Below, one piece after another: positions 1-56,798 of a DNA stretch of 56,798 nt; positions within the stretch are counted from its first letter, which is position 1; each line of letters starts with the position of its first letter. Source of the DNA: a virus. A program made the translations under genes and the position numbers. The DNA lies in the IMG/VR virus record IMGVR_UViG_3300049845_000287, positions 1 through 56,798 of that record. One strand, given 5' to 3'. A model generated the notes under the pieces. The model had not been told where the DNA came from. It worked only from the letters and a program-made list of their open reading frames with translations, and did not search any database.

Positions 1-63
1 CTTCCTTGGTGACCCTGTCGCCGGCAGGGTGTATCGCCCCGGCGACAGGGTCACCAAGGAAGA
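1..63. repeat. Fold-back inverted repeat at contig start
   Basis: Bases 1-24 are the exact reverse complement of bases 40-63. The other copy of this region near the right end (from 56673) keeps only the inner 8-bp arms, gtcgccgg and ccggcgac, and is preceded there by unrelated coding sequence. Bases 1-16 therefore have no counterpart in the circularised genome. The simplest reading is a chimeric fold-back read end primed at the natural hairpin, not a biological telomere. Confidence 0.8.
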
Positions 64-142
64 GGCCATCTTCCTCAAGGCGGCCGGTCTGCTCAACGAT
101 GTACGGATCCCGTCCGATGGTAAAATGTCGCGACGGGCGAGG
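17..142. repeat. Direct terminal repeat, left copy (126 bp)
   Basis: This is identical to 56673-56798. The glycosyltransferase frame runs through it and closes at a stop at 164-166, so the repeat is the overlap of a circular assembly. A genuine short terminal repeat of a linear virion genome cannot be excluded from sequence alone. It also contains the extended -10 promoter at 118-126. Confidence 0.95.
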
Positions 143-166
143 AATCAGGTGAGGATCCATGGCTAA
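17..166 (+). CDS. Glycosyltransferase, C-terminal end (continues from right end)
   Basis: This is the tail of the glycosyltransferase that starts at 55599. The frame entering at base 17 matches the frame leaving at 56798 and reads about 49 residues to the TAA at 164-166. The full protein is about 407 aa once the ends are joined. The last codons overlap the ATG of the next gene at 159. The split is caused only by where the circle was opened; see the 55599 entry for function. Confidence 0.85.
   Translation, partial: VAGRVYRPGDRVTKEEAIFLKAAGLLNDVRIPSDGKMSRRARNQVRIHG
118..126 (+). promoter_or_regulatory. Extended -10 promoter (TGGTAAAAT)
   Basis: TGG followed by TAAAAT is a strong extended -10 element, 33 bases before the ATG at 159. 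No good -35 is visible, as is common for extended -10 promoters. It lies inside the end of the glycosyltransferase gene and would drive the internal-protein and tail genes that follow. Assigned by motif only. Confidence 0.5.
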
Positions 167-803
167 GATCACCAAGGAGCAGAAGCGCGCTGCTCGCAAC
201 ATGCTCCGCACCCAGCGGTACAACGCGGGTTCGACCGCCGGGCAACTCAGCCGTGATGTGTCGAACCTGGACATGGCCGACCGCCAGAACCGGGCCAACA
301 CCGATGTCACGCTCGGCGCGAACTCGAAGCAGAGTGAGGCCGACCGCTTCGCCCAGGCCCTGAAGCTCCAGGGTTCGGCTTCCAGGCTCAACGACGAGAG
401 CGGCATCGCCATGCAGGGCAGCCAGCTCGGCGGCGTGCAGCAGATGCTCGGCCAGCGTAACGCCATGGATTCCGCCGAGACGCTGACCACGCTGGGCGGC
501 AACCAGCAGGCCGCCTATGCGGCGCTGGACGACGCGCTCGGTGAGAACAGGATCAAGAAGCGCGAGCTGTATAGCAACGCCGCTTTCCAGACGAGGAACC
601 TCGAAGCCGACGCCTTCGCGCAGCTCAACACGATCAACCCGAGACTGGCGAGGGCGTGGGCCAAGAAGGGGCCGGGGAGAGGCAAGACCAACTTCGGCTC
701 AGGCCGCTACGTCGACAGGTTCTCACAGATCAGGCAGAACACCCCTACCGTCCAGGGCTACTACACCACGGACGACACGATGCGGTCAGGAGGCTACTCG
801 TGA
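159..803 (+). CDS. Putative internal virion protein
   Basis: This 214-aa protein is rich in Ala, Gln, Asn and Ser with few hydrophobic segments, and is predicted mostly helical from residue 30 to 150. It has a basic N terminus and a Gly/Arg-rich patch near residues 167-185. It follows the capsid and glycosyltransferase genes and precedes the tail adaptor. Podoviruses place small internal core proteins such as T7 gp14 here; that comparison rests on position and composition, not on a recognised domain. The ATG overlaps the stop of the preceding gene, and an extended -10 lies just upstream. Confidence 0.75.
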   Translation: MAKITKEQKRAARNMLRTQRYNAGSTAGQLSRDVSNLDMADRQNRANTDVTLGANSKQSEADRFAQALKLQGSASRLNDESGIAMQGSQLGGVQQMLGQRNAMDSAETLTTLGGNQQAAYAALDDALGENRIKKRELYSNAAFQTRNLEADAFAQLNTINPRLARAWAKKGPGRGKTNFGSGRYVDRFSQIRQNTPTVQGYYTTDDTMRSGGYS

Positions 804-1165
804 AAGAGACCCCGAGCGATGTGGTGGAGCTCATCATCGCCGTCGATCTGAACCCGTCAGACCCGGAGGAGCCCATCAACGTCAACGACGTGAAGGTCAA
901 CCCGAAGGGTGAGGGCGGCGAGGACGGTGGCGAGGACTGGAAGAAGCTCACCATGCAGCTTCTCGAGGCCGCCGACATCCGCTGCACGAGCTACGAGGAC
1001 TGTGCCGAGGCCGTCGCGGAGATCCTCCAAGACGACGTCGAGGGCGAGAGCCCCTTCGACCAGGCGACCAAGGCCCCCGACAAGCCGAAGTCCAGCTCTC
1101 TGAAACTGCCACACCTGATGGGTGGGCCGTCGATGGAGATGGACGAGGACGAAGACGAGGAATGA
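800..1165 (+). CDS. Hypothetical acidic protein
   Basis: This is a 121-aa acidic protein with a GTG start at 800, preceded by AGGAGG and overlapping the upstream stop (GTGA). A longer frame from 656 exists but would overlap the previous gene by about 150 bases and lacks this ribosome site. The C terminus is a run of Asp and Glu. It contrasts with the very basic product of the next gene, so the two could pair by charge. No family is recognised. Confidence 0.7.
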   Translation: MKETPSDVVELIIAVDLNPSDPEEPINVNDVKVNPKGEGGEDGGEDWKKLTMQLLEAADIRCTSYEDCAEAVAEILQDDVEGESPFDQATKAPDKPKSSSLKLPHLMGGPSMEMDEDEDEE

Positions 1166-1173
1166 GGTAAGCC

Positions 1174-1410
1174 ATGTTCGGCAAAGGTAAGAGCAACTTC
1201 AAGACGGCGTCGAAGAACGCCAAGAAGAAGTTCGGCAAGAAGGGCAAGCCGAACCCGTTCAAGAAGGGCATGGGCTTCAAGAAGGCCCAGGAGAACATCA
1301 TGGCGAGCGGCAAGAGCAAGGACGCCGCAGGCGCCATCCTCGCCTCCGCCGCGCGCAAGGCCAGCCCCTCCGCGAAGAAGAGGAACCCGAACCTCAAGAA
1401 GGTGAAGTAG
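1174..1410 (+). CDS. Lysine-rich small basic protein
   Basis: This 78-aa protein is about one third Lys and Arg, with repeated KFGKKGK-like stretches and almost no acidic residues. It resembles DNA-condensing or virion DNA-binding peptides in composition only. It sits between virion genes, nine bases after the acidic protein and two before the next ORF, so co-expression is likely. A packaged nucleic-acid-binding protein is plausible but unproven. Confidence 0.75.
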   Translation: MFGKGKSNFKTASKNAKKKFGKKGKPNPFKKGMGFKKAQENIMASGKSKDAAGAILASAARKASPSAKKRNPNLKKVK

Positions 1411-1412
1411 CC

Positions 1413-2015
1413 ATGGCCTTCGACGACTTCATGCGCCCGGCCCAGAAGGGCTGGCAGCAGAACACGTTGCGAGGGATCAGGAACGCCGACGCAGGCTTGG
1501 CCCGCGGGGCCGACAGAGCCGTGCGCGCGGTGGGTGAACCGCTCGGACGGGCGGCCTACAAGATGGGCGCCTACAATCCTGAGGGCGTCATCCCCCGCAT
1601 GAACGACGCGATCTCTTCCGCCGGCCTTCGGGCGGGCGAGGCGATGGTGGAGGGCGCTGAGGAGTTCTCGTCCCCCACCCCGTGGGACAGGGTGCGTCGT
1701 CTGAACCCGACCATCCTCCAGGCCATCATCGACGGCCAGGAGGAGATGAGGGACCCCGCGTTCGACCAGATGGTCGAGGACCAGTGGATGTACGCACCGG
1801 GTTCCCCGCGTCGCCGCCAGCTCGACGGCAACGACCTCAAGCAGGAGTTCAAGACCGACGCCGTGTTCAACGCCGGTTTCGATCTCACGCCCGAGGACGT
1901 GGCCCGCAGAGCCGCGATGAACGCGGGCTATCTCCGCGAGATCCCTGAGCTCGAAGAGCCTCAGATGTTCCTCAAAGAGATGAAGCCGATCCAGAAGAGG
2001 GGCGGCAAGAAATGA
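1413..2015 (+). CDS. Hypothetical virion-region protein
   Basis: This 200-aa protein has a basic N-terminal third, an Ala/Gly-rich helical section and a charged C terminus ending in basic residues. No domain is recognised. It lies directly before the tail adaptor and overlaps its start (ATGA), suggesting translational coupling and a structural or internal virion role. Confidence 0.7.
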   Translation: MAFDDFMRPAQKGWQQNTLRGIRNADAGLARGADRAVRAVGEPLGRAAYKMGAYNPEGVIPRMNDAISSAGLRAGEAMVEGAEEFSSPTPWDRVRRLNPTILQAIIDGQEEMRDPAFDQMVEDQWMYAPGSPRRRQLDGNDLKQEFKTDAVFNAGFDLTPEDVARRAAMNAGYLREIPELEEPQMFLKEMKPIQKRGGKK

Positions 2016-2818
2016 GTCGCGGCCTGACCATCGCTGACTTCGTACAGCAGGTCAACTACGCCATCTACAAGGTGCGCCTCGACACGGGGTACTCGCTCGA
2101 CGGAGCCTTCCATGCCGACACGGACAAGTTCAAAGAGGTCGTCATGGAGGCCAACCTCGTGCTCCAGGACCTCCAGGTCTCGACCGACTGGAACTGGCTC
2201 AGGTCGCGCCGGTACTTCGGCCTGACCGAGAACCCGGAGTGCGACTGCACCTCCATCCAGGAGATCAACCTCGACGACTACCCGGAGTTCTACAAGATCT
2301 GCACGGGCTTCAACGACGCCGTGCGGCTGCACGACCCCGACTACATGGAGTCCTATATCGAGGTGCCGCTCACCTTGCCGAGAAGCGGGTCGCACACCGA
2401 CGTCTCCATGTTCGACAGCGTGGCGACGCCCAACGTGGTCGACACGCGCCTGCGCGCCTTCCAGGTGGGGCGCATCCTCTCGTTCACGAGGCGGTTCACC
2501 ACCTACGAGCTCGGGCTGCGCATCGAGACCGACGTCATCGACTACCTCGAGCCGCTCCACATCTGTGACGTGAACTGCGTCCAGCCGTGCCCGCAGGCGT
2601 ACGAGGACCTCGTGTTCACGCGGATCCCCGACCCGTACTACATGATCCTGCGCACCGCGGCCAAGCGGGCCGAGGGCGACCCGTCGGTCCCCGATCGCGC
2701 GATGACCCTTGGTGAGGAGTCCTCAAAGCTCTTGTCCGCCATCCGTGAGAACGATGCGTCCAAGACCTACCCTGATACCGCGTCGACCATCGAACTCGGA
2801 TACTTCCCGGTGTTGTGA
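2012..2818 (+). CDS. Head-tail adaptor (gp11/tail tubular A-like)
   Basis: This 268-aa protein has the layout of podovirus adaptor proteins, which form the ring under the portal. An N-terminal helical section includes a stretch of the type NLVLQDLQ...WNWLR (residues about 50-68). A beta-rich middle follows, then C-terminal helices with PDPYYMILRTAAKRAEGD. It is followed directly by the large nozzle-like protein, the same order as T7 genes 11 and 12. Two clusters of Cys (CDC near 80, CDVNC near 188) are unusual for the family. Family call by pattern and synteny. Confidence 0.65.
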   Translation: MSRGLTIADFVQQVNYAIYKVRLDTGYSLDGAFHADTDKFKEVVMEANLVLQDLQVSTDWNWLRSRRYFGLTENPECDCTSIQEINLDDYPEFYKICTGFNDAVRLHDPDYMESYIEVPLTLPRSGSHTDVSMFDSVATPNVVDTRLRAFQVGRILSFTRRFTTYELGLRIETDVIDYLEPLHICDVNCVQPCPQAYEDLVFTRIPDPYYMILRTAAKRAEGDPSVPDRAMTLGEESSKLLSAIRENDASKTYPDTASTIELGYFPVL

Positions 2819-4995
2819 TGGCGACCAAGAAGAAGAAGAAATCAGGAGGCCCGACCGGCAAGCCGCCTCTGTCAGAGCCCCGCGTCATGGTCTTCTCGAA
2901 GTTCGCCGGGTGCGACTTCTCGCTCTCGCCGCGTGACTTCACCACCACCTACGCCGAGGACGTCGAGGACCAAAGCGACCTCATGGCGACCTACATGGCG
3001 CTGCAGAACAACGCGGCGATCGTGGGCATGGGCACAATCGAGACCCGTCAGAACCTGGTGGAGCTGTTCGAGGCACCGGCAGGCAGGACGCTGACCGGCG
3101 TGGCGACGCTCATCTCCGACAGGCTCTACGTCGCCTGCGATGATGACACCGTCCACCACGGCCTGCTGCCCGACGAGCCCGCCTACCCGTATCCGCCTTC
3201 GGCCGACCTCGGCAACCTCGACTCGGTGGTGACCATCACCGACGTGGACCGCTCCGGCAGCGAGGACAACGAGTGGACGTTCCTCGGCTACGCCGACGAC
3301 AAGCTCGTCGGGATGACCGCCGGCAGGCAGCTGTGGACGGGCACCACAGGCTCACCGCTCCTCGAGCTCAAGAACGCCCGTGTGGTGCCGACTCCGACGG
3401 CGCTCACACTCGCCGACCTGACGGCTGTGGGCATGACCATATCCGACACCTACGGCGCGACGACCAACAAGTTCAGGATCGCGCTCAGCTACACCTACCT
3501 CAACAGGTTCGGACCCACGCTGCCCTCGACGACGTACGTCTTCTATGCCAGCAAGCCGCCCAACGAGTGGAACACGACGACGTATGTCACCATCAGCCAG
3601 TCCGCGCCCGACGGCTATGAGATCTCAGCGGCCGAGCTGTACTACGCGACCGGGGAGAACGTCTCGAAGGCGTTCCTCGCTCGCGTGGACATCGGAGCGG
3701 ACACCAACTTCTCAAAGCCTTGGAGCTACGACTGGCAGGGATACCTCATCGACACGGCCCAGTGGTCGATAGCCAACCTCGCGCCTCCCACGGAGAACTA
3801 CACCGGGGGCGTGCCCGCCTCGATGATGCGGGTCATCGACAGCCAGCTCTACTTCTGGGGCGGCTCGATCCCCCACAGGGTGTGGATCGGCGGCAACGTC
3901 GGTAACCGCTTCTCGGTCTCGACCGGGACGGGTGGCGGCTACGTCGACGTGGAGCCGGGCACGGGCACGGTCGTCTCCGACGTGCTGAAGTTCAAGACCC
4001 AGCAGGGGGCCTCCATCGTCACGATGCTGGCCGATAACCCGAACTCGTCTCGGGAGCACCGGTTCAACCTGGTGGAGAGCAACATCCAGCTCTCGGACGA
4101 GCAGTCGGTCAAGGGCTGGCAGTCCGAGAAGATCGCCGGCACCGTCGGGTGCAAGAGCCAACGCGGTGCCGTGGTGGGCGGAGACGGCCTGTACGCCGTG
4201 TCCCGCTACGGGCTGGCGCTCACCACGCTGACGATGGAGTACAACTCCCAGCTCCAGGTACAGTACGTCTCAGAGCCCATCAGCCCGGTGTTCCTGCGCC
4301 AGTACGGGGGCCAGCTCGAGAGCGCCGTGCTGTTCAGCGTCGCCGGGATCCTGTATCTCACGTTCGGCAGCCAGGACGGGGACCTCGACAACGTCATCTT
4401 CTGCTACGACGCGGAGGCCAAGGCGTGGTGGAGCTACACCATCGACCTGGATGAGCCGATCTTGAACATGATCCACATCGACCACGAGCACCACCGTGAG
4501 GGCATCGGCATCATCACGGCCAACCGTGTGTACCTGCTGCCGACGACGCGCGACGACGACCTCGACACGCTGCCGACGCAAAGCGTGCTCATCGAGTCGG
4601 CGGAGCTGTCGTCCGTACAGCCGATGCAGGCGATGAACTACCTGTCGCAGCTCGAGTTCCGCTTCGACTACTTCATCGGGACGTGCGACATCCATGTGCA
4701 GATGATCGACCAGTTCGGGCGTGACCTGAAAGTCACCAAGCACGTCGACCACAGCACAGTGCAGTACCAGCTCTCCGAGTACCTGCGGGTCGATGCCGTC
4801 GTGGAGAGCTTCAAGGTGGTCATCACCGGGCCTGCCAAGTTCCGCATGACGCACTTCCTGGCCAAGGCGTACCCCAAGAGCAACCGGGTCGGCATGGTCT
4901 GGGGGTTCGACACCCGTGCTTCGTACCGGAGCTCAGGCTCGTTGCACCACACGTTCGTTGACTACAATGACGTGAAGAACGCGATCATCCCGTAG
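2818..4995 (+). CDS. Tail nozzle-like protein (gp12/tail tubular B-like)
   Basis: This 725-aa, beta-rich protein follows the adaptor, where podoviruses encode the tail nozzle that forms the DNA exit channel. Repeated beta segments suggest a propeller-type fold, and the length is close to the T7 gp12 class (about 790 aa). The start is taken as the ATG at 2818, overlapping the upstream TGA; a GTG three bases earlier is also possible. The N terminus is a short poly-Lys stretch (MATKKKKKSGG). Function by synteny and size. Confidence 0.6.
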   Translation: MATKKKKKSGGPTGKPPLSEPRVMVFSKFAGCDFSLSPRDFTTTYAEDVEDQSDLMATYMALQNNAAIVGMGTIETRQNLVELFEAPAGRTLTGVATLISDRLYVACDDDTVHHGLLPDEPAYPYPPSADLGNLDSVVTITDVDRSGSEDNEWTFLGYADDKLVGMTAGRQLWTGTTGSPLLELKNARVVPTPTALTLADLTAVGMTISDTYGATTNKFRIALSYTYLNRFGPTLPSTTYVFYASKPPNEWNTTTYVTISQSAPDGYEISAAELYYATGENVSKAFLARVDIGADTNFSKPWSYDWQGYLIDTAQWSIANLAPPTENYTGGVPASMMRVIDSQLYFWGGSIPHRVWIGGNVGNRFSVSTGTGGGYVDVEPGTGTVVSDVLKFKTQQGASIVTMLADNPNSSREHRFNLVESNIQLSDEQSVKGWQSEKIAGTVGCKSQRGAVVGGDGLYAVSRYGLALTTLTMEYNSQLQVQYVSEPISPVFLRQYGGQLESAVLFSVAGILYLTFGSQDGDLDNVIFCYDAEAKAWWSYTIDLDEPILNMIHIDHEHHREGIGIITANRVYLLPTTRDDDLDTLPTQSVLIESAELSSVQPMQAMNYLSQLEFRFDYFIGTCDIHVQMIDQFGRDLKVTKHVDHSTVQYQLSEYLRVDAVVESFKVVITGPAKFRMTHFLAKAYPKSNRVGMVWGFDTRASYRSSGSLHHTFVDYNDVKNAIIP

Positions 4996-5003
4996 GGGGA
5001 GCC

Positions 5004-6398
5004 ATGTCTTACCGCGATGAATGTGACTGTGACGTACAGGTCTCCGCCGCTGCTACGGAGTCTCCCCTCGTCATGCTCAACGGACTGGTCACCGAGATCA
5101 CCATCCCATGCACCTACGTCACCGAGGTCGACGGAGTGGAGACAGAGCTCCCCATCCTGCTGACCACGGAGGGCTACGGCGACCCGGAGGTGGCGTTCGG
5201 AGACGATGCACCTGCGGGGCTCACGGCATGGGCGGAGATAGACGCCGAGGACGAGAGCATCATCAACCTGGTCATCTCGGCACAGTGCCCGAGCGCGGTC
5301 GACGAGGACCAGACCACCGACCTCTCCGTGCTCATCAGCAGAGGCGACGGCCTGACGCTGAGGACCGACGTCGTGATGCATGGCGAGCTGACCATCCAGC
5401 ACGGCCCGCTGCCCTCGACACCACCGCCGCCGCTTCCTTCGGCGGGAGCGGAATCGAGAGCGCTCTATGCCGGGATGCTCGGCTACGGTGTCATGAAGGA
5501 CTTCGACGGGAGCATCACGGGTGACGTGCTCACCATCACGGAGGGCAGCGCGATCGTCGAAGGCGCCTTCTTCGATGTCCTGGGGATCGACCGAGACGTC
5601 GCTCTCGTGGCCGCTACGAGCCGCATCCTGCTCAGGTGGACCCTGGACACCCTGGCGTTCACTCTCGTGTCCGTACCGACCTCTCAGGCCATCGTCCGCA
5701 CGACCGCTGTGTGGGAGCTGCCACTTGGTGTCGCCACGATCGGCGGCTCGATGGCGTGGGACTACGAGATGGCGGGCACGCTCGCAGACCCGGTCGGGTC
5801 GTTCAGGAGCTTCGGGGTCTACGAGGCGGACATCCCGAAGAGCCACGTCGTCTGTGACGGCAGGGCCATCTCGCGCACGCTGTACCCACGCCTCTTCGCC
5901 AAGATCGGCACGTTCTACGGTGGAGGCGACCTGACCACCACGTTCAACGTGCCCGACAAGCGGGCGCGCACGCCGATCTGTCTCGATGTGCGTGACAGCG
6001 ACATCGACAGCCTGGCCAAGACAGGTGGTGCCAAGACGGTCGCTCTGGCCGAAGCCAACATGCCCGCGCACCTGCACACCGTGGTCGCGCACAACCACTC
6101 GATCGACCACGACCATGCCTCCACGACGAGCTCGAGCAACGGCGCGCACACGCACGAGGTGCCCCACGGTGGCGACAGCCGTGACTACGCAGGCGGCAAC
6201 GATGCGAGCTTCTGGTTCACCAGCTCCAGCAGCCACACCGACACGACGTCGGAAGGGGCTCACACCCACACGACCGACATCGCCGCACTCACCGGCAACA
6301 GCGGGAACGCCGCACCGAACACCGACAGCAAGGGCAGCGGTACTGCTCACAGCAACGTGCAGCCGTTCCATGTCGAGCTCGTCTGCATCCGGGCTTAG
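5004..6398 (+). CDS. Tail fibre with phage collar/MDP domain
   Basis: This 464-aa protein has a C-terminal half that matches the phage tail-collar (microcystin-dependent protein) type: [25 protein letters not shown] and [11 protein letters not shown] near residues 265-325. A His-rich section ([25 protein letters not shown]) follows and resembles metal-binding fibre tips. The N-terminal half probably anchors to the tail. It heads a block of four fibre-like genes, so host recognition is likely. Preceded by GGGGGA. Confidence 0.8.
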
Positions 6399-6407
6399 GA
6401 GGCGAAG

Positions 6408-6842
6408 ATGGCTTGCGAAGACGACATCGTCCTGACCCACAGGATGGGCAGCAACGCCACGGTGAACGTCCCTCTGATCTCACGGCCCGTCGTGGCTCCA
6501 ACGGTGGTGACGCACCTCAACCAAGAGGGATGCGTGATCCCCGCTGTGTCGCCGCTCGGGGTCGGCCCGGCCGGTGCTGACGGAGCTGACGGAGCTGACG
6601 GAGCCGACGGCGCACAGGGTCCGCAAGGACCGCCGGGCCTGCCCGGTGCGATAGGGCCGCAGGGTCCGGAGGGTCCGGAAGGCCCACAGGGCGCACAGGG
6701 TGAGATGGGGCCTCCGGGCATGATGGGGCCGATGGGACCTCCGGGCACACCCGGAGCCGACCTCTCTATCGAAGTCGTGCCTGATGCCATGTGGCCGCCT
6801 GCTGCACCGACACCCGGGATCCTCTACCTCAAGGGAGCGTAG
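6408..6842 (+). CDS. Collagen-like fibre protein
   Basis: This 144-aa protein has a central run of Gly-X-Y triplets (residues about 50-110), including [10 protein letters not shown] and [13 protein letters not shown]. These form trimeric collagen-like stalks in phage fibres. About 50 non-repetitive residues precede it and a short C-terminal part follows, fitting a short stalk linking two fibre modules. It lies between the collar-domain fibre and the next fibre gene. Confidence 0.85.
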
Positions 6843-6844
6843 CG

Positions 6845-8227
6845 GTGAGCATCGGTCTGTTCGGACAGACATGGGTTCCAGCAACGGACGATGCTTCCAG
6901 CCCCAATATCACCCCGACTACGACCGTAGCTATCACGCCGCCAGGCTCGATGACGAGCGGTATGTTCGTGCTCTTGTGGGTCATGGTCTACGGCACGTCC
7001 GACCACGACCCGATCATCTCGCAGGCCGGCGGGCAGACGTGGACCAAGATAGGCACCGAGCCCACGCAGGTCCACCCCAACGGCCATTTCGCGCTGTTCC
7101 ATTGTGTGTTCAACGGGACGTGGAGCGCCGACCCGAGTGTGAACTTTCAGGGCACGGCCGGCACCTACCCCGTCTGTATGTGGCTCGGCGCGTTCACCGG
7201 AGTGAACACGTCCGACCCGTTCGACGTGGCACCGAGCGCGATCGCCTACGCGGTTTCGTCCTCAAAGACGCTCTCGGCTATCACCACCACCACGAACAGA
7301 GCGCTCGCGCTGCATCTGTGGGGCGAGATCGACGACAATACGATGCTGTTGAGCAACGGCGACAACGCCTCGAGGCCGTGGTCAGCGCCGGACGGCAACA
7401 TGGGTGCGCTGCATGGGCACGTCGGCAACATCGGCGGTAGCGACTGTGGGATCATGGCCTTGTCGCGCTCGATCATCGTCGCCGGTTCGAGCGGCACGGC
7501 CGCCGTCACGATGTCGACCTCGGACGCAGGCGGTGGGTACGACCTCGCACTCAAGTCGGCTGCCGATGCGATCTACCCGACCTGCATCGGCACCTATGTG
7601 CTCGGTTCGACCGGGACCAGCCACGTCATCCCCACGCCTACGGGCATCGCAAGCGGCGACCTCATGCTCGCGTTCCTTGCCACGACGAGTTCCAACACGA
7701 TCACGGCTCCGGACGGCTGGTCGCTCGTCGACGATGAGATCAACGGCAACTACCACTACCTCGTCTACTCGAAGGTCGCAGGCAGCAGCGAGCCGACCGA
7801 CTACACCTGGACCTCGGTCTCGTCGTGCAAGTACCTCGGCTACATCACCGGGTTCGACGGCACGGCCGGTACGCCGGTCGTCGAAACATCGAACACCGTC
7901 GCCTACGGCGGGACGTCGACGGTCGTGCTCCCGAGTCTCACAGCGGCGGGCGCAGCGCTCTCGGTCCTGTTCGGCTGTGCTGCCTCAGCGCTGGACAAGA
8001 ACCTGTGGCACCCACAGGAATACTCGAAGTGGTACTACATGGGCGACAACGCCGCAGACTTCTGGGCCGGTGTGTGGAGCAAGACCGTCGCAGCGGGAGC
8101 GACCGGCACGCAGACACTCACGCCCACGGCCGCGCTCGACTCGGCCGGTGGTATCCATGTCCTACTGAAGGCCCCCACAGCGAACGCGTCAAAGCCTTAC
8201 TATTACGCTATGAACAACCAGCTCTAG
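6845..8227 (+). CDS. Fibre protein with two tandem beta domains
   Basis: The start is taken as GTG at 6845 just after GGGAGCG; an upstream ATG at 6791 would overlap the collagen gene by 52 bases. The 460-aa product is rich in Ser, Thr, Gly and Trp. It seems to contain two related halves, each with a GDLMLAF- or SGMFVLLW-type strand, a WT- or WS-containing strand and a closing segment with LALKSA or HVLLKAP. This pattern is common in phage fibre and adhesin domains. No catalytic motif was seen. A receptor-binding role is inferred from position. Confidence 0.65.
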   Translation: MSIGLFGQTWVPATDDASSPNITPTTTVAITPPGSMTSGMFVLLWVMVYGTSDHDPIISQAGGQTWTKIGTEPTQVHPNGHFALFHCVFNGTWSADPSVNFQGTAGTYPVCMWLGAFTGVNTSDPFDVAPSAIAYAVSSSKTLSAITTTTNRALALHLWGEIDDNTMLLSNGDNASRPWSAPDGNMGALHGHVGNIGGSDCGIMALSRSIIVAGSSGTAAVTMSTSDAGGGYDLALKSAADAIYPTCIGTYVLGSTGTSHVIPTPTGIASGDLMLAFLATTSSNTITAPDGWSLVDDEINGNYHYLVYSKVAGSSEPTDYTWTSVSSCKYLGYITGFDGTAGTPVVETSNTVAYGGTSTVVLPSLTAAGAALSVLFGCAASALDKNLWHPQEYSKWYYMGDNAADFWAGVWSKTVAAGATGTQTLTPTAALDSAGGIHVLLKAPTANASKPYYYAMNNQL

Positions 8228-8236
8228 GGAGAAGCG

Positions 8237-11212
8237 ATGCACACCCTCCAGATCAACAAGAACGAAGCGACAGCGGCCAGGCGCCGCGTCTACTTCTACT
8301 GTGTCGATGCGACGGATGGCATCACCCCGGAGACCGGCGAGGCGTCAGGCCAGCCGGAGATCAGCACGGACGGTGGCGGCTTCACCTCTGCGGGCTCGGT
8401 GATAGGCACACTCGTCGCCATCGGGAACGGCCGCTACTACGCCGAGCTGTCCCAGGCCGCGACCAACGTGGACAGAGCCATCATCCTGACTCGGTACAAG
8501 AGCGCGAACACGGCAGAGTGCGTCGGCTCGACCGTCCAGATCGGGATGAACCTCACCGAGATCGACGGTGCGCTCACGAACGGGAACAATGCGACGCTGA
8601 ACCTCAAGCAGCTCAACGTCGTCAACAGCGCAGGTGACGCCATCGTCGCTTCGTCCACCGGCAGCAACGGCCACGGTATCAACGTGAGTGGCAACGGCAC
8701 CGGCAACGGACTGTTCGGGCAGGGTGGGGCGACTGGTAACGGAGCCCGCTTCAATGGTGGAGCTACGAGCGGAAACGGCATCTACTCCGCTGCTGTCGGC
8801 GGCGGGCAGGGTATCTGGGGCGTCGGCGTCGGGGCCTCGGCGGGTATCCGCGGCACCGGCGGCACGGACGGCAACGGGATCCACGGTGCTGGCACCGGGA
8901 CTGGCTCAGGAATCTATGGGGTCGGTGGCGCGACTGGTCACGGCCTGCAAACGCTCGGTGGTGGGAGTGGCGGTCACGGTGCGCTCATACAGGGCGTCGG
9001 CGGCCACGGCCTCTACGCTCTCGGCAACGGGGCCTTCAACGGTATCAACGCTGTCTCAGGCGCAGGCGCGACCGGCAACGGTATCCAAGCGCAATCGCAG
9101 GCGACGGACGGCGCAGGCCTCCGCGCGATCGGGAACGGCACCGGGTCGGGCATCTACGGCTCGTCGAGCGGCACCGGCCACGGTTTCTACGGACAGGGTG
9201 GCGCAACGAGCGGTAACGGTGCGACCTTCTCGGCCAACGGTGCCGGTCATGGCCTGAGGGCCGTTGGTGTCGGCGGCAACCACGGGTTCAGAGGAGAAGG
9301 TGGCGCGACCGGCGACGGCATGAACCTCTACGGTGGCGCCACGAGCGGTCATGGCCTGCAAACAGCGGCGCAGACCAGCGGCAAGGGCATCCAGGCCACC
9401 GGCAACGGCAACCAGCCAGGCATCCAAGGCTCCGGGCAGGGCACCGGCAACGGTATCTACGGCTACGGTGGCTCGTCCGGCAACGGAATCACCGGCGTCG
9501 GCAACGGAGCGGGCAACGGGATCTCGGGTGCCGGTGGCGCGACAGGCCACGGTATGTTCCTCAACGGCGGAGCCACTTCAGGGTCGGGCCTGTACGCACA
9601 GGCCGCGACGTCAGGCCAGGGCTTCGACCTGTGGGGGGCTGGTGGCGGTGCAGGCATCAAGGCATCCGGCCAGAGCGGCGGACAGGGCATGAACCTCGCC
9701 GGCAACGGCACAGGAGCGGGCCTGCTCACCACAGGTGGGGCGACAGGCGAAGGATTCAAGGCGGTAGGCGGTGCCACGAGCGGCCACGCCTTCTATGCGA
9801 CCGCACCGAGCAGCGGCCACGGGATCTACGGGCTCGGCAAGGGCGTGTTCTCCGGCCTCTGCGCGATCGGCGGCTCGACCGGCAGCGGTATCCTCGCCAC
9901 CGGCGGCTCGTCGAGTGGTGCCGGGATCAAGGCCAACACGCAGGGCGGCAACAGCAACGGCCTGTTGGTCGAGGGCTTCGGACAGGCAGCGAGCGCGTAC
10001 TTCGGCTCGACCAACTGCCGCCAGGGGCTCCATGTGGTCGGCAACAACGGCTACCCCGGCCTCTACGCGACCGGCGGCGGCTCGACCGGCGCAGGCATCG
10101 AGGCGCTCGGCGGCACGTCAGGCGCGGACGCGATCGTCGCGACCGCTCAAGGTGCGTTCGCGGGTATCAGGGCGACCGGCGGCAACGGGACCGGCGGCCA
10201 CGGGATCTACTCGCTTGCCACCGGGACCAACGCACACGCGCTCAACCTGGTGGCGAGTGGCACTGGCGGCAACGGCCTCAATGCCTACTCGCTTGAGAAC
10301 CACGGCATGAACCTCGACGGCGGCGCGAGCGGTGACGACCTCAAGCTCAACACGAACGACACCGACCTGGCGACCGCGGCTGATGTGACAGCGATCTCGA
10401 CGCTTCTCGGTACACCGGTCAACGCGACGATCGCCGAGGACATCGCGGACATCGCAGGTGTCGTGACCGAGGGCATCCCGCACAGCTACAACCCGGACAA
10501 CACCTCGGCCATCGTCTACGGCACGGTCGGAGCGGGCACCTACGAGAACCTCTCGGCCCGTGACGACACGCTCCTCCAGCTCAACGAGGCAGCCGGAGCG
10601 AACCCGTTGCAGTACATCGCCGAGATCAGCGGCATCGCAGCGAACCACGTTCCCTCGACGCTCAGGATCACCGGCTACTACTCTGGCTCGGTGGCCGGGC
10701 ACGAGATCGACGTCGAGGTCTACGACTACGAGCTCGCGACGTGGGTGCAGAAGCTCACGATGCTGCACCGCACGGCGGCCTACGACTACGTCGCCGCCCT
10801 CTCGGACGCGAACGTCAGCGGCGGGGCCGCACGCATCCGCTTCACGCATCCCGGTGCATCGGGCATCGCAAGCCACCGCCTGTACCTGGACTTCGTCGAG
10901 GTGACCGCGGTCGAGGCCACGAACCAGAGTGCGGCCGAGATAGCGGCGATCCTCTCGATGGTCAACGACATCGACCTCGAGGTCGACGAGATGGTGGACG
11001 AGCTCCTGCCGGCGCTGGCGTCCGACATCGCGGCGCTCCCGACCACGGCTGACATCGCGGCACTACCGACCACGGCTGACATCGCGGCACTGCCGACAGC
11101 AGCCGAGAACGCGGATGCCGTGTGGGACGAGCCGATGATCGAGCACAGCATACCGGGCACCACGGGTGAGGAAATGCAAAGCAGCGATTGGCTCTACGTC
11201 GAGCCGGAGTAG
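8237..11212 (+). CDS. Giant glycine-repeat tail adhesin
   Basis: This 991-aa protein has a unique N-terminal domain (about 1-140). From about 145 to 700 it is a long Gly-rich repeat of roughly 11-13 residues (for example GNGIYGYGGSSG, GATGHGMFLNGG). A C-terminal beta-sandwich-like domain follows, then three copies of TADIAALPT-like sequence near 930-960. Regular Gly placement with small or hydrophobic residues between suggests a glycine-rich helical bundle or solenoid, as in the T-even S16 adhesin. It is probably the main receptor-binding protein; no chaperone motif was recognised. Confidence 0.7.
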   Translation: MHTLQINKNEATAARRRVYFYCVDATDGITPETGEASGQPEISTDGGGFTSAGSVIGTLVAIGNGRYYAELSQAATNVDRAIILTRYKSANTAECVGSTVQIGMNLTEIDGALTNGNNATLNLKQLNVVNSAGDAIVASSTGSNGHGINVSGNGTGNGLFGQGGATGNGARFNGGATSGNGIYSAAVGGGQGIWGVGVGASAGIRGTGGTDGNGIHGAGTGTGSGIYGVGGATGHGLQTLGGGSGGHGALIQGVGGHGLYALGNGAFNGINAVSGAGATGNGIQAQSQATDGAGLRAIGNGTGSGIYGSSSGTGHGFYGQGGATSGNGATFSANGAGHGLRAVGVGGNHGFRGEGGATGDGMNLYGGATSGHGLQTAAQTSGKGIQATGNGNQPGIQGSGQGTGNGIYGYGGSSGNGITGVGNGAGNGISGAGGATGHGMFLNGGATSGSGLYAQAATSGQGFDLWGAGGGAGIKASGQSGGQGMNLAGNGTGAGLLTTGGATGEGFKAVGGATSGHAFYATAPSSGHGIYGLGKGVFSGLCAIGGSTGSGILATGGSSSGAGIKANTQGGNSNGLLVEGFGQAASAYFGSTNCRQGLHVVGNNGYPGLYATGGGSTGAGIEALGGTSGADAIVATAQGAFAGIRATGGNGTGGHGIYSLATGTNAHALNLVASGTGGNGLNAYSLENHGMNLDGGASGDDLKLNTNDTDLATAADVTAISTLLGTPVNATIAEDIADIAGVVTEGIPHSYNPDNTSAIVYGTVGAGTYENLSARDDTLLQLNEAAGANPLQYIAEISGIAANHVPSTLRITGYYSGSVAGHEIDVEVYDYELATWVQKLTMLHRTAAYDYVAALSDANVSGGAARIRFTHPGASGIASHRLYLDFVEVTAVEATNQSAAEIAAILSMVNDIDLEVDEMVDELLPALASDIAALPTTADIAALPTTADIAALPTAAENADAVWDEPMIEHSIPGTTGEEMQSSDWLYVEPE
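8650..10330 (+). repeat. Degenerate Gly-codon repeat array in adhesin gene
   Basis: The repeat block is made of units of about 33-39 bases built around ggcaacgg, ggtggcgcgac and ggccacgg variants. It encodes the Gly-rich protein repeat. The units are degenerate at DNA level and in frame throughout. Such arrays can expand or contract by recombination and so vary fibre length. Confidence 0.8.
11039..11092 (+). repeat. 27-bp tandem repeat (two copies)
   Basis: Near-identical 27-base units at 11039-11065 and 11066-11092, plus partial flanking copies, encode TADIAALPT repeats near the adhesin C terminus. The high DNA identity compared with the degenerate Gly array suggests recent duplication. Confidence 0.8.
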
Positions 11213-11222
11213 GGAGTAGGTC

Positions 11223-11525
11223 ATGGGTGAGTGGATAAGGACCGGCGCTTGGATACCGTTCCTCTCAGCAATCGGTGTCATCGTGTCGGTCATCCTGACT
11301 GCGTTCGCGTGGGGCATGCGCGACGCACAGGAGCGAGCACTCAAGACCTGGAAGGACCTCGCCGAGGCACGCGATGAGACCATCAAGGAGCTGAAGGCCG
11401 AGCAGGAGGAACTCCAGAACGAGGTACACCTGCTGCGCACGGAGCTCAAGCTGCATCAGGAGACCACGAAGCAGGCGATCGACGAGCTGATCGCAGGGTT
11501 CGCTCGCGCGAACGAGGAGAAGTAG
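11223..11525 (+). CDS. Membrane-anchored coiled-coil protein (lysis region)
   Basis: This 100-aa protein has one N-terminal membrane segment (residues about 10-29) and then a charged heptad-rich coiled coil (40-90). Order and size fit accessory lysis proteins or small holin-like proteins upstream of endolysin genes. No lipobox or family signature was seen. It lies two bases before the next membrane protein gene. Confidence 0.65.
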   Translation: MGEWIRTGAWIPFLSAIGVIVSVILTAFAWGMRDAQERALKTWKDLAEARDETIKELKAEQEELQNEVHLLRTELKLHQETTKQAIDELIAGFARANEEK

Positions 11526-11526
11526 C

Positions 11527-12027
11527 ATGGTCGAGTTCTGGACGAACCACTTCACGATCTGGGCGGTACAGTCGACCGACCCCATCGTGTTCATGCGGGT
11601 GATACGGGTCGTCCTGCTATTCATCTCGGGGCTCCTGCTCATCTTCGAGCCGATGAACTGCGGAGGCAGGAACCGTACGTTCCACTACGTCTTGGTGGCG
11701 CTGTGCTGGAGCGGTGCATGGGTGTCGTGGGGACAGGCAGAAGCGCGCATGACGCTCATCATGCGAGATCCCGTGCATCTACTGAACTCGGTCCCTCCTG
11801 CGTCACTGTTCTGGCCGGAGCTGTTCTTCACCATCGCTGCCGTCATCGTGTGCGGGCGGCTGGTGTACGATTCGATCCTGTGGCGCAGGCTGCACCGTCT
11901 GGGGTGCGCCGCTGATTGTGGGAAGAAGTGCATCCCGACCAGTATGGAGAGGAGACAGGATGCCCGTAGTCGACATCACCAAGGCGATAGTCCCGAAGGG
12001 CCGCAAGTGGGGCCGGACGGGGCGTAA
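11527..12027 (+). CDS. Multi-span membrane protein, possible holin
   Basis: This 166-aa protein has three probable membrane spans (about 23-42, 54-69 and 95-112), a Cys-containing juxtamembrane part and a hydrophilic tail. The tail-coding part overlaps the endolysin start by 68 bases in another frame. Position directly before the endolysin suggests a role in lysis, as a holin or antiholin with the 12661 protein. Family not recognised. Confidence 0.65.
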   Translation: MVEFWTNHFTIWAVQSTDPIVFMRVIRVVLLFISGLLLIFEPMNCGGRNRTFHYVLVALCWSGAWVSWGQAEARMTLIMRDPVHLLNSVPPASLFWPELFFTIAAVIVCGRLVYDSILWRRLHRLGCAADCGKKCIPTSMERRQDARSRHHQGDSPEGPQVGPDGA

Positions 12028-12664
12028 GCTCGTCGGCAGCCGCACGGTCACCATCCACAACACGGCCAACGAGGGAGCCACCGCCAAGAACCATGCGGCC
12101 TACCTGCTGGCCGGGCACGCGATCTCGTGGCACTTCACCGTCGACGACAAGGGTGCCTACCAGCACGTCCCCACGGACGAGCAGGCATGGCACACCGGCA
12201 CGAACGACGGCAACACCACGTCGATCGGCGTCGAGGTCTGTGAGTTCAAGGACAAGGAGCGGCAGCTCAGAGGTGAGAAGAAGGCATGCTGGCTGGCGGC
12301 CAGGATGCTCGACCACCGCGGCCTGACCGTGAGCTCGCTTCGCACCCACAAGTCGTGGAGCGGCAAGGAGTGTCCGCGTGACATCCTCCCGCACTGGTCC
12401 TCGTTCAAGAGGCGGGTCGCCTACTACATCCGCGAGATGAACCGCCCGTATCCGGGCACGAGGCTCAAGGTGGGCTCGAAGGGCGAGGACGTCGCCTGGG
12501 TACAGCGGATGCTCATCCGTCAGGGATTCAGGACCACGAAGCCGACGAGCGTCTATGACGCTGCGACCGGTGGACAGGTCAAGAAGTTCCGCGAGTCGGT
12601 CTTCAAGGCCCGGCCGCAAGGTACATCGGTAGGTAGTCTGACGTGGGGGAGGTTGTGTAGATGA
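11960..12664 (+). CDS. Endolysin: N-acetylmuramoyl-L-alanine amidase with PG-binding domain
   Basis: This 234-aa protein should cut the amide bond between muramic acid and L-Ala in peptidoglycan. The Amidase_2 domain (about 25-165) shows TIHNTANEG (first Zn ligand), AWHTGTNDGNTTSIGVEVC and THKSWSGKECPRDI, with the expected His and the Cys of the H...CP motif. Residues about 175-230 form a PG_binding_1 domain (LKVGSKGEDVAWVQRML). The ATG at 11960 follows GGAGACAGG; an earlier in-frame ATG at 11918 lacks a good site. No signal peptide, so release depends on a holin. Confidence 0.9.
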   Translation: MPVVDITKAIVPKGRKWGRTGRKLVGSRTVTIHNTANEGATAKNHAAYLLAGHAISWHFTVDDKGAYQHVPTDEQAWHTGTNDGNTTSIGVEVCEFKDKERQLRGEKKACWLAARMLDHRGLTVSSLRTHKSWSGKECPRDILPHWSSFKRRVAYYIREMNRPYPGTRLKVGSKGEDVAWVQRMLIRQGFRTTKPTSVYDAATGGQVKKFRESVFKARPQGTSVGSLTWGRLCR

Positions 12665-12873
12665 ACGTGCCAGCGAAGTATCGCCAGGTGATCTACTGGA
12701 TCGTGCTCGTGGCGACCGTCATCGTCGGGGTGCTGACCGGTCTGGACCTGGTGCCCGCTGACGCCGTGAGCAAGGGCGGCGAAGCGGTGCTCGAGATCCT
12801 GACCGTCATCGGTGCGTTCCTCGCATTGAGGAACATCAAGCCGGACGCGACCGACGAGGGTGGTGAGATCTGA
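12661..12873 (+). CDS. Holin
   Basis: This 70-aa protein has two short hydrophobic spans (about 8-30 and 42-57) separated by a turn, and a charged C terminus. This is a small two-span holin layout. It overlaps the endolysin stop by four bases (ATGA). It would form the membrane hole that lets the amidase reach the wall. Class assignment is by topology only. Confidence 0.75.
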   Translation: MNVPAKYRQVIYWIVLVATVIVGVLTGLDLVPADAVSKGGEAVLEILTVIGAFLALRNIKPDATDEGGEI

Positions 12874-12911
12874 TGGCGAAGAAGAAGAAGAAGAAGGGGT
12901 GCGGGGGCTAG
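12873..12911 (+). CDS. Lys-rich 12-aa micro-ORF
   Basis: ATG at 12873 overlaps the holin stop (TGATG) and encodes MAKKKKKKGCGG before TAG. Its end overlaps the end of the convergent terminase gene by four bases. Coupled start and clear coding boundaries make translation possible. The peptide could be a cationic lysis-related peptide or nothing; no conservation data are available here. Confidence 0.35.
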   Translation: MAKKKKKKGCGG

Positions 12912-14470
12912 GAACCCTGAGCTCTCGACCGCCAGCCGTCCTCTGTCATCTCGAAGAGGTCGGCTGGTTTCTTCTTGCGCAGCGGTGAGAACTTCGAGGG
13001 GCGCATGCCGGGGGGCAGCTCGTCCCATTCCGCATCGTCGCTGTCGCCCTCCTGCCACTCGCCGTAGTGCGACGGCATCCGTTGGGGCCGGCCGGTGAGC
13101 GAGCGGATGAACTCGAACTGCTCGACGCCTTCGGCTATGTAGCGCAGGGCGTCACCGACGTGCGAGTAACGGTCGTGCTTGGGCTTGGCCGCCCAGTCGT
13201 CGACCGAAGACAGCATCTTGTACTCCCACGACTCGAGGCACTCGACGATCCAGGCGCACTTGTTCGAGTTGATCATCATGTTGGGGAACAGCTTGCGCAC
13301 GCGGTTGATGCCGTCGGCCTCGAAGGTCCGCTCCAGCTTGCGCCAGGCCACGGAGGGGAACGCCTTCGCGCACTCCTCGAGAGGTGAGGAGATGGAGCCG
13401 GAACGGTCGGCGTCCCACGGCATGATGGCCGTGTGGATGCGATGGAAGTAGTCGTGGCCCTGCTTCTTGAGCGCATCGACGGCCTCGACCACGGCGACAC
13501 GGTTGTCCTCGTAGTAGTCGTAGATCCACAGCCGGCCCTCGTAATACTGGAAGACGATGCCCACCGTCCAGTCCGACTCCTTGCCCTTGGAGCTGATGTC
13601 CCAGGCGACGTAGACCGGATAGCGGGGGTCGAGGTTGAAGGGGGTGTAGCGCCCCTCCTTGCGCAGGATCTCGATGGCAGGGTAGACGAGCCCGGCGTTG
13701 ACCGCCATGAACTCGCACAGGTACTCCTGCCTGAACAGGTTGTCGTTGCCGTGCTGACGGATGTAGCGCTGCCTGATGACCTCGAGCACCTCGTCGGGAT
13801 ACAGGCGGGTGCCGTCCTCCTTGAGCGACTCGTCCGCGCGCAGGATGTCGACGAAGACACGGCCGTGCGCTCCGCCCCAGTTCTCCCACTCGTCCTCACC
13901 TGTGTAGGTACGCAGGAAATCCGCTGCGATGTTGGACAGGCCACGGGGGGTGAAGTTCATGTTGACGAGCAGGGAGTTACCCTCGGCGATCTTGTTGTCC
14001 CAGATGGGCACGATGAAGTCGAGCGCGTTGCGCCGGTACAGCGACACCTCGGAGAAGAAGAAGCTGTCGTAGCTCGAGCCGATGAGCGACTCGGACTCCT
14101 TGAACCCGATGAACTGGATGAGCGCCTCGGCCTTGCCGTCCTCGCCGTTGTTGAGCATCCTCACGAGCTGCTTGGTCTCGTGGATGTCGATGACTCCGGG
14201 CGGGTAGTTGGACCAGTGCTTGCGCCCATCGAGGTACTTGTTCCAGATGTTGCGCCCGATCCACTTGTTGTCGATGCCGACGTAGGCCGACTGCGTGCCG
14301 GGGTTCTGGTAGGCCGAGTACAGCGCGAACTGGATGTCGTCGGTGTCCTTGCCGTATTGGCGGTGCCAGATCTTGAAGTAGTAGTCGTACTCACCCGAGA
14401 GCCTCCGAGCCCAAGCCTCGCGCTGGGCGGGCCTGGGCTCGAAGTAGATCGGAACGTGGACGGTGCTCAC
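12908..14470 (-). CDS. terL: Terminase large subunit
   Basis: This 520-aa packaging motor has ATPase and nuclease halves. A Walker A-like HRQYGKD lies at 36-42, and a Walker B strand with catalytic Glu, SFFFSE, at 136-141. The RNase H-type nuclease has VAWDISSKG (Asp 291), PWDADR (351-356) and SHVGDALRY (Asp 440). The start is GTG at 14470, overlapping the upstream stop (GTGA). It is the last gene of the leftward arm, on the opposite strand from portal and capsid, which is unusual. Confidence 0.93.
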   Translation of the reverse strand: MSTVHVPIYFEPRPAQREAWARRLSGEYDYYFKIWHRQYGKDTDDIQFALYSAYQNPGTQSAYVGIDNKWIGRNIWNKYLDGRKHWSNYPPGVIDIHETKQLVRMLNNGEDGKAEALIQFIGFKESESLIGSSYDSFFFSEVSLYRRNALDFIVPIWDNKIAEGNSLLVNMNFTPRGLSNIAADFLRTYTGEDEWENWGGAHGRVFVDILRADESLKEDGTRLYPDEVLEVIRQRYIRQHGNDNLFRQEYLCEFMAVNAGLVYPAIEILRKEGRYTPFNLDPRYPVYVAWDISSKGKESDWTVGIVFQYYEGRLWIYDYYEDNRVAVVEAVDALKKQGHDYFHRIHTAIMPWDADRSGSISSPLEECAKAFPSVAWRKLERTFEADGINRVRKLFPNMMINSNKCAWIVECLESWEYKMLSSVDDWAAKPKHDRYSHVGDALRYIAEGVEQFEFIRSLTGRPQRMPSHYGEWQEGDSDDAEWDELPPGMRPSKFSPLRKKKPADLFEMTEDGWRSRAQGS

Positions 14471-15024
14471 TTGACCAGCTTGATCTTGGGCGCCGACTCC
14501 TCATACTTGGCGAGCTCGGTGGCGACGTTCTCGAGCTCGGCGGTCGTGCCCTCACGGAACTGGATGTGCTCCTGGATGTTGGGGCCGATGTTCTGCAGGA
14601 GCTCCACCACGAGCAGCTGCATGGCCGCGTCGGCGTAGCTGCCGTTCCAGGTGGAGACGAACTCGTCGGCGAGCAAGCCGTCGAGCACGCTCTCGGTGAG
14701 CTCCATCGGGTCGGCCGCCTCGATGGTGGACGCGAGCTCGGAGGTGAGCTTGGACATGGACAAGGCGATCTGACGGGAGAGGTCCACGAGCTGGTCGAGG
14801 CCCATGTCGTAGTCGAACAGGACCTGCTCGAACGCCTTGCGTGCGGCGAGGTAGCCGTTGATGGTGAGGTACTTCTTGCTCGCCGATGCGAGCTGAGCGA
14901 CCATATGCTCCTTCGAGAGCTCGAGCTTCTTGAGCTGCGCCTCGGTCCCGAGCTCCATCTGCTTCTCGAGGTCGGCCTTGATGGCTGCGTCCTCTACCTT
15001 CTTGGCTGCGGTCTTCTTGCTCAT
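14467..15024 (-). CDS. Hypothetical protein, possible small terminase
   Basis: This 185-aa, mostly helical protein has a Lys-rich N terminus (MSKKTAAKK), a charged coiled-coil-like section (15-50) and more helices to the end. It sits directly upstream of and coupled to the large terminase, where small terminase subunits are commonly found. No helix-turn-helix is convincing by eye. The call is positional. Confidence 0.5.
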   Translation of the reverse strand: MSKKTAAKKVEDAAIKADLEKQMELGTEAQLKKLELSKEHMVAQLASASKKYLTINGYLAARKAFEQVLFDYDMGLDQLVDLSRQIALSMSKLTSELASTIEAADPMELTESVLDGLLADEFVSTWNGSYADAAMQLLVVELLQNIGPNIQEHIQFREGTTAELENVATELAKYEESAPKIKLVK

Positions 15025-15027
15025 GTG

Positions 15028-15993
15028 CTATCCCTTCTTCTGCTTGTCGAGCTTGGCCTGTTCCGCACGCTCCATCGCCTCGGCGAGACTCTTCGGAGCC
15101 TGGTCGTTCGCCGTACCGCCGCCCACGTTGGGCATGTCGAGCGTCGGTGAGGTGGGCGCGGGCTTGTTCTGCGCCTGCTGCACGGCCCTCACCTGGTTGT
15201 TGACGCGCTCGAGCGTGGCGTTCAGGTCGACATCGTAGCCGACGTGGTCGCCGTCCGCATCGTATACCTCGTGACCCTCGACGAGCGCATCGAACATCTG
15301 CTTGCGCACGGGGTCGAGCTTGTCGTAGATGGGGTCGAACGCGACGGCGTCCATGACCGGCTTGTAGACCTGCTCGAGCTGGGTGTGACGGTCGGCGGCG
15401 TACTCGTTGAACATGTCCTTGAGCTGATTGTTGTACGCGTTGACCCATGCCTGCGCCTGAGCGCGGGGGTCGTCGCCTGTGAAGGGACGCCCGGTGTCGG
15501 GGTTGGTGAACACGGGGACGTTGTCCTCGCCCATGACGTAGATGTCGGGGTCGTTGATCGTGGCACCCAGGACACCGTTGGTCTGACGGACACGGGGATT
15601 GCCGGACTCGTCGCGGCTCTCCAGGAAGAGACGGAGGGTCTCCTCGGTGGCCTGCTGCTCGATGTGCTCGGCGTAGGTGGCCAGGACGGTCTCTACGTCT
15701 GCTGGCTCTCCTGCTCCACCGTCTTCTCCAGCGCCTGAAGTATCAAGACCAGGTCCTCCGTCGTCTCCAGAGCCCACGTCAGCCCCGTCTCCGACACTTG
15801 GAGGTCCGTCGGTAGTCTGAGTACCTTCAGCAGTTCCGTCGTCTGAGGCGGGCTCTCCTGAAGCGACAGCCGCATCAGCGGGAGCAGCGGCAGGAGTCTC
15901 CGCTTCCAACGCTGCAAACGCCGTCTCCCAAGGGTCAGCCGCAGGAGGCGCACCTTCGCCTGTACCCAACTCCTGATCTCGCTCATCAGTCAT
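15028..15993 (-). CDS. Putative scaffolding protein
   Basis: This 321-aa, strongly acidic protein has a Pro/Ala/Glu/Asp-rich disordered N-terminal third and a helical C terminus ending in basic residues (EQAKLDKQKKG). This is the usual composition of scaffolding proteins that guide capsid assembly. The start is the ATG at 15993, preceded by AAGGGAAG; upstream ATGs at 16023 and 16008 would extend the overlap with the previous gene. It is next to terminase but far from the capsid gene and on the other strand. An acidic capsid-region protein of other function is the alternative. Confidence 0.55.
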   Translation of the reverse strand: MTDERDQELGTGEGAPPAADPWETAFAALEAETPAAAPADAAVASGEPASDDGTAEGTQTTDGPPSVGDGADVGSGDDGGPGLDTSGAGEDGGAGEPADVETVLATYAEHIEQQATEETLRLFLESRDESGNPRVRQTNGVLGATINDPDIYVMGEDNVPVFTNPDTGRPFTGDDPRAQAQAWVNAYNNQLKDMFNEYAADRHTQLEQVYKPVMDAVAFDPIYDKLDPVRKQMFDALVEGHEVYDADGDHVGYDVDLNATLERVNNQVRAVQQAQNKPAPTSPTLDMPNVGGGTANDQAPKSLAEAMERAEQAKLDKQKKG

Positions 15994-16393
15994 CTCGCTT
16001 CCCTTCATCGAACTGGGCTTCACGGGACGCCGTCAGCTTGACTCCGGCCCGTCTGATCCACTGTTGCTTGAGCTTGTTGTACGCGATCTCCTTGCGTCCG
16101 GTCACCGCACTCATGTCACGGGTGTTGAGGTGCCCGATCAGAAACGTGATGGCGTCGTCGATGTGACGAGTGCGGGCCAGCCCGTTTCGCATGCGGGTGA
16201 GGAACTTGTTCATCTCGCCGATGATGAACTTGAACTCCTCGAGGCGCACCTCGTCCGACTCGGGGCCGGTGAAGTGCAGGTAGTCATAGACCCCGGTCAG
16301 CTCTTCCCACGACGCGATGAGGTCGAGGTGAGTACACTCCTCTTCGGCCCACTCGGCCAGGACCAGACTCTCATCGTAGTCCGAGCTTGTCAT
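15986..16393 (-). CDS. Hypothetical helical protein
   Basis: This 135-aa protein is predicted helical, acidic at the N terminus and basic at the C terminus. No domain is recognised. It overlaps both neighbours (8 bases with the scaffold-like gene, 23 with the upstream gene), so it belongs to the same late unit. A role in capsid assembly or packaging is inferred from context only. Confidence 0.65.
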   Translation of the reverse strand: MTSSDYDESLVLAEWAEEECTHLDLIASWEELTGVYDYLHFTGPESDEVRLEEFKFIIGEMNKFLTRMRNGLARTRHIDDAITFLIGHLNTRDMSAVTGRKEIAYNKLKQQWIRRAGVKLTASREAQFDEGKRDD

Positions 16394-17117
16394 CTTGGAT
16401 GTCCTTCCTCCGCTGCTCTGCGAGCAAAGCGTCGGTCAGCGGGATCGAGGCGGTCAGGCACATGCCGTCGATGTAGGTCATCATCGGCTTGCCCTTGAAC
16501 CGCTCGAGGAGCTGCGGGTACTGCTGGGTGATGAGCGTCTTGAGTCCGTAGAGCTGGATGAGGGTGTCCTCATACTGGCGGACATGTGTCGGGAACGCCC
16601 AGATGTAGCCGCGGTTGCCGTCGTTGCCACGCACGATGGGCACGAGGTCGAACCCGATGCGGTAGGTGATCTCCTGCCCCGCCTTGGGGATGGAGGTCTT
16701 GGCCGTGATGACCTTGTTCTCGTTGACACGGACGATCTCGTAATCACCGGAGATGCGGTCGACCTGGTTCGGGTCGGTGCCGTACATCAGAGCGCCGGCG
16801 TTGACCTCCTTGACCTCGAACTCGGGGCCGAGCTTCTCGTCGAAGTACAGCGCACGGTCCTTGTCGACAGTCATCATCGGAGCGATGAGCAGGGTCTTGC
16901 CGTAGAGCGGGTGGGATTCGATCGCGGAGAATGGATTGCCCGACCTCTCCGATTCGATAGTTCCGCGTTTGACCGGCTCGACCTTGGGTGCCTCCCACTC
17001 CTCTCCCTTCTGTATCGCCGTGATCCTCGAGCAACGTAGCTGGTAGGTGAGGCCGTCCTCCGTGAGACCGTACTCGGCCTCGAGCTCGACCAGTCTGGGC
17101 TTCGGTATAGCTGCCAT
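16371..17117 (-). CDS. Hypothetical protein, first gene of packaging unit
   Basis: This 248-aa soluble protein has mixed alpha/beta composition and no recognised motif. It is the first gene after the promoter at 17173-17201 and is followed by the scaffold-like and terminase genes. Its ATG is preceded by AGAGGATGACAG. Its place suggests a virion assembly or packaging role. Confidence 0.7.
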   Translation of the reverse strand: MAAIPKPRLVELEAEYGLTEDGLTYQLRCSRITAIQKGEEWEAPKVEPVKRGTIESERSGNPFSAIESHPLYGKTLLIAPMMTVDKDRALYFDEKLGPEFEVKEVNAGALMYGTDPNQVDRISGDYEIVRVNENKVITAKTSIPKAGQEITYRIGFDLVPIVRGNDGNRGYIWAFPTHVRQYEDTLIQLYGLKTLITQQYPQLLERFKGKPMMTYIDGMCLTASIPLTDALLAEQRRKDIQDDKLGLR

Positions 17118-17172
17118 CTGTCATCCTCTCGCTCAGGGAAAAAAACAAACAAGGGGCAAGGGCACACTGTGG

Positions 17173-17201
17173 ATGGTATGGGGACGGTGTAAGCAAGTCA
17201 A
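17173..17201 (-). promoter_or_regulatory. Sigma-70-type promoter for packaging/scaffold unit
   Basis: Reading leftward, TTGACT (complement at 17196-17201) is followed after exactly 17 bases by TACCAT (complement at 17173-17178). This is a good -35 with a fair -10, in the 125-base gap upstream of the 17117 gene start. It should drive the leftward unit ending in terminase. The -35 lies inside an inverted repeat. Confidence 0.65.
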
Positions 17202-17215
17202 CCTTGCAGACACCG
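17185..17215. promoter_or_regulatory. Interrupted inverted repeat over the -35 box
   Basis: The arms cggtgt and acaccg enclose gcaag and cttgc arms with symmetric two-base bulges and a five-base loop. The element sits between the stop of the ParB-like gene and the promoter and covers the -35. It could be an operator for a repressor, or an RNA hairpin ending the upstream transcript. No clear T run follows on the minus strand, which favours an operator. Confidence 0.5.
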
Positions 17216-17242
17216 CCCCCACCAGCGAAATCAGGGGTGACG

Positions 17243-18481
17243 CTAGGGAGCCGAAGGCTCGAACACCTCGCCGTTGATGATGGCGAGTTCGTGGTCCGAC
17301 GCCTTGTACTTCAGCTCGACCAACATGGCGAGGTACTCCTGCTGGAACCTGACCCCTCCACCGACCGCGCCTTGGTACTTGACCCAGTCGTCGATCGCCT
17401 TCTCCATCTGCCACACGCAGATGGCGAGGAATCGGATGAGCCCGTCGGTCGAGTCCGTGTAGTCCTTCGCGCGTACGTTGTGCCCGTCGAAGCCGGGGAT
17501 ACCGACGGCGGTCGCATAGTCCAGCGCCCACCTCACAAGCTTGGTGTCCGGCTTCTTCGAGTTCACCTTGGTCGCGGCGAACGTGGTACGGATGGTGGTC
17601 GATGCACGCCAGAGCGCACGCATCTCACGCTTCAGCTTGTCGGCCGCCTTCTGTTCCTCGGTCTTTGGACCGGTGGTCCCCGACCGCTTCACACCGTGCA
17701 GCTCGGGCTGGTCGCACGAGTACACGATGTCACCTTCGTGAGTGATGAAAGCACAGTGGCCCGGGCACTCGGCGTGCTTCTTGGGCGTGAGCTTGAGCTT
17801 CTCGAGCTGCCAGTTATCGAGCCGTAGTGCGCTGCCGTCCCATGTCGTGGACACGGGGATGATACGCACGCCCGCGTCGGTGAGCTCGATGCGCGAGGCT
17901 TCGACCTTGGCGAGGCGTGCCCTGTTCTGGCGCTTGAGTTCGAGCTGGTGCTCGAAGTTGTCCGTGCCGACGGCGCCGAGCAGGTCGTCGTAGACCTCGG
18001 TGCCCTCGAACTCCAGCAGTCCTGCCATCTCGAGCAGGCTGGCGGTCTCGGGCATCTTGGCGACGACCTTCTTCTTTCCGGTGGCGATGGCGCGTGCGGC
18101 CTTGACCTCATCGGTCGAGGCGTTGCTCGCGGCCTGGATCTCCTCGTCGGTGTAGCCGAGGTCGATCATGGTCTGGAACCCGGCGGCCTGCTCGTGGCCC
18201 GTCAGGTCGGTACGCACCATGTTCTCGGCCATGATGCGGCCGATGTCGAGCTTGGGATCGGCTGCGTCGATGACGTTGCACTCGACGGTCTCCCAGTCCA
18301 GCGCCTTGGCTGCGGCCAGCCGGCGGTGACCGGCGACCACGATGTAGCCCTTGCCGTTCTTGGTCACGACGATGGGCTGGATGAGCCCGACCTTGGCCAT
18401 CGAGGTCACGAGCTCAGATACGCACGGCTTGCTGCGTGGTTGCAGAGGGTTCGGACGGATGTCCTTCACCAGGATCTGCAT
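17243..18481 (-). CDS. ParB-like nuclease-domain protein
   Basis: This 412-aa protein starts with a ParB/Spo0J-type domain: LVKDIRPNPLQPR, GYIVVAGHRRLAAAKALDW (46-63) and AENMVRTDLTGHEQAAGF (85-102), then a helix-turn-helix-like region (about 110-145). The middle holds ECPGHCAF...VYSCDQPELHG, a Cys/His pattern common in actinophage ParB-like proteins. The ATG at 18481 follows AGGAGGAA; the longer frame to 18610 lacks this. No ParA partner was seen, so partition is unlikely; a transcriptional or CTP-switch DNA-binding role is more likely. Confidence 0.8.
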   Translation of the reverse strand: MQILVKDIRPNPLQPRSKPCVSELVTSMAKVGLIQPIVVTKNGKGYIVVAGHRRLAAAKALDWETVECNVIDAADPKLDIGRIMAENMVRTDLTGHEQAAGFQTMIDLGYTDEEIQAASNASTDEVKAARAIATGKKKVVAKMPETASLLEMAGLLEFEGTEVYDDLLGAVGTDNFEHQLELKRQNRARLAKVEASRIELTDAGVRIIPVSTTWDGSALRLDNWQLEKLKLTPKKHAECPGHCAFITHEGDIVYSCDQPELHGVKRSGTTGPKTEEQKAADKLKREMRALWRASTTIRTTFAATKVNSKKPDTKLVRWALDYATAVGIPGFDGHNVRAKDYTDSTDGLIRFLAICVWQMEKAIDDWVKYQGAVGGGVRFQQEYLAMLVELKYKASDHELAIINGEVFEPSAP

Positions 18482-18737
18482 GTGATTCCTCCTTCTGTGG
18501 TTGACGGCATTTGTTGCACGCACGGTGGCCGCCCGAGAAGAACCCGAGCTGGCCACAGTACGGGCATCGTTGGGTGGGGATGCGTTCGTAGCGACGACCG
18601 ACTTCCCCACGGGTGACCAGTATCTGCGCCTCTTCAGGTGTGGGCTCTGGAACGTCCACGGCGTAGCGCATGCGCAGATACGGTGAGCTCATGACACGAG
18701 CCGCGTCTTCAGCAGCGAAGTAGTCGTCCGGTCTCAT
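18414..18737 (-). CDS. Small zinc-ribbon protein
   Basis: This 107-aa protein has a CPYCG...CNKC pair in its C-terminal half (residues about 59-78), a typical single zinc ribbon. The last 68 bases overlap the start of the ParB-like gene in another frame. The start overlaps the stop of the upstream gene. A nucleic-acid-binding or adaptor role is common for such proteins but not shown. Confidence 0.65.
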   Translation of the reverse strand: MRPDDYFAAEDAARVMSSPYLRMRYAVDVPEPTPEEAQILVTRGEVGRRYERIPTQRCPYCGQLGFFSGGHRACNKCRQPQKEESHADPGEGHPSEPSATTQQAVRI

Positions 18738-19117
18738 GACACGTCACGCACCTGGATCTTGGAGCCTCGCTTCTCGACGATGTCACCGACTGCGAAGACA
18801 GCGGCTATCTCGAGCAGTTCCTTGGCGCCCGCCACCAGTTCCTCGGCGGTGAAGGTGTCTTTGCCCCACGCCTTCTGCTCGGAGATACCGAACATCGTGC
18901 AGTAGTCGAGCTCGGTCATGCCCGACTCGACCACCTTGGCTGTGGTCGTGGCTTTGCGTGACTGCATACCGGAGAACGAACGCCGGCAGCCACACTTGCC
19001 GTCGATCTTCTCGCCGTCGCACTCCAAGGAGAAGCCGACCGGCTCCCCCTCTTCGCACCAGGCGAAGTCGTTCTTGCGCTTACCTTGTGTCTTGTGCGTC
19101 GCCACCAGTATCTTCAC
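18734..19117 (-). CDS. Hypothetical Cys-containing protein
   Basis: This 127-aa protein uses a GTG start at 19117 behind GGAGG; the ATG at 19183 has no ribosome site and would overlap the upstream gene by 104 bases. It shows CDGEKIDGKCGCRRSFSG, a Cys-rich loop near residues 33-50. Similar small proteins with GCRR(S/A)F motifs occur in actinophages, function unknown. Confidence 0.6.
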   Translation of the reverse strand: MKILVATHKTQGKRKNDFAWCEEGEPVGFSLECDGEKIDGKCGCRRSFSGMQSRKATTTAKVVESGMTELDYCTMFGISEQKAWGKDTFTAEELVAGAKELLEIAAVFAVGDIVEKRGSKIQVRDVS

Positions 19118-19268
19118 TGATGCCTCCTCCTGTGTTGATGACACGGACGAACTCGGCAGGGTAGAACCCTTCATCGGGGTCACCGTGTACGGCGTAACCC
19201 GGTGTGCCGTCGACTTCGACAGGCAGCACTTCGGTGACGATGCCTCCGTCTGTGAGGATGGCTGTCAT
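19080..19268 (-). CDS. Small hypothetical protein
   Basis: This is a 62-aa protein if the ATG at 19268 is used, which overlaps the upstream TGA (TGATG); an ATG at 19283 would add five residues. It is acidic and beta-rich, with a Gly-rich C terminus. It overlaps the next gene by 38 bases. No family recognised. Confidence 0.5.
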   Translation of the reverse strand: MTAILTDGGIVTEVLPVEVDGTPGYAVHGDPDEGFYPAEFVRVINTGGGISEDTGGDAQDTR

Positions 19269-19621
19269 CAGACTTCCACCCACCCTCTGTGGTGACGGAG
19301 CAGGGCTCTGTCCTCAGCGATGACGAGGATGGTGATGAGGTCGAACCGTACCGGCATGTCGAGCTCGTGCTCGACCAGATAGCTCGTCACCATCCTGCGG
19401 TAGCGTCTGGTCATCGGTGGTGTGGCCAGCCGCATCGACTTGTCGGAGTTGCGTGTCGTCGTCACATTGGCGAACACGAGCACACCGTTGTTCTCGAGGG
19501 CTATCAGTCCCACCTTGCCATGCGTCGTGGGGTACTCACGTTCCACCACGGACAGGCCGGCTCGTTCGAGGTACGCCTCCGCTGCATCGAGACCACGTTC
19601 GGTCAATGACTTCGACGTCAC
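19268..19621 (-). CDS. YraN/UPF0102-like protein with degenerate active site
   Basis: This 117-aa protein follows the UPF0102 (YraN) restriction-endonuclease-like plan: RGLDAAEAYLERAGLSVVEREY, then a strand pair, a basic MTRRYRRM helix and MPVRFDLITILV at 89-100. In the family the catalytic core reads G-E-[IL]-D and E-V-K. Here the aligned segments are GKVG (35-38) and ANVTTTR (51-57), so the Asp, Glu and Lys are missing. It is probably a non-catalytic nucleic-acid-binding derivative. GTG start behind GGAGG. Confidence 0.6.
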   Translation of the reverse strand: MTSKSLTERGLDAAEAYLERAGLSVVEREYPTTHGKVGLIALENNGVLVFANVTTTRNSDKSMRLATPPMTRRYRRMVTSYLVEHELDMPVRFDLITILVIAEDRALLRHHRGWVEV

Positions 19622-19638
19622 GGCGTGTGACCTCCTTC

Positions 19639-19944
19639 CTAGTTGGGGCTTTGCTTGTCGATGAGCATCTGCTTGAGCATGTCGACGTCGGGATCCTTCT
19701 CCCTTGCCATGGCTGTCAGCTCGCCCATGTCGAGCTCGAACCCGGCCATCTCACAGACCAGGTCGAGAATGACCGAGAGCGTGCGTCCTGCCATGTCGGA
19801 GATGAACATGAACTTCACGCAGTCTTCGGCGTGGGCCTCGGCGTCCTTGGTCAGATACTCGTCGCGGCTCTCGCAGGCGGCCGCTGCCTTCTTCAATCTG
19901 TCGAGTGAATCGAGAGCGTCACGCTTCAGGTCGTCTGAGGCCAC
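19639..19944 (-). CDS. Hypothetical helical protein
   Basis: This 101-aa protein has a GTG start behind GGAAGGAG. It appears helical, with a charged N-terminal half and a hydrophobic helix around residues 52-72. No motif is recognised. It lies within the leftward DNA-metabolism block. Confidence 0.6.
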   Translation of the reverse strand: MASDDLKRDALDSLDRLKKAAAACESRDEYLTKDAEAHAEDCVKFMFISDMAGRTLSVILDLVCEMAGFELDMGELTAMAREKDPDVDMLKQMLIDKQSPN

Positions 19945-20030
19945 GACTCTCCTTCCTTCATGAGTGCATCTGACACCGCGCAGGGAGTGGGTGTTGATTC
20001 ACTATGCGCGGTGCCGCCACACACTCGTGG

Positions 20031-20321
20031 TCACAATGCTTCGAGCAGCTTTCGTGCGGCTGCCTCGGACAGGTGGAACACGGTATCGGCTCCGTCCGTC
20101 TCGACGAACTCACCGAGTGTGAGGTCGACCTCGCAGAGCTTGACGATGTTGACCTCTCTGCGGAGCGGGTCGTCCTCCGGGAACCGGGTGAAGTCCACTT
20201 CGACGAAGTCCTCTTTCGGGATGAGGATCGCGTCGTAGCCGACACCCTTGATGTAGATCTCCATCTCGCGCGTGGCGAGCAGTATCTTGCGGATGGGTCC
20301 GCTCACATCGTCAGGTGTCAT
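20031..20321 (-). CDS. Hypothetical protein
   Basis: This 96-aa acidic alpha/beta protein has a start overlapping the stop of the YqaJ exonuclease gene (ATGA), so it is translated with it. An overlapping Arg/Ser-rich frame at 19958-20245 is rejected as a shadow. No function can be named; coupling hints at a partner of the exonuclease, such as a recombination accessory protein. Confidence 0.65.
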   Translation of the reverse strand: MTPDDVSGPIRKILLATREMEIYIKGVGYDAILIPKEDFVEVDFTRFPEDDPLRREVNIVKLCEVDLTLGEFVETDGADTVFHLSEAAARKLLEAL

Positions 20322-21109
20322 AGGCCCAGCCCTTCAGGGCACAGGCTCTGCTCGTCGATGACGAGCTTGCACACGTCCGCCTCACTCAGGCCGGGCGGGA
20401 TGCCGAGCTTGCCCACGGTCACGTCGGCCGTGAGGTCGTAGTCGGCTGCCTTGCTCCAGTACGCCTTCGCTGTGGTGGCGATGGCTTCGAGCTCGGTCTC
20501 GAGTTCGGTGCGGCTGTATGCCTTGACGAACATCTGGTGCTTGGCACCCGGGTTATAGAGAACCAGGTAGCCGAAGTCGATGGTCGGCATGACGTAGAGC
20601 GCAGCCGCCAGTTGCCACCGCTCAGGCAGCTGCATCTTGGGGATGCTCATGCCTGCGGCGTAGTGTGACGATGCGTTGTAGCTCTTGACCTCGGCGACCG
20701 AGATGGCCTCGATCTCTTCGGCAGCGTAGTCGACACGTCCGTCGACCGGCTGGATGCACGAGAGCGCATCGGGTGAGAAGGCCACACCATCGAGCGAGTG
20801 GACCATCGCATCGTCCCAGTGGTGGTAGCTGTGGCTCAACGCGTGGACGAGTCCGGAATCGTTGAGCATGTCGATGGCGTAGCGTTCGAGCAGGTGTCCT
20901 CGTGCCATGACACCTCTGCTCTCGCAGTCCTCTTCGCGTACCACCGCTTGCTTGGTGGCCCACACGTCGCGGATCGCGTCCTCGATGGCGGCGGGTGACT
21001 TGGGCCTGCCTGTCGCTGTGACGCCCAGCATCTTCACGATGTCGGACGCGGTGATGTAGCTGCGTCGTGCGTCCAGCCATTCGTAGCTGGTCTTGTGATA
21101 CCAGTCCAT
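20318..21109 (-). CDS. YqaJ-family viral recombination exonuclease
   Basis: This 263-aa protein shows the YqaJ/lambda-exonuclease-type PD-(D/E)XK pattern: WLDARRSYITASDIVKMLG (11-29), GHLLERYAID (Gly 71, Glu 75), SLDGVAFSPDAL (Asp 107), VAEVKSY (Glu 140, Lys 142) and the Gln-containing helix PERWQLAAAL (162-171). It would resect DNA ends for single-strand annealing recombination and replication. No separate annealase was recognised next to it. Strong GGAGAGGAGG site before the ATG. Confidence 0.82.
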   Translation of the reverse strand: MDWYHKTSYEWLDARRSYITASDIVKMLGVTATGRPKSPAAIEDAIRDVWATKQAVVREEDCESRGVMARGHLLERYAIDMLNDSGLVHALSHSYHHWDDAMVHSLDGVAFSPDALSCIQPVDGRVDYAAEEIEAISVAEVKSYNASSHYAAGMSIPKMQLPERWQLAAALYVMPTIDFGYLVLYNPGAKHQMFVKAYSRTELETELEAIATTAKAYWSKAADYDLTADVTVGKLGIPPGLSEADVCKLVIDEQSLCPEGLGL

Positions 21110-21163
21110 CGGTCCTCCTCTCCAGTGCGACGGAGAAGGGACGGCACATAGGCCGCCCCTTCA

Positions 21164-21179
21164 TTCCCGTCGACGGGAA
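21164..21179. promoter_or_regulatory. Perfect 16-bp palindrome
   Basis: TTCCCGTCGACGGGAA is a perfect palindrome in the 89-base gap between the HNH gene and the exonuclease gene (leftward reading). It could be an operator or a short hairpin. No T run follows. Confidence 0.5.
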
Positions 21180-21198
21180 GCTGAATAGACTAACGTCA

Positions 21199-21627
21199 TC
21201 AGGCACACGAGTGGACGGTGAGCCTATTCTTCGACACCGTCCTGCCGCATCGTTCGCACTCCACCTTCTCCCACTTGTGAGAGTCGTGGTGTGCATGGCA
21301 CTTGGGACAGAGCCATTCGACACGAAGCGGTTGTGCGTGATCTTCATGGTGAGCATGGATCGACTTGGTACTTCCGCATCGGCAGACCGTCGGCCGGACC
21401 AAAGCTCCGGTCTCTATCGCAGCGGCCACCGCCTTGTTGGCGTTGTACTTCGAGGGGTTCTTCTCACACATGCGGAGCCTGGTCTCCAGCACCAGTTGAG
21501 GGTCACGCCTTCTGGTCCTGGCTTTCACGCATGTCTTGCATACGTTGAGGTGACCATCCTTCAGTTCCTTGTGTTCGTAGAACTCGTCGATCGGCTTCAC
21601 CTCGTGGCACTCGATGCAAGGTTTCAT
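21199..21627 (-). CDS. HNH endonuclease
   Basis: This 142-aa protein has an N-terminal zinc knuckle (CIEC...CKTC, residues 4-33). The HNH core is CRCG...IHAHHEDHAQPLRVEWLCPKCHAHHD (about 82-114), followed by a C-terminal CERCG...H..C finger. The ATG at 21627 sits behind AAAGGA; an earlier ATG at 21669 lacks a site. It is a free-standing homing-type nicking nuclease inserted between replication genes, with its own flanking gaps. Confidence 0.85.
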   Translation of the reverse strand: MKPCIECHEVKPIDEFYEHKELKDGHLNVCKTCVKARTRRRDPQLVLETRLRMCEKNPSKYNANKAVAAAIETGALVRPTVCRCGSTKSIHAHHEDHAQPLRVEWLCPKCHAHHDSHKWEKVECERCGRTVSKNRLTVHSCA

Positions 21628-21682
21628 GTCAGTCCTTTCTACATGTACTACTTGCATCGAGTCTACCACGAGCTAGTCCATT

Positions 21683-22351
21683 TCAGAAGGGCAGGTCGTC
21701 GCCTTCGACCACGGGCGAACCGGGCGCTGCGGCTGCGGCTGCGGCTGCGGCGTGCGCTGCTGCCGGGTCGGCCGCGGCTGCGGCTCCGGTCGCCATCGCC
21801 GGATTCATCGTGCCGCCCGACACGCTGGTGTTGTGATACACCTTGGGCAGCAGGTAGATCGGGTCGATCGGATTGGCAGGGTCGGGCGCGTAGGGCGCAC
21901 CGGGTGCGGTGGCCGACACGTCTTCGACCGTCCACGGGCGCGGGTTGTTGCGGCCATAGCCGAACCCCGGAGGCGGCGCGACGGTCGTGACCTTGATAGT
22001 CTTGCCGATGAGCTGGGTGAACTGGTCGCCTCCGCCCGCGATGGCGAGCTTGTAGAGGTCGATGTGGACGTGCGGCTTGAGGCCCTGCTTGGCCTCCTTG
22101 CCGGCAGGTGTGATGGTCCAGGTGCGGTAGCCGCCCTTGGGTCCGACCAGCACGAGCCGGATGTTCATCTTCGGATTGCCGTCAGGCCAGAACGCCGGGC
22201 CGGTCGGGCGACCGTCGGCGCTGAACTCGTTGGCCTGCACTTCCTGGATGGCTGCCACCGTGCCGATGAGCTCGAGCGCGAAGCCCGCGTCATCAGGTCG
22301 GGAGTAGTTCCAGTTGTGGCTGTCCCCCGACGGGACTGGGTTGAGACTCAT
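21683..22351 (-). CDS. Single-stranded DNA-binding protein (SSB-like)
   Basis: This 222-aa protein has a beta-rich N-terminal region (about 22-145) suited to an OB fold. A disordered Ala/Gly/Pro tail with long Ala runs follows, ending in EGDDLPF. That C-terminal tip matches the acidic, Phe-terminated SSB tip (DDDIPF) that recruits repair and replication proteins. ATG 22351 follows GGAAGGAGCACA; the track's earlier in-frame start is rejected. It sits between PrimPol and the exonuclease, as expected for a replication SSB. The OB domain itself is too diverged to call by eye. Confidence 0.7.
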   Translation of the reverse strand: MSLNPVPSGDSHNWNYSRPDDAGFALELIGTVAAIQEVQANEFSADGRPTGPAFWPDGNPKMNIRLVLVGPKGGYRTWTITPAGKEAKQGLKPHVHIDLYKLAIAGGGDQFTQLIGKTIKVTTVAPPPGFGYGRNNPRPWTVEDVSATAPGAPYAPDPANPIDPIYLLPKVYHNTSVSGGTMNPAMATGAAAAADPAAAHAAAAAAAAAPGSPVVEGDDLPF

Positions 22352-22725
22352 TGTGCTCCTTCCGTGCCGATGAACGTGTAGTCCATCGGCTTCCAGATGT
22401 GTCGTAGATCGTTGATGTTGTAGCTGCCGTAGTGCCTGTGCAGCCTGCCGAGCTTGACGCGCCAGGACTCTGACCACGCTTCGAGATGCTTACGCTGCAT
22501 GTTGGTCAGCGTGTCTTCCATCATCTCCTCGAAGTCGTCGACGTAGTACCGCTCGGGTCTCAGCGGATGGCCGTCGGTCATCTCTCCGATGCGGACGATG
22601 ACGAACCAGTTGACCATGTCGTTGTTGCGTCTGCCCTGCGTGAACGACAGGTCGTCGTTCTCGATCATGCGGAGCAGTCGCTCCGGTCCGAACGAGCAGG
22701 GGTCAGCCACATACTGGCTAGTCAC
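22348..22725 (-). CDS. Hypothetical protein
   Basis: This 125-aa protein (GTG start) is rich in Arg, Met and Tyr. It overlaps the SSB-like gene by four bases (ATGA) and the upstream small gene by eight. No motif is recognised; coupling places it in the replication block. Confidence 0.65.
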   Translation of the reverse strand: MTSQYVADPCSFGPERLLRMIENDDLSFTQGRRNNDMVNWFVIVRIGEMTDGHPLRPERYYVDDFEEMMEDTLTNMQRKHLEAWSESWRVKLGRLHRHYGSYNINDLRHIWKPMDYTFIGTEGAQ

Positions 22726-22864
22726 CGTCGTCCACCATGGCGCCGTAGCCCTCCATCAGCATCTTGCTGATCTCGGCCTCGTCCATGATCTCGCCGCGAC
22801 CGAGCTTCGCCCAGTCCGACTTGCCGTACTGCTTGATGCCCATGATGAGATCGTAGAGTGTCAA
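22718..22864 (-). CDS. Small hypothetical protein (TTG start)
   Basis: This is a 48-aa protein. A TTG at 22864 lies seven bases after GGGAGG, while no ATG upstream has a ribosome site; the ATG at residue 8 is an alternative start. It is Gly- and Met-rich with an acidic end. It follows the PrimPol stop by four bases. Confidence 0.5.
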   Translation of the reverse strand: MTLYDLIMGIKQYGKSDWAKLGRGEIMDEAEISKMLMEGYGAMVDDGD

Positions 22865-22868
22865 GGTG

Positions 22869-23666
22869 TTACCTCCCTTCGGTCTCTCGTCGATTGCGCT
22901 GGTCGAGCCTGACCTTGAGATAGGTCTTGAGTGCAGACCAGAACTCACGGTTGAGCGTCGCGCGCGGCACACCGTTGGACACCTTGTCCTTGGTGTAGAC
23001 CGCGGCGTTCTTCTGGTTGCCCATCAGGTCGAGCTTGGCATACGGGAAATGGCTGATGGGGATCTGCCTGTCGGTCTCGAAGTACAGGTGGAATGACCCC
23101 GGCTTCGCAGGATTTTCCCAGGTTTCTGTGAAGTTCCGATACCTGTTGCCGAACTCGATGACCTGCTCGTCGACCTCTCCGTGTCCGACACCGTCGATGT
23201 CGATGACGATGAAGGTCTGAGCGTAGAGGTTCTGACCCACCCAGCCGCACGGTGACAGGGCTTGCGCCTCTGCCCTCTCGTACAGGGTGGGCTTGTACTC
23301 TTGCGAGTAGCCCCACTTCTGGAGCGGCAGGTTCTGGTCCGAGCACGGGAACCACCTGCGGTCCGTGCCTGTCCAGCCTCGTGGCCACTTGTCGAAGTCA
23401 CGCAGCTTGGAGTCGGGCACGGCGATGAAGTTCTCGCTGCCCGGTTTGAGCAGCGGGTTGAGCACTGAGGACTGGCGGGATGTCCGGTAGTTCCAGTTCC
23501 CCTCTTGCCACGCTCGCGCGTCCTTCTCTCGGAGCGGGAGGTCGAGCTCGGTGCAGAGTGCGACGCACTTCTCGAACGTCACACCCATGCACCCGGCTCG
23601 GAACATGGCGAAGTAGGGAGACTCTCCCTTGTGGAACAGGTCCTGCCAGTCAAGCTCACCAGGCAC
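22869..23666 (-). CDS. PrimPol (archaeo-eukaryotic primase domain)
   Basis: This 265-aa protein carries the three AEP motifs: FIVIDIDG with the metal-binding Asp pair (156, 158), SFHLYFETD (191-199, the S-x-H motif) and AKLDLMG (Asp 213). It would lay primers and possibly extend them. The domain stands alone; the helicase normally fused to it is a separate gene at 33711 on the other strand. Start is GTG 23666 behind GGAAGGGA, overlapping the AAA ATPase gene by 11 bases; longer frames upstream run inside that gene. Confidence 0.82.
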   Translation of the reverse strand: MPGELDWQDLFHKGESPYFAMFRAGCMGVTFEKCVALCTELDLPLREKDARAWQEGNWNYRTSRQSSVLNPLLKPGSENFIAVPDSKLRDFDKWPRGWTGTDRRWFPCSDQNLPLQKWGYSQEYKPTLYERAEAQALSPCGWVGQNLYAQTFIVIDIDGVGHGEVDEQVIEFGNRYRNFTETWENPAKPGSFHLYFETDRQIPISHFPYAKLDLMGNQKNAAVYTKDKVSNGVPRATLNREFWSALKTYLKVRLDQRNRRETEGR

Positions 23667-24696
23667 GACCGGATCCCTTCCAGATCGGCACGTCGAACAG
23701 CTTGGATGGACGCTGTGTCGCTGCCGTGACCACCTCGTTGTCGAGCTCACTGACCTGCGTGGCTGACATGTAGGCGATGAGCTTGCCCATGAAGTAGGTG
23801 GTCTCCTTGCTCTCATTGGGATTGGGCACGTCGGCCTCGGTGAAGAACGTCTTGAGGTCGGCCAGTGTCTCGCACTGATCGAGCGACTCGATGATGGCGA
23901 GCAGAGCCTTGTCCTCTTCAGGAGTCTCGGTGATGCCGCTCTGCTCGGTCGCCCAGCCCAGCAACCGTGCCTTCGTCTTCTCGAACGTGGTGTCGTCTCT
24001 GAAGCTGGCGTAGATGGAGTGGACCATGGCCGGCGCTATCCCACCGGTCAGCCAGAACGGATCGTCACGTCGGATCTGAGTGGCGATGCGGATGAGGTTC
24101 TCCATCGTGCGTGGAGTCCAGTAGTTCCAGTCCGTGGCGGAAGCAAAGCCCTGCTTGTACTGGTCAGTGATGGCCTGGATGATGCGCTTGTCAGGCTCCA
24201 CGCCCCACGTCAGACGCATGTACTTGACCCAGGTGTCCGGGTGCCAGTTGACCGTCACCCACCAGAAGCGTTGCTTGGTCTGAGGCAGCAGCTCGCATCG
24301 TCCTTGAGGATTACCCATGGCCACGATGACCAGTGACGGGAGCTTCTTGCCCGAGAGCATGGTGCGTTCCTGGATGAGGGTGAGGCAGGCGTTGAGCGTC
24401 TGGATGTTGCCGTTGGTGAACTCGTCGAACGCGAGCACGTCACCATCCTCGAGCTCGAGCAGGGTGGAGTAGTCGAACACCTCCATCTGCTGCGTGTCAG
24501 GCACGGGCATCGGCATGCCGCTGATCTCGGATGGCATGCGTTGGCTGATGATGAGTTCGCAGTACCGCTTGTCGTGGGCTTCGGCCCACTGCTTGACCTG
24601 CGATGTCTTGCTCAGTCCGGGGTCCGACATCAGCCCGAGTGCCACGTCGTCGCGGACCTTGTCGACCACGTCGAGCAGGTGTGTGATCTTGTCCAA
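23656..24696 (-). CDS. MoxR-like AAA ATPase
   Basis: This 346-aa protein has a modified Walker A (GLMSDPGLSKTS, 21-32, with Ser in place of the usual Gly before Lys), Walker B DVLAFDEF (86-93) and sensor 1 Asn in VAMGNPQG (126-132). This is the pattern of MoxR/dynein-type AAA ATPases that remodel partner proteins. A VWA protein gene, the usual MoxR partner, lies one gene upstream. TTG start at 24696 directly after the upstream TAG and behind GGGAGGG. Confidence 0.78.
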   Translation of the reverse strand: MDKITHLLDVVDKVRDDVALGLMSDPGLSKTSQVKQWAEAHDKRYCELIISQRMPSEISGMPMPVPDTQQMEVFDYSTLLELEDGDVLAFDEFTNGNIQTLNACLTLIQERTMLSGKKLPSLVIVAMGNPQGRCELLPQTKQRFWWVTVNWHPDTWVKYMRLTWGVEPDKRIIQAITDQYKQGFASATDWNYWTPRTMENLIRIATQIRRDDPFWLTGGIAPAMVHSIYASFRDDTTFEKTKARLLGWATEQSGITETPEEDKALLAIIESLDQCETLADLKTFFTEADVPNPNESKETTYFMGKLIAYMSATQVSELDNEVVTAATQRPSKLFDVPIWKGSGRAW

Positions 24697-25080
24697 CTAA
24701 TACCCTCCCTTCGCATGCTCGGCGAAGTCGTCGAGATACCAGAACAGCATCCCGTCCTCTGACCAGACCTCGTAGTCCTTGACCGAGCGTCCATGCTTGG
24801 CGATGACGAGAAACCCTCGCACGCTTCCGACATTGGACGCCTCGGTCTTGGTCTCATCGAGCCAGTCCTGCCGCTGCTTGCGGCTGACGTTGACGGTCTG
24901 TCTGCCACCCTTGACTTCGAGCACGGCCGAGACACAGCCATGCCCGCCTCTGATGTGGATGTCACCTTGGTCGGACTGTCCTTTGAGCACGACACGGTAG
25001 GCGTCGAGCCCGGCCGCCAAGAGTTCCTTGACGACACGGGTCTCGGCCGCCGTGCCTTTGGCTTTCGGCTTGTTCACCAT
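24697..25080 (-). CDS. PD-(D/E)XK endonuclease, Holliday-junction-resolvase-like
   Basis: This 127-aa protein has the order of the resolvase/VRR-NUC type core: KGTAAETRVVKELLAAG with Glu 13, QSDQGDIHI with Asp 40, and AVLEVKGG with Glu 55 and Lys 57, then a basic helix. These residues form a complete metal site. It would cut branched DNA before packaging or during recombination. It lies between the VWA and AAA genes and overlaps the VWA gene by seven bases. Confidence 0.75.
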   Translation of the reverse strand: MVNKPKAKGTAAETRVVKELLAAGLDAYRVVLKGQSDQGDIHIRGGHGCVSAVLEVKGGRQTVNVSRKQRQDWLDETKTEASNVGSVRGFLVIAKHGRSVKDYEVWSEDGMLFWYLDDFAEHAKGGY

Positions 25081-26087
25081 CGGCGCTCTGTCCTCGTGAA
25101 GAACTTCGCCCAGTCCGTGTGGTGATGGACCGTGGCGTCGGGACAGGCACGCATGGCCCAGCGGCAGTAGCCTGCGCCGTGCGTGTAGCTGCGTCCGTAG
25201 GTGTCGTTCTCCATGCAGAAGAACGAGTAGATGTTCTCGATCCTGAGCTTGGCCAGCTCATCGTGCAGCTTCGACTCGTAGCTCTCGGGGTTGTCCGAGT
25301 CACCGAAGCAGATGATGTTGCGGTAGTTCATGTCGCGGGTGCGCAGGATCTCGTTGAACATCCGGCCTTCGTTGGCGTAGTTGATGCGCCGGCGCACGTC
25401 ACGGATGTCGAGGCGCCTGGCCTCTTCATTGGTGAAGAACTCGGAGCGGCCGCCGGTGATGATGACGTCGGCGTTGGTGATGTCGCTGATCGTGGCGATG
25501 AGCATCAGCATCCCGGTCGAGACACCGTCGGGAATGGATCCCGAGATGTCGAGGATGACCAGGTTGCGTGCCTTCGGCATCTCCACCAGCGAGCCGACAC
25601 ACAGACCGAGCTTCTTGTTGTAGCCGTCGGCCCACTCGAAGTTGTTCGTCACGTTGACGCTGATCGCTTCGCGGATGTCGGTCATGAAGACCGGCAGCAT
25701 CTTGAGATCGGCGAGCATGTCGAGGTCGATGTAGGTCGAGCGGTCCTGAGCCAACACCTCGAACGGTGTGGTGATGAGCTCGTTGGACCCGGTCGAATAC
25801 GTCGTGCCCGACGAGCCATCGTCAGACGGACGCATGAACACACGCTCGGGCTCGAAGGGCAGACCCGTCGCGTCTTGGTAGATGACCTCCCAATCCAAGT
25901 ACCCGTGCTTCTTCATGAGGATGGGCACGAGCAGTCTGAAGATGAGCGGGAAGTCCACCTTGGTGCCGATGACATACGGTATGCCGGGCGGTGGCGCTTC
26001 CTCTTCGGGCTCGACCAGGTAGATCTCGGGCCAGCCTGTGAACGCTCTGTTCTTCAGAGTCATGGGAAGTTCGATGCGTGTAGCCAC
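25074..26087 (-). CDS. VWA-domain protein, partner of MoxR ATPase
   Basis: This 337-aa protein has a C-terminal VWA domain beginning with VILDISGSIPDG (177-188), where DISGS (180-184) is the metal-ion-dependent adhesion motif. A further strand ends in CFGDSDNPES (about 271-280). The N-terminal 160 residues resemble the helical lead-in of CoxE/MoxR-associated VWA proteins. GTG start at 26087 behind AAGGAAGG. With the AAA ATPase it probably forms a chaperone or remodelling pair; its target is unknown. Confidence 0.75.
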   Translation of the reverse strand: MATRIELPMTLKNRAFTGWPEIYLVEPEEEAPPPGIPYVIGTKVDFPLIFRLLVPILMKKHGYLDWEVIYQDATGLPFEPERVFMRPSDDGSSGTTYSTGSNELITTPFEVLAQDRSTYIDLDMLADLKMLPVFMTDIREAISVNVTNNFEWADGYNKKLGLCVGSLVEMPKARNLVILDISGSIPDGVSTGMLMLIATISDITNADVIITGGRSEFFTNEEARRLDIRDVRRRINYANEGRMFNEILRTRDMNYRNIICFGDSDNPESYESKLHDELAKLRIENIYSFFCMENDTYGRSYTHGAGYCRWAMRACPDATVHHHTDWAKFFTRTERRW

Positions 26088-26171
26088 GTCGACCTTCCTT
26101 CCTGTGGAGTCGCCTACCCGCCGGGCAGCGGCATGTGCATACCCGGCGGGCAGTCATGGCGTGGATGTGGC

Positions 26172-26702
26172 CTAGCGGATGGCCACCGAGTTGACGAGCT
26201 TGCGCACGTCGGGGTCGCAGTAGGCTACGACCGTGTCGACCACGAACCCACGGGTGATGGTGAGCGGATCGACGAGGAACTTGCTCGACGTCCAGACCTC
26301 GTCGGTGGGATCGAGCAGGATGTAGTCCAGCTCGAGCCAGGTGGCGAGCGTCTTGAACTTCTTGAGCATCTCGTCAGCGTCGTCGACCGACTGCTTGGCG
26401 AGCCACTCGTTGGCCAGCGCCTCGGCCTCAGCCTTGGCCGCGTCCTTGAGCGGGGTGGCCACGGTGATGCCGGTGGTCAGCGGCTTGGGCGAGCTGACCT
26501 CGGGGCGGACGAACTCGATCTTCTCGCCCTTGGCGAGCTTCTCGATCTCTTCCTTGTGAGCCTTGGCGAACTCGACGTGAGCCGCCAGGGTGTGGATGGA
26601 GTTGACCTCGTCGGCGAGGATGGCTGCCGGGATGACGTTGTTGTCAGCGTCGACGAGCCAGCCGTCGTGGACCCGGAGGTCCTTCTTGAGTACGAGCTTC
26701 AC
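26172..26702 (-). CDS. Hypothetical protein
   Basis: This 176-aa protein (GTG start behind GAGGAGA) has a beta-rich N terminus, a long Ala/Lys/Glu-rich helical middle and an alpha/beta C terminus. No motif is recognised. It is directly upstream of the VWA gene, with an 84-base gap holding an imperfect inverted repeat around gcccgccggg. Confidence 0.65.
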   Translation of the reverse strand: MKLVLKKDLRVHDGWLVDADNNVIPAAILADEVNSIHTLAAHVEFAKAHKEEIEKLAKGEKIEFVRPEVSSPKPLTTGITVATPLKDAAKAEAEALANEWLAKQSVDDADEMLKKFKTLATWLELDYILLDPTDEVWTSSKFLVDPLTITRGFVVDTVVAYCDPDVRKLVNSVAIR

Positions 26703-26726
26703 GCCCGTCTCCTCTCTGTGTGTGCC

Positions 26727-27584
26727 TCAGTCTTCGACTGAAGCGAGCCAGTCTTGCATCTGCTTGAGCATCGTGCGCAGGTTGAGCTCGGTGCCTGCCC
26801 AGCTACGGGCGTCCTCCTGTCGGCATAGGTGGTAGATACGCTCTGCCTGCTCACGGTCGAAGCCGCCTTCCATCATGTACTCGATGGACTGTTCCATCTT
26901 GCGGTCGGCGTACAGCCTGGTCTTGCTCTCACTCGCCCAGTCACCACGAGCAAGGGTCTCTTCGACCCACTCGATGTACTGCCTGGCGACTGGTCGGGTG
27001 TCGATGCCACGGGCCATGCCCTTGGGACAGCGATCGAACTGCCGTGCCCAGAACATGACGTCCACATCAGCGATGTCGAACTTCGCATTGAAGTGGTTGA
27101 CGTGTGCGACTCTGTGGTCTGGCCCCCGCAGGTCGATGAACGTCCTGGTGCGGATGTCCATCCCTACCATAAGGTAGTCCATGTCGAAGCGTTTGACCAC
27201 GCCGATCACGTCATCGGCGCCGTCGTGCCAACTCAGGTTGAGCTTGGGGTATCCGGCCAGCTCGAGACCCACGGTCTGCAGCTTGAACCTGCGCTTGGTG
27301 GTGTCGTCCCAGTAGCGGATGCGCTCCGCCTTGAAACGCTCGATGTCGGAGGCCGGCTGCCATCCGTGGCACATGAACAACTGGACGAGCGAGGACAGAC
27401 ACGCCTTCGTGTAGCAGAAGACGTCGAGGTCTGTCTCATCCGGCCAGGTGTTGAGCTCGTCGAAGGTGAAGGTCGGCTCGGGACAGTAGGCAAGGATGCT
27501 CTGTCCCGTGTAGCACGCCTTCACTTCGGACGGGATGAGGCCGAGTATCTCGTCGACCTTGTCGCGTGAGAACGCACCATTCAT
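26727..27584 (-). CDS. Hypothetical protein, possibly nucleotidyltransferase-like
   Basis: This 285-aa alpha/beta protein has ETDLDVFCYT (residues about 50-59) in a strand-turn position and a second acidic pair, RFDMDYLMVGMDIR, near 131-144. Such D-x-D pairs occur in polymerase-beta-type nucleotidyltransferases, but the Gly-Ser motif before the first Asp pair is absent. I do not name a function. Its ATG overlaps the upstream stop. Confidence 0.65.
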   Translation of the reverse strand: MNGAFSRDKVDEILGLIPSEVKACYTGQSILAYCPEPTFTFDELNTWPDETDLDVFCYTKACLSSLVQLFMCHGWQPASDIERFKAERIRYWDDTTKRRFKLQTVGLELAGYPKLNLSWHDGADDVIGVVKRFDMDYLMVGMDIRTRTFIDLRGPDHRVAHVNHFNAKFDIADVDVMFWARQFDRCPKGMARGIDTRPVARQYIEWVEETLARGDWASESKTRLYADRKMEQSIEYMMEGGFDREQAERIYHLCRQEDARSWAGTELNLRTMLKQMQDWLASVED

Positions 27585-27775
27585 CGGGGAGCACCTGCCT
27601 TGATGGCGAGGCGCAGTCCCCTGAGTTCGAGGATGGCACGGTCGATGAACTCGACGGCCTCGGTCGGTCGGTCAGGATTGGATGCACATGCGCTGGCTGC
27701 TGACAGCCACGCTCGCGCAACCTGGAACCTGGGGCTGAACCTGCCCCGTTGGATCTGAACGATAGCCTTGGGCAT
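27581..27775 (-). CDS. Small basic hypothetical protein
   Basis: This 64-aa basic, Ala/Arg-rich protein is coupled to the next gene by ATGA overlap. No motif recognised. Antisense and shifted frames in this stretch are less consistent with the gene spacing. Confidence 0.5.
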   Translation of the reverse strand: MPKAIVQIQRGRFSPRFQVARAWLSAASACASNPDRPTEAVEFIDRAILELRGLRLAIKAGAPR

Positions 27776-27802
27776 GGTTCGCCCCTTCCTGTGGTGGGAG
27801 TG

Positions 27803-28093
27803 CTAGTACCCGCGCTCCATGCGGACGCGGTAGTCGTAGGTCGCATCGTCCTCGTCGAAGAAGTAGTGACCGTTCCCCCACCCTTCCAGGGTGTGAGCGT
27901 AGACGTCACCGGTCACATACTCGTACGGCTCTCCGATCATGGCTGTGTCCATGGGGCGGTGGCGTTCACACAAGACGATGGCGACTGCGGTTCGGATGCC
28001 GTCGAGCGGAGTGCCCGCGGCGATGACCTTGCACCCTTCGGGTGGATGCCAGTCTGGTGATACGCCAGGGACATGGAGTCCCGTCGCTTCCAT
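27803..28093 (-). CDS. Small hypothetical protein
   Basis: This 96-aa protein has an aromatic, acidic C-terminal half (GHYFFDEDDATYDYRV). It begins two bases after the upstream stop. No family recognised; it belongs to the run of small early-type genes. Confidence 0.55.
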   Translation of the reverse strand: MEATGLHVPGVSPDWHPPEGCKVIAAGTPLDGIRTAVAIVLCERHRPMDTAMIGEPYEYVTGDVYAHTLEGWGNGHYFFDEDDATYDYRVRMERGY

Positions 28094-28095
28094 GG

Positions 28096-28302
28096 TTATG
28101 CGTCCATCTCTTGCTGTTCGCTCACAGCGGGCGTGGCTCCGAGGCTCTCAGCCTCGTCGACGAACTGTCCCCACCGTACGAACTTGACGTCGCCGCCGAA
28201 ACGGACAGCGAGTCGTAGTGCCTTGAGCTCTGAACGCTCAGGTGTGAGCCTGTTACCTGGCCCGTAGACGATGAAGATTCCATCGTTCGCCTTGCGTGTC
28301 AT
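28096..28302 (-). CDS. Small hypothetical protein
   Basis: This 68-aa protein starts behind a strong GAAAGGAGC site. It has a short alpha/beta layout with a basic middle and acidic end. It overlaps the end of the upstream small gene by 50 bases; its ribosome site favours it as real. Confidence 0.55.
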   Translation of the reverse strand: MTRKANDGIFIVYGPGNRLTPERSELKALRLAVRFGGDVKFVRWGQFVDEAESLGATPAVSEQQEMDA

Positions 28303-28519
28303 CGTGCTCCTTTCGTAGAAGATGACTGATGTCGAGCTTCTCGTGTGAGGTACTCACCTCCCATCGGTGGCCGGTCACATGTACGCCGTGCATCGTGCGA
28401 TGCCGTCCTCGTTGCCAGTATCCATAGCACTCCGAGTTGGCGCTCGGAGATACGGGAATGAGTTTGCAACGGGACGAGCGTACGCATGATGCACAGAGTG
28501 GATGGTCTTGTGGTCGCAT
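28253..28519 (-). CDS. Small Cys/His-containing protein
   Basis: This is an 88-aa protein from the ATG at 28519 behind AGAGGT. It contains CASCVRSSRC and several His residues. The last 50 bases overlap the next gene. It may bind zinc; no family named. Confidence 0.45.
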   Translation of the reverse strand: MRPQDHPLCASCVRSSRCKLIPVSPSANSECYGYWQRGRHRTMHGVHVTGHRWEVSTSHEKLDISHLLRKEHDDTQGERWNLHRLRAR

Positions 28520-28523
28520 GGTG

Positions 28524-28670
28524 CTACCTCTTCTTGAAGTAGTGAGCGCCACAGACAGAGCACGTTCCTTCGGACGTGGAGTTAGCTCCCTCTTTGCCGA
28601 GTCTGACTGTGAGGATCACGACCTTGTTGCCGCATCGGCGGCAGCGTTGTACCGACTTCGTCCAGTTCAT
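28524..28670 (-). CDS. 48-aa zinc-ribbon protein
   Basis: This small ORF has a CRRCGNK...CSVCGAHY pair (residues 10-13 and 37-40), a complete two-knuckle zinc ribbon. Its ATG overlaps the upstream stop (ATGA), and the next gene starts four bases after its stop. Good fit to the operon makes it likely to be real. Confidence 0.65.
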   Translation of the reverse strand: MNWTKSVQRCRRCGNKVVILTVRLGKEGANSTSEGTCSVCGAHYFKKR

Positions 28671-28792
28671 CGCTTGTGCCACCTCTTGTTAGGACACGGT
28701 GTCCACTGCGGATAGGTGGCAGGGTCACCTCTGTCCAGACGTGGGTCGTGGCTGTGACAGACAGGGCAGACGGGCGGGACGTGCTTCTTCAC
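28667..28792 (-). CDS. 41-aa zinc-knuckle protein
   Basis: A GTG at 28792 overlaps the upstream stop (GTGA). The peptide has CPVCHSHD and a later CP. A longer frame to 28858 would lie inside the upstream gene. Second of three small Cys/His proteins in a row. Confidence 0.5.
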   Translation of the reverse strand: MKKHVPPVCPVCHSHDPRLDRGDPATYPQWTPCPNKRWHKR

Positions 28793-29160
28793 TTGTCCCA
28801 CCCTTCCACCTGCTCGGGGTCGTGTGCCTTGGCCAGGCCACGCACGTTGTCGAGCCATGGCCTGGTCGGACCCATGTCGAACGTGGGCTCGATGCCCTCG
28901 TCCTCTGCCACGGTCGTTGGTACGAACGGGGCAGGGTCATCGAACGCCGCTTGTACCGGGCGGTTGCTGAGCTTGGGTGCGCGTCCGTAACCGAACGCCT
29001 TCTTCAGTGCGGTGATGCTCTGAACAGGGCCGGCTTCCCAGATGTCCTTGGTCAGGTACACCTTCTGTTGGTCAGCCCTCGTCGTGCCGATGATGCACGT
29101 CACACCGTTGGTCTCGACCACCGCATGGATGGTGAGCCCGATGAGGTCAGTCGGTCTCAT
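28789..29160 (-). CDS. Hypothetical protein
   Basis: This 123-aa protein has a beta-rich N-terminal half (LIGLTIHAVVETNGVTCIIGTT) and a Pro-rich acidic C-terminal half. It overlaps the upstream gene by 14 bases. No domain is recognised. Confidence 0.6.
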   Translation of the reverse strand: MRPTDLIGLTIHAVVETNGVTCIIGTTRADQQKVYLTKDIWEAGPVQSITALKKAFGYGRAPKLSNRPVQAAFDDPAPFVPTTVAEDEGIEPTFDMGPTRPWLDNVRGLAKAHDPEQVEGWDK

Positions 29161-29308
29161 GCTTCACCTCCTTGTCCTCCTCGTTCTTCGATGCTTGCTC
29201 GATCTGTGCCTCGGTGCAACCTCGTGGCCTGAACTCGAGACAGTCACCTGAACCGGGGTGGTGCCCCCAGCAGTGGTCGCTCGAGACCTGGCAGGGTAGG
29301 AGTGCCAT
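29147..29308 (-). CDS. 53-aa Cys/His-rich protein
   Basis: The ATG at 29308 follows GAAGGAGGGAAG. The first half has C, H, C, H, H, C and C spaced as in small zinc proteins (CQVSSDHCWGHH...C...C), and the end is strongly acidic. A CCCTTGTG promoter-like core lies about 40 bases upstream. Confidence 0.6.
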   Translation of the reverse strand: MALLPCQVSSDHCWGHHPGSGDCLEFRPRGCTEAQIEQASKNEEDKEVKHETD

Positions 29309-29348
29309 GACTTCCCTCCTTCGTATCGACAGAACATGACGCGAGAGA

Positions 29349-29356
29349 CACAAGGG
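29349..29356 (-). promoter_or_regulatory. CCCTTGTG core, copy 1 (partial)
   Basis: The core of the motif described at 29980 occurs here upstream of the 29308 start; the flanks are only partly conserved. Confidence 0.4.
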
Positions 29357-29414
29357 ATGTTCTCGCTTCTTGCCCGGTGCTCGGTCGTTGCCCTTGTCTC
29401 ATTCATCAACAAGC

Positions 29415-29445
29415 GTAGCAACGCCGAGAACACAAGGGAGCGAGG
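29415..29445 (-). promoter_or_regulatory. 31-nt promoter-like motif, copy 2
   Basis: Leftward reading shares CCTCGCTCCCTTGTG and the downstream TC...TTGCTA pattern with copies at 29980 and 30712. No gene starts at the matching distance, so it may be a second start site for the 29308 gene or a repressor site. The 298-base gap 29309-29606 otherwise holds this motif, the hairpin at 29557-29590 and an A/G-rich stretch. Confidence 0.5.
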
Positions 29446-29556
29446 GAGGAGGCAAGGGGGAGAGAAGCGCAGGGGGACTTCGTCCTTTCGGCTTGTGACC
29501 GACGATGACCCGGCCCCGATGGGGTGACGAGCAAAAGAACTCCCAAGTGAGCGAGT

Positions 29557-29590
29557 GTGCAGACCGGCGGCTCCCGTTGCCGGCCTGCAC
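29557..29590 (-). terminator. Hairpin terminator of paralogue copy A
   Basis: Gtgcag/ctgcac and ccggc/gccgg arms form an 11-pair stem with one mismatch, 16 bases after the stop of the 29607 gene (leftward). TTCTTTT follows about 20 bases later. Confidence 0.55.
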
Positions 29591-29606
29591 TCTCGACTCG
29601 ATGGTA

Positions 29607-29942
29607 CTAGAACGTCTCGCCGTCGACCACGACGAGGTCGCCGTCGTCGGTCTCGACGAACTCGGCACCCGGCACGATCGTGAACTCGTTGCCGAGCCAG
29701 CGTGCGGCGAACTGCTCGCCCGTCTTGAGCTTGCCGCGGTCCGCCGAGCTCATCATGTTGATCGTCGCAACCGACCCGTCCTCGACCAGGAACGACAGCT
29801 CGTACATCGGCCGTCCGTCCTTGGTCTGCGTGTCCTTCCAGCCCAGCAGGATCCCGATGACTTCCTGCGTCCTGGCCTGGATCTCGCCGGTCTGCAAGCC
29901 CAGCTCCTCCGCCATCTTGGCGTAGTCGACTGTCTTCGGCAC
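29607..29942 (-). CDS. Paralogue A of a duplicated early protein
   Basis: This 111-aa protein is closely similar along its whole length to the product of 30343-30675. Shared stretches include ELGLQTGEI, GILLGWKDT, TKDGRPM and the end DGDLVVVDGETF. It is acidic and beta-rich, and looks like a small beta-barrel. Start chosen as GTG 29942 behind AAGGAGGCG, which aligns with the paralogue start; an ATG at 29972 is an alternative. Position at the head of the leftward arm and private promoter and terminator suggest strong early expression. Function unknown. Confidence 0.75.
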   Translation of the reverse strand: MPKTVDYAKMAEELGLQTGEIQARTQEVIGILLGWKDTQTKDGRPMYELSFLVEDGSVATINMMSSADRGKLKTGEQFAARWLGNEFTIVPGAEFVETDDGDLVVVDGETF

Positions 29943-29979
29943 CGTCCTCGCCTCCTTCTGCTCTTCGGGCATGCTCCCA

Positions 29980-30010
29980 ATAGCACACCCCAAGACACAA
30001 GGGAGCGAGG
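29980..30010 (-). promoter_or_regulatory. 31-nt promoter-like motif, copy 3
   Basis: Leftward: CCTCGCTCCCTTGTG followed by TCTTGGGGTGTGCTAT. It matches the copy at 30712-30742 at most positions and lies the same distance (about 37 bases) upstream of its gene. TTGTG could act as a -35, but no -10 lies 17 bases away; TATTGG is 12 bases downstream. This suggests a non-sigma-70 promoter or an operator. Confidence 0.55.
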
Positions 30011-30099
30011 AGACGAGGGAGCAGCGGCAACCTCGGGGAACGAAGACTGCCTCGACCCTCCTCATATCCTGAGAATCACAAGCTGCTCACTCGCCCATT

Positions 30100-30124
30100 C
30101 GGCAAGTGATCGGATAGGACTCGG
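30100..30124. repeat. 25-bp direct repeat, copy 1
   Basis: CGGCAAGTGATCGGATA-N-GAC-N-CGG, repeated at 30167-30191 with two differences. Both lie in the 400-base gap between the two paralogues. A spacing of 67 bases (about 6.4 helical turns) would suit two protein binding sites. The rest of the 29943-30342 gap holds the copy-3 motif, the terminator at 30258 and no credible gene. Confidence 0.7.
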
Positions 30125-30166
30125 CTCCCCCCTGTGGTGGAGCGAGGGGTCTTGGTCTGCTCGATG

Positions 30167-30191
30167 CGGCAAGTGATCGGATACGACCCGG
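30167..30191. repeat. 25-bp direct repeat, copy 2
   Basis: Second copy of the repeat at 30100-30124. Confidence 0.7.
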
Positions 30192-30257
30192 TCCCTCGCT
30201 CAAGCGAGGTCGACTCGATTCGATTGCCTCGTTCGTCCTTGCCCACGCATCAGGTGG

Positions 30258-30284
30258 AAAAGGACTCCCAAGGAACGGGAGCCC
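30258..30284 (-). terminator. Rho-independent terminator of paralogue copy B
   Basis: Leftward reading gives GGGCTCCC, a seven-base loop, GGGAGTCC and then TTTTCC. The 8-bp stem with one G-T pair and immediate T run is a good terminator about 60 bases after the 30343 stop. A related but degraded sequence (caaaagaactccc) lies after copy A. Confidence 0.7.
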
Positions 30285-30342
30285 TTCACGCGCACAGCGA
30301 CACGGGAGCATCACGCCCCCGTGCCGCCATGCCCGAGCAGAC

Positions 30343-30675
30343 CTAGAAGGTCTCGCCATCGACGACGACGAGGTCGCCATCGCTGGTCTCGACGAACTCG
30401 GTGCCGGCAACAATCTGGAACTCGTTGCCGACCCAACGCGCGGCGAACGCCTCGCCAGTGCGGAGAGCGCTGCGATCGGCAGACGCCATCATGTTGATGG
30501 TCTGCACGCTGCCATCCGCGACCAGGAAGGACAGCTCGAACATCGGACGACCGTCCTTGGTGGCGGTGTCCTTCCAGCCGAGCAGGATGCCGACGACCTC
30601 TTGGGTGCGAGCGGCAATCTCGCCAGTCTGCAGTCCGAGCTCGGCTGCCAGCTTGGCATAGTCGGGAGCCTTCAT
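30343..30675 (-). CDS. Paralogue B of a duplicated early protein
   Basis: This 110-aa protein is the paralogue of 29607-29942 and starts MKAPDYAKLAAELG behind GAGGAGG. It is the first gene of the leftward arm. A promoter-like motif lies 37 bases upstream and a terminator follows, so it is probably transcribed mainly as a single-gene unit. The conserved core GWKDT.TKDGRPM.ELSFLV and the conserved end VVVDGETF mark a family I do not recognise. Confidence 0.8.
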   Translation of the reverse strand: MKAPDYAKLAAELGLQTGEIAARTQEVVGILLGWKDTATKDGRPMFELSFLVADGSVQTINMMASADRSALRTGEAFAARWVGNEFQIVAGTEFVETSDGDLVVVDGETF

Positions 30676-30711
30676 CGTACCAACCTCCTCAGGAGACGTG
30701 GGAGCGCGCTT

Positions 30712-30742
30712 ATCGCACTCCCTGAATCACAAGGGGACGAGG
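30712..30742 (-). promoter_or_regulatory. 31-nt promoter-like motif, copy 4
   Basis: Leftward: CCTCGTCCCCTTGTG then ATTCAGGGAGTGCGAT. Best match to copy 3 and at the same distance from its gene start (30675). Confidence 0.55.
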
Positions 30743-30796
30743 ACACCGTTGCGAGTGGCGCACGCTGAGGGACATTGAATCTTTGAACACACTGCG

Positions 30797-30859
30797 AGAA
30801 CCGAACGACTGAAGTCAGCGGAAGCAAGCCGTCCCTGCTAGGGCAGGGAGTTCGGTTCT
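30797..30859. ncRNA. Nested inverted repeat, possible structured leader RNA
   Basis: A 10-bp perfect outer stem (agaaccgaac at 30797-30806 with gttcggttct at 30850-30859) encloses a 7-bp perfect hairpin (tccctgc/gcaggga, 30832-30849). On the minus strand it would lie in the transcript leader of the 30675 gene if transcription starts near the AT-rich patch. A regulatory leader or small RNA is possible; strand is not determined. Confidence 0.4.
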
Positions 30860-31047
30860 GCACATCAACTTCTGTCCCCACCACGCGCACGCAACGGATG
30901 CCTCGGATTCAGGGATGCTTTGAGACAGCGGTCGCTCTCTCACGCTCTCTGTGTGTATGGGGGGGTGGGTATATATGTATTAGAGGGATGAAAGGATAGA
31001 TGGAAGTACCCCCTACACCATTTCTCCCCGTTCCCAGATTCCGCCCC

Positions 31048-31065
31048 GCACAGGTAGACCTGTGC
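31048..31065. promoter_or_regulatory. 18-bp palindrome, possible operator
   Basis: Gcacaggt and acctgtgc arms are separated by two bases. A symmetric site of this size in the divergent control region suits a dimeric repressor. Confidence 0.5.
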
Positions 31066-31365
31066 TGCTTTGCGCCCGAGGCGTGCGGTCTGTCACGCTT
31101 CAGACCCGCCTGCGTCCGTGGACGCTTTGATGCCAACGCACCAGGCGTCCGTTGACCCTGTTGGCCTTTGCGTGCGGCTGTTTCTCTGGTTTCTCGGCTT
31201 CCTCCCGCTCCGCTCGCGTCGCTGCGCTCCGCTCGACGTCGCGGTCGGGGAAGTCGATGGAAGTGGAGGGGTTGGTGGTGGGGTTGACCAAGGATGCTAG
31301 TGTTCTAGCCCCCCTAGTGCGGCGAGTGATTTTTTCTTCGGGGGTTGCCGCAGGGACCCCCTGTT

Positions 31366-31403
31366 GGAGCCGTGTGCTTCACGGTGCTCTCGGACACGGC
31401 TCC
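31366..31403. other. 10-bp inverted repeat with 18-nt loop
   Basis: Ggagccgtgt (31366-31375) pairs perfectly with acacggctcc (31394-31403). Just upstream, a C run (31309-31314) and gcggc (31319-31323) can pair with ggggg (31340-31344) and gccgc (31347-31351) in crossed order, which would be a pseudoknot. Suggests a structured RNA or origin element. Confidence 0.4.
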
Positions 31404-31480
31404 GCTGATCCCTCTGACGGAAGTCGTGTCCGGCGGTCAGCCGACAGGTGAAGCCAACGGTGTGAGGTTGCTGTGGGGAG

Positions 31481-31630
31481 CTACGCTTCTGTGGGTGCGG
31501 TCACCCCCTGTGGGGGCGTCCATTTGGAGACGGAAACGGGTCCGCTCTTGCCTCCCGGAGGTTGGCTGGCGAACCCGTGGTTCTTCGACTGCTTGGCCTT
31601 GACTGTTGCTTTGTGCGTCCTGCGTGGCAT
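31481..31630 (-). CDS. Possible 49-aa basic protein
   Basis: The ATG at 31630 is preceded by a weak GAGG. The product is basic, with an N terminus MPRRTHKATVKAKQSK and a Pro/Gly-rich end. Codon third positions look partly like coding sequence. It lies alone on the minus strand in the divergent region, so it remains doubtful. Confidence 0.3.
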   Translation of the reverse strand: MPRRTHKATVKAKQSKNHGFASQPPGGKSGPVSVSKWTPPQGVTAPTEA

Positions 31631-31703
31631 AAGATGGCCTCGGTACTTGATGAGAGGCGCCCACACTTCGCCGTGACGGGGCGCTTCTCGCGTTTTCAGT
31701 GGC

Positions 31704-31732
31704 TTGATTCTCCCCCTCGGTATCGGTAGTGT
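31704..31732 (+). promoter_or_regulatory. Possible rightward early promoter
   Basis: TTGATT (31704-31709), 17 bases, then TAGTGT (31727-31732), 36 bases before the ATG at 31769. The -35 is fair and the -10 weak. It is the best sigma-70-type pair upstream of the rightward arm. Confidence 0.35.
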
Positions 31733-31768
31733 CAATACCACCGAAGCCCCCCACAGGGAGGAACGAAG

Positions 31769-32023
31769 ATGGCTGAGTCCAGCGAGACCATGCCCGTCGA
31801 CCTTGGAGCCAAGATGGCTCCGTCGCACACGCTCACCGACGATCCGTGGGCGCACCGCTCCGCCGGGATGAGGTGTTCGAGCTGCATGTGGTTCGTCGAG
31901 AAGGCGGGCACCACGTCGGGTGTGGGCCGCTGCCGGCGCCATGCTCCCACGATGAACGGTTACCCGGTCGTGTTCCTGATGGACTGGTGCGGCGACCACA
32001 AGCTCGACGAGAGGCGGTCATGA
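31769..32023 (+). CDS. Small Cys/His protein, first rightward gene
   Basis: This 84-aa protein has CSSCMWFVE (35-43 region), GRCRRHAPT and WCGDHK, giving a CxxC...CxxH...CxxH pattern that could hold zinc or an iron-sulphur cluster. Strong GGGAGGAACG site. The pattern is seen in small phage proteins of unknown function. Confidence 0.7.
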   Translation: MAESSETMPVDLGAKMAPSHTLTDDPWAHRSAGMRCSSCMWFVEKAGTTSGVGRCRRHAPTMNGYPVVFLMDWCGDHKLDERRS

Positions 32024-32292
32024 TGGCAGCGAGGTTCAGGAAGAAGCCGGTCGTCATCGAGGCCGAGTTGTTCGATGGCTCGATGGCTTCGGCGGATTCG
32101 ATCGAGAAGTGGTCCGGTGGTATCACGAGCGCGAACGTGCTTGATGACCTTACGACGCTTGTGATCGACATCCCTACGCTCGAGGGGACGATGAGAGCGG
32201 TCGCCGGTGACTTCATCATCAGGGGCGTCCAGGGTGAGTTCTATCCCTGCAAGCCCGACATCTTCCACGCGACCTACGAGTATGTGGAGTAG
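32020..32292 (+). CDS. Conserved phage protein of unknown function
   Basis: This is a 90-aa protein from the ATG at 32020, overlapping the upstream stop (ATGA). It begins RFRKKPVVIEAELFDG and ends with a GDFIIRGVQGEFYPCKPDIF segment. I recognise this arrangement as a widespread small phage protein, always uncharacterised. Confidence 0.75.
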   Translation: MMAARFRKKPVVIEAELFDGSMASADSIEKWSGGITSANVLDDLTTLVIDIPTLEGTMRAVAGDFIIRGVQGEFYPCKPDIFHATYEYVE

Positions 32293-32295
32293 CTG

Positions 32296-32868
32296 ATGGC
32301 CCTGGACTTCGATGCACTCAACGAGGTCGCTCAGGTCGAGACCGAGCCCGACCAGACCATCATCGAGCGGCTCAGGTTCGACGATGCGCTCGATGTGCCC
32401 CATCAGCTGACCGACGTCGACGTGTGGCTCAACTACTGCAACGACGACCTCTACCACATGGACAAGGCGATCCGCGCCTACATCAACAAGAGCCGGTGGA
32501 CGAGGTTGACCAAGGGCAAGATGAAGACCGCGGTGCCGCTGCTGTTCTTGCAGTTGTTCGGCCGCAAGCCCGACGCCCACGACAGCCAGGTGTGTCAGAT
32601 GATGCACCGGATCCTGACCTACTACTGCACCTCCTACACCGGCATCACCAAGATCAACGGTGTGAGGTTCAACCGGGTCTACTACTTCTCCAAGTACGCG
32701 ATGCGGTCGAAGAGGCCGATGTCGCTGAGGCTGCGATTGGAGGAGTCCAATGGCAGCGAGCACAGCTTCAGAGAGTACAAGCCTGGTGCAGACAAACAGG
32801 CGGAGCCTCGACGAGGAGTTACGCAACACGGCCCACTTGCAGATGGGCAAGGTCGCGTATCGAAGTGA
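32296..32868 (+). CDS. Hypothetical protein
   Basis: This 190-aa protein has an acidic N terminus, a central helical, Tyr/Met-rich region (NKSRWTRLTKG...YYCTSYTG) and a basic end. The last 119 bases overlap the next gene in another frame. Function unknown; it precedes the helicase gene. Confidence 0.65.
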   Translation: MALDFDALNEVAQVETEPDQTIIERLRFDDALDVPHQLTDVDVWLNYCNDDLYHMDKAIRAYINKSRWTRLTKGKMKTAVPLLFLQLFGRKPDAHDSQVCQMMHRILTYYCTSYTGITKINGVRFNRVYYFSKYAMRSKRPMSLRLRLEESNGSEHSFREYKPGADKQAEPRRGVTQHGPLADGQGRVSK

Positions 32869-33400
32869 GTACGGCACGCCACGCATAGGCGTGGACAACG
32901 GCAACCGGTGCGACGCCACCACGCACCTCGCCTCGCAGATGTTCACCGACGCGGTGTTCAACCGCGACATCCGCATGATCCAGATGATAATCACCCGTAT
33001 CGACGGGGGGCTTCCGAAAGACACGGAGGTCGAGGAGTACCAGACGCTGTTCGGCGATTGCATGAACGCGGTCCTGGGACTCGGTGACGGCGAGAAGCTC
33101 AAGGTCCTACCGACCGATACCGTGATGATGGCGTTGTGCAAATCGCTCTACGACATCGCGGCGGAGGACATCTACCATGAGGTCAAGGCCGACGCCAACG
33201 GCAACAGGTGGGCGCGTTCACGCCGCCCCTCGACCGAAGCCAAGAAGGACCGTGACGCCGCCCTGCGGCTCATCACGGAGCGCGCCGGCGGCCGCAAGAC
33301 CGCCATCCCCAAGACCCCCGAGCTCCAAGACGCTGTCGTCTCGGCCTCGTGGATCCCCCAGTCCTCACTACCACAAGGAGCCGATGGTGAGACGCGATGA
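32750..33400 (+). CDS. Hypothetical protein, long overlap with previous gene
   Basis: This 216-aa protein has its own strong GGAGGAG site before the ATG at 32750, in the +1 frame relative to the previous gene. The 119-base overlap is long for this genome. The middle is alpha-helical and the C terminus is basic. No domain recognised. Confidence 0.65.
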   Translation: MAASTASESTSLVQTNRRSLDEELRNTAHLQMGKVAYRSEYGTPRIGVDNGNRCDATTHLASQMFTDAVFNRDIRMIQMIITRIDGGLPKDTEVEEYQTLFGDCMNAVLGLGDGEKLKVLPTDTVMMALCKSLYDIAAEDIYHEVKADANGNRWARSRRPSTEAKKDRDAALRLITERAGGRKTAIPKTPELQDAVVSASWIPQSSLPQGADGETR

Positions 33401-33575
33401 GATGCGCCGGGTCGTCGAGGAGCTGTCCTGGCACACGGACCAGCCCAAGGTGGCGTATGAGGCCACGACGGAGAAGGAGCGGCGCGACATCCTGAAGCGC
33501 GGCTACGTCACCAAGGAGCTGTGGCGCTGTATCGCCGTTCGGCTTCCGAGGGTTGACGCTGTCAGCGAAGGCTGA
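33384..33575 (+). CDS. Small basic hypothetical protein
   Basis: This is a 63-aa protein from the ATG at 33384 behind AAGGAG. A longer frame from 33177 is rejected because its N-terminal part is Arg/Pro/Ser shadow sequence. It overlaps the previous gene by 17 bases. Helical, no motif. Confidence 0.55.
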   Translation: MVRRDEMRRVVEELSWHTDQPKVAYEATTEKERRDILKRGYVTKELWRCIAVRLPRVDAVSEG

Positions 33576-33625
33576 GAACATCTGGTTGCGCCTTCGGCGC
33601 ACTCCTTTCTGTGGGGAGCCGGGCT

Positions 33626-33653
33626 GGGACGGGGACTTCGTACCCCCCGTCCC
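33626..33653 (+). other. GC-rich hairpin before helicase gene
   Basis: Gggacgggg and ccccgtccc form a 9-bp stem with a 10-base loop. No T run follows, so it is more likely an RNA structure in the helicase leader than a terminator. A smaller gcgcc/ggcgc hairpin lies just upstream near 33589. Confidence 0.4.
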
Positions 33654-33710
33654 GCCCCCGGAGCTCGACTCGGCAGGGAAGGAGGCGGCATCCACAGAGA
33701 GGAAGATCCC

Positions 33711-34892
33711 ATGCACGCACCTGAGCCCCGGCATCTCAACGACTGGCTATGGAAGCCGTCCGTCGAGGAGTCCATCTGCAACAACCCGTTCCACGCCGTC
33801 ATGTGCAAGGTGCTCTCCGGCTACACCGCTTCCCCGATGGACCCGTTCTGGGAAGAGGACTCGCCGTTCACCAAGCTCGCCAAGCTGGTCAAGGCCGAAC
33901 TGATCCTGCCCGAGGGCGATGTCATCTATGTCCGCGAGCGCGACAACCTCATCCCGCTCGGCGAGGCCATCGGCCTGCTCGCGTACTACATGCACGTCGA
34001 CCGGCATGACGCGCGCAAGGCCGCCGACGTGCTGGAGACCAACTTCCAAGGCTACTTCCCCATCACGGGCGACAAGGTGTGGCGAGGCGGCATCTCGCTC
34101 GAGTACCCGAACACGACCGTCAAAGGCGGCCCACCCAACAGGGTGCTCATCGACCTGGCCACGATGGAGGCCGAGAAGCCCGGCATCGTCCCCGGCATCC
34201 CCGAGTTCGGTGTCCACACCGTCACGAGCGCCACGACCGATGTGCTGTGGAAGTTCTTCAACCTCATCAACACGGCGGTCGGCGAGGACCACTTCTTCGA
34301 GAAGGCGCTCATGTACCCGTTCAACCAGCGGATAAGGGAGAAGTCCCATGTACTGGTGGGCAAGGGGGGCAACGGGAAGTCGTTGTTCATGCGGATGGTG
34401 CAGCGTCTGTACGGCGACCGCGCCTACACTGATGCTCCTCAGCCCAACTTCAGAGGCCACGATCCGGCCGTCATCGCTTACAACTTCGTCGGCAAACGAG
34501 TGGTCACCTTCAACGACGTCGGCGACCCCAGCGAGGCGTTCCTCGAATGGCTCAAGCGCATGATCACCGGCAACCTCGAGGTCAAGACCCCGAGCGGCGC
34601 CTGGCTCTCTGTCCCCTGCGTGACCAACTTCATGCTCGAGACGAACCACGCTCCGGCAGTGCTCGACATCGAGGCCCACGCGAGGCGCTACGTCATCCGC
34701 ACCTTCGACGAGGGCTTCAAGCTCAACGAGCACATGACCGAGGTGGAGTTGGACATGATAGGAGAACGCGGTAGTATCACCGCAGGTGACCTCGTCAACT
34801 ACCTGATGCACGTCAAGCCCGACATCACGGACTGGAAGACGTTCACCGCACCTGTCGTACAGGAGATGCCGGTTGCCGCAGCCGACTACTGA
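33711..34892 (+). CDS. Superfamily 3 helicase (P4/D5-type primase C-terminal domain)
   Basis: This 393-aa protein has Walker A VGKGGNGKS (216-224), Walker B VVTFNDV (264-270) and motif C FMLETNHAP (307-315) followed by an Arg-rich AHARRYVIR finger. This is the phage/plasmid P4-type replicative helicase pattern. The N-terminal 200 residues lack AEP motifs; the matching primase domain is a separate gene at 22869-23666 on the other strand. It should unwind the phage origin as a hexamer. Confidence 0.85.
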   Translation: MHAPEPRHLNDWLWKPSVEESICNNPFHAVMCKVLSGYTASPMDPFWEEDSPFTKLAKLVKAELILPEGDVIYVRERDNLIPLGEAIGLLAYYMHVDRHDARKAADVLETNFQGYFPITGDKVWRGGISLEYPNTTVKGGPPNRVLIDLATMEAEKPGIVPGIPEFGVHTVTSATTDVLWKFFNLINTAVGEDHFFEKALMYPFNQRIREKSHVLVGKGGNGKSLFMRMVQRLYGDRAYTDAPQPNFRGHDPAVIAYNFVGKRVVTFNDVGDPSEAFLEWLKRMITGNLEVKTPSGAWLSVPCVTNFMLETNHAPAVLDIEAHARRYVIRTFDEGFKLNEHMTEVELDMIGERGSITAGDLVNYLMHVKPDITDWKTFTAPVVQEMPVAAADY

Positions 34893-35154
34893 GGTCTGCC
34901 CCTTCGCACTCGAGGCCATCGCATACCTCGAACGTAACGACATCACCTCGATCTCGCTGATCGGGAACCAGCTCCTGGCCGCCAAGGACGGGAACCGCGA
35001 CGTCTACATCTGGCTCACGCACATGAAGGACCGCGGTATCCCGATCCCGGCCCACCTGTTCGGGCGCGGGAACCACCGGCCCGCCCGTGTCGACGTCCTC
35101 GCGCTGCACCCCGATGGGAGGTTCAGGTGGCTCATCAACGTGGTGGAACAATGA
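34873..35154 (+). CDS. Small hypothetical protein
   Basis: This 93-aa alpha/beta protein overlaps the helicase end by 20 bases and the next gene by four. Contains LIGNQLLAAKDGNRDVYIWLT. Function unknown. Confidence 0.6.
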   Translation: MPQPTTEVCPFALEAIAYLERNDITSISLIGNQLLAAKDGNRDVYIWLTHMKDRGIPIPAHLFGRGNHRPARVDVLALHPDGRFRWLINVVEQ

Positions 35155-35501
35155 AGGCCGAACAGACGGAGCTCTTCGACTCGCCGAACCGCAAACCGAC
35201 CCGCCGGCGCGTCCATTCGGTCGCCGAGGCGGCGGATGCGACACGCCGTGGGAGCTGGACATGCTGGAAGGCGTGCGAGTATTGCAGCAAGGCCACCCAC
35301 GAGCAGGCCCACGAGAACCCCAAGTTCCGGATATACCGCCTTTGCGAACGGCCTGGACGGCAGATAGAGGAGCTTTGCTTCGAGAAGACGAGGATCTGCG
35401 ACCACGCCAAGATGATCGAGACGCGGTGGTCGCCACGTCCTGCGCCGCCGCCACCGCCTCCACGCCCCATGTCACCCGCAAGCGGGTGGGACGACTACTG
35501 A
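35151..35501 (+). CDS. Cys-rich hypothetical protein
   Basis: This is a 116-aa protein from the ATG at 35151 (ATGA overlap). The middle has CWKACEYCSK...C...C...C, enough for one or two zinc sites, and the C terminus has a PAPPPPPPRP run. It is the last gene before the virion unit. Confidence 0.6.
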   Translation: MKAEQTELFDSPNRKPTRRRVHSVAEAADATRRGSWTCWKACEYCSKATHEQAHENPKFRIYRLCERPGRQIEELCFEKTRICDHAKMIETRWSPRPAPPPPPPRPMSPASGWDDY

Positions 35502-35528
35502 TATACTCACCTCCGAGACGGGAGGTGA
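35499..35528 (+). promoter_or_regulatory. Extended -10 promoter overlapping an SD-occluding hairpin
   Basis: TGA-TATACT (35499-35507) is a perfect extended -10. Directly after it, TCACCTCC (35507-35514) is the exact complement of GGAGGTGA (35521-35528), the ribosome site of the next gene. Read-through RNA would fold and hide the ribosome site. RNA starting at this promoter (about 35513-35515) would lack most of the 5' arm and leave it open. Confidence 0.6.
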
Positions 35529-35531
35529 ACC

Positions 35532-36812
35532 TTGGCGAAGCAGATCATCCGGGTCGAACAGTCGGACTCAGACAAGCTCTTCCGCGAGAAGGTGAACTCC
35601 AACTTCCTCCGCGTCGCCGAGGAATCCGCCGCTCCCACGCATACCCACGAGCACACTCATGACGACCCGGACCTCTCGGGCTACTGCACGATGGAGCTCT
35701 ACACCGAGCTCGAGGCGCGCGTCCGTGTCCTCGAGAGCCTGATCGGCGGCGGAGGCCAGTTCACCAAAGAAGGCGGCGTCGGCGTCTGGATGGTCAACGG
35801 CACCGGCGCGGCCACCGTCCGCGGTGATGTCGTCGCGCTCGACCCGGACAGCGATAACAAGTTCGTCCTGTGCAGCGGCGGCCTCGACCCCATCGGTGTC
35901 GTCTATTCGAGGAACAAGGACATCGACGCGCTGTGCCTCATCATCGTCGCCGGCCGCGCGCAGGTGCGTCTCGAGGACGACCTGGTCGCGTATCCGGGCG
36001 ACCTGCTCCTGGCGAGCGACACCGTCGACGGGCGCGCCGAGCCCGCCACGCTTGCCGGGATCTCCGACGCCGACCACTGGCGCGAGGTCGGCCATGTGAG
36101 CATGGCGACCGGCGGTGGCGAGGTCAGCACCGTGGTAGAGCACACCTTCACCGATGGCGGCTCCCCTCCCTACGCGGTGCTCGAGACGCCGGAGGCCACC
36201 TGGGAGCCGATCGGCGCCGAGCCGACCGCGGACTGGCGGTGGCAGGTCGACGTGAGCTACCTGTTGCAGCTTGATGAGCTCATCTCGGATGTCGAAAGGT
36301 TCACCGTCATCCACTCGATCAACGCAGGAACGCTCCCTGCTCCATGGCAGGCAGGTATCACCGACCTCGTGTCCTGGGTCTTCTACGGGCAGATCTACGA
36401 CCCGGCCTCTCCCAGCGTGGCGGTCAAGGGCGATCGCAGCCTCGGCAACCGTGCCATCGCGGGAGGCACGCTCGGTGCGGACGACTGGCATTACGAGATC
36501 GAGCGCATCCCCGGCACCAGCGCGAACTGGCGCTACCGGGTCAGCTATGACGCGGGCTCGACCTGGAGCGGATGGTCGAACCTCTCGACCGGCACCTACA
36601 CCGACGGGTCCTACAAGTGCTCGATGAAGTTCAGGTGTGCGGGGACCGTCGACGTGAACAACACCGGTGGCGCGTCTGCCGCTCCGACATGGTTCCCCGA
36701 TTCGAGCATCTCGGTATCGGAGATCACGGTCTCAGGTACGACCGTCGAGACTCTTCCCGAGCCTGATACCGAATACCCCGGCCTGACGTGGGCCGTCGTC
36801 CACTTCAACTAG
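35532..36812 (+). CDS. Virion appendage/fibre-like protein
   Basis: This 426-aa protein has a TTG start three bases after GGAGGTGA. The N-terminal 50 residues are helical with a His-rich THTHEHTHDD stretch, then a short coiled coil (55-70) leads into beta-rich domains to the end. Such head-to-tip design fits an appendage or decoration protein. It opens the unit containing the giant internal proteins, portal and capsid. Its expression may be delayed by the hairpin at its ribosome site. Confidence 0.6.
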   Translation: MAKQIIRVEQSDSDKLFREKVNSNFLRVAEESAAPTHTHEHTHDDPDLSGYCTMELYTELEARVRVLESLIGGGGQFTKEGGVGVWMVNGTGAATVRGDVVALDPDSDNKFVLCSGGLDPIGVVYSRNKDIDALCLIIVAGRAQVRLEDDLVAYPGDLLLASDTVDGRAEPATLAGISDADHWREVGHVSMATGGGEVSTVVEHTFTDGGSPPYAVLETPEATWEPIGAEPTADWRWQVDVSYLLQLDELISDVERFTVIHSINAGTLPAPWQAGITDLVSWVFYGQIYDPASPSVAVKGDRSLGNRAIAGGTLGADDWHYEIERIPGTSANWRYRVSYDAGSTWSGWSNLSTGTYTDGSYKCSMKFRCAGTVDVNNTGGASAAPTWFPDSSISVSEITVSGTTVETLPEPDTEYPGLTWAVVHFN

Positions 36813-36817
36813 GAGTC

Positions 36818-38659
36818 ATGATGATCCATCCCGACAGATGGACTCCCACGGTCAAGAAGCGCGAGACCGCCTTCGGCGACTTCTCGACGCCGAACCTGTT
36901 CGACAAGGCCAAGAACAAGGCCGGCCAGATCGGGCGCAGCGTCAAGTCCAAGGTCGACAAGGTCGCCGAGCGCAAGGTGACGCCTTACATGCAGGGGCCG
37001 GTGAAGTACCGCAAGGGCGACGGGCAGCTCTCGACCAAGGAAGAGAATCTCGCTCTGCCGCATCCGACCCCGGCACACGCCGAGCAGGCGCAGGCCAATG
37101 AGCTCAAGACACGCCCCAAGGTGCGGACGAGCTACGCCGGGGATCCTCGGGCATACGGTGGCGGCCCCGAGACGCCCGCTATCAAGCGCGGACTGGCGCT
37201 CATCACCGGGCCGACCGGCCAGGACATGGGCTCGCTTATCAACCCGAAGCTTCTTGAAGAGGTCAAGGAGCAGGGCTTCCCGCCTCCCGCGGACCCGATG
37301 GACATGGACTTCGAGCCGACTCCGCAGCAAGAGCTCGTTGGACAGGCGTTGAGCGCGCCGATCATATCCACTCTCGAGGTCGGCGGTGACGCGCTCAACC
37401 GTCTCGGAGGAGGCAGGCGCAACGCCGCCGACAACCCGTACCGCGAGGACGACGACCCGGTCTATCGCTACGTCACCCCCGAGAACGAGGAGTTCACCTC
37501 GGCCGACCTGAAGCACTACTTCTCGATGGGCGACGGTGAACCGGTCACCGACGAGTTCCTGAACACGGCCCGCGCCTACAAGCCCGAGTTCTATACCCAC
37601 CACGTCCCCGGCGCGGAGCTTGCCTCGGACGGGAAGACCTGGGTGCGCTACACCCATCTCGCACTCGGAGACGAGAAGAACCCGGTCATCGTCCCTGTCG
37701 AGGACTTCGAGAACCGCACCTACCTCGGCCAGGGGATCAGCCCGGACTACATCGGCCCCGAGCTCGACGAAATCTGGCGCACCCAGATCAACGAGAACAA
37801 GTTCGGCACCGCCGTCCCGCGCGCCCCGCTCCAGGACCGCACGAACAAGTGGGCGTGGGAGCCCGGCTTCGACCCGAAAGACATCCCGTGGGACGAGCAG
37901 ATGGAGTGGTACACCGACCTCTCGCTCGGTTCCTCGCCCTACTATGTGCCCGGCGTGCGCTACGGCGCGGGCGCTGCGCGGGCGCTTCCTTATGCGCTTG
38001 GGTACGAGGGCGAGACCGGTATGGGCCAGGGAGTCGGGCTCGACAACGTGATGGGCATGGGGAACCTGTCCTACAACGACAAGGACCTCAATGTCGGCCA
38101 AGCGGTCGGCGGCACCGTCCAGCCGATGGTGGAAGCGTGGGCCGAGTACGGCCTGTCGGACACCGCGGTCGGCGGTGCCATGAAGCTCGCCAAGGTCATG
38201 CCGAAGGGGTTGCGCACCTCTCTGTCGAAGACCGCCGCTGCCCAGGCGTTCGGCCCGCTCGGCAGGACGCTGCCCGCGCAGGTGGTGGCCGGCGGCCTCA
38301 CAGAAGGGTTCGAGGAGATCCTCGGCGTCATCCCCGGCATGATCGCCCAGGACGGCCTTGGCAACCTCGGCCGTGACCGCAAGTGGAACGACAAGATGGA
38401 GCGGTGGGACTACGGCAAGGGTGACTTCTGGACACGGGCGGGCAACGTCGGCACCGCGATGGGCGAGGCGTTCGCATCAGGTGCGGCCATGGGCCTGCCG
38501 ATGTCGCTCGGTGGCGAGCTCCTCTCGCGCGCCAAGGGAGAAGGCACGACCGGCAAGAAGCCATACGTCGCACCGCCACAGATAGAAGCCGCACCCAGAG
38601 CGGACGGTCAGAGCCAAAGCGACCGTATCGCCGCGTTCCGTGATGAGAGGGCTCGCTGA
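36818..38659 (+). CDS. Putative internal/ejection virion protein
   Basis: This protein is about 613 aa, from the ATG at 36818 (or 36821) behind AGGAG. The basic N-terminal region (SKVDKVAERKV) is followed by a soluble, Pro-rich middle. The C-terminal part has amphipathic Gly/Ala-rich helices (GGLTEGFEEILGVIPGMIAQ, and GEAFASGAAMGLPMSLGGELL region near 545-570), which resemble membrane-active parts of ejection proteins. It overlaps the giant 2365-aa gene by one base. Role inferred from composition and order, as for T7 gp15/gp16. Confidence 0.6.
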   Translation: MMIHPDRWTPTVKKRETAFGDFSTPNLFDKAKNKAGQIGRSVKSKVDKVAERKVTPYMQGPVKYRKGDGQLSTKEENLALPHPTPAHAEQAQANELKTRPKVRTSYAGDPRAYGGGPETPAIKRGLALITGPTGQDMGSLINPKLLEEVKEQGFPPPADPMDMDFEPTPQQELVGQALSAPIISTLEVGGDALNRLGGGRRNAADNPYREDDDPVYRYVTPENEEFTSADLKHYFSMGDGEPVTDEFLNTARAYKPEFYTHHVPGAELASDGKTWVRYTHLALGDEKNPVIVPVEDFENRTYLGQGISPDYIGPELDEIWRTQINENKFGTAVPRAPLQDRTNKWAWEPGFDPKDIPWDEQMEWYTDLSLGSSPYYVPGVRYGAGAARALPYALGYEGETGMGQGVGLDNVMGMGNLSYNDKDLNVGQAVGGTVQPMVEAWAEYGLSDTAVGGAMKLAKVMPKGLRTSLSKTAAAQAFGPLGRTLPAQVVAGGLTEGFEEILGVIPGMIAQDGLGNLGRDRKWNDKMERWDYGKGDFWTRAGNVGTAMGEAFASGAAMGLPMSLGGELLSRAKGEGTTGKKPYVAPPQIEAAPRADGQSQSDRIAAFRDERAR

Positions 38660-41600
38660 TGTCGAAGACCCATGGTGCCCCTACCGTCGGCCCCGGCGGG
38701 ACCAGAGGCGATGCCGAGCAGGGGCAACCGCGCATCAACATCCCGAAGATCGAGGTCGATGTACCGGCTATCGAGACCCCGGTCACCGAGGCACCGGCGG
38801 AGACCGGAGCACCGCAGGGTACACCCCAAGGCGCACCGAAGACCGTGGTGCCGCCTGCGGCCCCGGCGCCTGTCGCTCCTCCTGCGGGCCCTCGCCCCGG
38901 CACGGTCGAAGCGATGCAGGGGATCCCGAAGCCGGTCGAACAACGCGCCGAGCAGACCGTCCTTCCCGGCTTCGAACCACCTCCGGCACCCCTCGAAGGA
39001 CCGCCTCCGGTCAGCGCACCGCCGGCTCAGGGCCAGGCTCCGATCCCCGACCTGATGCAGACGCAGGCGGTCGAAGGCACGGGCGCTCCTGCGGCGCTGG
39101 GCGCAGAGCAGCTCGGGTCGCTCCAGACGCAATCGACCGTCGTGAAAAACGAAGAGAAGCTGCTCGAGCAGGGCGGCCTCGAGGCGACTTCCCCCGTGTC
39201 TCAAGCGCGTGTCCCGACCGTCGAGGAACTGACCGGTGGCGAAGACCTGTTCGCGGCCGAGCAGACCGACGTGATCGCGAATCGTGCGGTCGACATGGAG
39301 GATATGGTCCCGCCGACCAAGGCGACCAGGGCGAACCTGCCTGACCGCTCGTCGAAGGCCGTGCTCAAGGAGCAGCGCGAAGAGGCGACCGCCGGGTACG
39401 GCACCGACGAGACGGGAACGGCCGTCCGCGGCAAGCTCTCCGCAGGGTGGGACGTCAAGATCCACGAGATCTCGGTGTCCGCCGAGCAGCTCGTCGACGC
39501 ATGGCGGCATCAGACCTCCGGTCTGCGCGAGCTCATGACCGAGTACGGCTACGACCAGGAGCAGATGCTCGCCAACCGCGCGTACGCGATCTGGGCCGTG
39601 ACAGACCTGTTCACCAACAACGACATCGAGGCGCTGGCGATGAAGGCGCCGCTCGTCGACGAGGCGTCGGTGCATCGCCGCGTGGTCCGTATCAACAAGG
39701 GACGCGGCATCAAGATCAACCCCATCGTCTTCACGATGTGGAACGCCGACTTCGACGGCGACGACATGATCCTGTCCTTCGGCAGGGAGGCCATCCGTGA
39801 CGCCAAGAGCGCGATGGACTTCCTCATCGGCACGGACGGCGTGGGCAAGATCGACCCCGACTTCTTCGACATGGCTCCCTGGGGCGACGGGACCACCACG
39901 GTCTACGCGCACCTCAGAGAGCTGTTCGAGGGAGACCCCGACAACCCGCTCCTGCTCACCGAGGCCGAGCTCAAGGGGCTGGCGAGCGCCATCGAGCGCG
40001 GGTGGTCAAAGGACTCGAAGGTGCGCGCGGCTGGGTATCGGTCGCTCCTGCGCTGGTCGAGGCAGATCGGCGAGCGGTTCCCGGCCGGCCCCGGTCGTGA
40101 CGAGGCCGTCGCCAGGATACTGACCGACATCTACAACCAGAACAAAGACATCCGCATGCTCACCCTCGGGTTCACGGCGGGCTGGAACTACATCGCCCCC
40201 GCCGACCTCAACGGCGAGTACGGCGAGGAGTCCCAGTTCCCCGAGCTCGAGAGTGATTCGTCGACCCCGGCGAACATGAAGGACATGGAGCGGGCGCTCG
40301 GCACGCCGATCGGCTACGTCCCGGGCAAGAACATCCACTTCCGCGTGACCGCCAGCTTCCTCAAGGCGGCCCGCCAGGTCTCGTACTTCATGGGCATCAA
40401 GCCTCCGGGCGACACCTTCGAGGAGAAGGTCGCGCTCATGGCGAGCGGTATCGAGGCGTTCGACGAGGCCGAGCGCGGTGTCTCCGACTGGGCTCGCAGG
40501 CTCATCATCGAGTCTCTCGGCGGCTTCCCCGCAGACGGGCACCTCGACCCGAAGAAGTTCGACGCCTATATCAAGAAGTTCGTGAGGCGCTACAACTACA
40601 TCGCCTACACGGTGAACTCCGTGACGGCCACCTTCAACCTCGACGACACCATCTCACCGGCCGACCGGCAGAGCTACGTCAAGCCGATCCGCACGGCGAA
40701 CCAGATCGACATGAACCGCGACATCCGCAAGGAGTTCAAGAACGTCTTCGGCTCCTTCACGATGGGCAGGCTGTTCGGCAAGGAGTGCCCCAACGGCTGG
40801 GAGAACATCACGCTCGACGAGTTCGTCCACACCAACAGGGCCGATGCCACATCCCCGGCTGGCGCGAAGCTGCTCGGCCGCCCGTCGACCCCGCTCGACA
40901 CGCCGGCGCATCTCATCGGCCGTCTCGCCGACCTGCGCACCAGCTTCTCCAAGACCTACAACGACGAGTTCACCAAGTCGCTCAAGAAGCAGTTCAGCCC
41001 CGGCGGCGAGCTGCTCTTGCGCAAGGTCGGGATCCTGCGCAAGGAACAGCGGGTGGCCAAGAAGAACTCGGCACAGCTCGACGCCGACATGATCGTGCTG
41101 CTCGATGCCATGCGCTCGTTCTCCGTCGACATCTTCTACTTCCTCGGGTTCAACTCACCGGCCGATCTGGAGCGAAACCCGCTCGGCCAGAAGTTCCTGG
41201 GCGCGACCAACTACAACAAGCTCGGCGGCCTGATGTACGAGGCCGCCACCCGCTACCGGTTCGAGCCGGTCCAGCACGCAGAGAGGGAACTGCGCGCCGC
41301 GAAGAACGGCAAGGAGCGTCGGCACTGGGAGAGCGTCTTGCGCCACGAGCTCGGGGAGATCGCATCGAGCTCGGAGACCTGGGCTGTCATCGTGCATGAC
41401 TACGAGAACGGCGGGGACGTGCTCCCCCGCGTCCTGCTCTCCGACATGACCAAGACGCAGAAGGAAGCCGAGATCGTCAAGCTCGTCCACGAGAGCATCG
41501 TCGGACGACACGGCTACAACAAGGACGAGGTGGCCGCCGGGCTCATGGGCAACCCGAAGGGGCTCTACGCCCGCGACCGCTTCATCTCCGACTTCGGTCA

Positions 41601-44600
41601 CACGAACCTGATGAAGAACGTGAAGGCCGCATCAGACACCATCGACCGGTACGCCAAGCTCAACTGGACGACGATGGTGACCGACATCAAGAACGCCCGC
41701 GCAGGGGCGAAGCCCGACGAGATGAAGCAACTGCTCTCGCGCATCGCACGCGACCCCTCCATCCTCGTGCCTATCGAGAACTGGCAGATCGGCGACGCCG
41801 TCCTCTCGCTGATGGAGAAGTCCTACCCGTCCTCGGAGAAGGCGCAGCAGGAGCCAGAGGTCGCCTACATCTACTCGGCCATCAGCAACCTCATCAACGC
41901 TGGGACGTGGTCGGACCTCGTCGTCGGCGGTGACTTCGCCGTCGGCTCCATCTCCGCGATACGTCTCGCCCAGTCTCCGGGCATCCTGGCCAAGGCGATC
42001 TCCGACCCGAACTTCGCCATCCGCGTCTACGACGGGAAGGGCTCGACCATCCTGTCGCAGTACGCCCTGTTCAAGAAGAACAACCCGTCCGACAAGGAGA
42101 TCTGGGACTGGCTCGAGAACAACCCGCGCATGGCGATGGCGCTGCGCCTCACCACCATGGGCAACAGCGTCAACAAGAAGACCGGGTTCTCCTACACCAA
42201 CGCGACCAAGACGCTCGAGAAGTCGATGTACGAGCTGCGCAAGCCCGAGTCGGTCCCGATGCGCTGCCTCAAGAAGCTCGCCGACCATCCCGGCTTCTAT
42301 GCGATGGTCGCGCTCTCCGTCCCCATGGAGGGCCAGCGCAGGGTGCAGCTGAGGAAGACGGCAGGTGACAACGTCTGGAACGTCATCGAGCTCATCCGCT
42401 CGTTCAACAAGACCGGCATGACCGGTGAGAAGTTCGTCGAGGAGCTCGTCAAGCGCAACGGGCTTCCCGAGGGCATCACGCTCGACGAGGTCAAGAGGCT
42501 CTACAAGGAGGGCCAGAAGGCGACGACCTCGATCGCCGAGGCCGACCAGTACGACGTGCGCGACACGCGCGAGTACCAGATAGGCCAGCTCATGGCGCAC
42601 CTCGCGGCCAACCTCGAGGAGTACGCGGGTATCGTCGACACCATCCCCGGTGGCTCGCTCGGATTCCCTCCGCGCAAGATCGCACTCGACCTGTTCCAGT
42701 TCAGCGACGAGACCACGCTGCGGTCGTACTTCGACGCGGTGCAGGTCATGAGCGGCGCCAAGACGGAGGTCTCGACCTCGGTCAACGCCGCAGAGTCGAA
42801 GAAGAACGCCGCGCTGATGTTCCTCGCCCAGTACGTCCCGAAGGCGTGCGGCGCGCCCGAGCCTGTCCGGATGAAGACCGGGCAGCTCGCAGCCGTGTGG
42901 GAAGACCACATCGGCGACCAGGTGTTCTTCCCGCCGCTCACCGAGGACGGCAGCCCGGAGTGGTACTACATCAACGAGGCGAACCTCGAGTTCATCACCG
43001 AGTACGCGAACGAGAACTACGGCGGCATGGTCATGATCGAGGACACCGCGGCCTGCGTCGACCCGCTCTGCCGGTGTGCCCGGCACGCCAAGGCCGACCC
43101 GTCCACGAACTTCACGGGGCTGCAGACCACCGAGCTCGGTAGGTTCCTCACTGTGGTGCGTACGTTCTCGGGAGAGACGCTCAACCTCAAGATCAAGACG
43201 ACCGGCGACGACGAGACCGACTCCATCACCAAGAACAAGGTCTTCGAGATCCTCGACGTCGGTCTCGAGCGCAGGCTCAACGACGAGTGGGTCAAGCTCG
43301 GCATGAACCCGGCGCCCGAGACGCTGCTGGTCCTGCGCACGATGGTCGCCGAGAAGATGAAGGAGACCTACAAGGAGATGGGCTACGGCGAGGAGCTCAC
43401 GCTCGACGACTTCACCGCGCTCGCTCATTTCATGGTGCGCCCCTACGAGGCCGCCGACGGGCTGATGAAGATCAAGCTGCTCTCCATCGGCCAGCTCAAC
43501 GCCATCTGCCACGAGGCGGCGACCGCGTACGTCAACGAGCTCGGCGACCAGATCACCCACCAGGGTGTGCTCGACAGGATGGTCGAGGCGCTCTCCGACG
43601 ACAGCATCGTCGCCTCCGAGATGGACATCAACGACGTGACCGCGCTGGTCGACGTCGCGCCCAAGATGTTCATGACGCCGAGGCTGAAGTACCAGCGCAT
43701 GTCGAGCACGGGGCGCAACCTCGAGCTCGCCAAGCAGATCGTCAAGGAGAACCCCGACGTCCGTGCCCTGTCGGAGGAGGCGATGGACGACTACGAGTCC
43801 ATCCTGCTCAAGAAGGACAAGCGCGGCCTGGTCGACAGTTGGAAGAACCTCAACCTGTTCGGCGAGAAGTACATGAACAAGCGCTACAAGCTGCGCCTCA
43901 TCGGCATCTTCACCGACAAGGGTTCCATGTCCGAGGAGTTCATCGGCCCCCGCAACTGCTGGCTGCTCAAGCGCGGCGGGGCGTCGGTCGACACGATCGC
44001 CAGGGCGTACCGGCTCGGTATCACGGTGCTCATCGAGAACCCGTCCGAGGTCGACTGGAAAGAGGTCAGTCGCATGACCGGAGGGGAGATCGACGAGAGG
44101 CAACTCGTCGACAAGGGCGGCAACCGCTGGCTCATCCCGATGTTCGACATCCGGCTCAACGGACAGAACCGCTCCGAGAACCACGGCGCGTTCGACGCGG
44201 GCGTGGTCCACGTCCTGCCCGAGAGCGTCTACTTCTACTTCGAGAGCATCCTGAACAAGGACGCGGCGGCTGACGCCGAGTTCATCCCGACCAAGTGGTT
44301 CTCGGACAACATCACGTTCAAGCGCACCGGCACCTACCGGCTGCCCGCCAAAGCGGCGTTCGCCAACCTGATATGGGAGCAGCGTCCCCGTGGCGGCCCC
44401 GGTGTGGTCAACATCGACATCGCCACGCGCCAGCAGATCGAGGACTACTTCGTCGACGGGTACGTCTCCGACACGGCGGACGACGCGCCACCCGAGCTCG
44501 ACAAGAGCATCCCGCTCGATCTGGGCAAGGCCAACACCGAGGAGGGGAGCCGTGAGAACAACCGGTTCCTCGAGGACGTGAAGGTCTACCTGTCCCGCTA

Positions 44601-45756
44601 CCACGAGACCAATGAGAAGGGGATGCTCCCGAGCGCCAAGCCCGACGAGATCATCGGGTGGCTGCGAGCCGAGATCAACGGAGAGGTGAGGTTCCACCCC
44701 ATCCGCATGTTCGAGCTCGGTCACGGTGCGGGAGCGCCGACGGACATGGAGATCGACTGGGAGAAGACCAAGTTCGACCAGGGCACCCAGGAGCTCCTCG
44801 TGGAGTGGAGGAGCGAGGGCTCGATGCTCGGCCGCATGTTCAAGATATTCGAGGGCGGCTTCGCGTCGAACAAGTTCATGGCGCGCACGGACGCCATCGA
44901 CGACATGGAGCTGCAGAACGGGGTCAAGATCGCCGGCTACATCGCACGGCAGTCCACCTCCGGCCGCCGGTTGCTCATGCGCCGCCAGCAGAAGATGTCG
45001 ACGCTGATGTATATGGCGCGGCTCTCCCCGTACGGCTACAACTTCGCGGAGCGAGACGACACGTTCCCGAACGACCCGGAGATCAAGGAAGCCCTGCTCT
45101 CCGGTGAGATGGAGATCGGTGAATGGGACAAGATCCTGAAGGTCGGCGACATCCAGTTCTACCCGGAGGCCGGCGGTGAGCGCAACGCCTTCCTCAACGA
45201 CATGTGCCGCAAGGCGGTGCGCTACAAGGTCAACCCGACCGTCGTGCTCGCCTCGCGTTACGGCGGCGAGGGCGGGACGCCATCGAACCTGTGGTTCAAC
45301 TTCCAGGTCCTGTTCGGGCGCGGGCCCGGCTACCAGCGCAACCTCATGCAGTGGCTCAACTTCATGATGCCGACGCTGTGCCCGCCCGGCCTCGAGGATG
45401 GCAAGAAGCCGAACACGCTGTTCAACGCCAACCTCCAGGTCTACGTCCCTGCCAGCCACACGATGAAGACCTCGGTGCTGGGCAGGAAGCGCGGCGACAC
45501 GGTCACCGTCGGAGAGTGGGTCGACCTGTACGGTGGGTTCCACTTCCTCGACGAGCACTACGACGGGCACTCGAACTCGGGGAGCACGGTCAAGTCCGAC
45601 GGGATCCCCGGACTCAACACGCTCATGGCAGGCGGCAAGGAACTCTCGTCCAAGCAACTCAAGGCATACTTCGGCTGGGGCAACATCGGGCACGCGGGCA
45701 ACTGGTCCGTGGCACCGTCCGGGATGATCTCTCCTGACCAAGAGCCGATCGACTAG
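38659..45756 (+). CDS. Giant virion protein with RNA polymerase beta-prime-like active site
   Basis: This is a 2365-aa protein. Residues 1-190 are disordered and Pro-rich and carry a tag shared with the next protein (GGTRGD 13-18, GQPRIN 22-27). Residues about 257-370 resemble the beta-prime double-psi beta-barrel: RGKLSAG...KIHEISVSAEQL, then KAP...HR, then GIKINPIVFTMWNADFDGDDM, where NADFDGD (362-368) is the Mg-binding signature of multisubunit RNA polymerases. A Cys/His cluster (CVDPLCRCARH) is near 1465. I could not place the beta-subunit lysines, bridge helix or trigger loop by eye. Likely a virion-packaged polymerase; a non-catalytic relic is the alternative. Confidence 0.7.
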   Translation: MSKTHGAPTVGPGGTRGDAEQGQPRINIPKIEVDVPAIETPVTEAPAETGAPQGTPQGAPKTVVPPAAPAPVAPPAGPRPGTVEAMQGIPKPVEQRAEQTVLPGFEPPPAPLEGPPPVSAPPAQGQAPIPDLMQTQAVEGTGAPAALGAEQLGSLQTQSTVVKNEEKLLEQGGLEATSPVSQARVPTVEELTGGEDLFAAEQTDVIANRAVDMEDMVPPTKATRANLPDRSSKAVLKEQREEATAGYGTDETGTAVRGKLSAGWDVKIHEISVSAEQLVDAWRHQTSGLRELMTEYGYDQEQMLANRAYAIWAVTDLFTNNDIEALAMKAPLVDEASVHRRVVRINKGRGIKINPIVFTMWNADFDGDDMILSFGREAIRDAKSAMDFLIGTDGVGKIDPDFFDMAPWGDGTTTVYAHLRELFEGDPDNPLLLTEAELKGLASAIERGWSKDSKVRAAGYRSLLRWSRQIGERFPAGPGRDEAVARILTDIYNQNKDIRMLTLGFTAGWNYIAPADLNGEYGEESQFPELESDSSTPANMKDMERALGTPIGYVPGKNIHFRVTASFLKAARQVSYFMGIKPPGDTFEEKVALMASGIEAFDEAERGVSDWARRLIIESLGGFPADGHLDPKKFDAYIKKFVRRYNYIAYTVNSVTATFNLDDTISPADRQSYVKPIRTANQIDMNRDIRKEFKNVFGSFTMGRLFGKECPNGWENITLDEFVHTNRADATSPAGAKLLGRPSTPLDTPAHLIGRLADLRTSFSKTYNDEFTKSLKKQFSPGGELLLRKVGILRKEQRVAKKNSAQLDADMIVLLDAMRSFSVDIFYFLGFNSPADLERNPLGQKFLGATNYNKLGGLMYEAATRYRFEPVQHAERELRAAKNGKERRHWESVLRHELGEIASSSETWAVIVHDYENGGDVLPRVLLSDMTKTQKEAEIVKLVHESIVGRHGYNKDEVAAGLMGNPKGLYARDRFISDFGHTNLMKNVKAASDTIDRYAKLNWTTMVTDIKNARAGAKPDEMKQLLSRIARDPSILVPIENWQIGDAVLSLMEKSYPSSEKAQQEPEVAYIYSAISNLINAGTWSDLVVGGDFAVGSISAIRLAQSPGILAKAISDPNFAIRVYDGKGSTILSQYALFKKNNPSDKEIWDWLENNPRMAMALRLTTMGNSVNKKTGFSYTNATKTLEKSMYELRKPESVPMRCLKKLADHPGFYAMVALSVPMEGQRRVQLRKTAGDNVWNVIELIRSFNKTGMTGEKFVEELVKRNGLPEGITLDEVKRLYKEGQKATTSIAEADQYDVRDTREYQIGQLMAHLAANLEEYAGIVDTIPGGSLGFPPRKIALDLFQFSDETTLRSYFDAVQVMSGAKTEVSTSVNAAESKKNAALMFLAQYVPKACGAPEPVRMKTGQLAAVWEDHIGDQVFFPPLTEDGSPEWYYINEANLEFITEYANENYGGMVMIEDTAACVDPLCRCARHAKADPSTNFTGLQTTELGRFLTVVRTFSGETLNLKIKTTGDDETDSITKNKVFEILDVGLERRLNDEWVKLGMNPAPETLLVLRTMVAEKMKETYKEMGYGEELTLDDFTALAHFMVRPYEAADGLMKIKLLSIGQLNAICHEAATAYVNELGDQITHQGVLDRMVEALSDDSIVASEMDINDVTALVDVAPKMFMTPRLKYQRMSSTGRNLELAKQIVKENPDVRALSEEAMDDYESILLKKDKRGLVDSWKNLNLFGEKYMNKRYKLRLIGIFTDKGSMSEEFIGPRNCWLLKRGGASVDTIARAYRLGITVLIENPSEVDWKEVSRMTGGEIDERQLVDKGGNRWLIPMFDIRLNGQNRSENHGAFDAGVVHVLPESVYFYFESILNKDAAADAEFIPTKWFSDNITFKRTGTYRLPAKAAFANLIWEQRPRGGPGVVNIDIATRQQIEDYFVDGYVSDTADDAPPELDKSIPLDLGKANTEEGSRENNRFLEDVKVYLSRYHETNEKGMLPSAKPDEIIGWLRAEINGEVRFHPIRMFELGHGAGAPTDMEIDWEKTKFDQGTQELLVEWRSEGSMLGRMFKIFEGGFASNKFMARTDAIDDMELQNGVKIAGYIARQSTSGRRLLMRRQQKMSTLMYMARLSPYGYNFAERDDTFPNDPEIKEALLSGEMEIGEWDKILKVGDIQFYPEAGGERNAFLNDMCRKAVRYKVNPTVVLASRYGGEGGTPSNLWFNFQVLFGRGPGYQRNLMQWLNFMMPTLCPPGLEDGKKPNTLFNANLQVYVPASHTMKTSVLGRKRGDTVTVGEWVDLYGGFHFLDEHYDGHSNSGSTVKSDGIPGLNTLMAGGKELSSKQLKAYFGWGNIGHAGNWSVAPSGMISPDQEPID
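39736..39762 (+). other. NADFDGD catalytic motif codons
   Basis: These codons encode MWNADFDGD. The three Asp residues of D-F-D-G-D chelate the catalytic Mg in bacterial, archaeal and eukaryotic RNA polymerases and in related phage and RNAi polymerases. The preceding INPIVFT matches the usual hydrophobic LHPLVCA strand. Confidence 0.8.
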
Positions 45757-45765
45757 GGACACGAC

Positions 45766-48700
45766 ATGGGCAGAACCAGAACAGGCAGGACCACCCCAGG
45801 TGCGGGTACTGGCGGGACCAGAGGCGACGTCCGTGGTGGACAGCCGAACGTCAACGCCCCCGACGTCGAAGTGCCGGACATAGCGCCGGACGCGAAGCCA
45901 CAGGAGAACGTCAACAAGGACCTCGAGAAGAAGATCCCTGAGGTCAGGCCACCCGTCGTACCGAAGCCGGTAGCCAAGCCCGTCATCACACCTCAGAAGA
46001 CGGTGCTCGATGAGCGGCTCGAAGCCGATCGGCAGCGCACGACGCAGAGCGCATCAGGGCTCGAGCGGCCTTTGTCGGAGAGGATCCCCGAGGTCAACGA
46101 CCCGGCGAAGGCGCGCATATACTCTGGAACCTACGCGGCTCCGCACGCCGATACCGCCCGCGGTGCAGCGGCGGGGACGACCGTGGTCGAGTCCGAGAGC
46201 GGCCCGGTCACCATCGACGAGCAGGGCACCATCGTCGACTCCGACGAGGACTTCCTCGACACGCTGGTCGGGCGCGAGGGCAAGTGGACGGCCGAGGAGA
46301 CTCAGCGCGTCATGTCCATGGAGCCCGAGGTCAAGGAGAAGTGGAAGGCCAAGCGGCTCAAGGAGGGCATGCCCAGCAAGCCTGCTGCTCCGAAGAAGCC
46401 TGCCGTCAAGGTCGAGCCCAAGGTGGCACCGACAAACAAGGCACCGGACACCTCTAGCGTGGATGAGCAGGCCGTCTCACCCGAGGTGGAGCAACAGTAC
46501 GTCGAGGCGTTCGCTCTGCTGGACGCGATGCTCGCCGACCCCTCCATCATCGACAAGGCCATGAAGGACGCCTTCGAGCAGATCGGCTCACCGGCCGACC
46601 CGGTCAAGGTGCTCGTCTGGGCGTTCGGACGCTTCCTGGCTGACGAGCGCAGCGAGGGCTCGCTGCAGATCCTGAAGAACGCCATCAGGACCACCAAGCA
46701 GGTCTACGGTGATGCGCTCGCCACGAAGGTCGCCAACTCCGTGGTCAAACGTCTGCGCCCGGACTACGAGCCCGGAGCCCAGGCCGCCCCACAGGTGGCG
46801 CCTGAGCAGGCCGAGGAGGGGGCGGAAGCCCCTGTCGATGCTGCCGAGGAAGAGCAGATCATCCGCGACGAGAGCTACAAGGAGATCCCGCTTCCGTTCG
46901 ATTTGGCCGCGATAGCCAACGTGGACCCGGACGCACAGCGTACTCCGGTGGCTCTGAACAGCGCCGGTAACGAGCGCGTCTTCACCTCGTGGCGCAGGAG
47001 CCTCGAGGCGGCGCTCGTCAACGCGAGCCCGAGCGAGGAGACCCATACCGCCAAGGGCAAGACGTCCAAGACCGGCAAGCCCCGCGGTGTGACGGCTGTC
47101 CGCATGGACGCCGAGGCGTTCGCCGATGCCAACCCCGAGCTCGCCCTGGAGATCCTCGAAGGGCGGGTCTACACGGCGCTCGACGCAGGCAAGATCAAGG
47201 TCGCGCAGGCACACCTCGCCGCGCTCAACGCATGGGTCGCTCACTACGAGGCAAAGCCCGACGTCGATGACGTCTTCTACGACGAGACCTGGGACAAGGC
47301 CAAGGAGCTTCCGAGGCGTCCTGCCGACATCGACATGGAAGCCGCGCGCGCCATGGGCCAGGGGTCCGGTTCGCGTGCAGCCATCGAGCGTGGACGCTCG
47401 CGGGTCAACTTCGCCGTACGCGATGCGACGAAGTTCCTCATCCAGCAGGGCTACGACGCCGTCGACGACCGTGTGTACTCGGCACGGTTGGCCCTCGGAC
47501 TCGATGTCGATCCTGAGAGCGCGCCGGCCGTGCGCGCCGCCAGAGTCGAGGCCGAGGCCGAGAACCAGTTCGTCGACGACATCAACAACGCGCTCGAGAA
47601 CGCCCAGTTCGAGATGGACATGGACGAGACCATCAGCGCGCTCCAGGTCGAGCTGGACACGGTGACCGACGCCGAGCGCAAGCAACTCGAGAACGACGTC
47701 GAGAAGATCCTCCAGATCAACGAGGAGCAGAAGAAGGCTCCGACCGTCCAGCGACCCAAGAGCGCGATCCGCCAGCGCATCGAAGAGACCAAGGCGTTCA
47801 TCAAGCAGAACCTGTTCGACGGCCTGTTCCCGCTCACCGGCGACCAGATGGTCGAGGAGGACTACGACGAAGAGGACGAGAACGGCGAGATCGTCACCAA
47901 GACCAGGATGGTGCCCCGGCACTCCGACGAGGTCATGGCTGAGATCAACAAGACGCTGCACTTCTTCGGCATCAAGCCGGGGCGTGAGGCGACCAAGATG
48001 CTGTTCCGTGCCTTCCAGCTCTACCGCGGCTTCTCCATCGACCGCGACGGCAGGATGTTCAAGCAATCCAAGGAGAAGGTGAAGATCTCAGACGATGTCT
48101 TCATCCAGTTCCTCGGCGAGATCCGCAACAACGTGCGGATGTATAACAACCCCTTCGCCTACACGAACCCGCACTACAAGCTCGGTACGACCGAGTGTTA
48201 CCCGATGCCGATCTCCAAGGCGCTTGCCGCCTGGTTCACCTCGGGCACGAGCGGCGAGCTCTCCATCTCAGCGGAAGACCTCATCACGCACAGCGTCAAG
48301 GAGTACAACGAGAAGGTCGAGCCGCGCCTCAAGAAGCTCGCATCGTTCGCCCAGCGCGAGGTGCTGTTCGACATGCGTGACGTCGTGGCCGACCAGCTCA
48401 AGCGTGACGACTTGCCCGGCCGCTCTCCTGACGAGCGCATGTCGGCCACCGAGATGCTCAACGCCGACTCGGAATACGCCAAGCTGTTCAATGACGAGGA
48501 GGCCCTCGTCGCTGCCATGGTCGAGCGGCAGGAGCGCCAGTTCCGCGCCATGACCCGCGTCGAGAAGCATAAGAAGCGCGCTGAGGTCAAAGACTCCGAG
48601 GACGCCGGGGAGAACGCCGACGAATACTGGTACGAGGTCGCGGCGCCCAACGCCCAGAGCGCGGCGCGCACCGTCGCCAACATCGGGCGCATCATGGGCG

Positions 48701-51393
48701 TCATCGGCAACCCGTTCATCGCGGCGACCGGTATCGCCGAGAAGACGACGGGCGTCATCTACCAGTCGGCAGGCACCTGGGCCTTGCGCCAGTTCATGGG
48801 CGGGGAGCAGCAGATCACGGAGAACGGCAAGCAGATAGTCGCCGAGGACCACAACCTCCACGCCGTCGAGGAGATGCTCAAGATCATCGCCTCGGAAGGC
48901 TTCGACGGCCTGATAGACCTGGCTTCCCGTGGTGTCCTGTTCGCCAAGGAGACCAAGATCAAGAACGAGAAGAAGCCGTTGGCCACCGCCAGGCAGAGGA
49001 CGGGCCAGTGGGTCGAGGTCGCCATGGCCTGGTCGACGGGTGACGTGGTGTTCAAGAAGAAGACGGCTCGCATCCTGCTCGACCACCTCATCTACCAGTT
49101 CGAGCGCAGCGCGAAGCTCGACCCGGACGCCGTCACCTACACCGCGGTCGAGCTCGAGTCCATGCTGGAGAGCGACCCCAACGGGTTCTGGAGCATGGTC
49201 GCCACGACCTCGGAGGGCAGGCAGGCGCTCCTGTTCGCAGGCAACACGTCGCTGGCGGGCGTGGACCCGCTCACCAACCTGTTGCGGCTCGGTACGCGCA
49301 ACTCGCTCGTCGACGCGTCGCTCGGATTCATCATCGGCTGGTATCTGAAGTTCGGCATGCGGTCGGCGATCAGGATGATCCCGTACTCGAACACCGCCAT
49401 CTTTCTGGCGCAGCGCGGGCTCATCAACCCGGCGCTCAGCATCGGCGTGTCCGGTGACACGCTGGCCGATACCAACGAGTTCATGCTCGCGGGCAACGAG
49501 TCGTTCGCGCGAGGCATGGCGCAGAACATCATCGTCGACACCATGAGGTTCGGCACACAGGCGGCCACCTTCATGTTCTGCATGGGGCTCGTCACCCTGC
49601 TCGGTGGGGTCGCACCTCCCGACGACGACGACAAGCGCCACCTGTGGTTCGAGTGGAAGATCGGCGGCAAGGACGGCGTGGCGGTCAAGGAGGCGTGGTA
49701 CTTCCAGGAGCTCCTCGGCTTCTCGATGCCACTCGTCATCGCCGTGCTGGCCGGCGCCCAGACAGGTGACACCGACGAGGCCATGTTCATCCTCACGAAC
49801 GGCGTGTGGGAGAAGCTCGAGCAGAACCCGTGGACGAACGCGGCCGACCTGATCGACCTCACGAACAACTTCGACAGAGACCTCGTCGAAGCGCAGGCGC
49901 GCGCAGAGGGTTACGAGGGAGCCGACCCGACGGGCGAGCAGTACGCCTACTCGCAGATCATGATGTGGATGACGAGGCGGACCTATCAGACCTTCGAGCC
50001 CGCCATCCTGCGGCAAGCCTACAACGAGCACGGGCTGTTCACCGGAACGGCTGACCTGGCCCGATCGCCGAACATGGTCTTCACGGGTGACCCGAACGAC
50101 CCGACCGACATGACGACGTGGATCGACTCGCAGAAGCGGCGCGCGAACAGGCCGTCGAGGGCGACCGCGCTCATCGCCAACATACTGGCCGGCTACTACT
50201 GGCAGAGCCACGACCCGTCGCAGCCGCCGCTCACCGGCTACATGCGCGACCAGATGCCGCTCGTGGAGAACGTCGACTCGACGAACCAGATGTGGATCGA
50301 CGCGCTGTCGGTCAAAGACCCGGCAGGCGGGCCGAACATCCCGAGGGAGAAGTGGACGCCCGAGCAGGAGCAGCGCATCGTCAACGAGGTCAAGTCGCTC
50401 ATCGCCCGGTTCCCGAACCCGGTGGACATGGCGGCCCAGGGCATCGTCATACCCTACGACGCACGAGCCGCCACCGTGGACGCGTTCAACAAGGAGTGGG
50501 GCGAGATCCGCTCCCGTCACTACAAGCGTGTCGCCGACGGTGACTTCGCCTCGCTGCCCGGCGGATGGCCCTCGGCCGCCGACAAGAAGCGCAAGAACAA
50601 GGCGTACGAGAACCACCTCAAGGAGCAGGCCAAGATCGACGCGAAGATCGACATCCTGTTCAGCGACGAGATCCCGTACTCGGCCCTGAAGTACAACCGC
50701 TGGGAGACGAACTACCGCACGATGTTCGTGTGGAAGGATGGTCCGAAGAAGGGCAAGCCTGCCCACCCGCTCGAGTACCGGATGCACTCCGAGGACGTCG
50801 AGATCATCAGGTACGCCTCGGGCGACCACAAGTCGAGCTTCTTCCCGTGGCTGACCGTGGACGACCAGGGCAAGGACACCTACGACGCGCAGACGCAGGT
50901 CGGCTGGCAGAACGCCAACACCGACATGGACTTCGTGCGCGAGTCCACGATGGACCGCACCATCGAGACCGGCGTCAACAAGGGCAAGAACGCCTGGGAG
51001 GTGCTCTCCGGCGAGGGCGGCGCCTACTCCAAGGCGATGCAGGGGGCGGGCATGGGCGCGCTCATGCCGATGCTGCTCACCGGCCAGCGCGCCTTGCTGC
51101 CCAAGCGCATGCCGTTCGACAAGCTCGATCGCAAGGACTTCCCGAAGCCCGAGGTGGAGAAGGCGGTCAAGCCTGACGACTCAGGCAAGACCGTGTGGCG
51201 TCGCGGCTGGGGCGGTGGCTGGGGGTCGAACGAGTACACGCCGGTCTTCTACTCGCACCCGGCGTACAGCCTCAACGCCGACAAGCCCGCCGGGCTGTAC
51301 CGGAAGAACCCGAACTACACCAGGTTCGACTATCTTCGTCCGAGAGTTTCCACCAAGGGTAGCCGTGAAGCCTACCGCCGAGAGGACTTCTGA
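45766..51393 (+). CDS. Giant internal virion protein, possible ejection protein
   Basis: This is an 1875-aa protein. The N terminus has GGTRGD (16-21) and GQPNVN (25-30) at the same spacing as in the 2365-aa neighbour, followed by a Pro/Lys/Glu-rich linker to about 260. The middle is alpha-helical. Hydrophobic stretches near 1255-1285 and 1320-1335 could enter a membrane. The C terminus is Tyr-rich and basic. No lysozyme or polymerase motif was seen. It probably travels in the capsid and enters the cell with the DNA, like T7 gp16 or the cargo proteins of crAss-like phages. ATG end-overlaps the portal gene start. Confidence 0.65.
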   Translation: MGRTRTGRTTPGAGTGGTRGDVRGGQPNVNAPDVEVPDIAPDAKPQENVNKDLEKKIPEVRPPVVPKPVAKPVITPQKTVLDERLEADRQRTTQSASGLERPLSERIPEVNDPAKARIYSGTYAAPHADTARGAAAGTTVVESESGPVTIDEQGTIVDSDEDFLDTLVGREGKWTAEETQRVMSMEPEVKEKWKAKRLKEGMPSKPAAPKKPAVKVEPKVAPTNKAPDTSSVDEQAVSPEVEQQYVEAFALLDAMLADPSIIDKAMKDAFEQIGSPADPVKVLVWAFGRFLADERSEGSLQILKNAIRTTKQVYGDALATKVANSVVKRLRPDYEPGAQAAPQVAPEQAEEGAEAPVDAAEEEQIIRDESYKEIPLPFDLAAIANVDPDAQRTPVALNSAGNERVFTSWRRSLEAALVNASPSEETHTAKGKTSKTGKPRGVTAVRMDAEAFADANPELALEILEGRVYTALDAGKIKVAQAHLAALNAWVAHYEAKPDVDDVFYDETWDKAKELPRRPADIDMEAARAMGQGSGSRAAIERGRSRVNFAVRDATKFLIQQGYDAVDDRVYSARLALGLDVDPESAPAVRAARVEAEAENQFVDDINNALENAQFEMDMDETISALQVELDTVTDAERKQLENDVEKILQINEEQKKAPTVQRPKSAIRQRIEETKAFIKQNLFDGLFPLTGDQMVEEDYDEEDENGEIVTKTRMVPRHSDEVMAEINKTLHFFGIKPGREATKMLFRAFQLYRGFSIDRDGRMFKQSKEKVKISDDVFIQFLGEIRNNVRMYNNPFAYTNPHYKLGTTECYPMPISKALAAWFTSGTSGELSISAEDLITHSVKEYNEKVEPRLKKLASFAQREVLFDMRDVVADQLKRDDLPGRSPDERMSATEMLNADSEYAKLFNDEEALVAAMVERQERQFRAMTRVEKHKKRAEVKDSEDAGENADEYWYEVAAPNAQSAARTVANIGRIMGVIGNPFIAATGIAEKTTGVIYQSAGTWALRQFMGGEQQITENGKQIVAEDHNLHAVEEMLKIIASEGFDGLIDLASRGVLFAKETKIKNEKKPLATARQRTGQWVEVAMAWSTGDVVFKKKTARILLDHLIYQFERSAKLDPDAVTYTAVELESMLESDPNGFWSMVATTSEGRQALLFAGNTSLAGVDPLTNLLRLGTRNSLVDASLGFIIGWYLKFGMRSAIRMIPYSNTAIFLAQRGLINPALSIGVSGDTLADTNEFMLAGNESFARGMAQNIIVDTMRFGTQAATFMFCMGLVTLLGGVAPPDDDDKRHLWFEWKIGGKDGVAVKEAWYFQELLGFSMPLVIAVLAGAQTGDTDEAMFILTNGVWEKLEQNPWTNAADLIDLTNNFDRDLVEAQARAEGYEGADPTGEQYAYSQIMMWMTRRTYQTFEPAILRQAYNEHGLFTGTADLARSPNMVFTGDPNDPTDMTTWIDSQKRRANRPSRATALIANILAGYYWQSHDPSQPPLTGYMRDQMPLVENVDSTNQMWIDALSVKDPAGGPNIPREKWTPEQEQRIVNEVKSLIARFPNPVDMAAQGIVIPYDARAATVDAFNKEWGEIRSRHYKRVADGDFASLPGGWPSAADKKRKNKAYENHLKEQAKIDAKIDILFSDEIPYSALKYNRWETNYRTMFVWKDGPKKGKPAHPLEYRMHSEDVEIIRYASGDHKSSFFPWLTVDDQGKDTYDAQTQVGWQNANTDMDFVRESTMDRTIETGVNKGKNAWEVLSGEGGAYSKAMQGAGMGALMPMLLTGQRALLPKRMPFDKLDRKDFPKPEVEKAVKPDDSGKTVWRRGWGGGWGSNEYTPVFYSHPAYSLNADKPAGLYRKNPNYTRFDYLRPRVSTKGSREAYRREDF

Positions 51394-53378
51394 TGGATAG
51401 GGAAATGAAGTGGAACATCGAGGCCGACTCCATCAAGGACACCGGCTACACCAAGTGGCTCGGTGACTACGAGGGAGCCAAGGCGCAGATGCGTCTGCGC
51501 ACCCACCACCATGAGCTCTACGGCTACATCGCCAAGAACAAGAGCATCCATGAGGCGAGGGGCAAGCAGGGCAAGGTGTTCTCCGAAGGCTCGTCGCAGT
51601 ACATCCTGCGCAAGGCCCTCGCCGATACCATCCAGCGGGTGCCCGACGGCGAGCTTCAGACGCAGTACGACAAGGGCTCGGTGGAGCACATCCTCACGCA
51701 GTACCTGTTCGAGAACAAGGTACTCAGCTCCGAGATCGAGGGCTGCGACATGCTCTCGAACCTCACTTCGACGTTCAAGTCCGGGTTCACCTACGCCTTC
51801 GCAGCGGTGAGGACCGGCTTCGAGAACGACCTCGACAACGATGCGCGCATCAGCTACACCGTCGAGAACTGGGCCGACATCTTCCCCAACCGGGACTGCA
51901 AGGACATCCGCCGCCCGCAGGTCCTGTGGTTCAGGTCGTACATGAGCAAGGCCGACGTGGAGGCGCTCATCACCGAAGAGGGCACCTTGCGTGACTCGTC
52001 CTACAACGCGGACGCGGTCAAGCATGTCTTGGACAACGACCTGTTCAAGGGCAAGCAGCCCGAGTCCGAGGCGCTCGCCGATCAGATGAAGGGCTCGAGC
52101 TCGCTCCAGTCCATCGAGCTGCTCACCAAGTACGTCCGTGGGGAGAGCGAGTTCGTCACCTATGTCCCCGAGCTCCAGGCCAAGTGGCGCACGGTCAAGA
52201 ACTACGACCCGCGCAAGGGCATCCCGTGGCACTTCCTGGTCCTCGAGGTGGACTCCGACTTCCCGATCGGCATCAGCCAGTTCGAGTACCTGCTCGCCGA
52301 TCAGCAGTTCCAAGACCTCTTCCAGACCTCGGCGTTCAAGAACCTGCTGCTCGCCATGGAGCCGCCCATCATGGTCGGTGGCTGGGAGACCAACCCGATG
52401 GCGTACCGCTTCGAGCCTCGCAAGATCTGGAGCCTGGGCAACAACCCGAATCAGACCAAGGTCGAGCCGGTCAAGATCGGCAACGAGGTGCTGACAGGGT
52501 TCCTGCCCACACGCGAAGGTGTGGCCGCCGGCATGCTGCGCCAGCTCAACGTGCTGGACGGCACGATCGCGCGCGACTCGGGCGTCCCCGGCTTCTCCGC
52601 CACTCCACAGGGGGTCGAAGCGCAGACCACGAGCAAGCAGATCAGCATCAACCAGTACCAGAAGCGCGTCGAATACTTCTTCTCCGAGTGGGCGAACGCG
52701 GCGTTGCGCACCTACATCAACTCGATGACCGGCGTCCACGAGCTCACCGTCGATGAAGCGACCCGTCGCCGCCTGTTCGACCTCGGTGACGAGGGCATGG
52801 AGCTGATCGTGGGCGACAAGGTCAAGGTGGACTTCGACAAGCTCTCGACCGACATGCTCCAGTTCAAGGTGCGCACCGGCTCGCTCGTGGAGAAGAAGGA
52901 GGAGCAGGAGCGCAAGGCCCTCCAGGAGACCGTGCAGCCGTTCGTGCAGAACCTCACCGGCTGGTCCGAGGAGAACAAGAAAGTCATCGAGAACGAGGTC
53001 CTGCTCCCCGCGGCCAAGCGGATGTTGGAGCTTTCCGATACCGACATCGGCCAGTCGACCGCCGAGAGCATCGGCAGCCACATGGCGAAGATGATGCTCG
53101 CGGAGATGCAAGGACAGATCGACGGGCTGGCAGCCCAGAACGAGATGCAGGGTGCGCAGATAGATGCCACCCAAAAGGCGCTGCCGCCTGAGTCTCAGGC
53201 ACAACTGGCGCAGGAGCTCCCGCCAGTGTCCATGGAGGAAGGGGCTCCTGCCCCCGAGATTCCAACACCGGGTCTGGGTGCGGGAGGCGCTTCGCCGAGT
53301 AGACCTCCCGTACCCGAGCCCGGCCCTGTTCCCGCAGGTCAGGAAGTGATTTCACCCGCCGAACTTCTTGAGCTCTGA
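51393..53378 (+). CDS. Portal protein
   Basis: This 661-aa protein lies directly before the capsid gene and follows portal layout. Helical wings (1-120) lead to a beta-rich stem region with IFPNRDCKDIRRPQVLWFRS (about 168-187). Long helices follow (EYLLADQQFQDLFQTSAFKNLLLA; VPGFSATPQGVEAQTTSKQI), then a coiled coil (about 485-600) and a disordered Pro-rich tail. Size fits podovirus portals. It forms the dodecameric DNA entry ring to which terminase docks. Confidence 0.8.
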   Translation: MDREMKWNIEADSIKDTGYTKWLGDYEGAKAQMRLRTHHHELYGYIAKNKSIHEARGKQGKVFSEGSSQYILRKALADTIQRVPDGELQTQYDKGSVEHILTQYLFENKVLSSEIEGCDMLSNLTSTFKSGFTYAFAAVRTGFENDLDNDARISYTVENWADIFPNRDCKDIRRPQVLWFRSYMSKADVEALITEEGTLRDSSYNADAVKHVLDNDLFKGKQPESEALADQMKGSSSLQSIELLTKYVRGESEFVTYVPELQAKWRTVKNYDPRKGIPWHFLVLEVDSDFPIGISQFEYLLADQQFQDLFQTSAFKNLLLAMEPPIMVGGWETNPMAYRFEPRKIWSLGNNPNQTKVEPVKIGNEVLTGFLPTREGVAAGMLRQLNVLDGTIARDSGVPGFSATPQGVEAQTTSKQISINQYQKRVEYFFSEWANAALRTYINSMTGVHELTVDEATRRRLFDLGDEGMELIVGDKVKVDFDKLSTDMLQFKVRTGSLVEKKEEQERKALQETVQPFVQNLTGWSEENKKVIENEVLLPAAKRMLELSDTDIGQSTAESIGSHMAKMMLAEMQGQIDGLAAQNEMQGAQIDATQKALPPESQAQLAQELPPVSMEEGAPAPEIPTPGLGAGGASPSRPPVPEPGPVPAGQEVISPAELLEL

Positions 53379-53385
53379 GTGCAGG

Positions 53386-53391
53386 TATACT
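53386..53391 (+). promoter_or_regulatory. Putative -10 box for capsid gene (TATACT)
   Basis: TATACT sits in the 76-base gap before the capsid gene. TTCTTG lies 15 bases upstream as a weak -35. The same hexamer is used at 35502. It would add capsid transcription to read-through from the portal. Confidence 0.45.
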
Positions 53392-53454
53392 GTGCTCGAG
53401 TTCTCGGCGGAGTACCAAGGCACGCTGTCTAGCAGTAGAGGAGAGTGAACGGAG

Positions 53455-54990
53455 ATGGCCCAGCCCATTTCGCCGGAGATCTGGAACAAGGCGGCACTCA
53501 CGGACAACCGCCTGCTTCCGGGCCGATATTCAGTCGGCATCTTCACAGGCAAAGGCGTGAACATCGCCAACAACCAGGAGGCGTACGCCTACGACGACAT
53601 CCTGGTGTCCGACCGGATCTTCGACTACGACGACCGCCGGCTCAACAGCCTCGAGCCCCGCACCTACGCGGACGGCGGCCAGGTCAACGACGGCTGGGGC
53701 GCGAGCGCCTACGGTCCGTTCCAGACGGTCCGCTTCACTCGCCGCGTGTTCACCAGTGGCCAGCACAAGTCGATCGCCTGGCGCATCTTCGACGAGAAGC
53801 AGTACGGCGGCGCCATCGGCAGCTTCGGTGACGCGGCCACTTCGTCCGCCTACACCGGCGGCGAGGCGTACATGTCGACCGCGGCCACCATCCAGAAGGC
53901 CAAGGCCATCTGGGACAAGGAGATCCTCGGCCCGCACATCGACAAGTACAACTTCTTCGCGATCGCCAACGGCCACATCTCGGGCCGCTTCGTCCAGACC
54001 AACGCCGTGGCAGGCGCCATGTTCGAGGGCGACCCGGCACTCGGCACCTGGATCGCGAGCCCCGGTCCCTACGAGGGACTCAGCTACCCGCCCGAGTTCG
54101 CCCCGATCAAGGCGATCGAGTGGGACAGCTCCAACGTGCGTCCGCTGCTCAACGCCATCGACGTGGCATGGACGAACCTGTTCATCCCGGAGGACCAGCG
54201 TGTCATCCTGCTCGACAAGGCGTACAAGGACGACCTGCTCTCCAACCTGATCGGCATCCCCGGTTCGCTGCCCGGCAGCGACAGCGCGTACGCCGACCTC
54301 AAGGAAGGCCGCTTCGAGCGGTTCTACGGGTGGGACTTCGACTTCTCGATCCCGTCGCAGTATTTCCCCTACGTCTACCTGGACGAGAACAACAACGTCG
54401 TCCACACCAGCGACGGCAACGCGGCCTACGACGCGGTCATCAACTCGATCGCCGCTTCAGAGGGCACTCTGAAGCTCACGACCGAGCTGGCTGAGTCGCA
54501 GCGCATGCGCGCCACGAACTACATCGGCACCTACTGGGATGCCGCCAACAACACCTGGGTCACCCAGGTCACCAACTACCCGGGCAACGGCAATCCCGCC
54601 AACGTCGGTGCCAACTGGGACACCGAGGGCGCGTCCGTGGACTCCAGCCCCGACTTCTCCGTCGGTCCGGTGGCCACCACGCACCTCAACACCTTCCCGT
54701 TCCAGGGCTATCCCGGCCAGGGCCTCGAGTCCCCGACCGGCCCGCAGGGCGCGATCACCAAGGTCCGCGTCATGGGCATGGCGGTCTACCGCCCGGCCGC
54801 ACAGCTCGGCCAGGAGTACGGAGCGATGGAGACGGACCGCGGCAAGACGCGCGGCAAGTTCACCGAGCTCGTCTTCGACGTCAAGCACGACGCGTGGGTC
54901 ATCCCGCAGTATGCTCACGGCATCCTGCTCCTGATCGACCGCGTGGCCGACGTCGGAGTCCCGACCGTCAAGGTCGAGATCATCTCCTAG
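53455..54990 (+). CDS. Major capsid protein
   Basis: This 511-aa protein follows the portal and is followed by a strong terminator. Composition is typical: acidic, Gly/Ala/Tyr-rich, with an N-terminal arm, an extended beta section (DILVSDRIFDYDDRRL), a long helix (residues about 138-152) and a C-terminal domain ending in hydrophobic strands. It fits an HK97-fold shell protein. The middle (ANNTWVTQVTNYPGNGNPANVG) may be a surface insertion. Leader has its own -10 and GGAGAG plus ACGGAG sites. Confidence 0.8.
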   Translation: MAQPISPEIWNKAALTDNRLLPGRYSVGIFTGKGVNIANNQEAYAYDDILVSDRIFDYDDRRLNSLEPRTYADGGQVNDGWGASAYGPFQTVRFTRRVFTSGQHKSIAWRIFDEKQYGGAIGSFGDAATSSAYTGGEAYMSTAATIQKAKAIWDKEILGPHIDKYNFFAIANGHISGRFVQTNAVAGAMFEGDPALGTWIASPGPYEGLSYPPEFAPIKAIEWDSSNVRPLLNAIDVAWTNLFIPEDQRVILLDKAYKDDLLSNLIGIPGSLPGSDSAYADLKEGRFERFYGWDFDFSIPSQYFPYVYLDENNNVVHTSDGNAAYDAVINSIAASEGTLKLTTELAESQRMRATNYIGTYWDAANNTWVTQVTNYPGNGNPANVGANWDTEGASVDSSPDFSVGPVATTHLNTFPFQGYPGQGLESPTGPQGAITKVRVMGMAVYRPAAQLGQEYGAMETDRGKTRGKFTELVFDVKHDAWVIPQYAHGILLLIDRVADVGVPTVKVEIIS

Positions 54991-55019
54991 CAAGCCCGCT
55001 TCCGACGGTCCTAGTGGTG

Positions 55020-55050
55020 GGGGCGGCTCCAATCGGGGCCGCCCCTTCTC
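55020..55050 (+). terminator. Terminator after major capsid gene
   Basis: Ggggcggc (55020-55027) and gccgcccc (55038-55045) form an 8-bp GC stem with a 10-base loop, followed by ttctc. It should end most capsid transcripts. Confidence 0.75.
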
Positions 55051-55065
55051 GGTGAAGGAGCATCC

Positions 55066-55602
55066 GTGCTGAACCGTCCCGCCGATATATGGGATGTCAC
55101 CTGGGGCATCCTCACCGGAGAGCTCTATACTCGCCGACACGAGTGGATCACACCACGCGTCGTCAGCCCGGCACTCGATGTCGGGTGCGGACAGGGCTAC
55201 CAAGGGACGCTCATCGCGCTCGAAGGCCACGACATCAGGGGCATGGACCTGCACCCTGGGCTGGTGGCGCTGTCGAGCAGGATGGCCGAGGCCAACGGTG
55301 TGACCTTCCCCGTGTCGGTCGGCAACGTCTACCAGATCGACTATCCCGACACCTCCTTCGAGACCATCGTCTGCACCGAGGTGTTGGAGCACCTCGACGA
55401 CCCAGGGTGGGCACTGAAGGAGATGGCCCGCGTCGGCAAGCGCCTGTTGCTCTCGACACCGGGATTCGGTGCGATGCGCATACCGGGCCACATCCAGGAC
55501 TTCACCGAGGAGGACCTCGCAGAGCTGGTCTCCGTCGACTGGGTCATCGTCGAGCATGTCCAGGATCACCCCTGGCAGTACGTCGAGGCGGTGCGCAAGT
55601 GA
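55066..55602 (+). CDS. SAM-dependent methyltransferase (class I)
   Basis: This 178-aa protein has motif I ALDVGCGQGYQG (about 33-44), motif II with acidic end GMDLHPG (56-62), DTSFETIVCTEVLEHLDDP (94-112, motif IV/V region) and RLLLSTPG (126-133). This is the Methyltransf_11-type layout for small-molecule or sugar substrates. GTG start behind AAGGAG. It overlaps the glycosyltransferase start, so the two probably modify one glycan or nucleotide sugar. Confidence 0.8.
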   Translation: MLNRPADIWDVTWGILTGELYTRRHEWITPRVVSPALDVGCGQGYQGTLIALEGHDIRGMDLHPGLVALSSRMAEANGVTFPVSVGNVYQIDYPDTSFETIVCTEVLEHLDDPGWALKEMARVGKRLLLSTPGFGAMRIPGHIQDFTEEDLAELVSVDWVIVEHVQDHPWQYVEAVRK

Positions 55603-56798
55603 AGCTGCTGCACATGCGCCCCTACGGTTTCGACGTCGGCTCCGTCTACAAGTACGGAGAGATGTTCTCCCGCGTGACCACGGTCAAGGACGCCATCCTG
55701 CCCTCGATCAACGCTCCGGTCGAAGATGTGAAGCGCATCCTCGAGAAGGAGAAGCCTGACGCTGTGATCATGCGCGGCGACCGCTGGCCCATGTGGCAGG
55801 CGGCAGCCGACCTCGGCGTCCCCTACATCCTCGATGCACACGACATGCACAACCTGCGTGTCCCGGCGACCGAGGCCGCGAAGTTCAACGAGCGCGGACA
55901 GATCGAATCGGCGGCAGCCATCATCTTCACGTCTCCCGACCATCAGGAGTACGCGAACATCAACTACAAGGTGCCGCCGTCGCGCGTGGTGCATCTGCGC
56001 CCCACCGCCGCCGCGCTCGACTTCGAGCCGATGCGCAAGCTCAAGGGCAAGCACATCGTCTACGCAGGCGGTGTCACCGAGCTCGCGGCGCGTGACAACA
56101 TCTACGGATACCGTTCCTACGGGGTGTCCATCTTCCCTGCGCTCATCGAGGCCGGGTGGACGGTCCACGTCTACCCGTGCTACTTCGCCCGCGACGAGGT
56201 CAAGAAGGAGTACGCCAGCCTGGGCTGCGTCATCCACGACGAGGTGCCCGAGTACGAGCTGCCTCGCGTCCTGTCGCAGTACACCGTGGGGTATCAGGGC
56301 TACGCGAACGACGACTGCCCTCCGGTCGCCTTCAACTACTGCATGACCTGCCGCCCGAACAAGCTGTGGACGTACCTGTCGGCGGGTATCCCGACCGTCG
56401 GGTTCCAAGGCGGCAACGGGATGCGGCTCTACGACGGGTCGTGGGGCGTGGTCACGCACTCGCTGGACGAACTCGGCGCCGCTGCCGACGAGGCAGCATC
56501 CATGAAGATCACCGACGACCTGCGGCGCTCGCAGGTGATAGACGGTGACGAGCCGCTCTTCCGCGAGCTCGTGGCGATCACCGAGGACTCCATAGCCCGC
56601 GAGCACGAGCTCAAGAAGCTCAGGCCGCTGACGTACCCGGTGCAGTTGTCGGTGAACTTCGGAACGCACAAGGTCGCCGGCAGGGTGTATCGCCCCGGCG
56701 ACAGGGTCACCAAGGAAGAGGCCATCTTCCTCAAGGCGGCCGGTCTGCTCAACGATGTACGGATCCCGTCCGATGGTAAAATGTCGCGACGGGCGAGG
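55599..56798 (+). CDS. Glycosyltransferase, GT-B type (runs off right end)
   Basis: GTG at 55599 overlaps the methyltransferase stop (GTGA). The 400 codons here continue at base 143 of the window for seven more, giving about 407 aa. The N-terminal Rossmann half (KLLHMRPYGFDVG...PYILDAHDMHNLRVP) and the C-terminal half with HIVYAGGV and RPNKLWTYLSAGIPTVGF fit family 1/4-type glycosyltransferases. Likely substrates are virion surface or host cell glycans. An oddity is that the gene is preceded by a strong terminator and lies inside the structural block. Confidence 0.75.
   Translation, partial: MKLLHMRPYGFDVGSVYKYGEMFSRVTTVKDAILPSINAPVEDVKRILEKEKPDAVIMRGDRWPMWQAAADLGVPYILDAHDMHNLRVPATEAAKFNERGQIESAAAIIFTSPDHQEYANINYKVPPSRVVHLRPTAAALDFEPMRKLKGKHIVYAGGVTELAARDNIYGYRSYGVSIFPALIEAGWTVHVYPCYFARDEVKKEYASLGCVIHDEVPEYELPRVLSQYTVGYQGYANDDCPPVAFNYCMTCRPNKLWTYLSAGIPTVGFQGGNGMRLYDGSWGVVTHSLDELGAAADEAASMKITDDLRRSQVIDGDEPLFRELVAITEDSIAREHELKKLRPLTYPVQLSVNFGTHKVAGRVYRPGDRVTKEEAIFLKAAGLLNDVRIPSDGKMSRRAR
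56673..56798. repeat. Direct terminal repeat, right copy (126 bp)
   Basis: Exact copy of bases 17-142. Shows that the window is a closed or circularly permuted genome of about 56,656 bp after removing one copy and the first 16 bases. Confidence 0.95.

Follow-up and report, generated by a model that had tools for sequence, protein, structure and literature searches.

Pairs of a MoxR-type AAA+ ATPase and a VWA protein are widespread. In eukaryotes, Midasin (Rea1/Mdn1), one giant protein that acts on pre-ribosomes, couples AAA+ modules with a MIDAS domain; the clients of NorQ/NorD, RavA/ViaA and CbbQ/CbbO are respiratory or metabolic enzymes. In bacterial viruses the pair is already known as gp24/gp25 of N4 and in Schitoviridae, the MoxR ATPase lying among replication genes with the VWA gene adjacent or one gene off; in PEV2 the N4-type relatives adjoin an exonuclease and a DNA polymerase, among genes noted as transcribed early. 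PMC4193335 lists 24 and 25 among the N4 core genes and classes the N4-type pair as middle genes of N4; the pair is expressed before the late genes. Both have been carried as core genes with no known function. No description of a larger module was found in the literature.

The window, i.e., the whole 56,798-nucleotide stretch of viral DNA that was analysed (IMG/VR record IMGVR_UViG_3300049845_000287), contains the features given in Table 1. The sequence-only reading had described a coupled block of four overlapping genes (VWA, resolvase-like nuclease, MoxR, PrimPol). The four ORFs are real and lie where they had been placed, all on the minus strand, and their names are upheld by fold, profile or motif; the VWA and nuclease genes share 7 nt, the MoxR and PrimPol genes 11 nt (with the assumed start), and the nuclease and MoxR genes merely abut. 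The association of MoxR, VWA and PrimPol stood, but the border of the block was wrong: the nuclease is optional, and the nucleotidyltransferase, the partner that tracks MoxR/VWA best, lies outside it and had been missed.

Table 1. Features of the window discussed in the text (positions are those of the window).
Feature	Position	Strand	Remark
VWA-domain protein, 337 aa	25074-26087	minus	GTG start
Predicted Hjc-type PD-(D/E)XK nuclease, 127 aa	24697-25080	minus	ATG start
MoxR-type AAA+ ATPase, 346 aa	23656-24696	minus	TTG start
Putative PrimPol-type primase/polymerase, 265 aa	22869-23666	minus	GTG at 23666 assumed; frame open to 23816
Small protein of unknown fold, 176 aa, conserved with the module	26172-26702	minus	
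Compact CCA-adding-enzyme-like nucleotidyltransferase, 285 aa	26727-27584	minus	
Small protein, possible 'GRRN' relative (tentative)	22348-22725	minus	own profile reaches few others
Probable single-stranded DNA-binding protein, C-terminal tip DDLPF	21683-22351	minus	
YqaJ-type exonuclease	20318-21109	minus	Pfam YqaJ 1.4e-5, over cut-off
Helicase-like ATPase with DUF5906	33711-34892	plus (other strand)	Pfam DUF5906 3.8e-8

MoxR ATPase and VWA protein: The window MoxR protein matched Pfam AAA_5 (1.9e-6, over cut-off) and a PHROG ATPase (1.3e-19); against the PDB, the family profile was led by Midasin (E 5e-29, best) and RavA, NorQ followed among Clp ATPases, and a CbbQ/NorQ-domain protein was also matched. 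Motifs: Walker A SDPGLSKT, Walker B D91 and E92, sensor asparagine N129, and R143; K30, D91, E92, N129 and R143 were unchanged in 30/30 sequences. The Walker A, earlier called unusual, does carry Ser in place of its last Gly, and this is rare: in 85 MoxR sequences (best 80 of 107 loci plus five) the motif pattern had Gly before Lys in 76 and Ser in three (window, L005, L020), and six fell outside it. The analysis could not attach a special meaning to the Ser, which is unsupported as a functional hallmark; RavA has Ala at the corresponding place. Sequence searches with the window VWA gave no usable match, and its family profile matched none of the PDB sequence profiles. Its AlphaFold2 model (pLDDT 79, pTM 0.81) resembles VWA/I domains: Ro60, Z 9.1 (rmsd 3.8, 143 aligned); integrin I domains, 8.4; NorD was among the fold matches. 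The MIDAS residues D180, S182 and S184 (DxSxS) and the distal D263 were unchanged in 37/37; in the threonine region, where the alignment is loose, the window type has Asn-Glu vs Gly-Thr in the N4-like and Burro types. The pair is like NorQ/NorD, RavA/ViaA and CbbQ/CbbO in its MoxR profile and in a VWA with MIDAS, and unlike them in that its neighbours are nucleic-acid enzymes.

Nucleic-acid enzymes: The nucleotidyltransferase has G27, D52 and D54 as key residues (DxD kept), and its predicted fold resembles the head-neck part of class II tRNA nucleotidyltransferases (Z 11.3, rmsd 3.6, 171 aligned), as found in CCA-adding enzymes and poly(A) polymerases. Pfam gave NTP_transf_2 in 5/37 and DUF2204 in 6/37 members; PDB sequence profiles gave no match, and a group-2 set reached only weak off-target ones. 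Unlike class II CCA-adding enzymes, it stops at 285 aa, and the C-terminal body and tail tRNA-binding domains were not seen; most of the structural matches end by about residue 250 of 340-520-residue CCA-enzyme chains, and CCA-enzyme motif B was not recognised. The PrimPol-type protein was assigned by motif to the archaeo-eukaryotic primase superfamily: D156, D158, H193 and D213 (DxD, SxH and hD motifs) were unchanged in 16/16; Pfam gave no match for the window protein and a weak Prim-Pol match (0.0034) for 1/16 family members. Two PrimPol families appear to accompany MoxR/VWA, weakly linked to each other: in profile-profile comparison the window type gave 83% probability over 37 columns with the group-2 type and 30% with the Eekayvirinae type. 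The nuclease is, by motif and profile, a predicted junction-cleaving enzyme of Hjc type, in agreement with its earlier reading as PD-(D/E)XK resolvase-like: E13, D40, E55 and K57 stand in Hjc context and were unchanged in 9/9; PDB profile matches were Hjc-type resolvases in 8/8 cases (E 0.001-0.31); PHROG gave 'RusA-like HJ resolvase' (PHROG 244, 4.7e-14). For the SSB-like protein family searches gave nothing convincing; the consensus tip of its family is of YDxDIPF type. The DUF5906 ATPase is read here as SF3-type, and its gene occurs in Eekayvirinae-type genomes too. The 22348-22725 product tentatively resembles, by eye, a 'GRRN' gene adjoining the module in other lineages.

Linkage across viral loci: Single-protein IMG/VR scans (MoxR, VWA, PrimPol) gave no relatives; an alignment-based IMG/VR scan gave 107 related viral loci, of which the best 80, four phage records and the window were taken as 85 sources. 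MoxR, VWA and the nucleotidyltransferase are the constant unit of these. Counts (best 80 of 107 loci plus five): VWA on the MoxR strand, 79/82 eligible loci, which bears out the pair; nucleotidyltransferase on the MoxR strand, 76/79 eligible loci; PrimPol-type gene together with VWA, 62/84 MoxR loci; nucleotidyltransferase family, 76/85 sources; small 26172-26702 family, 61/85, always on the MoxR strand; SSB-like family, 21/85; nuclease family, 10/85. By the last count the nuclease is ruled out as a core part, and the proposal of remodelling on branched DNA therefore finds little support. The reverse search seeded with the nucleotidyltransferase found MoxR+VWA in 57/57 and a PrimPol-type gene in 62/62 eligible seeds; seeded with PrimPol, it found MoxR+VWA in 19/21 loci with enough upstream DNA. 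The window-type PrimPol gene (22 loci) directly follows VWA in 12, the nuclease in eight and MoxR in two. Gene order is shuffled among several arrangements and the linkage is preserved; the PrimPol association far exceeds chance and outlasts the re-ordering. Dispersal without association was not seen, though in phages of the Eekayvirinae type some 10 kb separate PrimPol from the pair. N4-type loci (L004, L073, L079) differ from the module in having no adjacent nucleotidyltransferase or PrimPol of its families, and the N4-like VWA, e.g., that of L004, is a metallopeptidase-VWA with an HExxH segment that is not in the window VWA sequence. Many uncultured bacterial viruses thus have the MoxR/VWA genes beside those of the nucleotidyltransferase and PrimPol, an arrangement suggestive of an early, so far undescribed viral machine and not of a chance cluster.

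Isolate phages: Of the 58 isolate (Eekayvirinae-type) records that carry PrimPol, MoxR, VWA and the nucleotidyltransferase occur together in 11 and are all missing from 47; the 11 are only eight distinct phages, perhaps one clade. PrimPol can therefore do without the motor, and the nucleotidyltransferase is hardly ever found without it. The coupling of PrimPol to the motor, as first proposed, holds in the 11 records and not in the 47, nor in a contig (L111) with PrimPol and no MoxR/VWA, and PrimPol as obligate partner is weakened accordingly. An early operon inherited en bloc, with unrelated functions, would also give linkage; the loci were retrieved by similarity, so that many share ancestry, and several look like near-duplicates (L049/L050, L058/L059, L039/L040/L045). 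This explanation is judged distinctly improbable, the linkage being constant while gene order varies and the three genes being jointly missing from the 47 records. Eekayvirinae-type phages (Burro, Araxxi, Phedro) are like the window in a portal about 26% identical and in PrimPol and DUF5906 genes, and unlike it in having DNA polymerase I. DNA polymerase A was found in 3/3 Eekayvirinae-type and 4/5 group-2 genomes and in none of 15 window-type contigs; PolIII alpha was absent from 23/23 genomes/contigs; the PolB model PF03175 matched nowhere, controls included, and is uninformative on PolB. Group-2 genomes encode a DnaB-like helicase, a primase and a DNA polymerase of their own, so the module is not the replisome there; no group-2 isolate is known, as the group-2 nucleotidyltransferase had no match among 50,697 phage records. 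The group-1 contig L064 had no near match among phage records. In bacterial genomes, a search with the PrimPol alignment found nothing and one with the nucleotidyltransferase found two MAG contigs; hence no host is claimed.

Proposed function: From gene content, linkage, folds or motifs and co-occurrence we infer a physical partnership, a client, the timing in the window phage and the activities that follow. The module is read, with a probability of roughly 0.4, as an early AAA+ remodeller serving nucleic-acid metabolism, with a client that most probably belongs to the nucleotidyltransferase/PrimPol pathway. The core would consist of the MoxR ring, the VWA adaptor and the compact CCA-adding-like nucleotidyltransferase, and its operon would as a rule also encode a PrimPol-type enzyme. 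The motor mechanism is taken from the analogous NorQ/NorD (PMC9976466): the MoxR hexamer would hydrolyse ATP, one VWA protein would plug its pore and the MIDAS metal site would grip the client. That client would take part in the phage's early nucleic-acid synthesis, as the nucleotidyltransferase itself or as an end or complex on which that enzyme and PrimPol work, and the motor would assemble, load or release it; the near-constant partners are concrete candidates. In the window lineage, where neither DNA polymerase A nor PolIII alpha is recognisable, the replicative core may consist of PrimPol, the DUF5906 helicase and the SSB-like protein, and the motor would then sit beside replication; the findings point to phages that may replicate by PrimPol, without a conventional DNA polymerase. 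A motor controlling a template-independent end-adding enzyme and PrimPol as an unrecognised viral machine for starting, restarting or finishing DNA, or for protecting its ends, is a speculative and rather unlikely extension; if true, these steps would be unlike those of known phage replication systems, and in the window lineage the machine would serve genomes without a recognisable replicative DNA polymerase.

A somewhat unlikely, though not far-fetched, explanation is a host-conflict or RNA-repair module, in which RNA 3' ends (e.g., of defence-cut tRNA) would be restored or modified by the CCA-like enzyme, itself recruited or protected by the motor. The nearest folds are those of tRNA CCA-adding enzymes, PMC7824862 discusses template-independent end repair in jumbo phages, and occurrence in Eekayvirinae-type phages is patchy; in contig G026, which retains the nucleotidyltransferase and PrimPol, a ThiF-family gene and a possible JAB gene occupy the MoxR/VWA position, so the nucleotidyltransferase can do without the motor. 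Against this, the constant PrimPol linkage and the nuclease, SSB-like and exonuclease genes of the window lineage point to DNA, and the enzyme, judged by length, is without the full CCA-enzyme architecture. In PADLOC, 9/10 proteins had no match and the remaining one, a group-2 MoxR, matched DolB at 0.0011; a known anti-phage defence system was rejected on this result.

The early remodeller was also weighed against a virion-assembly chaperone, by which MoxR/VWA would fold or place virion proteins (e.g., a giant internal protein) and the replication neighbourhood would be operon history. A role in tail assembly is reported for the pair of the Acidianus two-tailed virus and proposed for jumbo phages as well (PMC7824862), virion genes lie near gp24/gp25 homologues in Roseobacter N4-like phages (PMC4193335), and the virion RNA polymerase of N4 is likewise extremely large (PMC7650795); giant virion-type proteins are present in the window's group. 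The chaperone is nevertheless considered unlikely: the window pair shares its strand with the replication genes, and the portal and giant genes lie on the other; its VWA is without the peptidase motif of N4-like VWA; and Phedro has a giant gene and a portal, yet the HMM search found no MoxR, VWA or nucleotidyltransferase in it. Cultured phages with the set (Burro, Araxxi, MissAmericana) and relatives without it (Phedro, Akoni) make the question testable.

The window genes were grown into profiles and searched in 85 sources, i.e., the window, four phage records (L002–L004, L085) and the best 80 of 107 MoxR relatives from an alignment-based IMG/VR scan. MoxR was found in 84 of them, VWA in 79 and the nucleotidyltransferase in 76. 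The 26172-type small protein occurred in 61, the window-type PrimPol in 22, an SSB-like gene in 21, YqaJ in 18 and the nuclease in 10; these counts are not independent events, several loci looking like near-duplicates and L076 and L081 being, judged by length, second copies of Burro and Araxxi. The best matches of the other module genes lay on the MoxR strand in all loci. Among eligible MoxR loci (flank long enough or gene found), VWA was present in 79/82 and the nucleotidyltransferase in 76/79; the same three lacked both, namely the N4-like L004 together with L073 and L079, taken to be of that type also. VWA and a PrimPol-type gene, the group-2 family (see below) being counted with the window type, accompanied MoxR in the flank of 62/84 loci. 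The coupling proposed in the sequence-only reading is partly supported: MoxR and VWA are linked, mostly with a PrimPol-type gene, but the constant unit is MoxR, VWA and the nucleotidyltransferase, not a four-gene set with the nuclease.

Positions of the features discussed (in the window unless a locus is named)
Feature	Position	Strand
PrimPol	22869-23666	minus
MoxR	23656-24696	minus
Nuclease	24697-25080	minus
VWA	25074-26087	minus
Small protein	26172-26702	minus
Nucleotidyltransferase	26727-27584	minus
Tandem paralogues	29607-30065; 30343-30675	minus
2365-aa ORF	38659-45756	plus
Direct repeat	17-142; 56673-56798	
ThiF/uncharacterised/possible JAB trio (contig G026)	L186:229-2877	
HExxH-VWA-type protein	L004:4880-6055	

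Linkage is kept despite shuffled gene order: nucleotidyltransferase, small protein, VWA, nuclease, MoxR, PrimPol (window and L005); MoxR, VWA, PrimPol, nucleotidyltransferase; MoxR, VWA, nucleotidyltransferase, small protein, nuclease, PrimPol; MoxR, VWA, small protein, nucleotidyltransferase, small PrimPol. The gene directly before the window-type PrimPol was VWA (12/22), nuclease (8/22) or MoxR (2/22); dispersal of MoxR, VWA and PrimPol without association was not seen in this survey, although PrimPol is ~10 kb away from the pair in Eekayvirinae-type phages.

The four identities first read from the sequence were borne out by profiles, predicted fold and motifs. MoxR matched Pfam AAA_5 (1.9e-6, above cut-off), bpMoxR (1.9e-5, slightly below its cut-off) and a PHROG ATPase (1.3e-19), and its 30-sequence profile matched Midasin (5e-29), RavA (5e-11) and NorQ (2e-7) in PDB. 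Sequence models gave no usable identification of the window VWA; its AlphaFold2 model (pLDDT 79, pTM 0.81) matched VWA/I-domain proteins (Z 9.1 to the Ro60 of a Thermus phage, 8.5 to a TFIIH subunit and ~8.4 to integrin I domains), NorD being among the Foldseek matches. The nuclease matched PHROG 244, and 8/8 PDB profile matches were Hjc-type resolvases (best 0.001). The PrimPol-type call rests on motifs and is weaker than the other three: D156/D158, H193 and D213 are invariant in 16/16 family members, and one relative matched Pfam Prim-Pol at 0.0034. The genes lie where they had been placed, VWA and nuclease overlapping by 7 nt and MoxR and PrimPol by 11 nt (with an assumed GTG start of PrimPol), but nuclease and MoxR merely abut.

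Group 2 comprises 41 loci having the small protein and lacking the window-type PrimPol. A separate protein of ~150 aa (motifs D.D, G.H.W, DLR..GYV) was found in 40 of them, 3.4–4.8 kb downstream of the MoxR start; in the sole exception, L010, the downstream DNA is 2.3 kb. One member matched PHROG 'DNA polymerase/primase' (2e-5), the family profile matched ORF904 alone in PDB, weakly (0.12), and comparison with the window-type profile gave 83% probability over 37 columns.

Since the loci had been selected by MoxR, searches were reseeded. PrimPol gave 32 loci, many on contigs known from the MoxR search; in 21 of these the locus begins ~7 kb or more away from PrimPol, and 19 of the 21 had MoxR and VWA, the exceptions being L105 (14.7-kb contig) and L111. 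Group-2 nucleotidyltransferase sequences gave 62 viral loci, mostly on known contigs, and two MAG contigs; eligible loci had MoxR and VWA in 57/57 and a PrimPol-type gene in 62/62, eligibility (enough flank or gene found) favouring success for truncated loci. Both MAG contigs (L184, L185; Kordia and Caldisericales bins) have the VWA, small protein, nucleotidyltransferase and small PrimPol of group 2, and L184 has MoxR too; they are probably viral, so that the host is uncertain.

Burro-type PrimPol was found in 58 phage records; MoxR, VWA and nucleotidyltransferase all occur in the same 11 (8 distinct phages) and were not found in the other 47 (tblastn, 1e-3). Phedro, the one source without MoxR, also lacks VWA and nucleotidyltransferase by HMM. 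L111, a window-type phage of 51.9 kb (51,907 bases), keeps PrimPol, SSB-like and YqaJ genes; MoxR, VWA and nucleotidyltransferase were not found in the contig, whose end sequence may be missing. Contig G026 (53.7 kb) has nucleotidyltransferase, PD-(D/E)XK nuclease and PrimPol; neither MoxR nor VWA was found in it, missing end sequence again being possible. It speaks against a strict rule that the nucleotidyltransferase always goes with MoxR/VWA. Adjoining its nucleotidyltransferase are a ThiF-family gene (6.8e-9), an uncharacterised gene and a possible JAB gene (0.087, below cut-off). This trio (L186 with L094) lies between the nucleotidyltransferase and nuclease/PrimPol, in the expected place of MoxR/VWA; possibly the motor was replaced by an E1/JAB-type set.

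The nucleotidyltransferase model (pLDDT 88.8) had its top PDB match at Z 11.3 over 171 residues; by title, the first 26 VIA rows were 23 CCA-adding/tRNA-processing enzymes and 3 'bacterial protein', which we take to be E. coli poly(A) polymerase. Among viral models an Araxxi protein matched best, followed by several tRNA nucleotidyltransferase/poly(A) polymerase head proteins; Pfam NTP_transf_2 and DUF2204 matched weakly in 5/37 and 6/37 members. Being shorter than CCA enzymes, the protein is here named CCA-like rather than a CCA enzyme. RNA repair or host conflict is a possible alternative role of the module.

Passages of PMC9976466 describe NorQD as a MoxR hexamer plugged by one VWA protein, whose MIDAS likely binds the client and whose specificity may depend on its variable N-terminal part. 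The phage MoxR/VWA likely act in the same way, by analogy, since ATPase residues and most of MIDAS are kept. From how well each tracks the pair, the client would be the nucleotidyltransferase first and PrimPol second. Virion assembly is a possible rival role: a jumbo-phage pair is a proposed assembly chaperone in passages of PMC7824862. In N4 the pair corresponds to the already described core genes 24 and 25 (PMC4193335). The enlarged module appears to be what is new; no description of it was found in literature titles and abstract openings or in passages of PMC7824862, PMC7911831, PMC7302621, PMC4193335 and PMC10770324.

DNA polymerase A was absent from 15/15 window-type contigs searched and present in 3/3 Eekayvirinae-type and 4/5 group-2 genomes, the fifth having a PHROG 1252 polymerase; PolIII alpha was found in 0/23 genomes, with good controls (models covered these two polymerases; PF03175 was uninformative). 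Some group-2 loci have genes for a DnaB-like helicase, a DNA primase, a polymerase and a Sak4-like protein near the module, so that, from gene content, the group-2 module is read as additional to an ordinary replisome.

The window, 56,798 bases long, is probably a complete genome because of the perfect 126-nt direct repeat at both ends; portal and giant genes lie on the plus strand, opposite the four-gene block. The tandem paralogues (77% identical over 300 nt) had no match in PHROG. The 2365-aa ORF has the RNA polymerase beta-prime motif NADFDGD, matches Pfam RNA_pol_Rpb1_2 (3.6e-6) and looks like a virion-type RNA polymerase; Rpb1_2 was found in 8/23 genomes searched, all window-type. Related giants in L088, L089 and L090 have NADYDGD/NADFDGD; in those of Burro and Phedro the motif was not found by the pattern used. 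A virion RNA polymerase fused to tail tape is described for phage P23-45 in passages of PMC10770324. Apparent misannotations are the label 'HNH endonuclease' on HExxH-VWA-type proteins (in L004; PEV2 gp35, L086) and 'ssDNA binding protein' on a VWA, Microbacterium phage DoTi gp15.

Follow-up and report, generated by a model that had tools for sequence, protein, structure and literature searches.

Gene 47 of an uncultured tailed phage probably encodes a single-chain RNA polymerase with two double-psi barrels that is packaged in the virion, injected, and used to transcribe the first phage genes (we give this reading a probability of roughly 78%). In the proposed mechanism, a beta-prime-type barrel near the N terminus carries the three aspartates of a DFDGD motif and a beta-type barrel, about 1700 residues later, carries two lysines; the two barrels would assemble into one active site that catalyzes DNA-dependent RNA synthesis. 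The protein would be packaged with the products of genes 46 and 48, would enter the cell with the DNA, and would then transcribe the first phage genes without the host's enzyme.

The window, which is the whole stretch of DNA that we analyzed, corresponds to a complete IMG/VR record; it has 56,798 bases and a G+C content of 63.6%. Genes on its left and right are mostly on the plus strand, and their functions are in the virion, tail, and lysis. Between these flanks lies a minus-strand block (about 12.9-30.7 kb) that includes terminase, ParB-like, and AAA genes. Two nearby genes on the minus strand (29607-29972 and 30343-30675) encode similar short proteins, YAKMAEELGLQTGEIQARTQEVIG and YAKLAAELGLQTGEIAARTQEVVG, which looks like a duplication. 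An examination of repeats and sigma-70-like sites near the divergent intergenic region gave nothing usable on promoters. Gene numbers (46 to 50) are from a simple gene caller made for this analysis. On the plus strand, genes 46, 47, and 48 are followed by the portal and capsid genes (Table 1). Gene 48 was considered as the carrier of a beta half and was set aside, as it had no RNA polymerase match in Pfam.

Table 1. Features of the gene 47 region (positions are those of the window; residues are those of the gene 47 protein)
Feature	Position	Strand	Evidence
Gene 46, 612 aa	36821..38659	+	Gene call; relative in L060; adjoins gene 47 upstream
Gene 47, candidate single-chain two-barrel virion RNA polymerase	38659..45756	+	Intact ORF, coding composition, Pfam, homologues
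Poorly conserved Pro/Ala-rich N-terminal tail, residues 1-235	38659..39363	+	Family alignment without conserved columns
Beta-prime-type double-psi barrel (DPBB-A), residues 255-375	39421..39783	+	hhalign, AF2, Foldseek
NADFDGD, residues 362-368; presumed Mg-binding Asp triad D364/D366/D368	39742..39762	+	Family conservation
Bridge-helix candidate, residues 1351-1373, contains YFDAVQVMSGAKT up to 1369	42709..42777	+	Predicted helix, conserved GAKT
Beta-type double-psi barrel region (DPBB-B), residues 1826-2130	44134..45048	+	Foldseek, hhalign
K2062 to K2072, two candidate beta-side catalytic lysines	44842..44874	+	Invariant in family; aligned with beta lysines
Gene 48, 1875 aa	45766..51393	+	Adjoins gene 47 downstream; fused with polymerase gene in G009/L050
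Gene 49, portal protein	51405..53378	+	Position; homology to L060 (64%); EK phages annotate portal there
Gene 50, major capsid protein	53455..54990	+	About 75% identical in relatives; equivalent annotated so in MissAmericana and others

Direct searches with gene 47 in viral contigs and phage records found no relative, because the gene diverges very fast. Relatives were instead reached via the capsid gene, which led to 14 loci; nine of their records carry homologues of gene 47. A tenth homologue, in L060, was found by profile, for a total of 10 other virus records. When cellular genomes were searched with the capsid profile, no prophage was found. In one relative (G009; L050 3516-17504, minus strand), the equivalents of genes 47 and 48 form one ORF of 4662 aa, which is intermediate between the split arrangement of the window and a fully fused one. 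A tail similar to residues 1-235 of gene 47 is also present on gene 48.

Some of the homologues (L045, L046/L047, L049, and L042, from genomes G007, G012, G006, and G002, respectively) match NADAR (PF08719) or NADAR-like domains. Long inserts occur at varied places in the homologues, after residues 785, 1223, and 2359 of the window's protein. It is as if the NADAR domain were mobile among the homologues; inserts were assigned to Pfam matches by eye. The ends of L046 and L047 overlap by about 99 bases, so the G012 record probably represents a complete genome of about 53 kb, either circular or circularly permuted.

Evidence for the beta-prime half came from motifs, profiles, and conservation. 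An earlier note on this DNA had reported NADFDGD in one giant chain, with motifs upstream in the order of the beta-prime double-psi barrel. Both the motif's position and the ORF are exact: gene 47 begins with ATG, encodes 2365 aa (262 kDa), and has its stop codon within 38659-45756. The coordinates of the upstream motifs (RGKLSAG at 257-263, KIHEISVSAEQL at 267-278, and KAPLVDEASVHRR at 329-341) confirm their order. Pfam's RNA_pol_Rpb1_2 matches residues 313-374 of gene 47 at 27.8 bits, above the curated cutoff of 25.3, and it matches 10 of the 11 aligned family sequences or fragments. A search of the family profile against the PDB found E. coli beta-prime (E = 1.1e-8). Similarly, hhalign aligned a profile of residues 236-420 with a beta-prime alignment (E = 1.9e-12), and nothing was obtained from the controls, which were beta and reversed or column-shuffled alignments. 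General Pfam and PHROGs searches placed no palm-polymerase family (N4-type or T7-like) among the matches of gene 47. D-x-D-G-D is kept, near residue 260-425, in every family member that we examined and that covers the site, and D364, D366, G367, and D368 are invariant columns. As for other catalytic elements, the candidate bridge helix corresponds to helix 1116-1138 of the N-half model, and its profile comparison with beta-prime is below significance; RTFSGETLNLKIK (1501-1513) was weighed as a candidate trigger loop.

The earlier note had failed to find the lysines of the beta side, but these are very probably K2062 and K2072, near the C terminus. Both by eye and by profile, they align with the lysines of GDK..GRHGNKG in beta. 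Their context is K...NK, as against GDK..GRHGNKG, and is followed by G, with SR at the same distance as in NGTPVDIVLNPLGVPSR. The two lysines are 10 residues apart in gene 47, 9 apart in the giant proteins of cluster EK phages (described below), and 8 apart in cellular beta. Upstream of the lysines is PDEIIGW (PGDIVGW in the family consensus), which may be compared with GDILVGK, a motif of cellular beta. When the beta region was compared with beta by hhalign, the alignment was in the catalytic register (P = 0.011). Depending on how the region was cut, P was about 0.005-0.018, and there was no match to beta-prime. The score of 29.0 exceeds the maximum from 40 shuffles (25.5) by a narrow margin. 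Pfam and family searches gave no direct sequence-family match for the beta half, and the window's family was missed by a HMMER model of the lysine region of beta, so the claim for this half rests on profile-profile comparison, invariance, and fold.

We used AF2 to predict the structures of two halves of the protein, residues 236-1435 and 1166-2365, from 11-sequence alignments. The halves were modeled separately and with modest confidence (mean pLDDT of 62.7 for the N-half and 60.0 for the C-half; pTM of 0.39 and 0.38). Within DPBB-A, pLDDT was mostly above 80, and lower around the DFDGD loop. Each half was then compared with the PDB by a separate Foldseek search that was unguided, that is, no target was specified. 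The N-half had 104 matches with E <= 0.001, and the top 50 were all largest-subunit chains of RNA polymerase (beta-prime and one archaeal equivalent). For the C-half, the top 50 were all beta or RPB2 chains (best E = 6e-4, probability 1.00). The two unguided searches lead to a different subunit for each half. TM-scores were low, since each 1200-residue half aligns only in part. Rpb1_2, hhalign, and Foldseek support a beta-prime double-psi barrel around residue 364. The earlier note had staked its claim on there being such a barrel in a predicted structure and on close homologues keeping the Asp triad; the N-half model matches beta-prime chains, and the triad is invariant.

The nearest sequenced phages are podophage-like phages of Microbacterium and Arthrobacter. 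Cluster EK (Eekayvirinae, including Akoni and TinyTimothy), Burro, and MissAmericana have a giant gene, longer than 4400 codons, and its role has been called unclear (PMC7302621, PMC8281081). The genomes of the EK, Burro, and MissAmericana phages are about 54 kb, and their capsid and TerL proteins are about 23% and 28% identical to those of the window phage. Their giant gene lies directly before portal and capsid, as the gene 47 block does in the window. The giants apparently combine genes 46, 47, and 48 in one chain of about 4400-4800 aa, whereas the window phage has three genes, none of which encodes a chain that exceeds 4400 residues. Gene 46 resembles the beginning of the EK giants only in a visual comparison, in which GFEE is followed by a stretch rich in Gly, Ala, and Met. 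The gene 48 profile has a weak C-terminal match to Akoni (E = 0.002), and an equivalent of gene 48 may also be fused to the polymerase in the EK giants.

D.DGD occurs near residue 800-871 in all nine giants that we examined. It also occurs in nearly all of the further giants that we found, some of which are records of the same cultured phages; the exceptions are L124, where no copy is clear, and L107, which is truncated. The giants have a second invariant pair, K2899 and K2908 in MissAmericana, which in many members is in the context G-D-K...G-M-K. Along the EK and Burro chains, the order is D.DGD, then GD(I/L), then K-(9)-K, with the lysines about 2100 residues after D.DGD. The first of the two EK regions matches beta-prime (P = 0.0015) and the second matches beta (P = 1.5e-4), with scores clearly above shuffled controls, and the swapped pairing gives no match. 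The whole EK profile is collinear with the window's family: the score was 41.2, compared with at most 22.5 in ten shuffles, though the nominal P was only 0.018. In a separate comparison of EK and window-family profiles (A5, A1), only the D.DGD region matched (P = 0.032), and Pfam found nothing on two EK-type giants. The best viral fold match of the C-half was a fragment of the Burro giant (1199 columns, E = 1.7e-3, probability only 0.54). Given their position, motif order, and fold, together with profile scores that are weak, the EK, Burro, and MissAmericana giants seem to represent the gene 47 enzyme in fusion with its neighbors. The MissAmericana giant (L101 3977-17281) is annotated as a tape measure protein, though its relatives are podophages; this annotation is probably wrong or incomplete.

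Packaging of the gene 47 protein in the virion is suggested indirectly, by the gene's position before portal and capsid and by a band in Burro. Virions of Burro contain a protein of about 250 kDa, which was assigned to gp27, either whole or after processing (PMC7302621). With gene 47 at 262 kDa, the band is about the size of the polymerase module, a match that is suggestive but falls short of proof. The placement before portal and capsid and the large neighbors also recall phi14:2, in which gp65 and gp67, annotated as virion or polymerase associated, flank the polymerase gp66. A two-barrel polymerase could instead be made after infection and never packaged, as is P23-45 gp64, which is made only inside the cell (PMC10770324). 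We consider this unlikely, because gene 47 is among the structural genes, just ahead of portal and capsid and beside two other large proteins, and because its Burro relative was reported to be virion associated (PMC7302621).

Even less likely is that the polymerase fold of gene 47 has lost catalysis and survives as a virion or ejection protein of a tape-measure-like kind. The annotation of the MissAmericana homologue and the very fast divergence would fit such a protein: gene 47 is just 23% identical to its homologue in L060, while the primase, portal, and capsid proteins are 58%, 64%, and 68% identical. However, the three aspartates and two lysines are among the very few residues that hardly change in either family, which is not expected of a dead site. 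A third reading, that only the beta-prime half is real and a different chain (gene 48, for example) supplies the beta barrel, with the likeness of the C-half being incidental, is very unlikely. In its favor, the window's family alone gives a weak sequence signal for the beta half (P = 0.005-0.018 by region), and confidence in the fold model of this half is modest. Against it, every one of the 50 best PDB matches of the C-half is a beta or RPB2 chain, and an independent match to beta comes from the EK family (P = 1.5e-4), where the matching region has the corresponding position and many members read G-D-K...K.

As the N-half matches beta-prime and the C-half matches beta, the order in gene 47 is beta-prime and then beta (D364, then K2062, in one chain). 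The earlier note had suspected that the domain order might be new and unlike that of crAss gp66, and finding the beta half downstream of the beta-prime half bears this out. Among the open-access papers searched, none turned up that identifies these genes as polymerases or reports a reversed order of the barrels. We think it likely that gene 47 and the EK and Burro giants, which would thereby be explained, form a distinct lineage of virion RNA polymerases with the order beta-prime then beta, found in actinobacterial podophages and metagenomic phages, and that it arose either when a single-chain ancestor was circularly permuted or through an independent fusion. One of the largest genes of actinobacteriophages, and one of the least understood, would then have a function that can be tested; cultured phages and hosts exist for it. 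The reversed order also bears on the origin of single-chain polymerases, because all of the others that have been compared (in PMC10770324 and here) share one order.

Among known systems, phi14:2 gp66 (from a crAss-like phage) and QDE-1 are single-chain two-barrel polymerases, as gene 47 is proposed to be, and gp66 is virion associated and flanked by giant virion proteins (PMC10770324). In the single-chain enzymes compared, however, the connector runs from DPBB-B to DPBB-A (PMC10770324): in QDE-1, crAss gp66, and P23-45, the beta barrel is upstream of the beta-prime barrel, and gene 47 is the reverse. Beta-beta-prime fusions also have the opposite order to gene 47. A search of gene 47 against a phage collection that includes phi14:2 gave no sequence match. 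With its opposite barrel order, gene 47 is not a crAss gp66-type enzyme. Thermus phage P23-45 has a DFDGD two-barrel polymerase, gp96, within a giant virion protein, and it was proposed to transcribe the entering DNA (PMC10770324), but gp96 has beta first, is part of a long-tail tape measure, and is from a different group of phages. Viral contigs of another type (L065, L066, and L069-L079) encode single chains that hold the two barrels and carry GDK..GNKG and NADFDGD; GDK is near residue 780 and NADFDGD near 1400, again opposite to gene 47. More broadly, many viral contigs (L065-L091) encode single-chain RNA polymerases of roughly 2000-2400 aa, which form a separate and apparently widespread group. 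Finally, jumbo phages of the phiKZ/AR9 type have two-barrel enzymes, one copy of which is packaged in the virion (PMC7824862); their equivalents of beta and beta-prime are split over several polypeptides, whereas gene 47 holds both. Gene 47 would be a further way to carry a two-barrel polymerase in the virion, beside the enzymes of crAss-like phages, P23-45, and jumbo phages.
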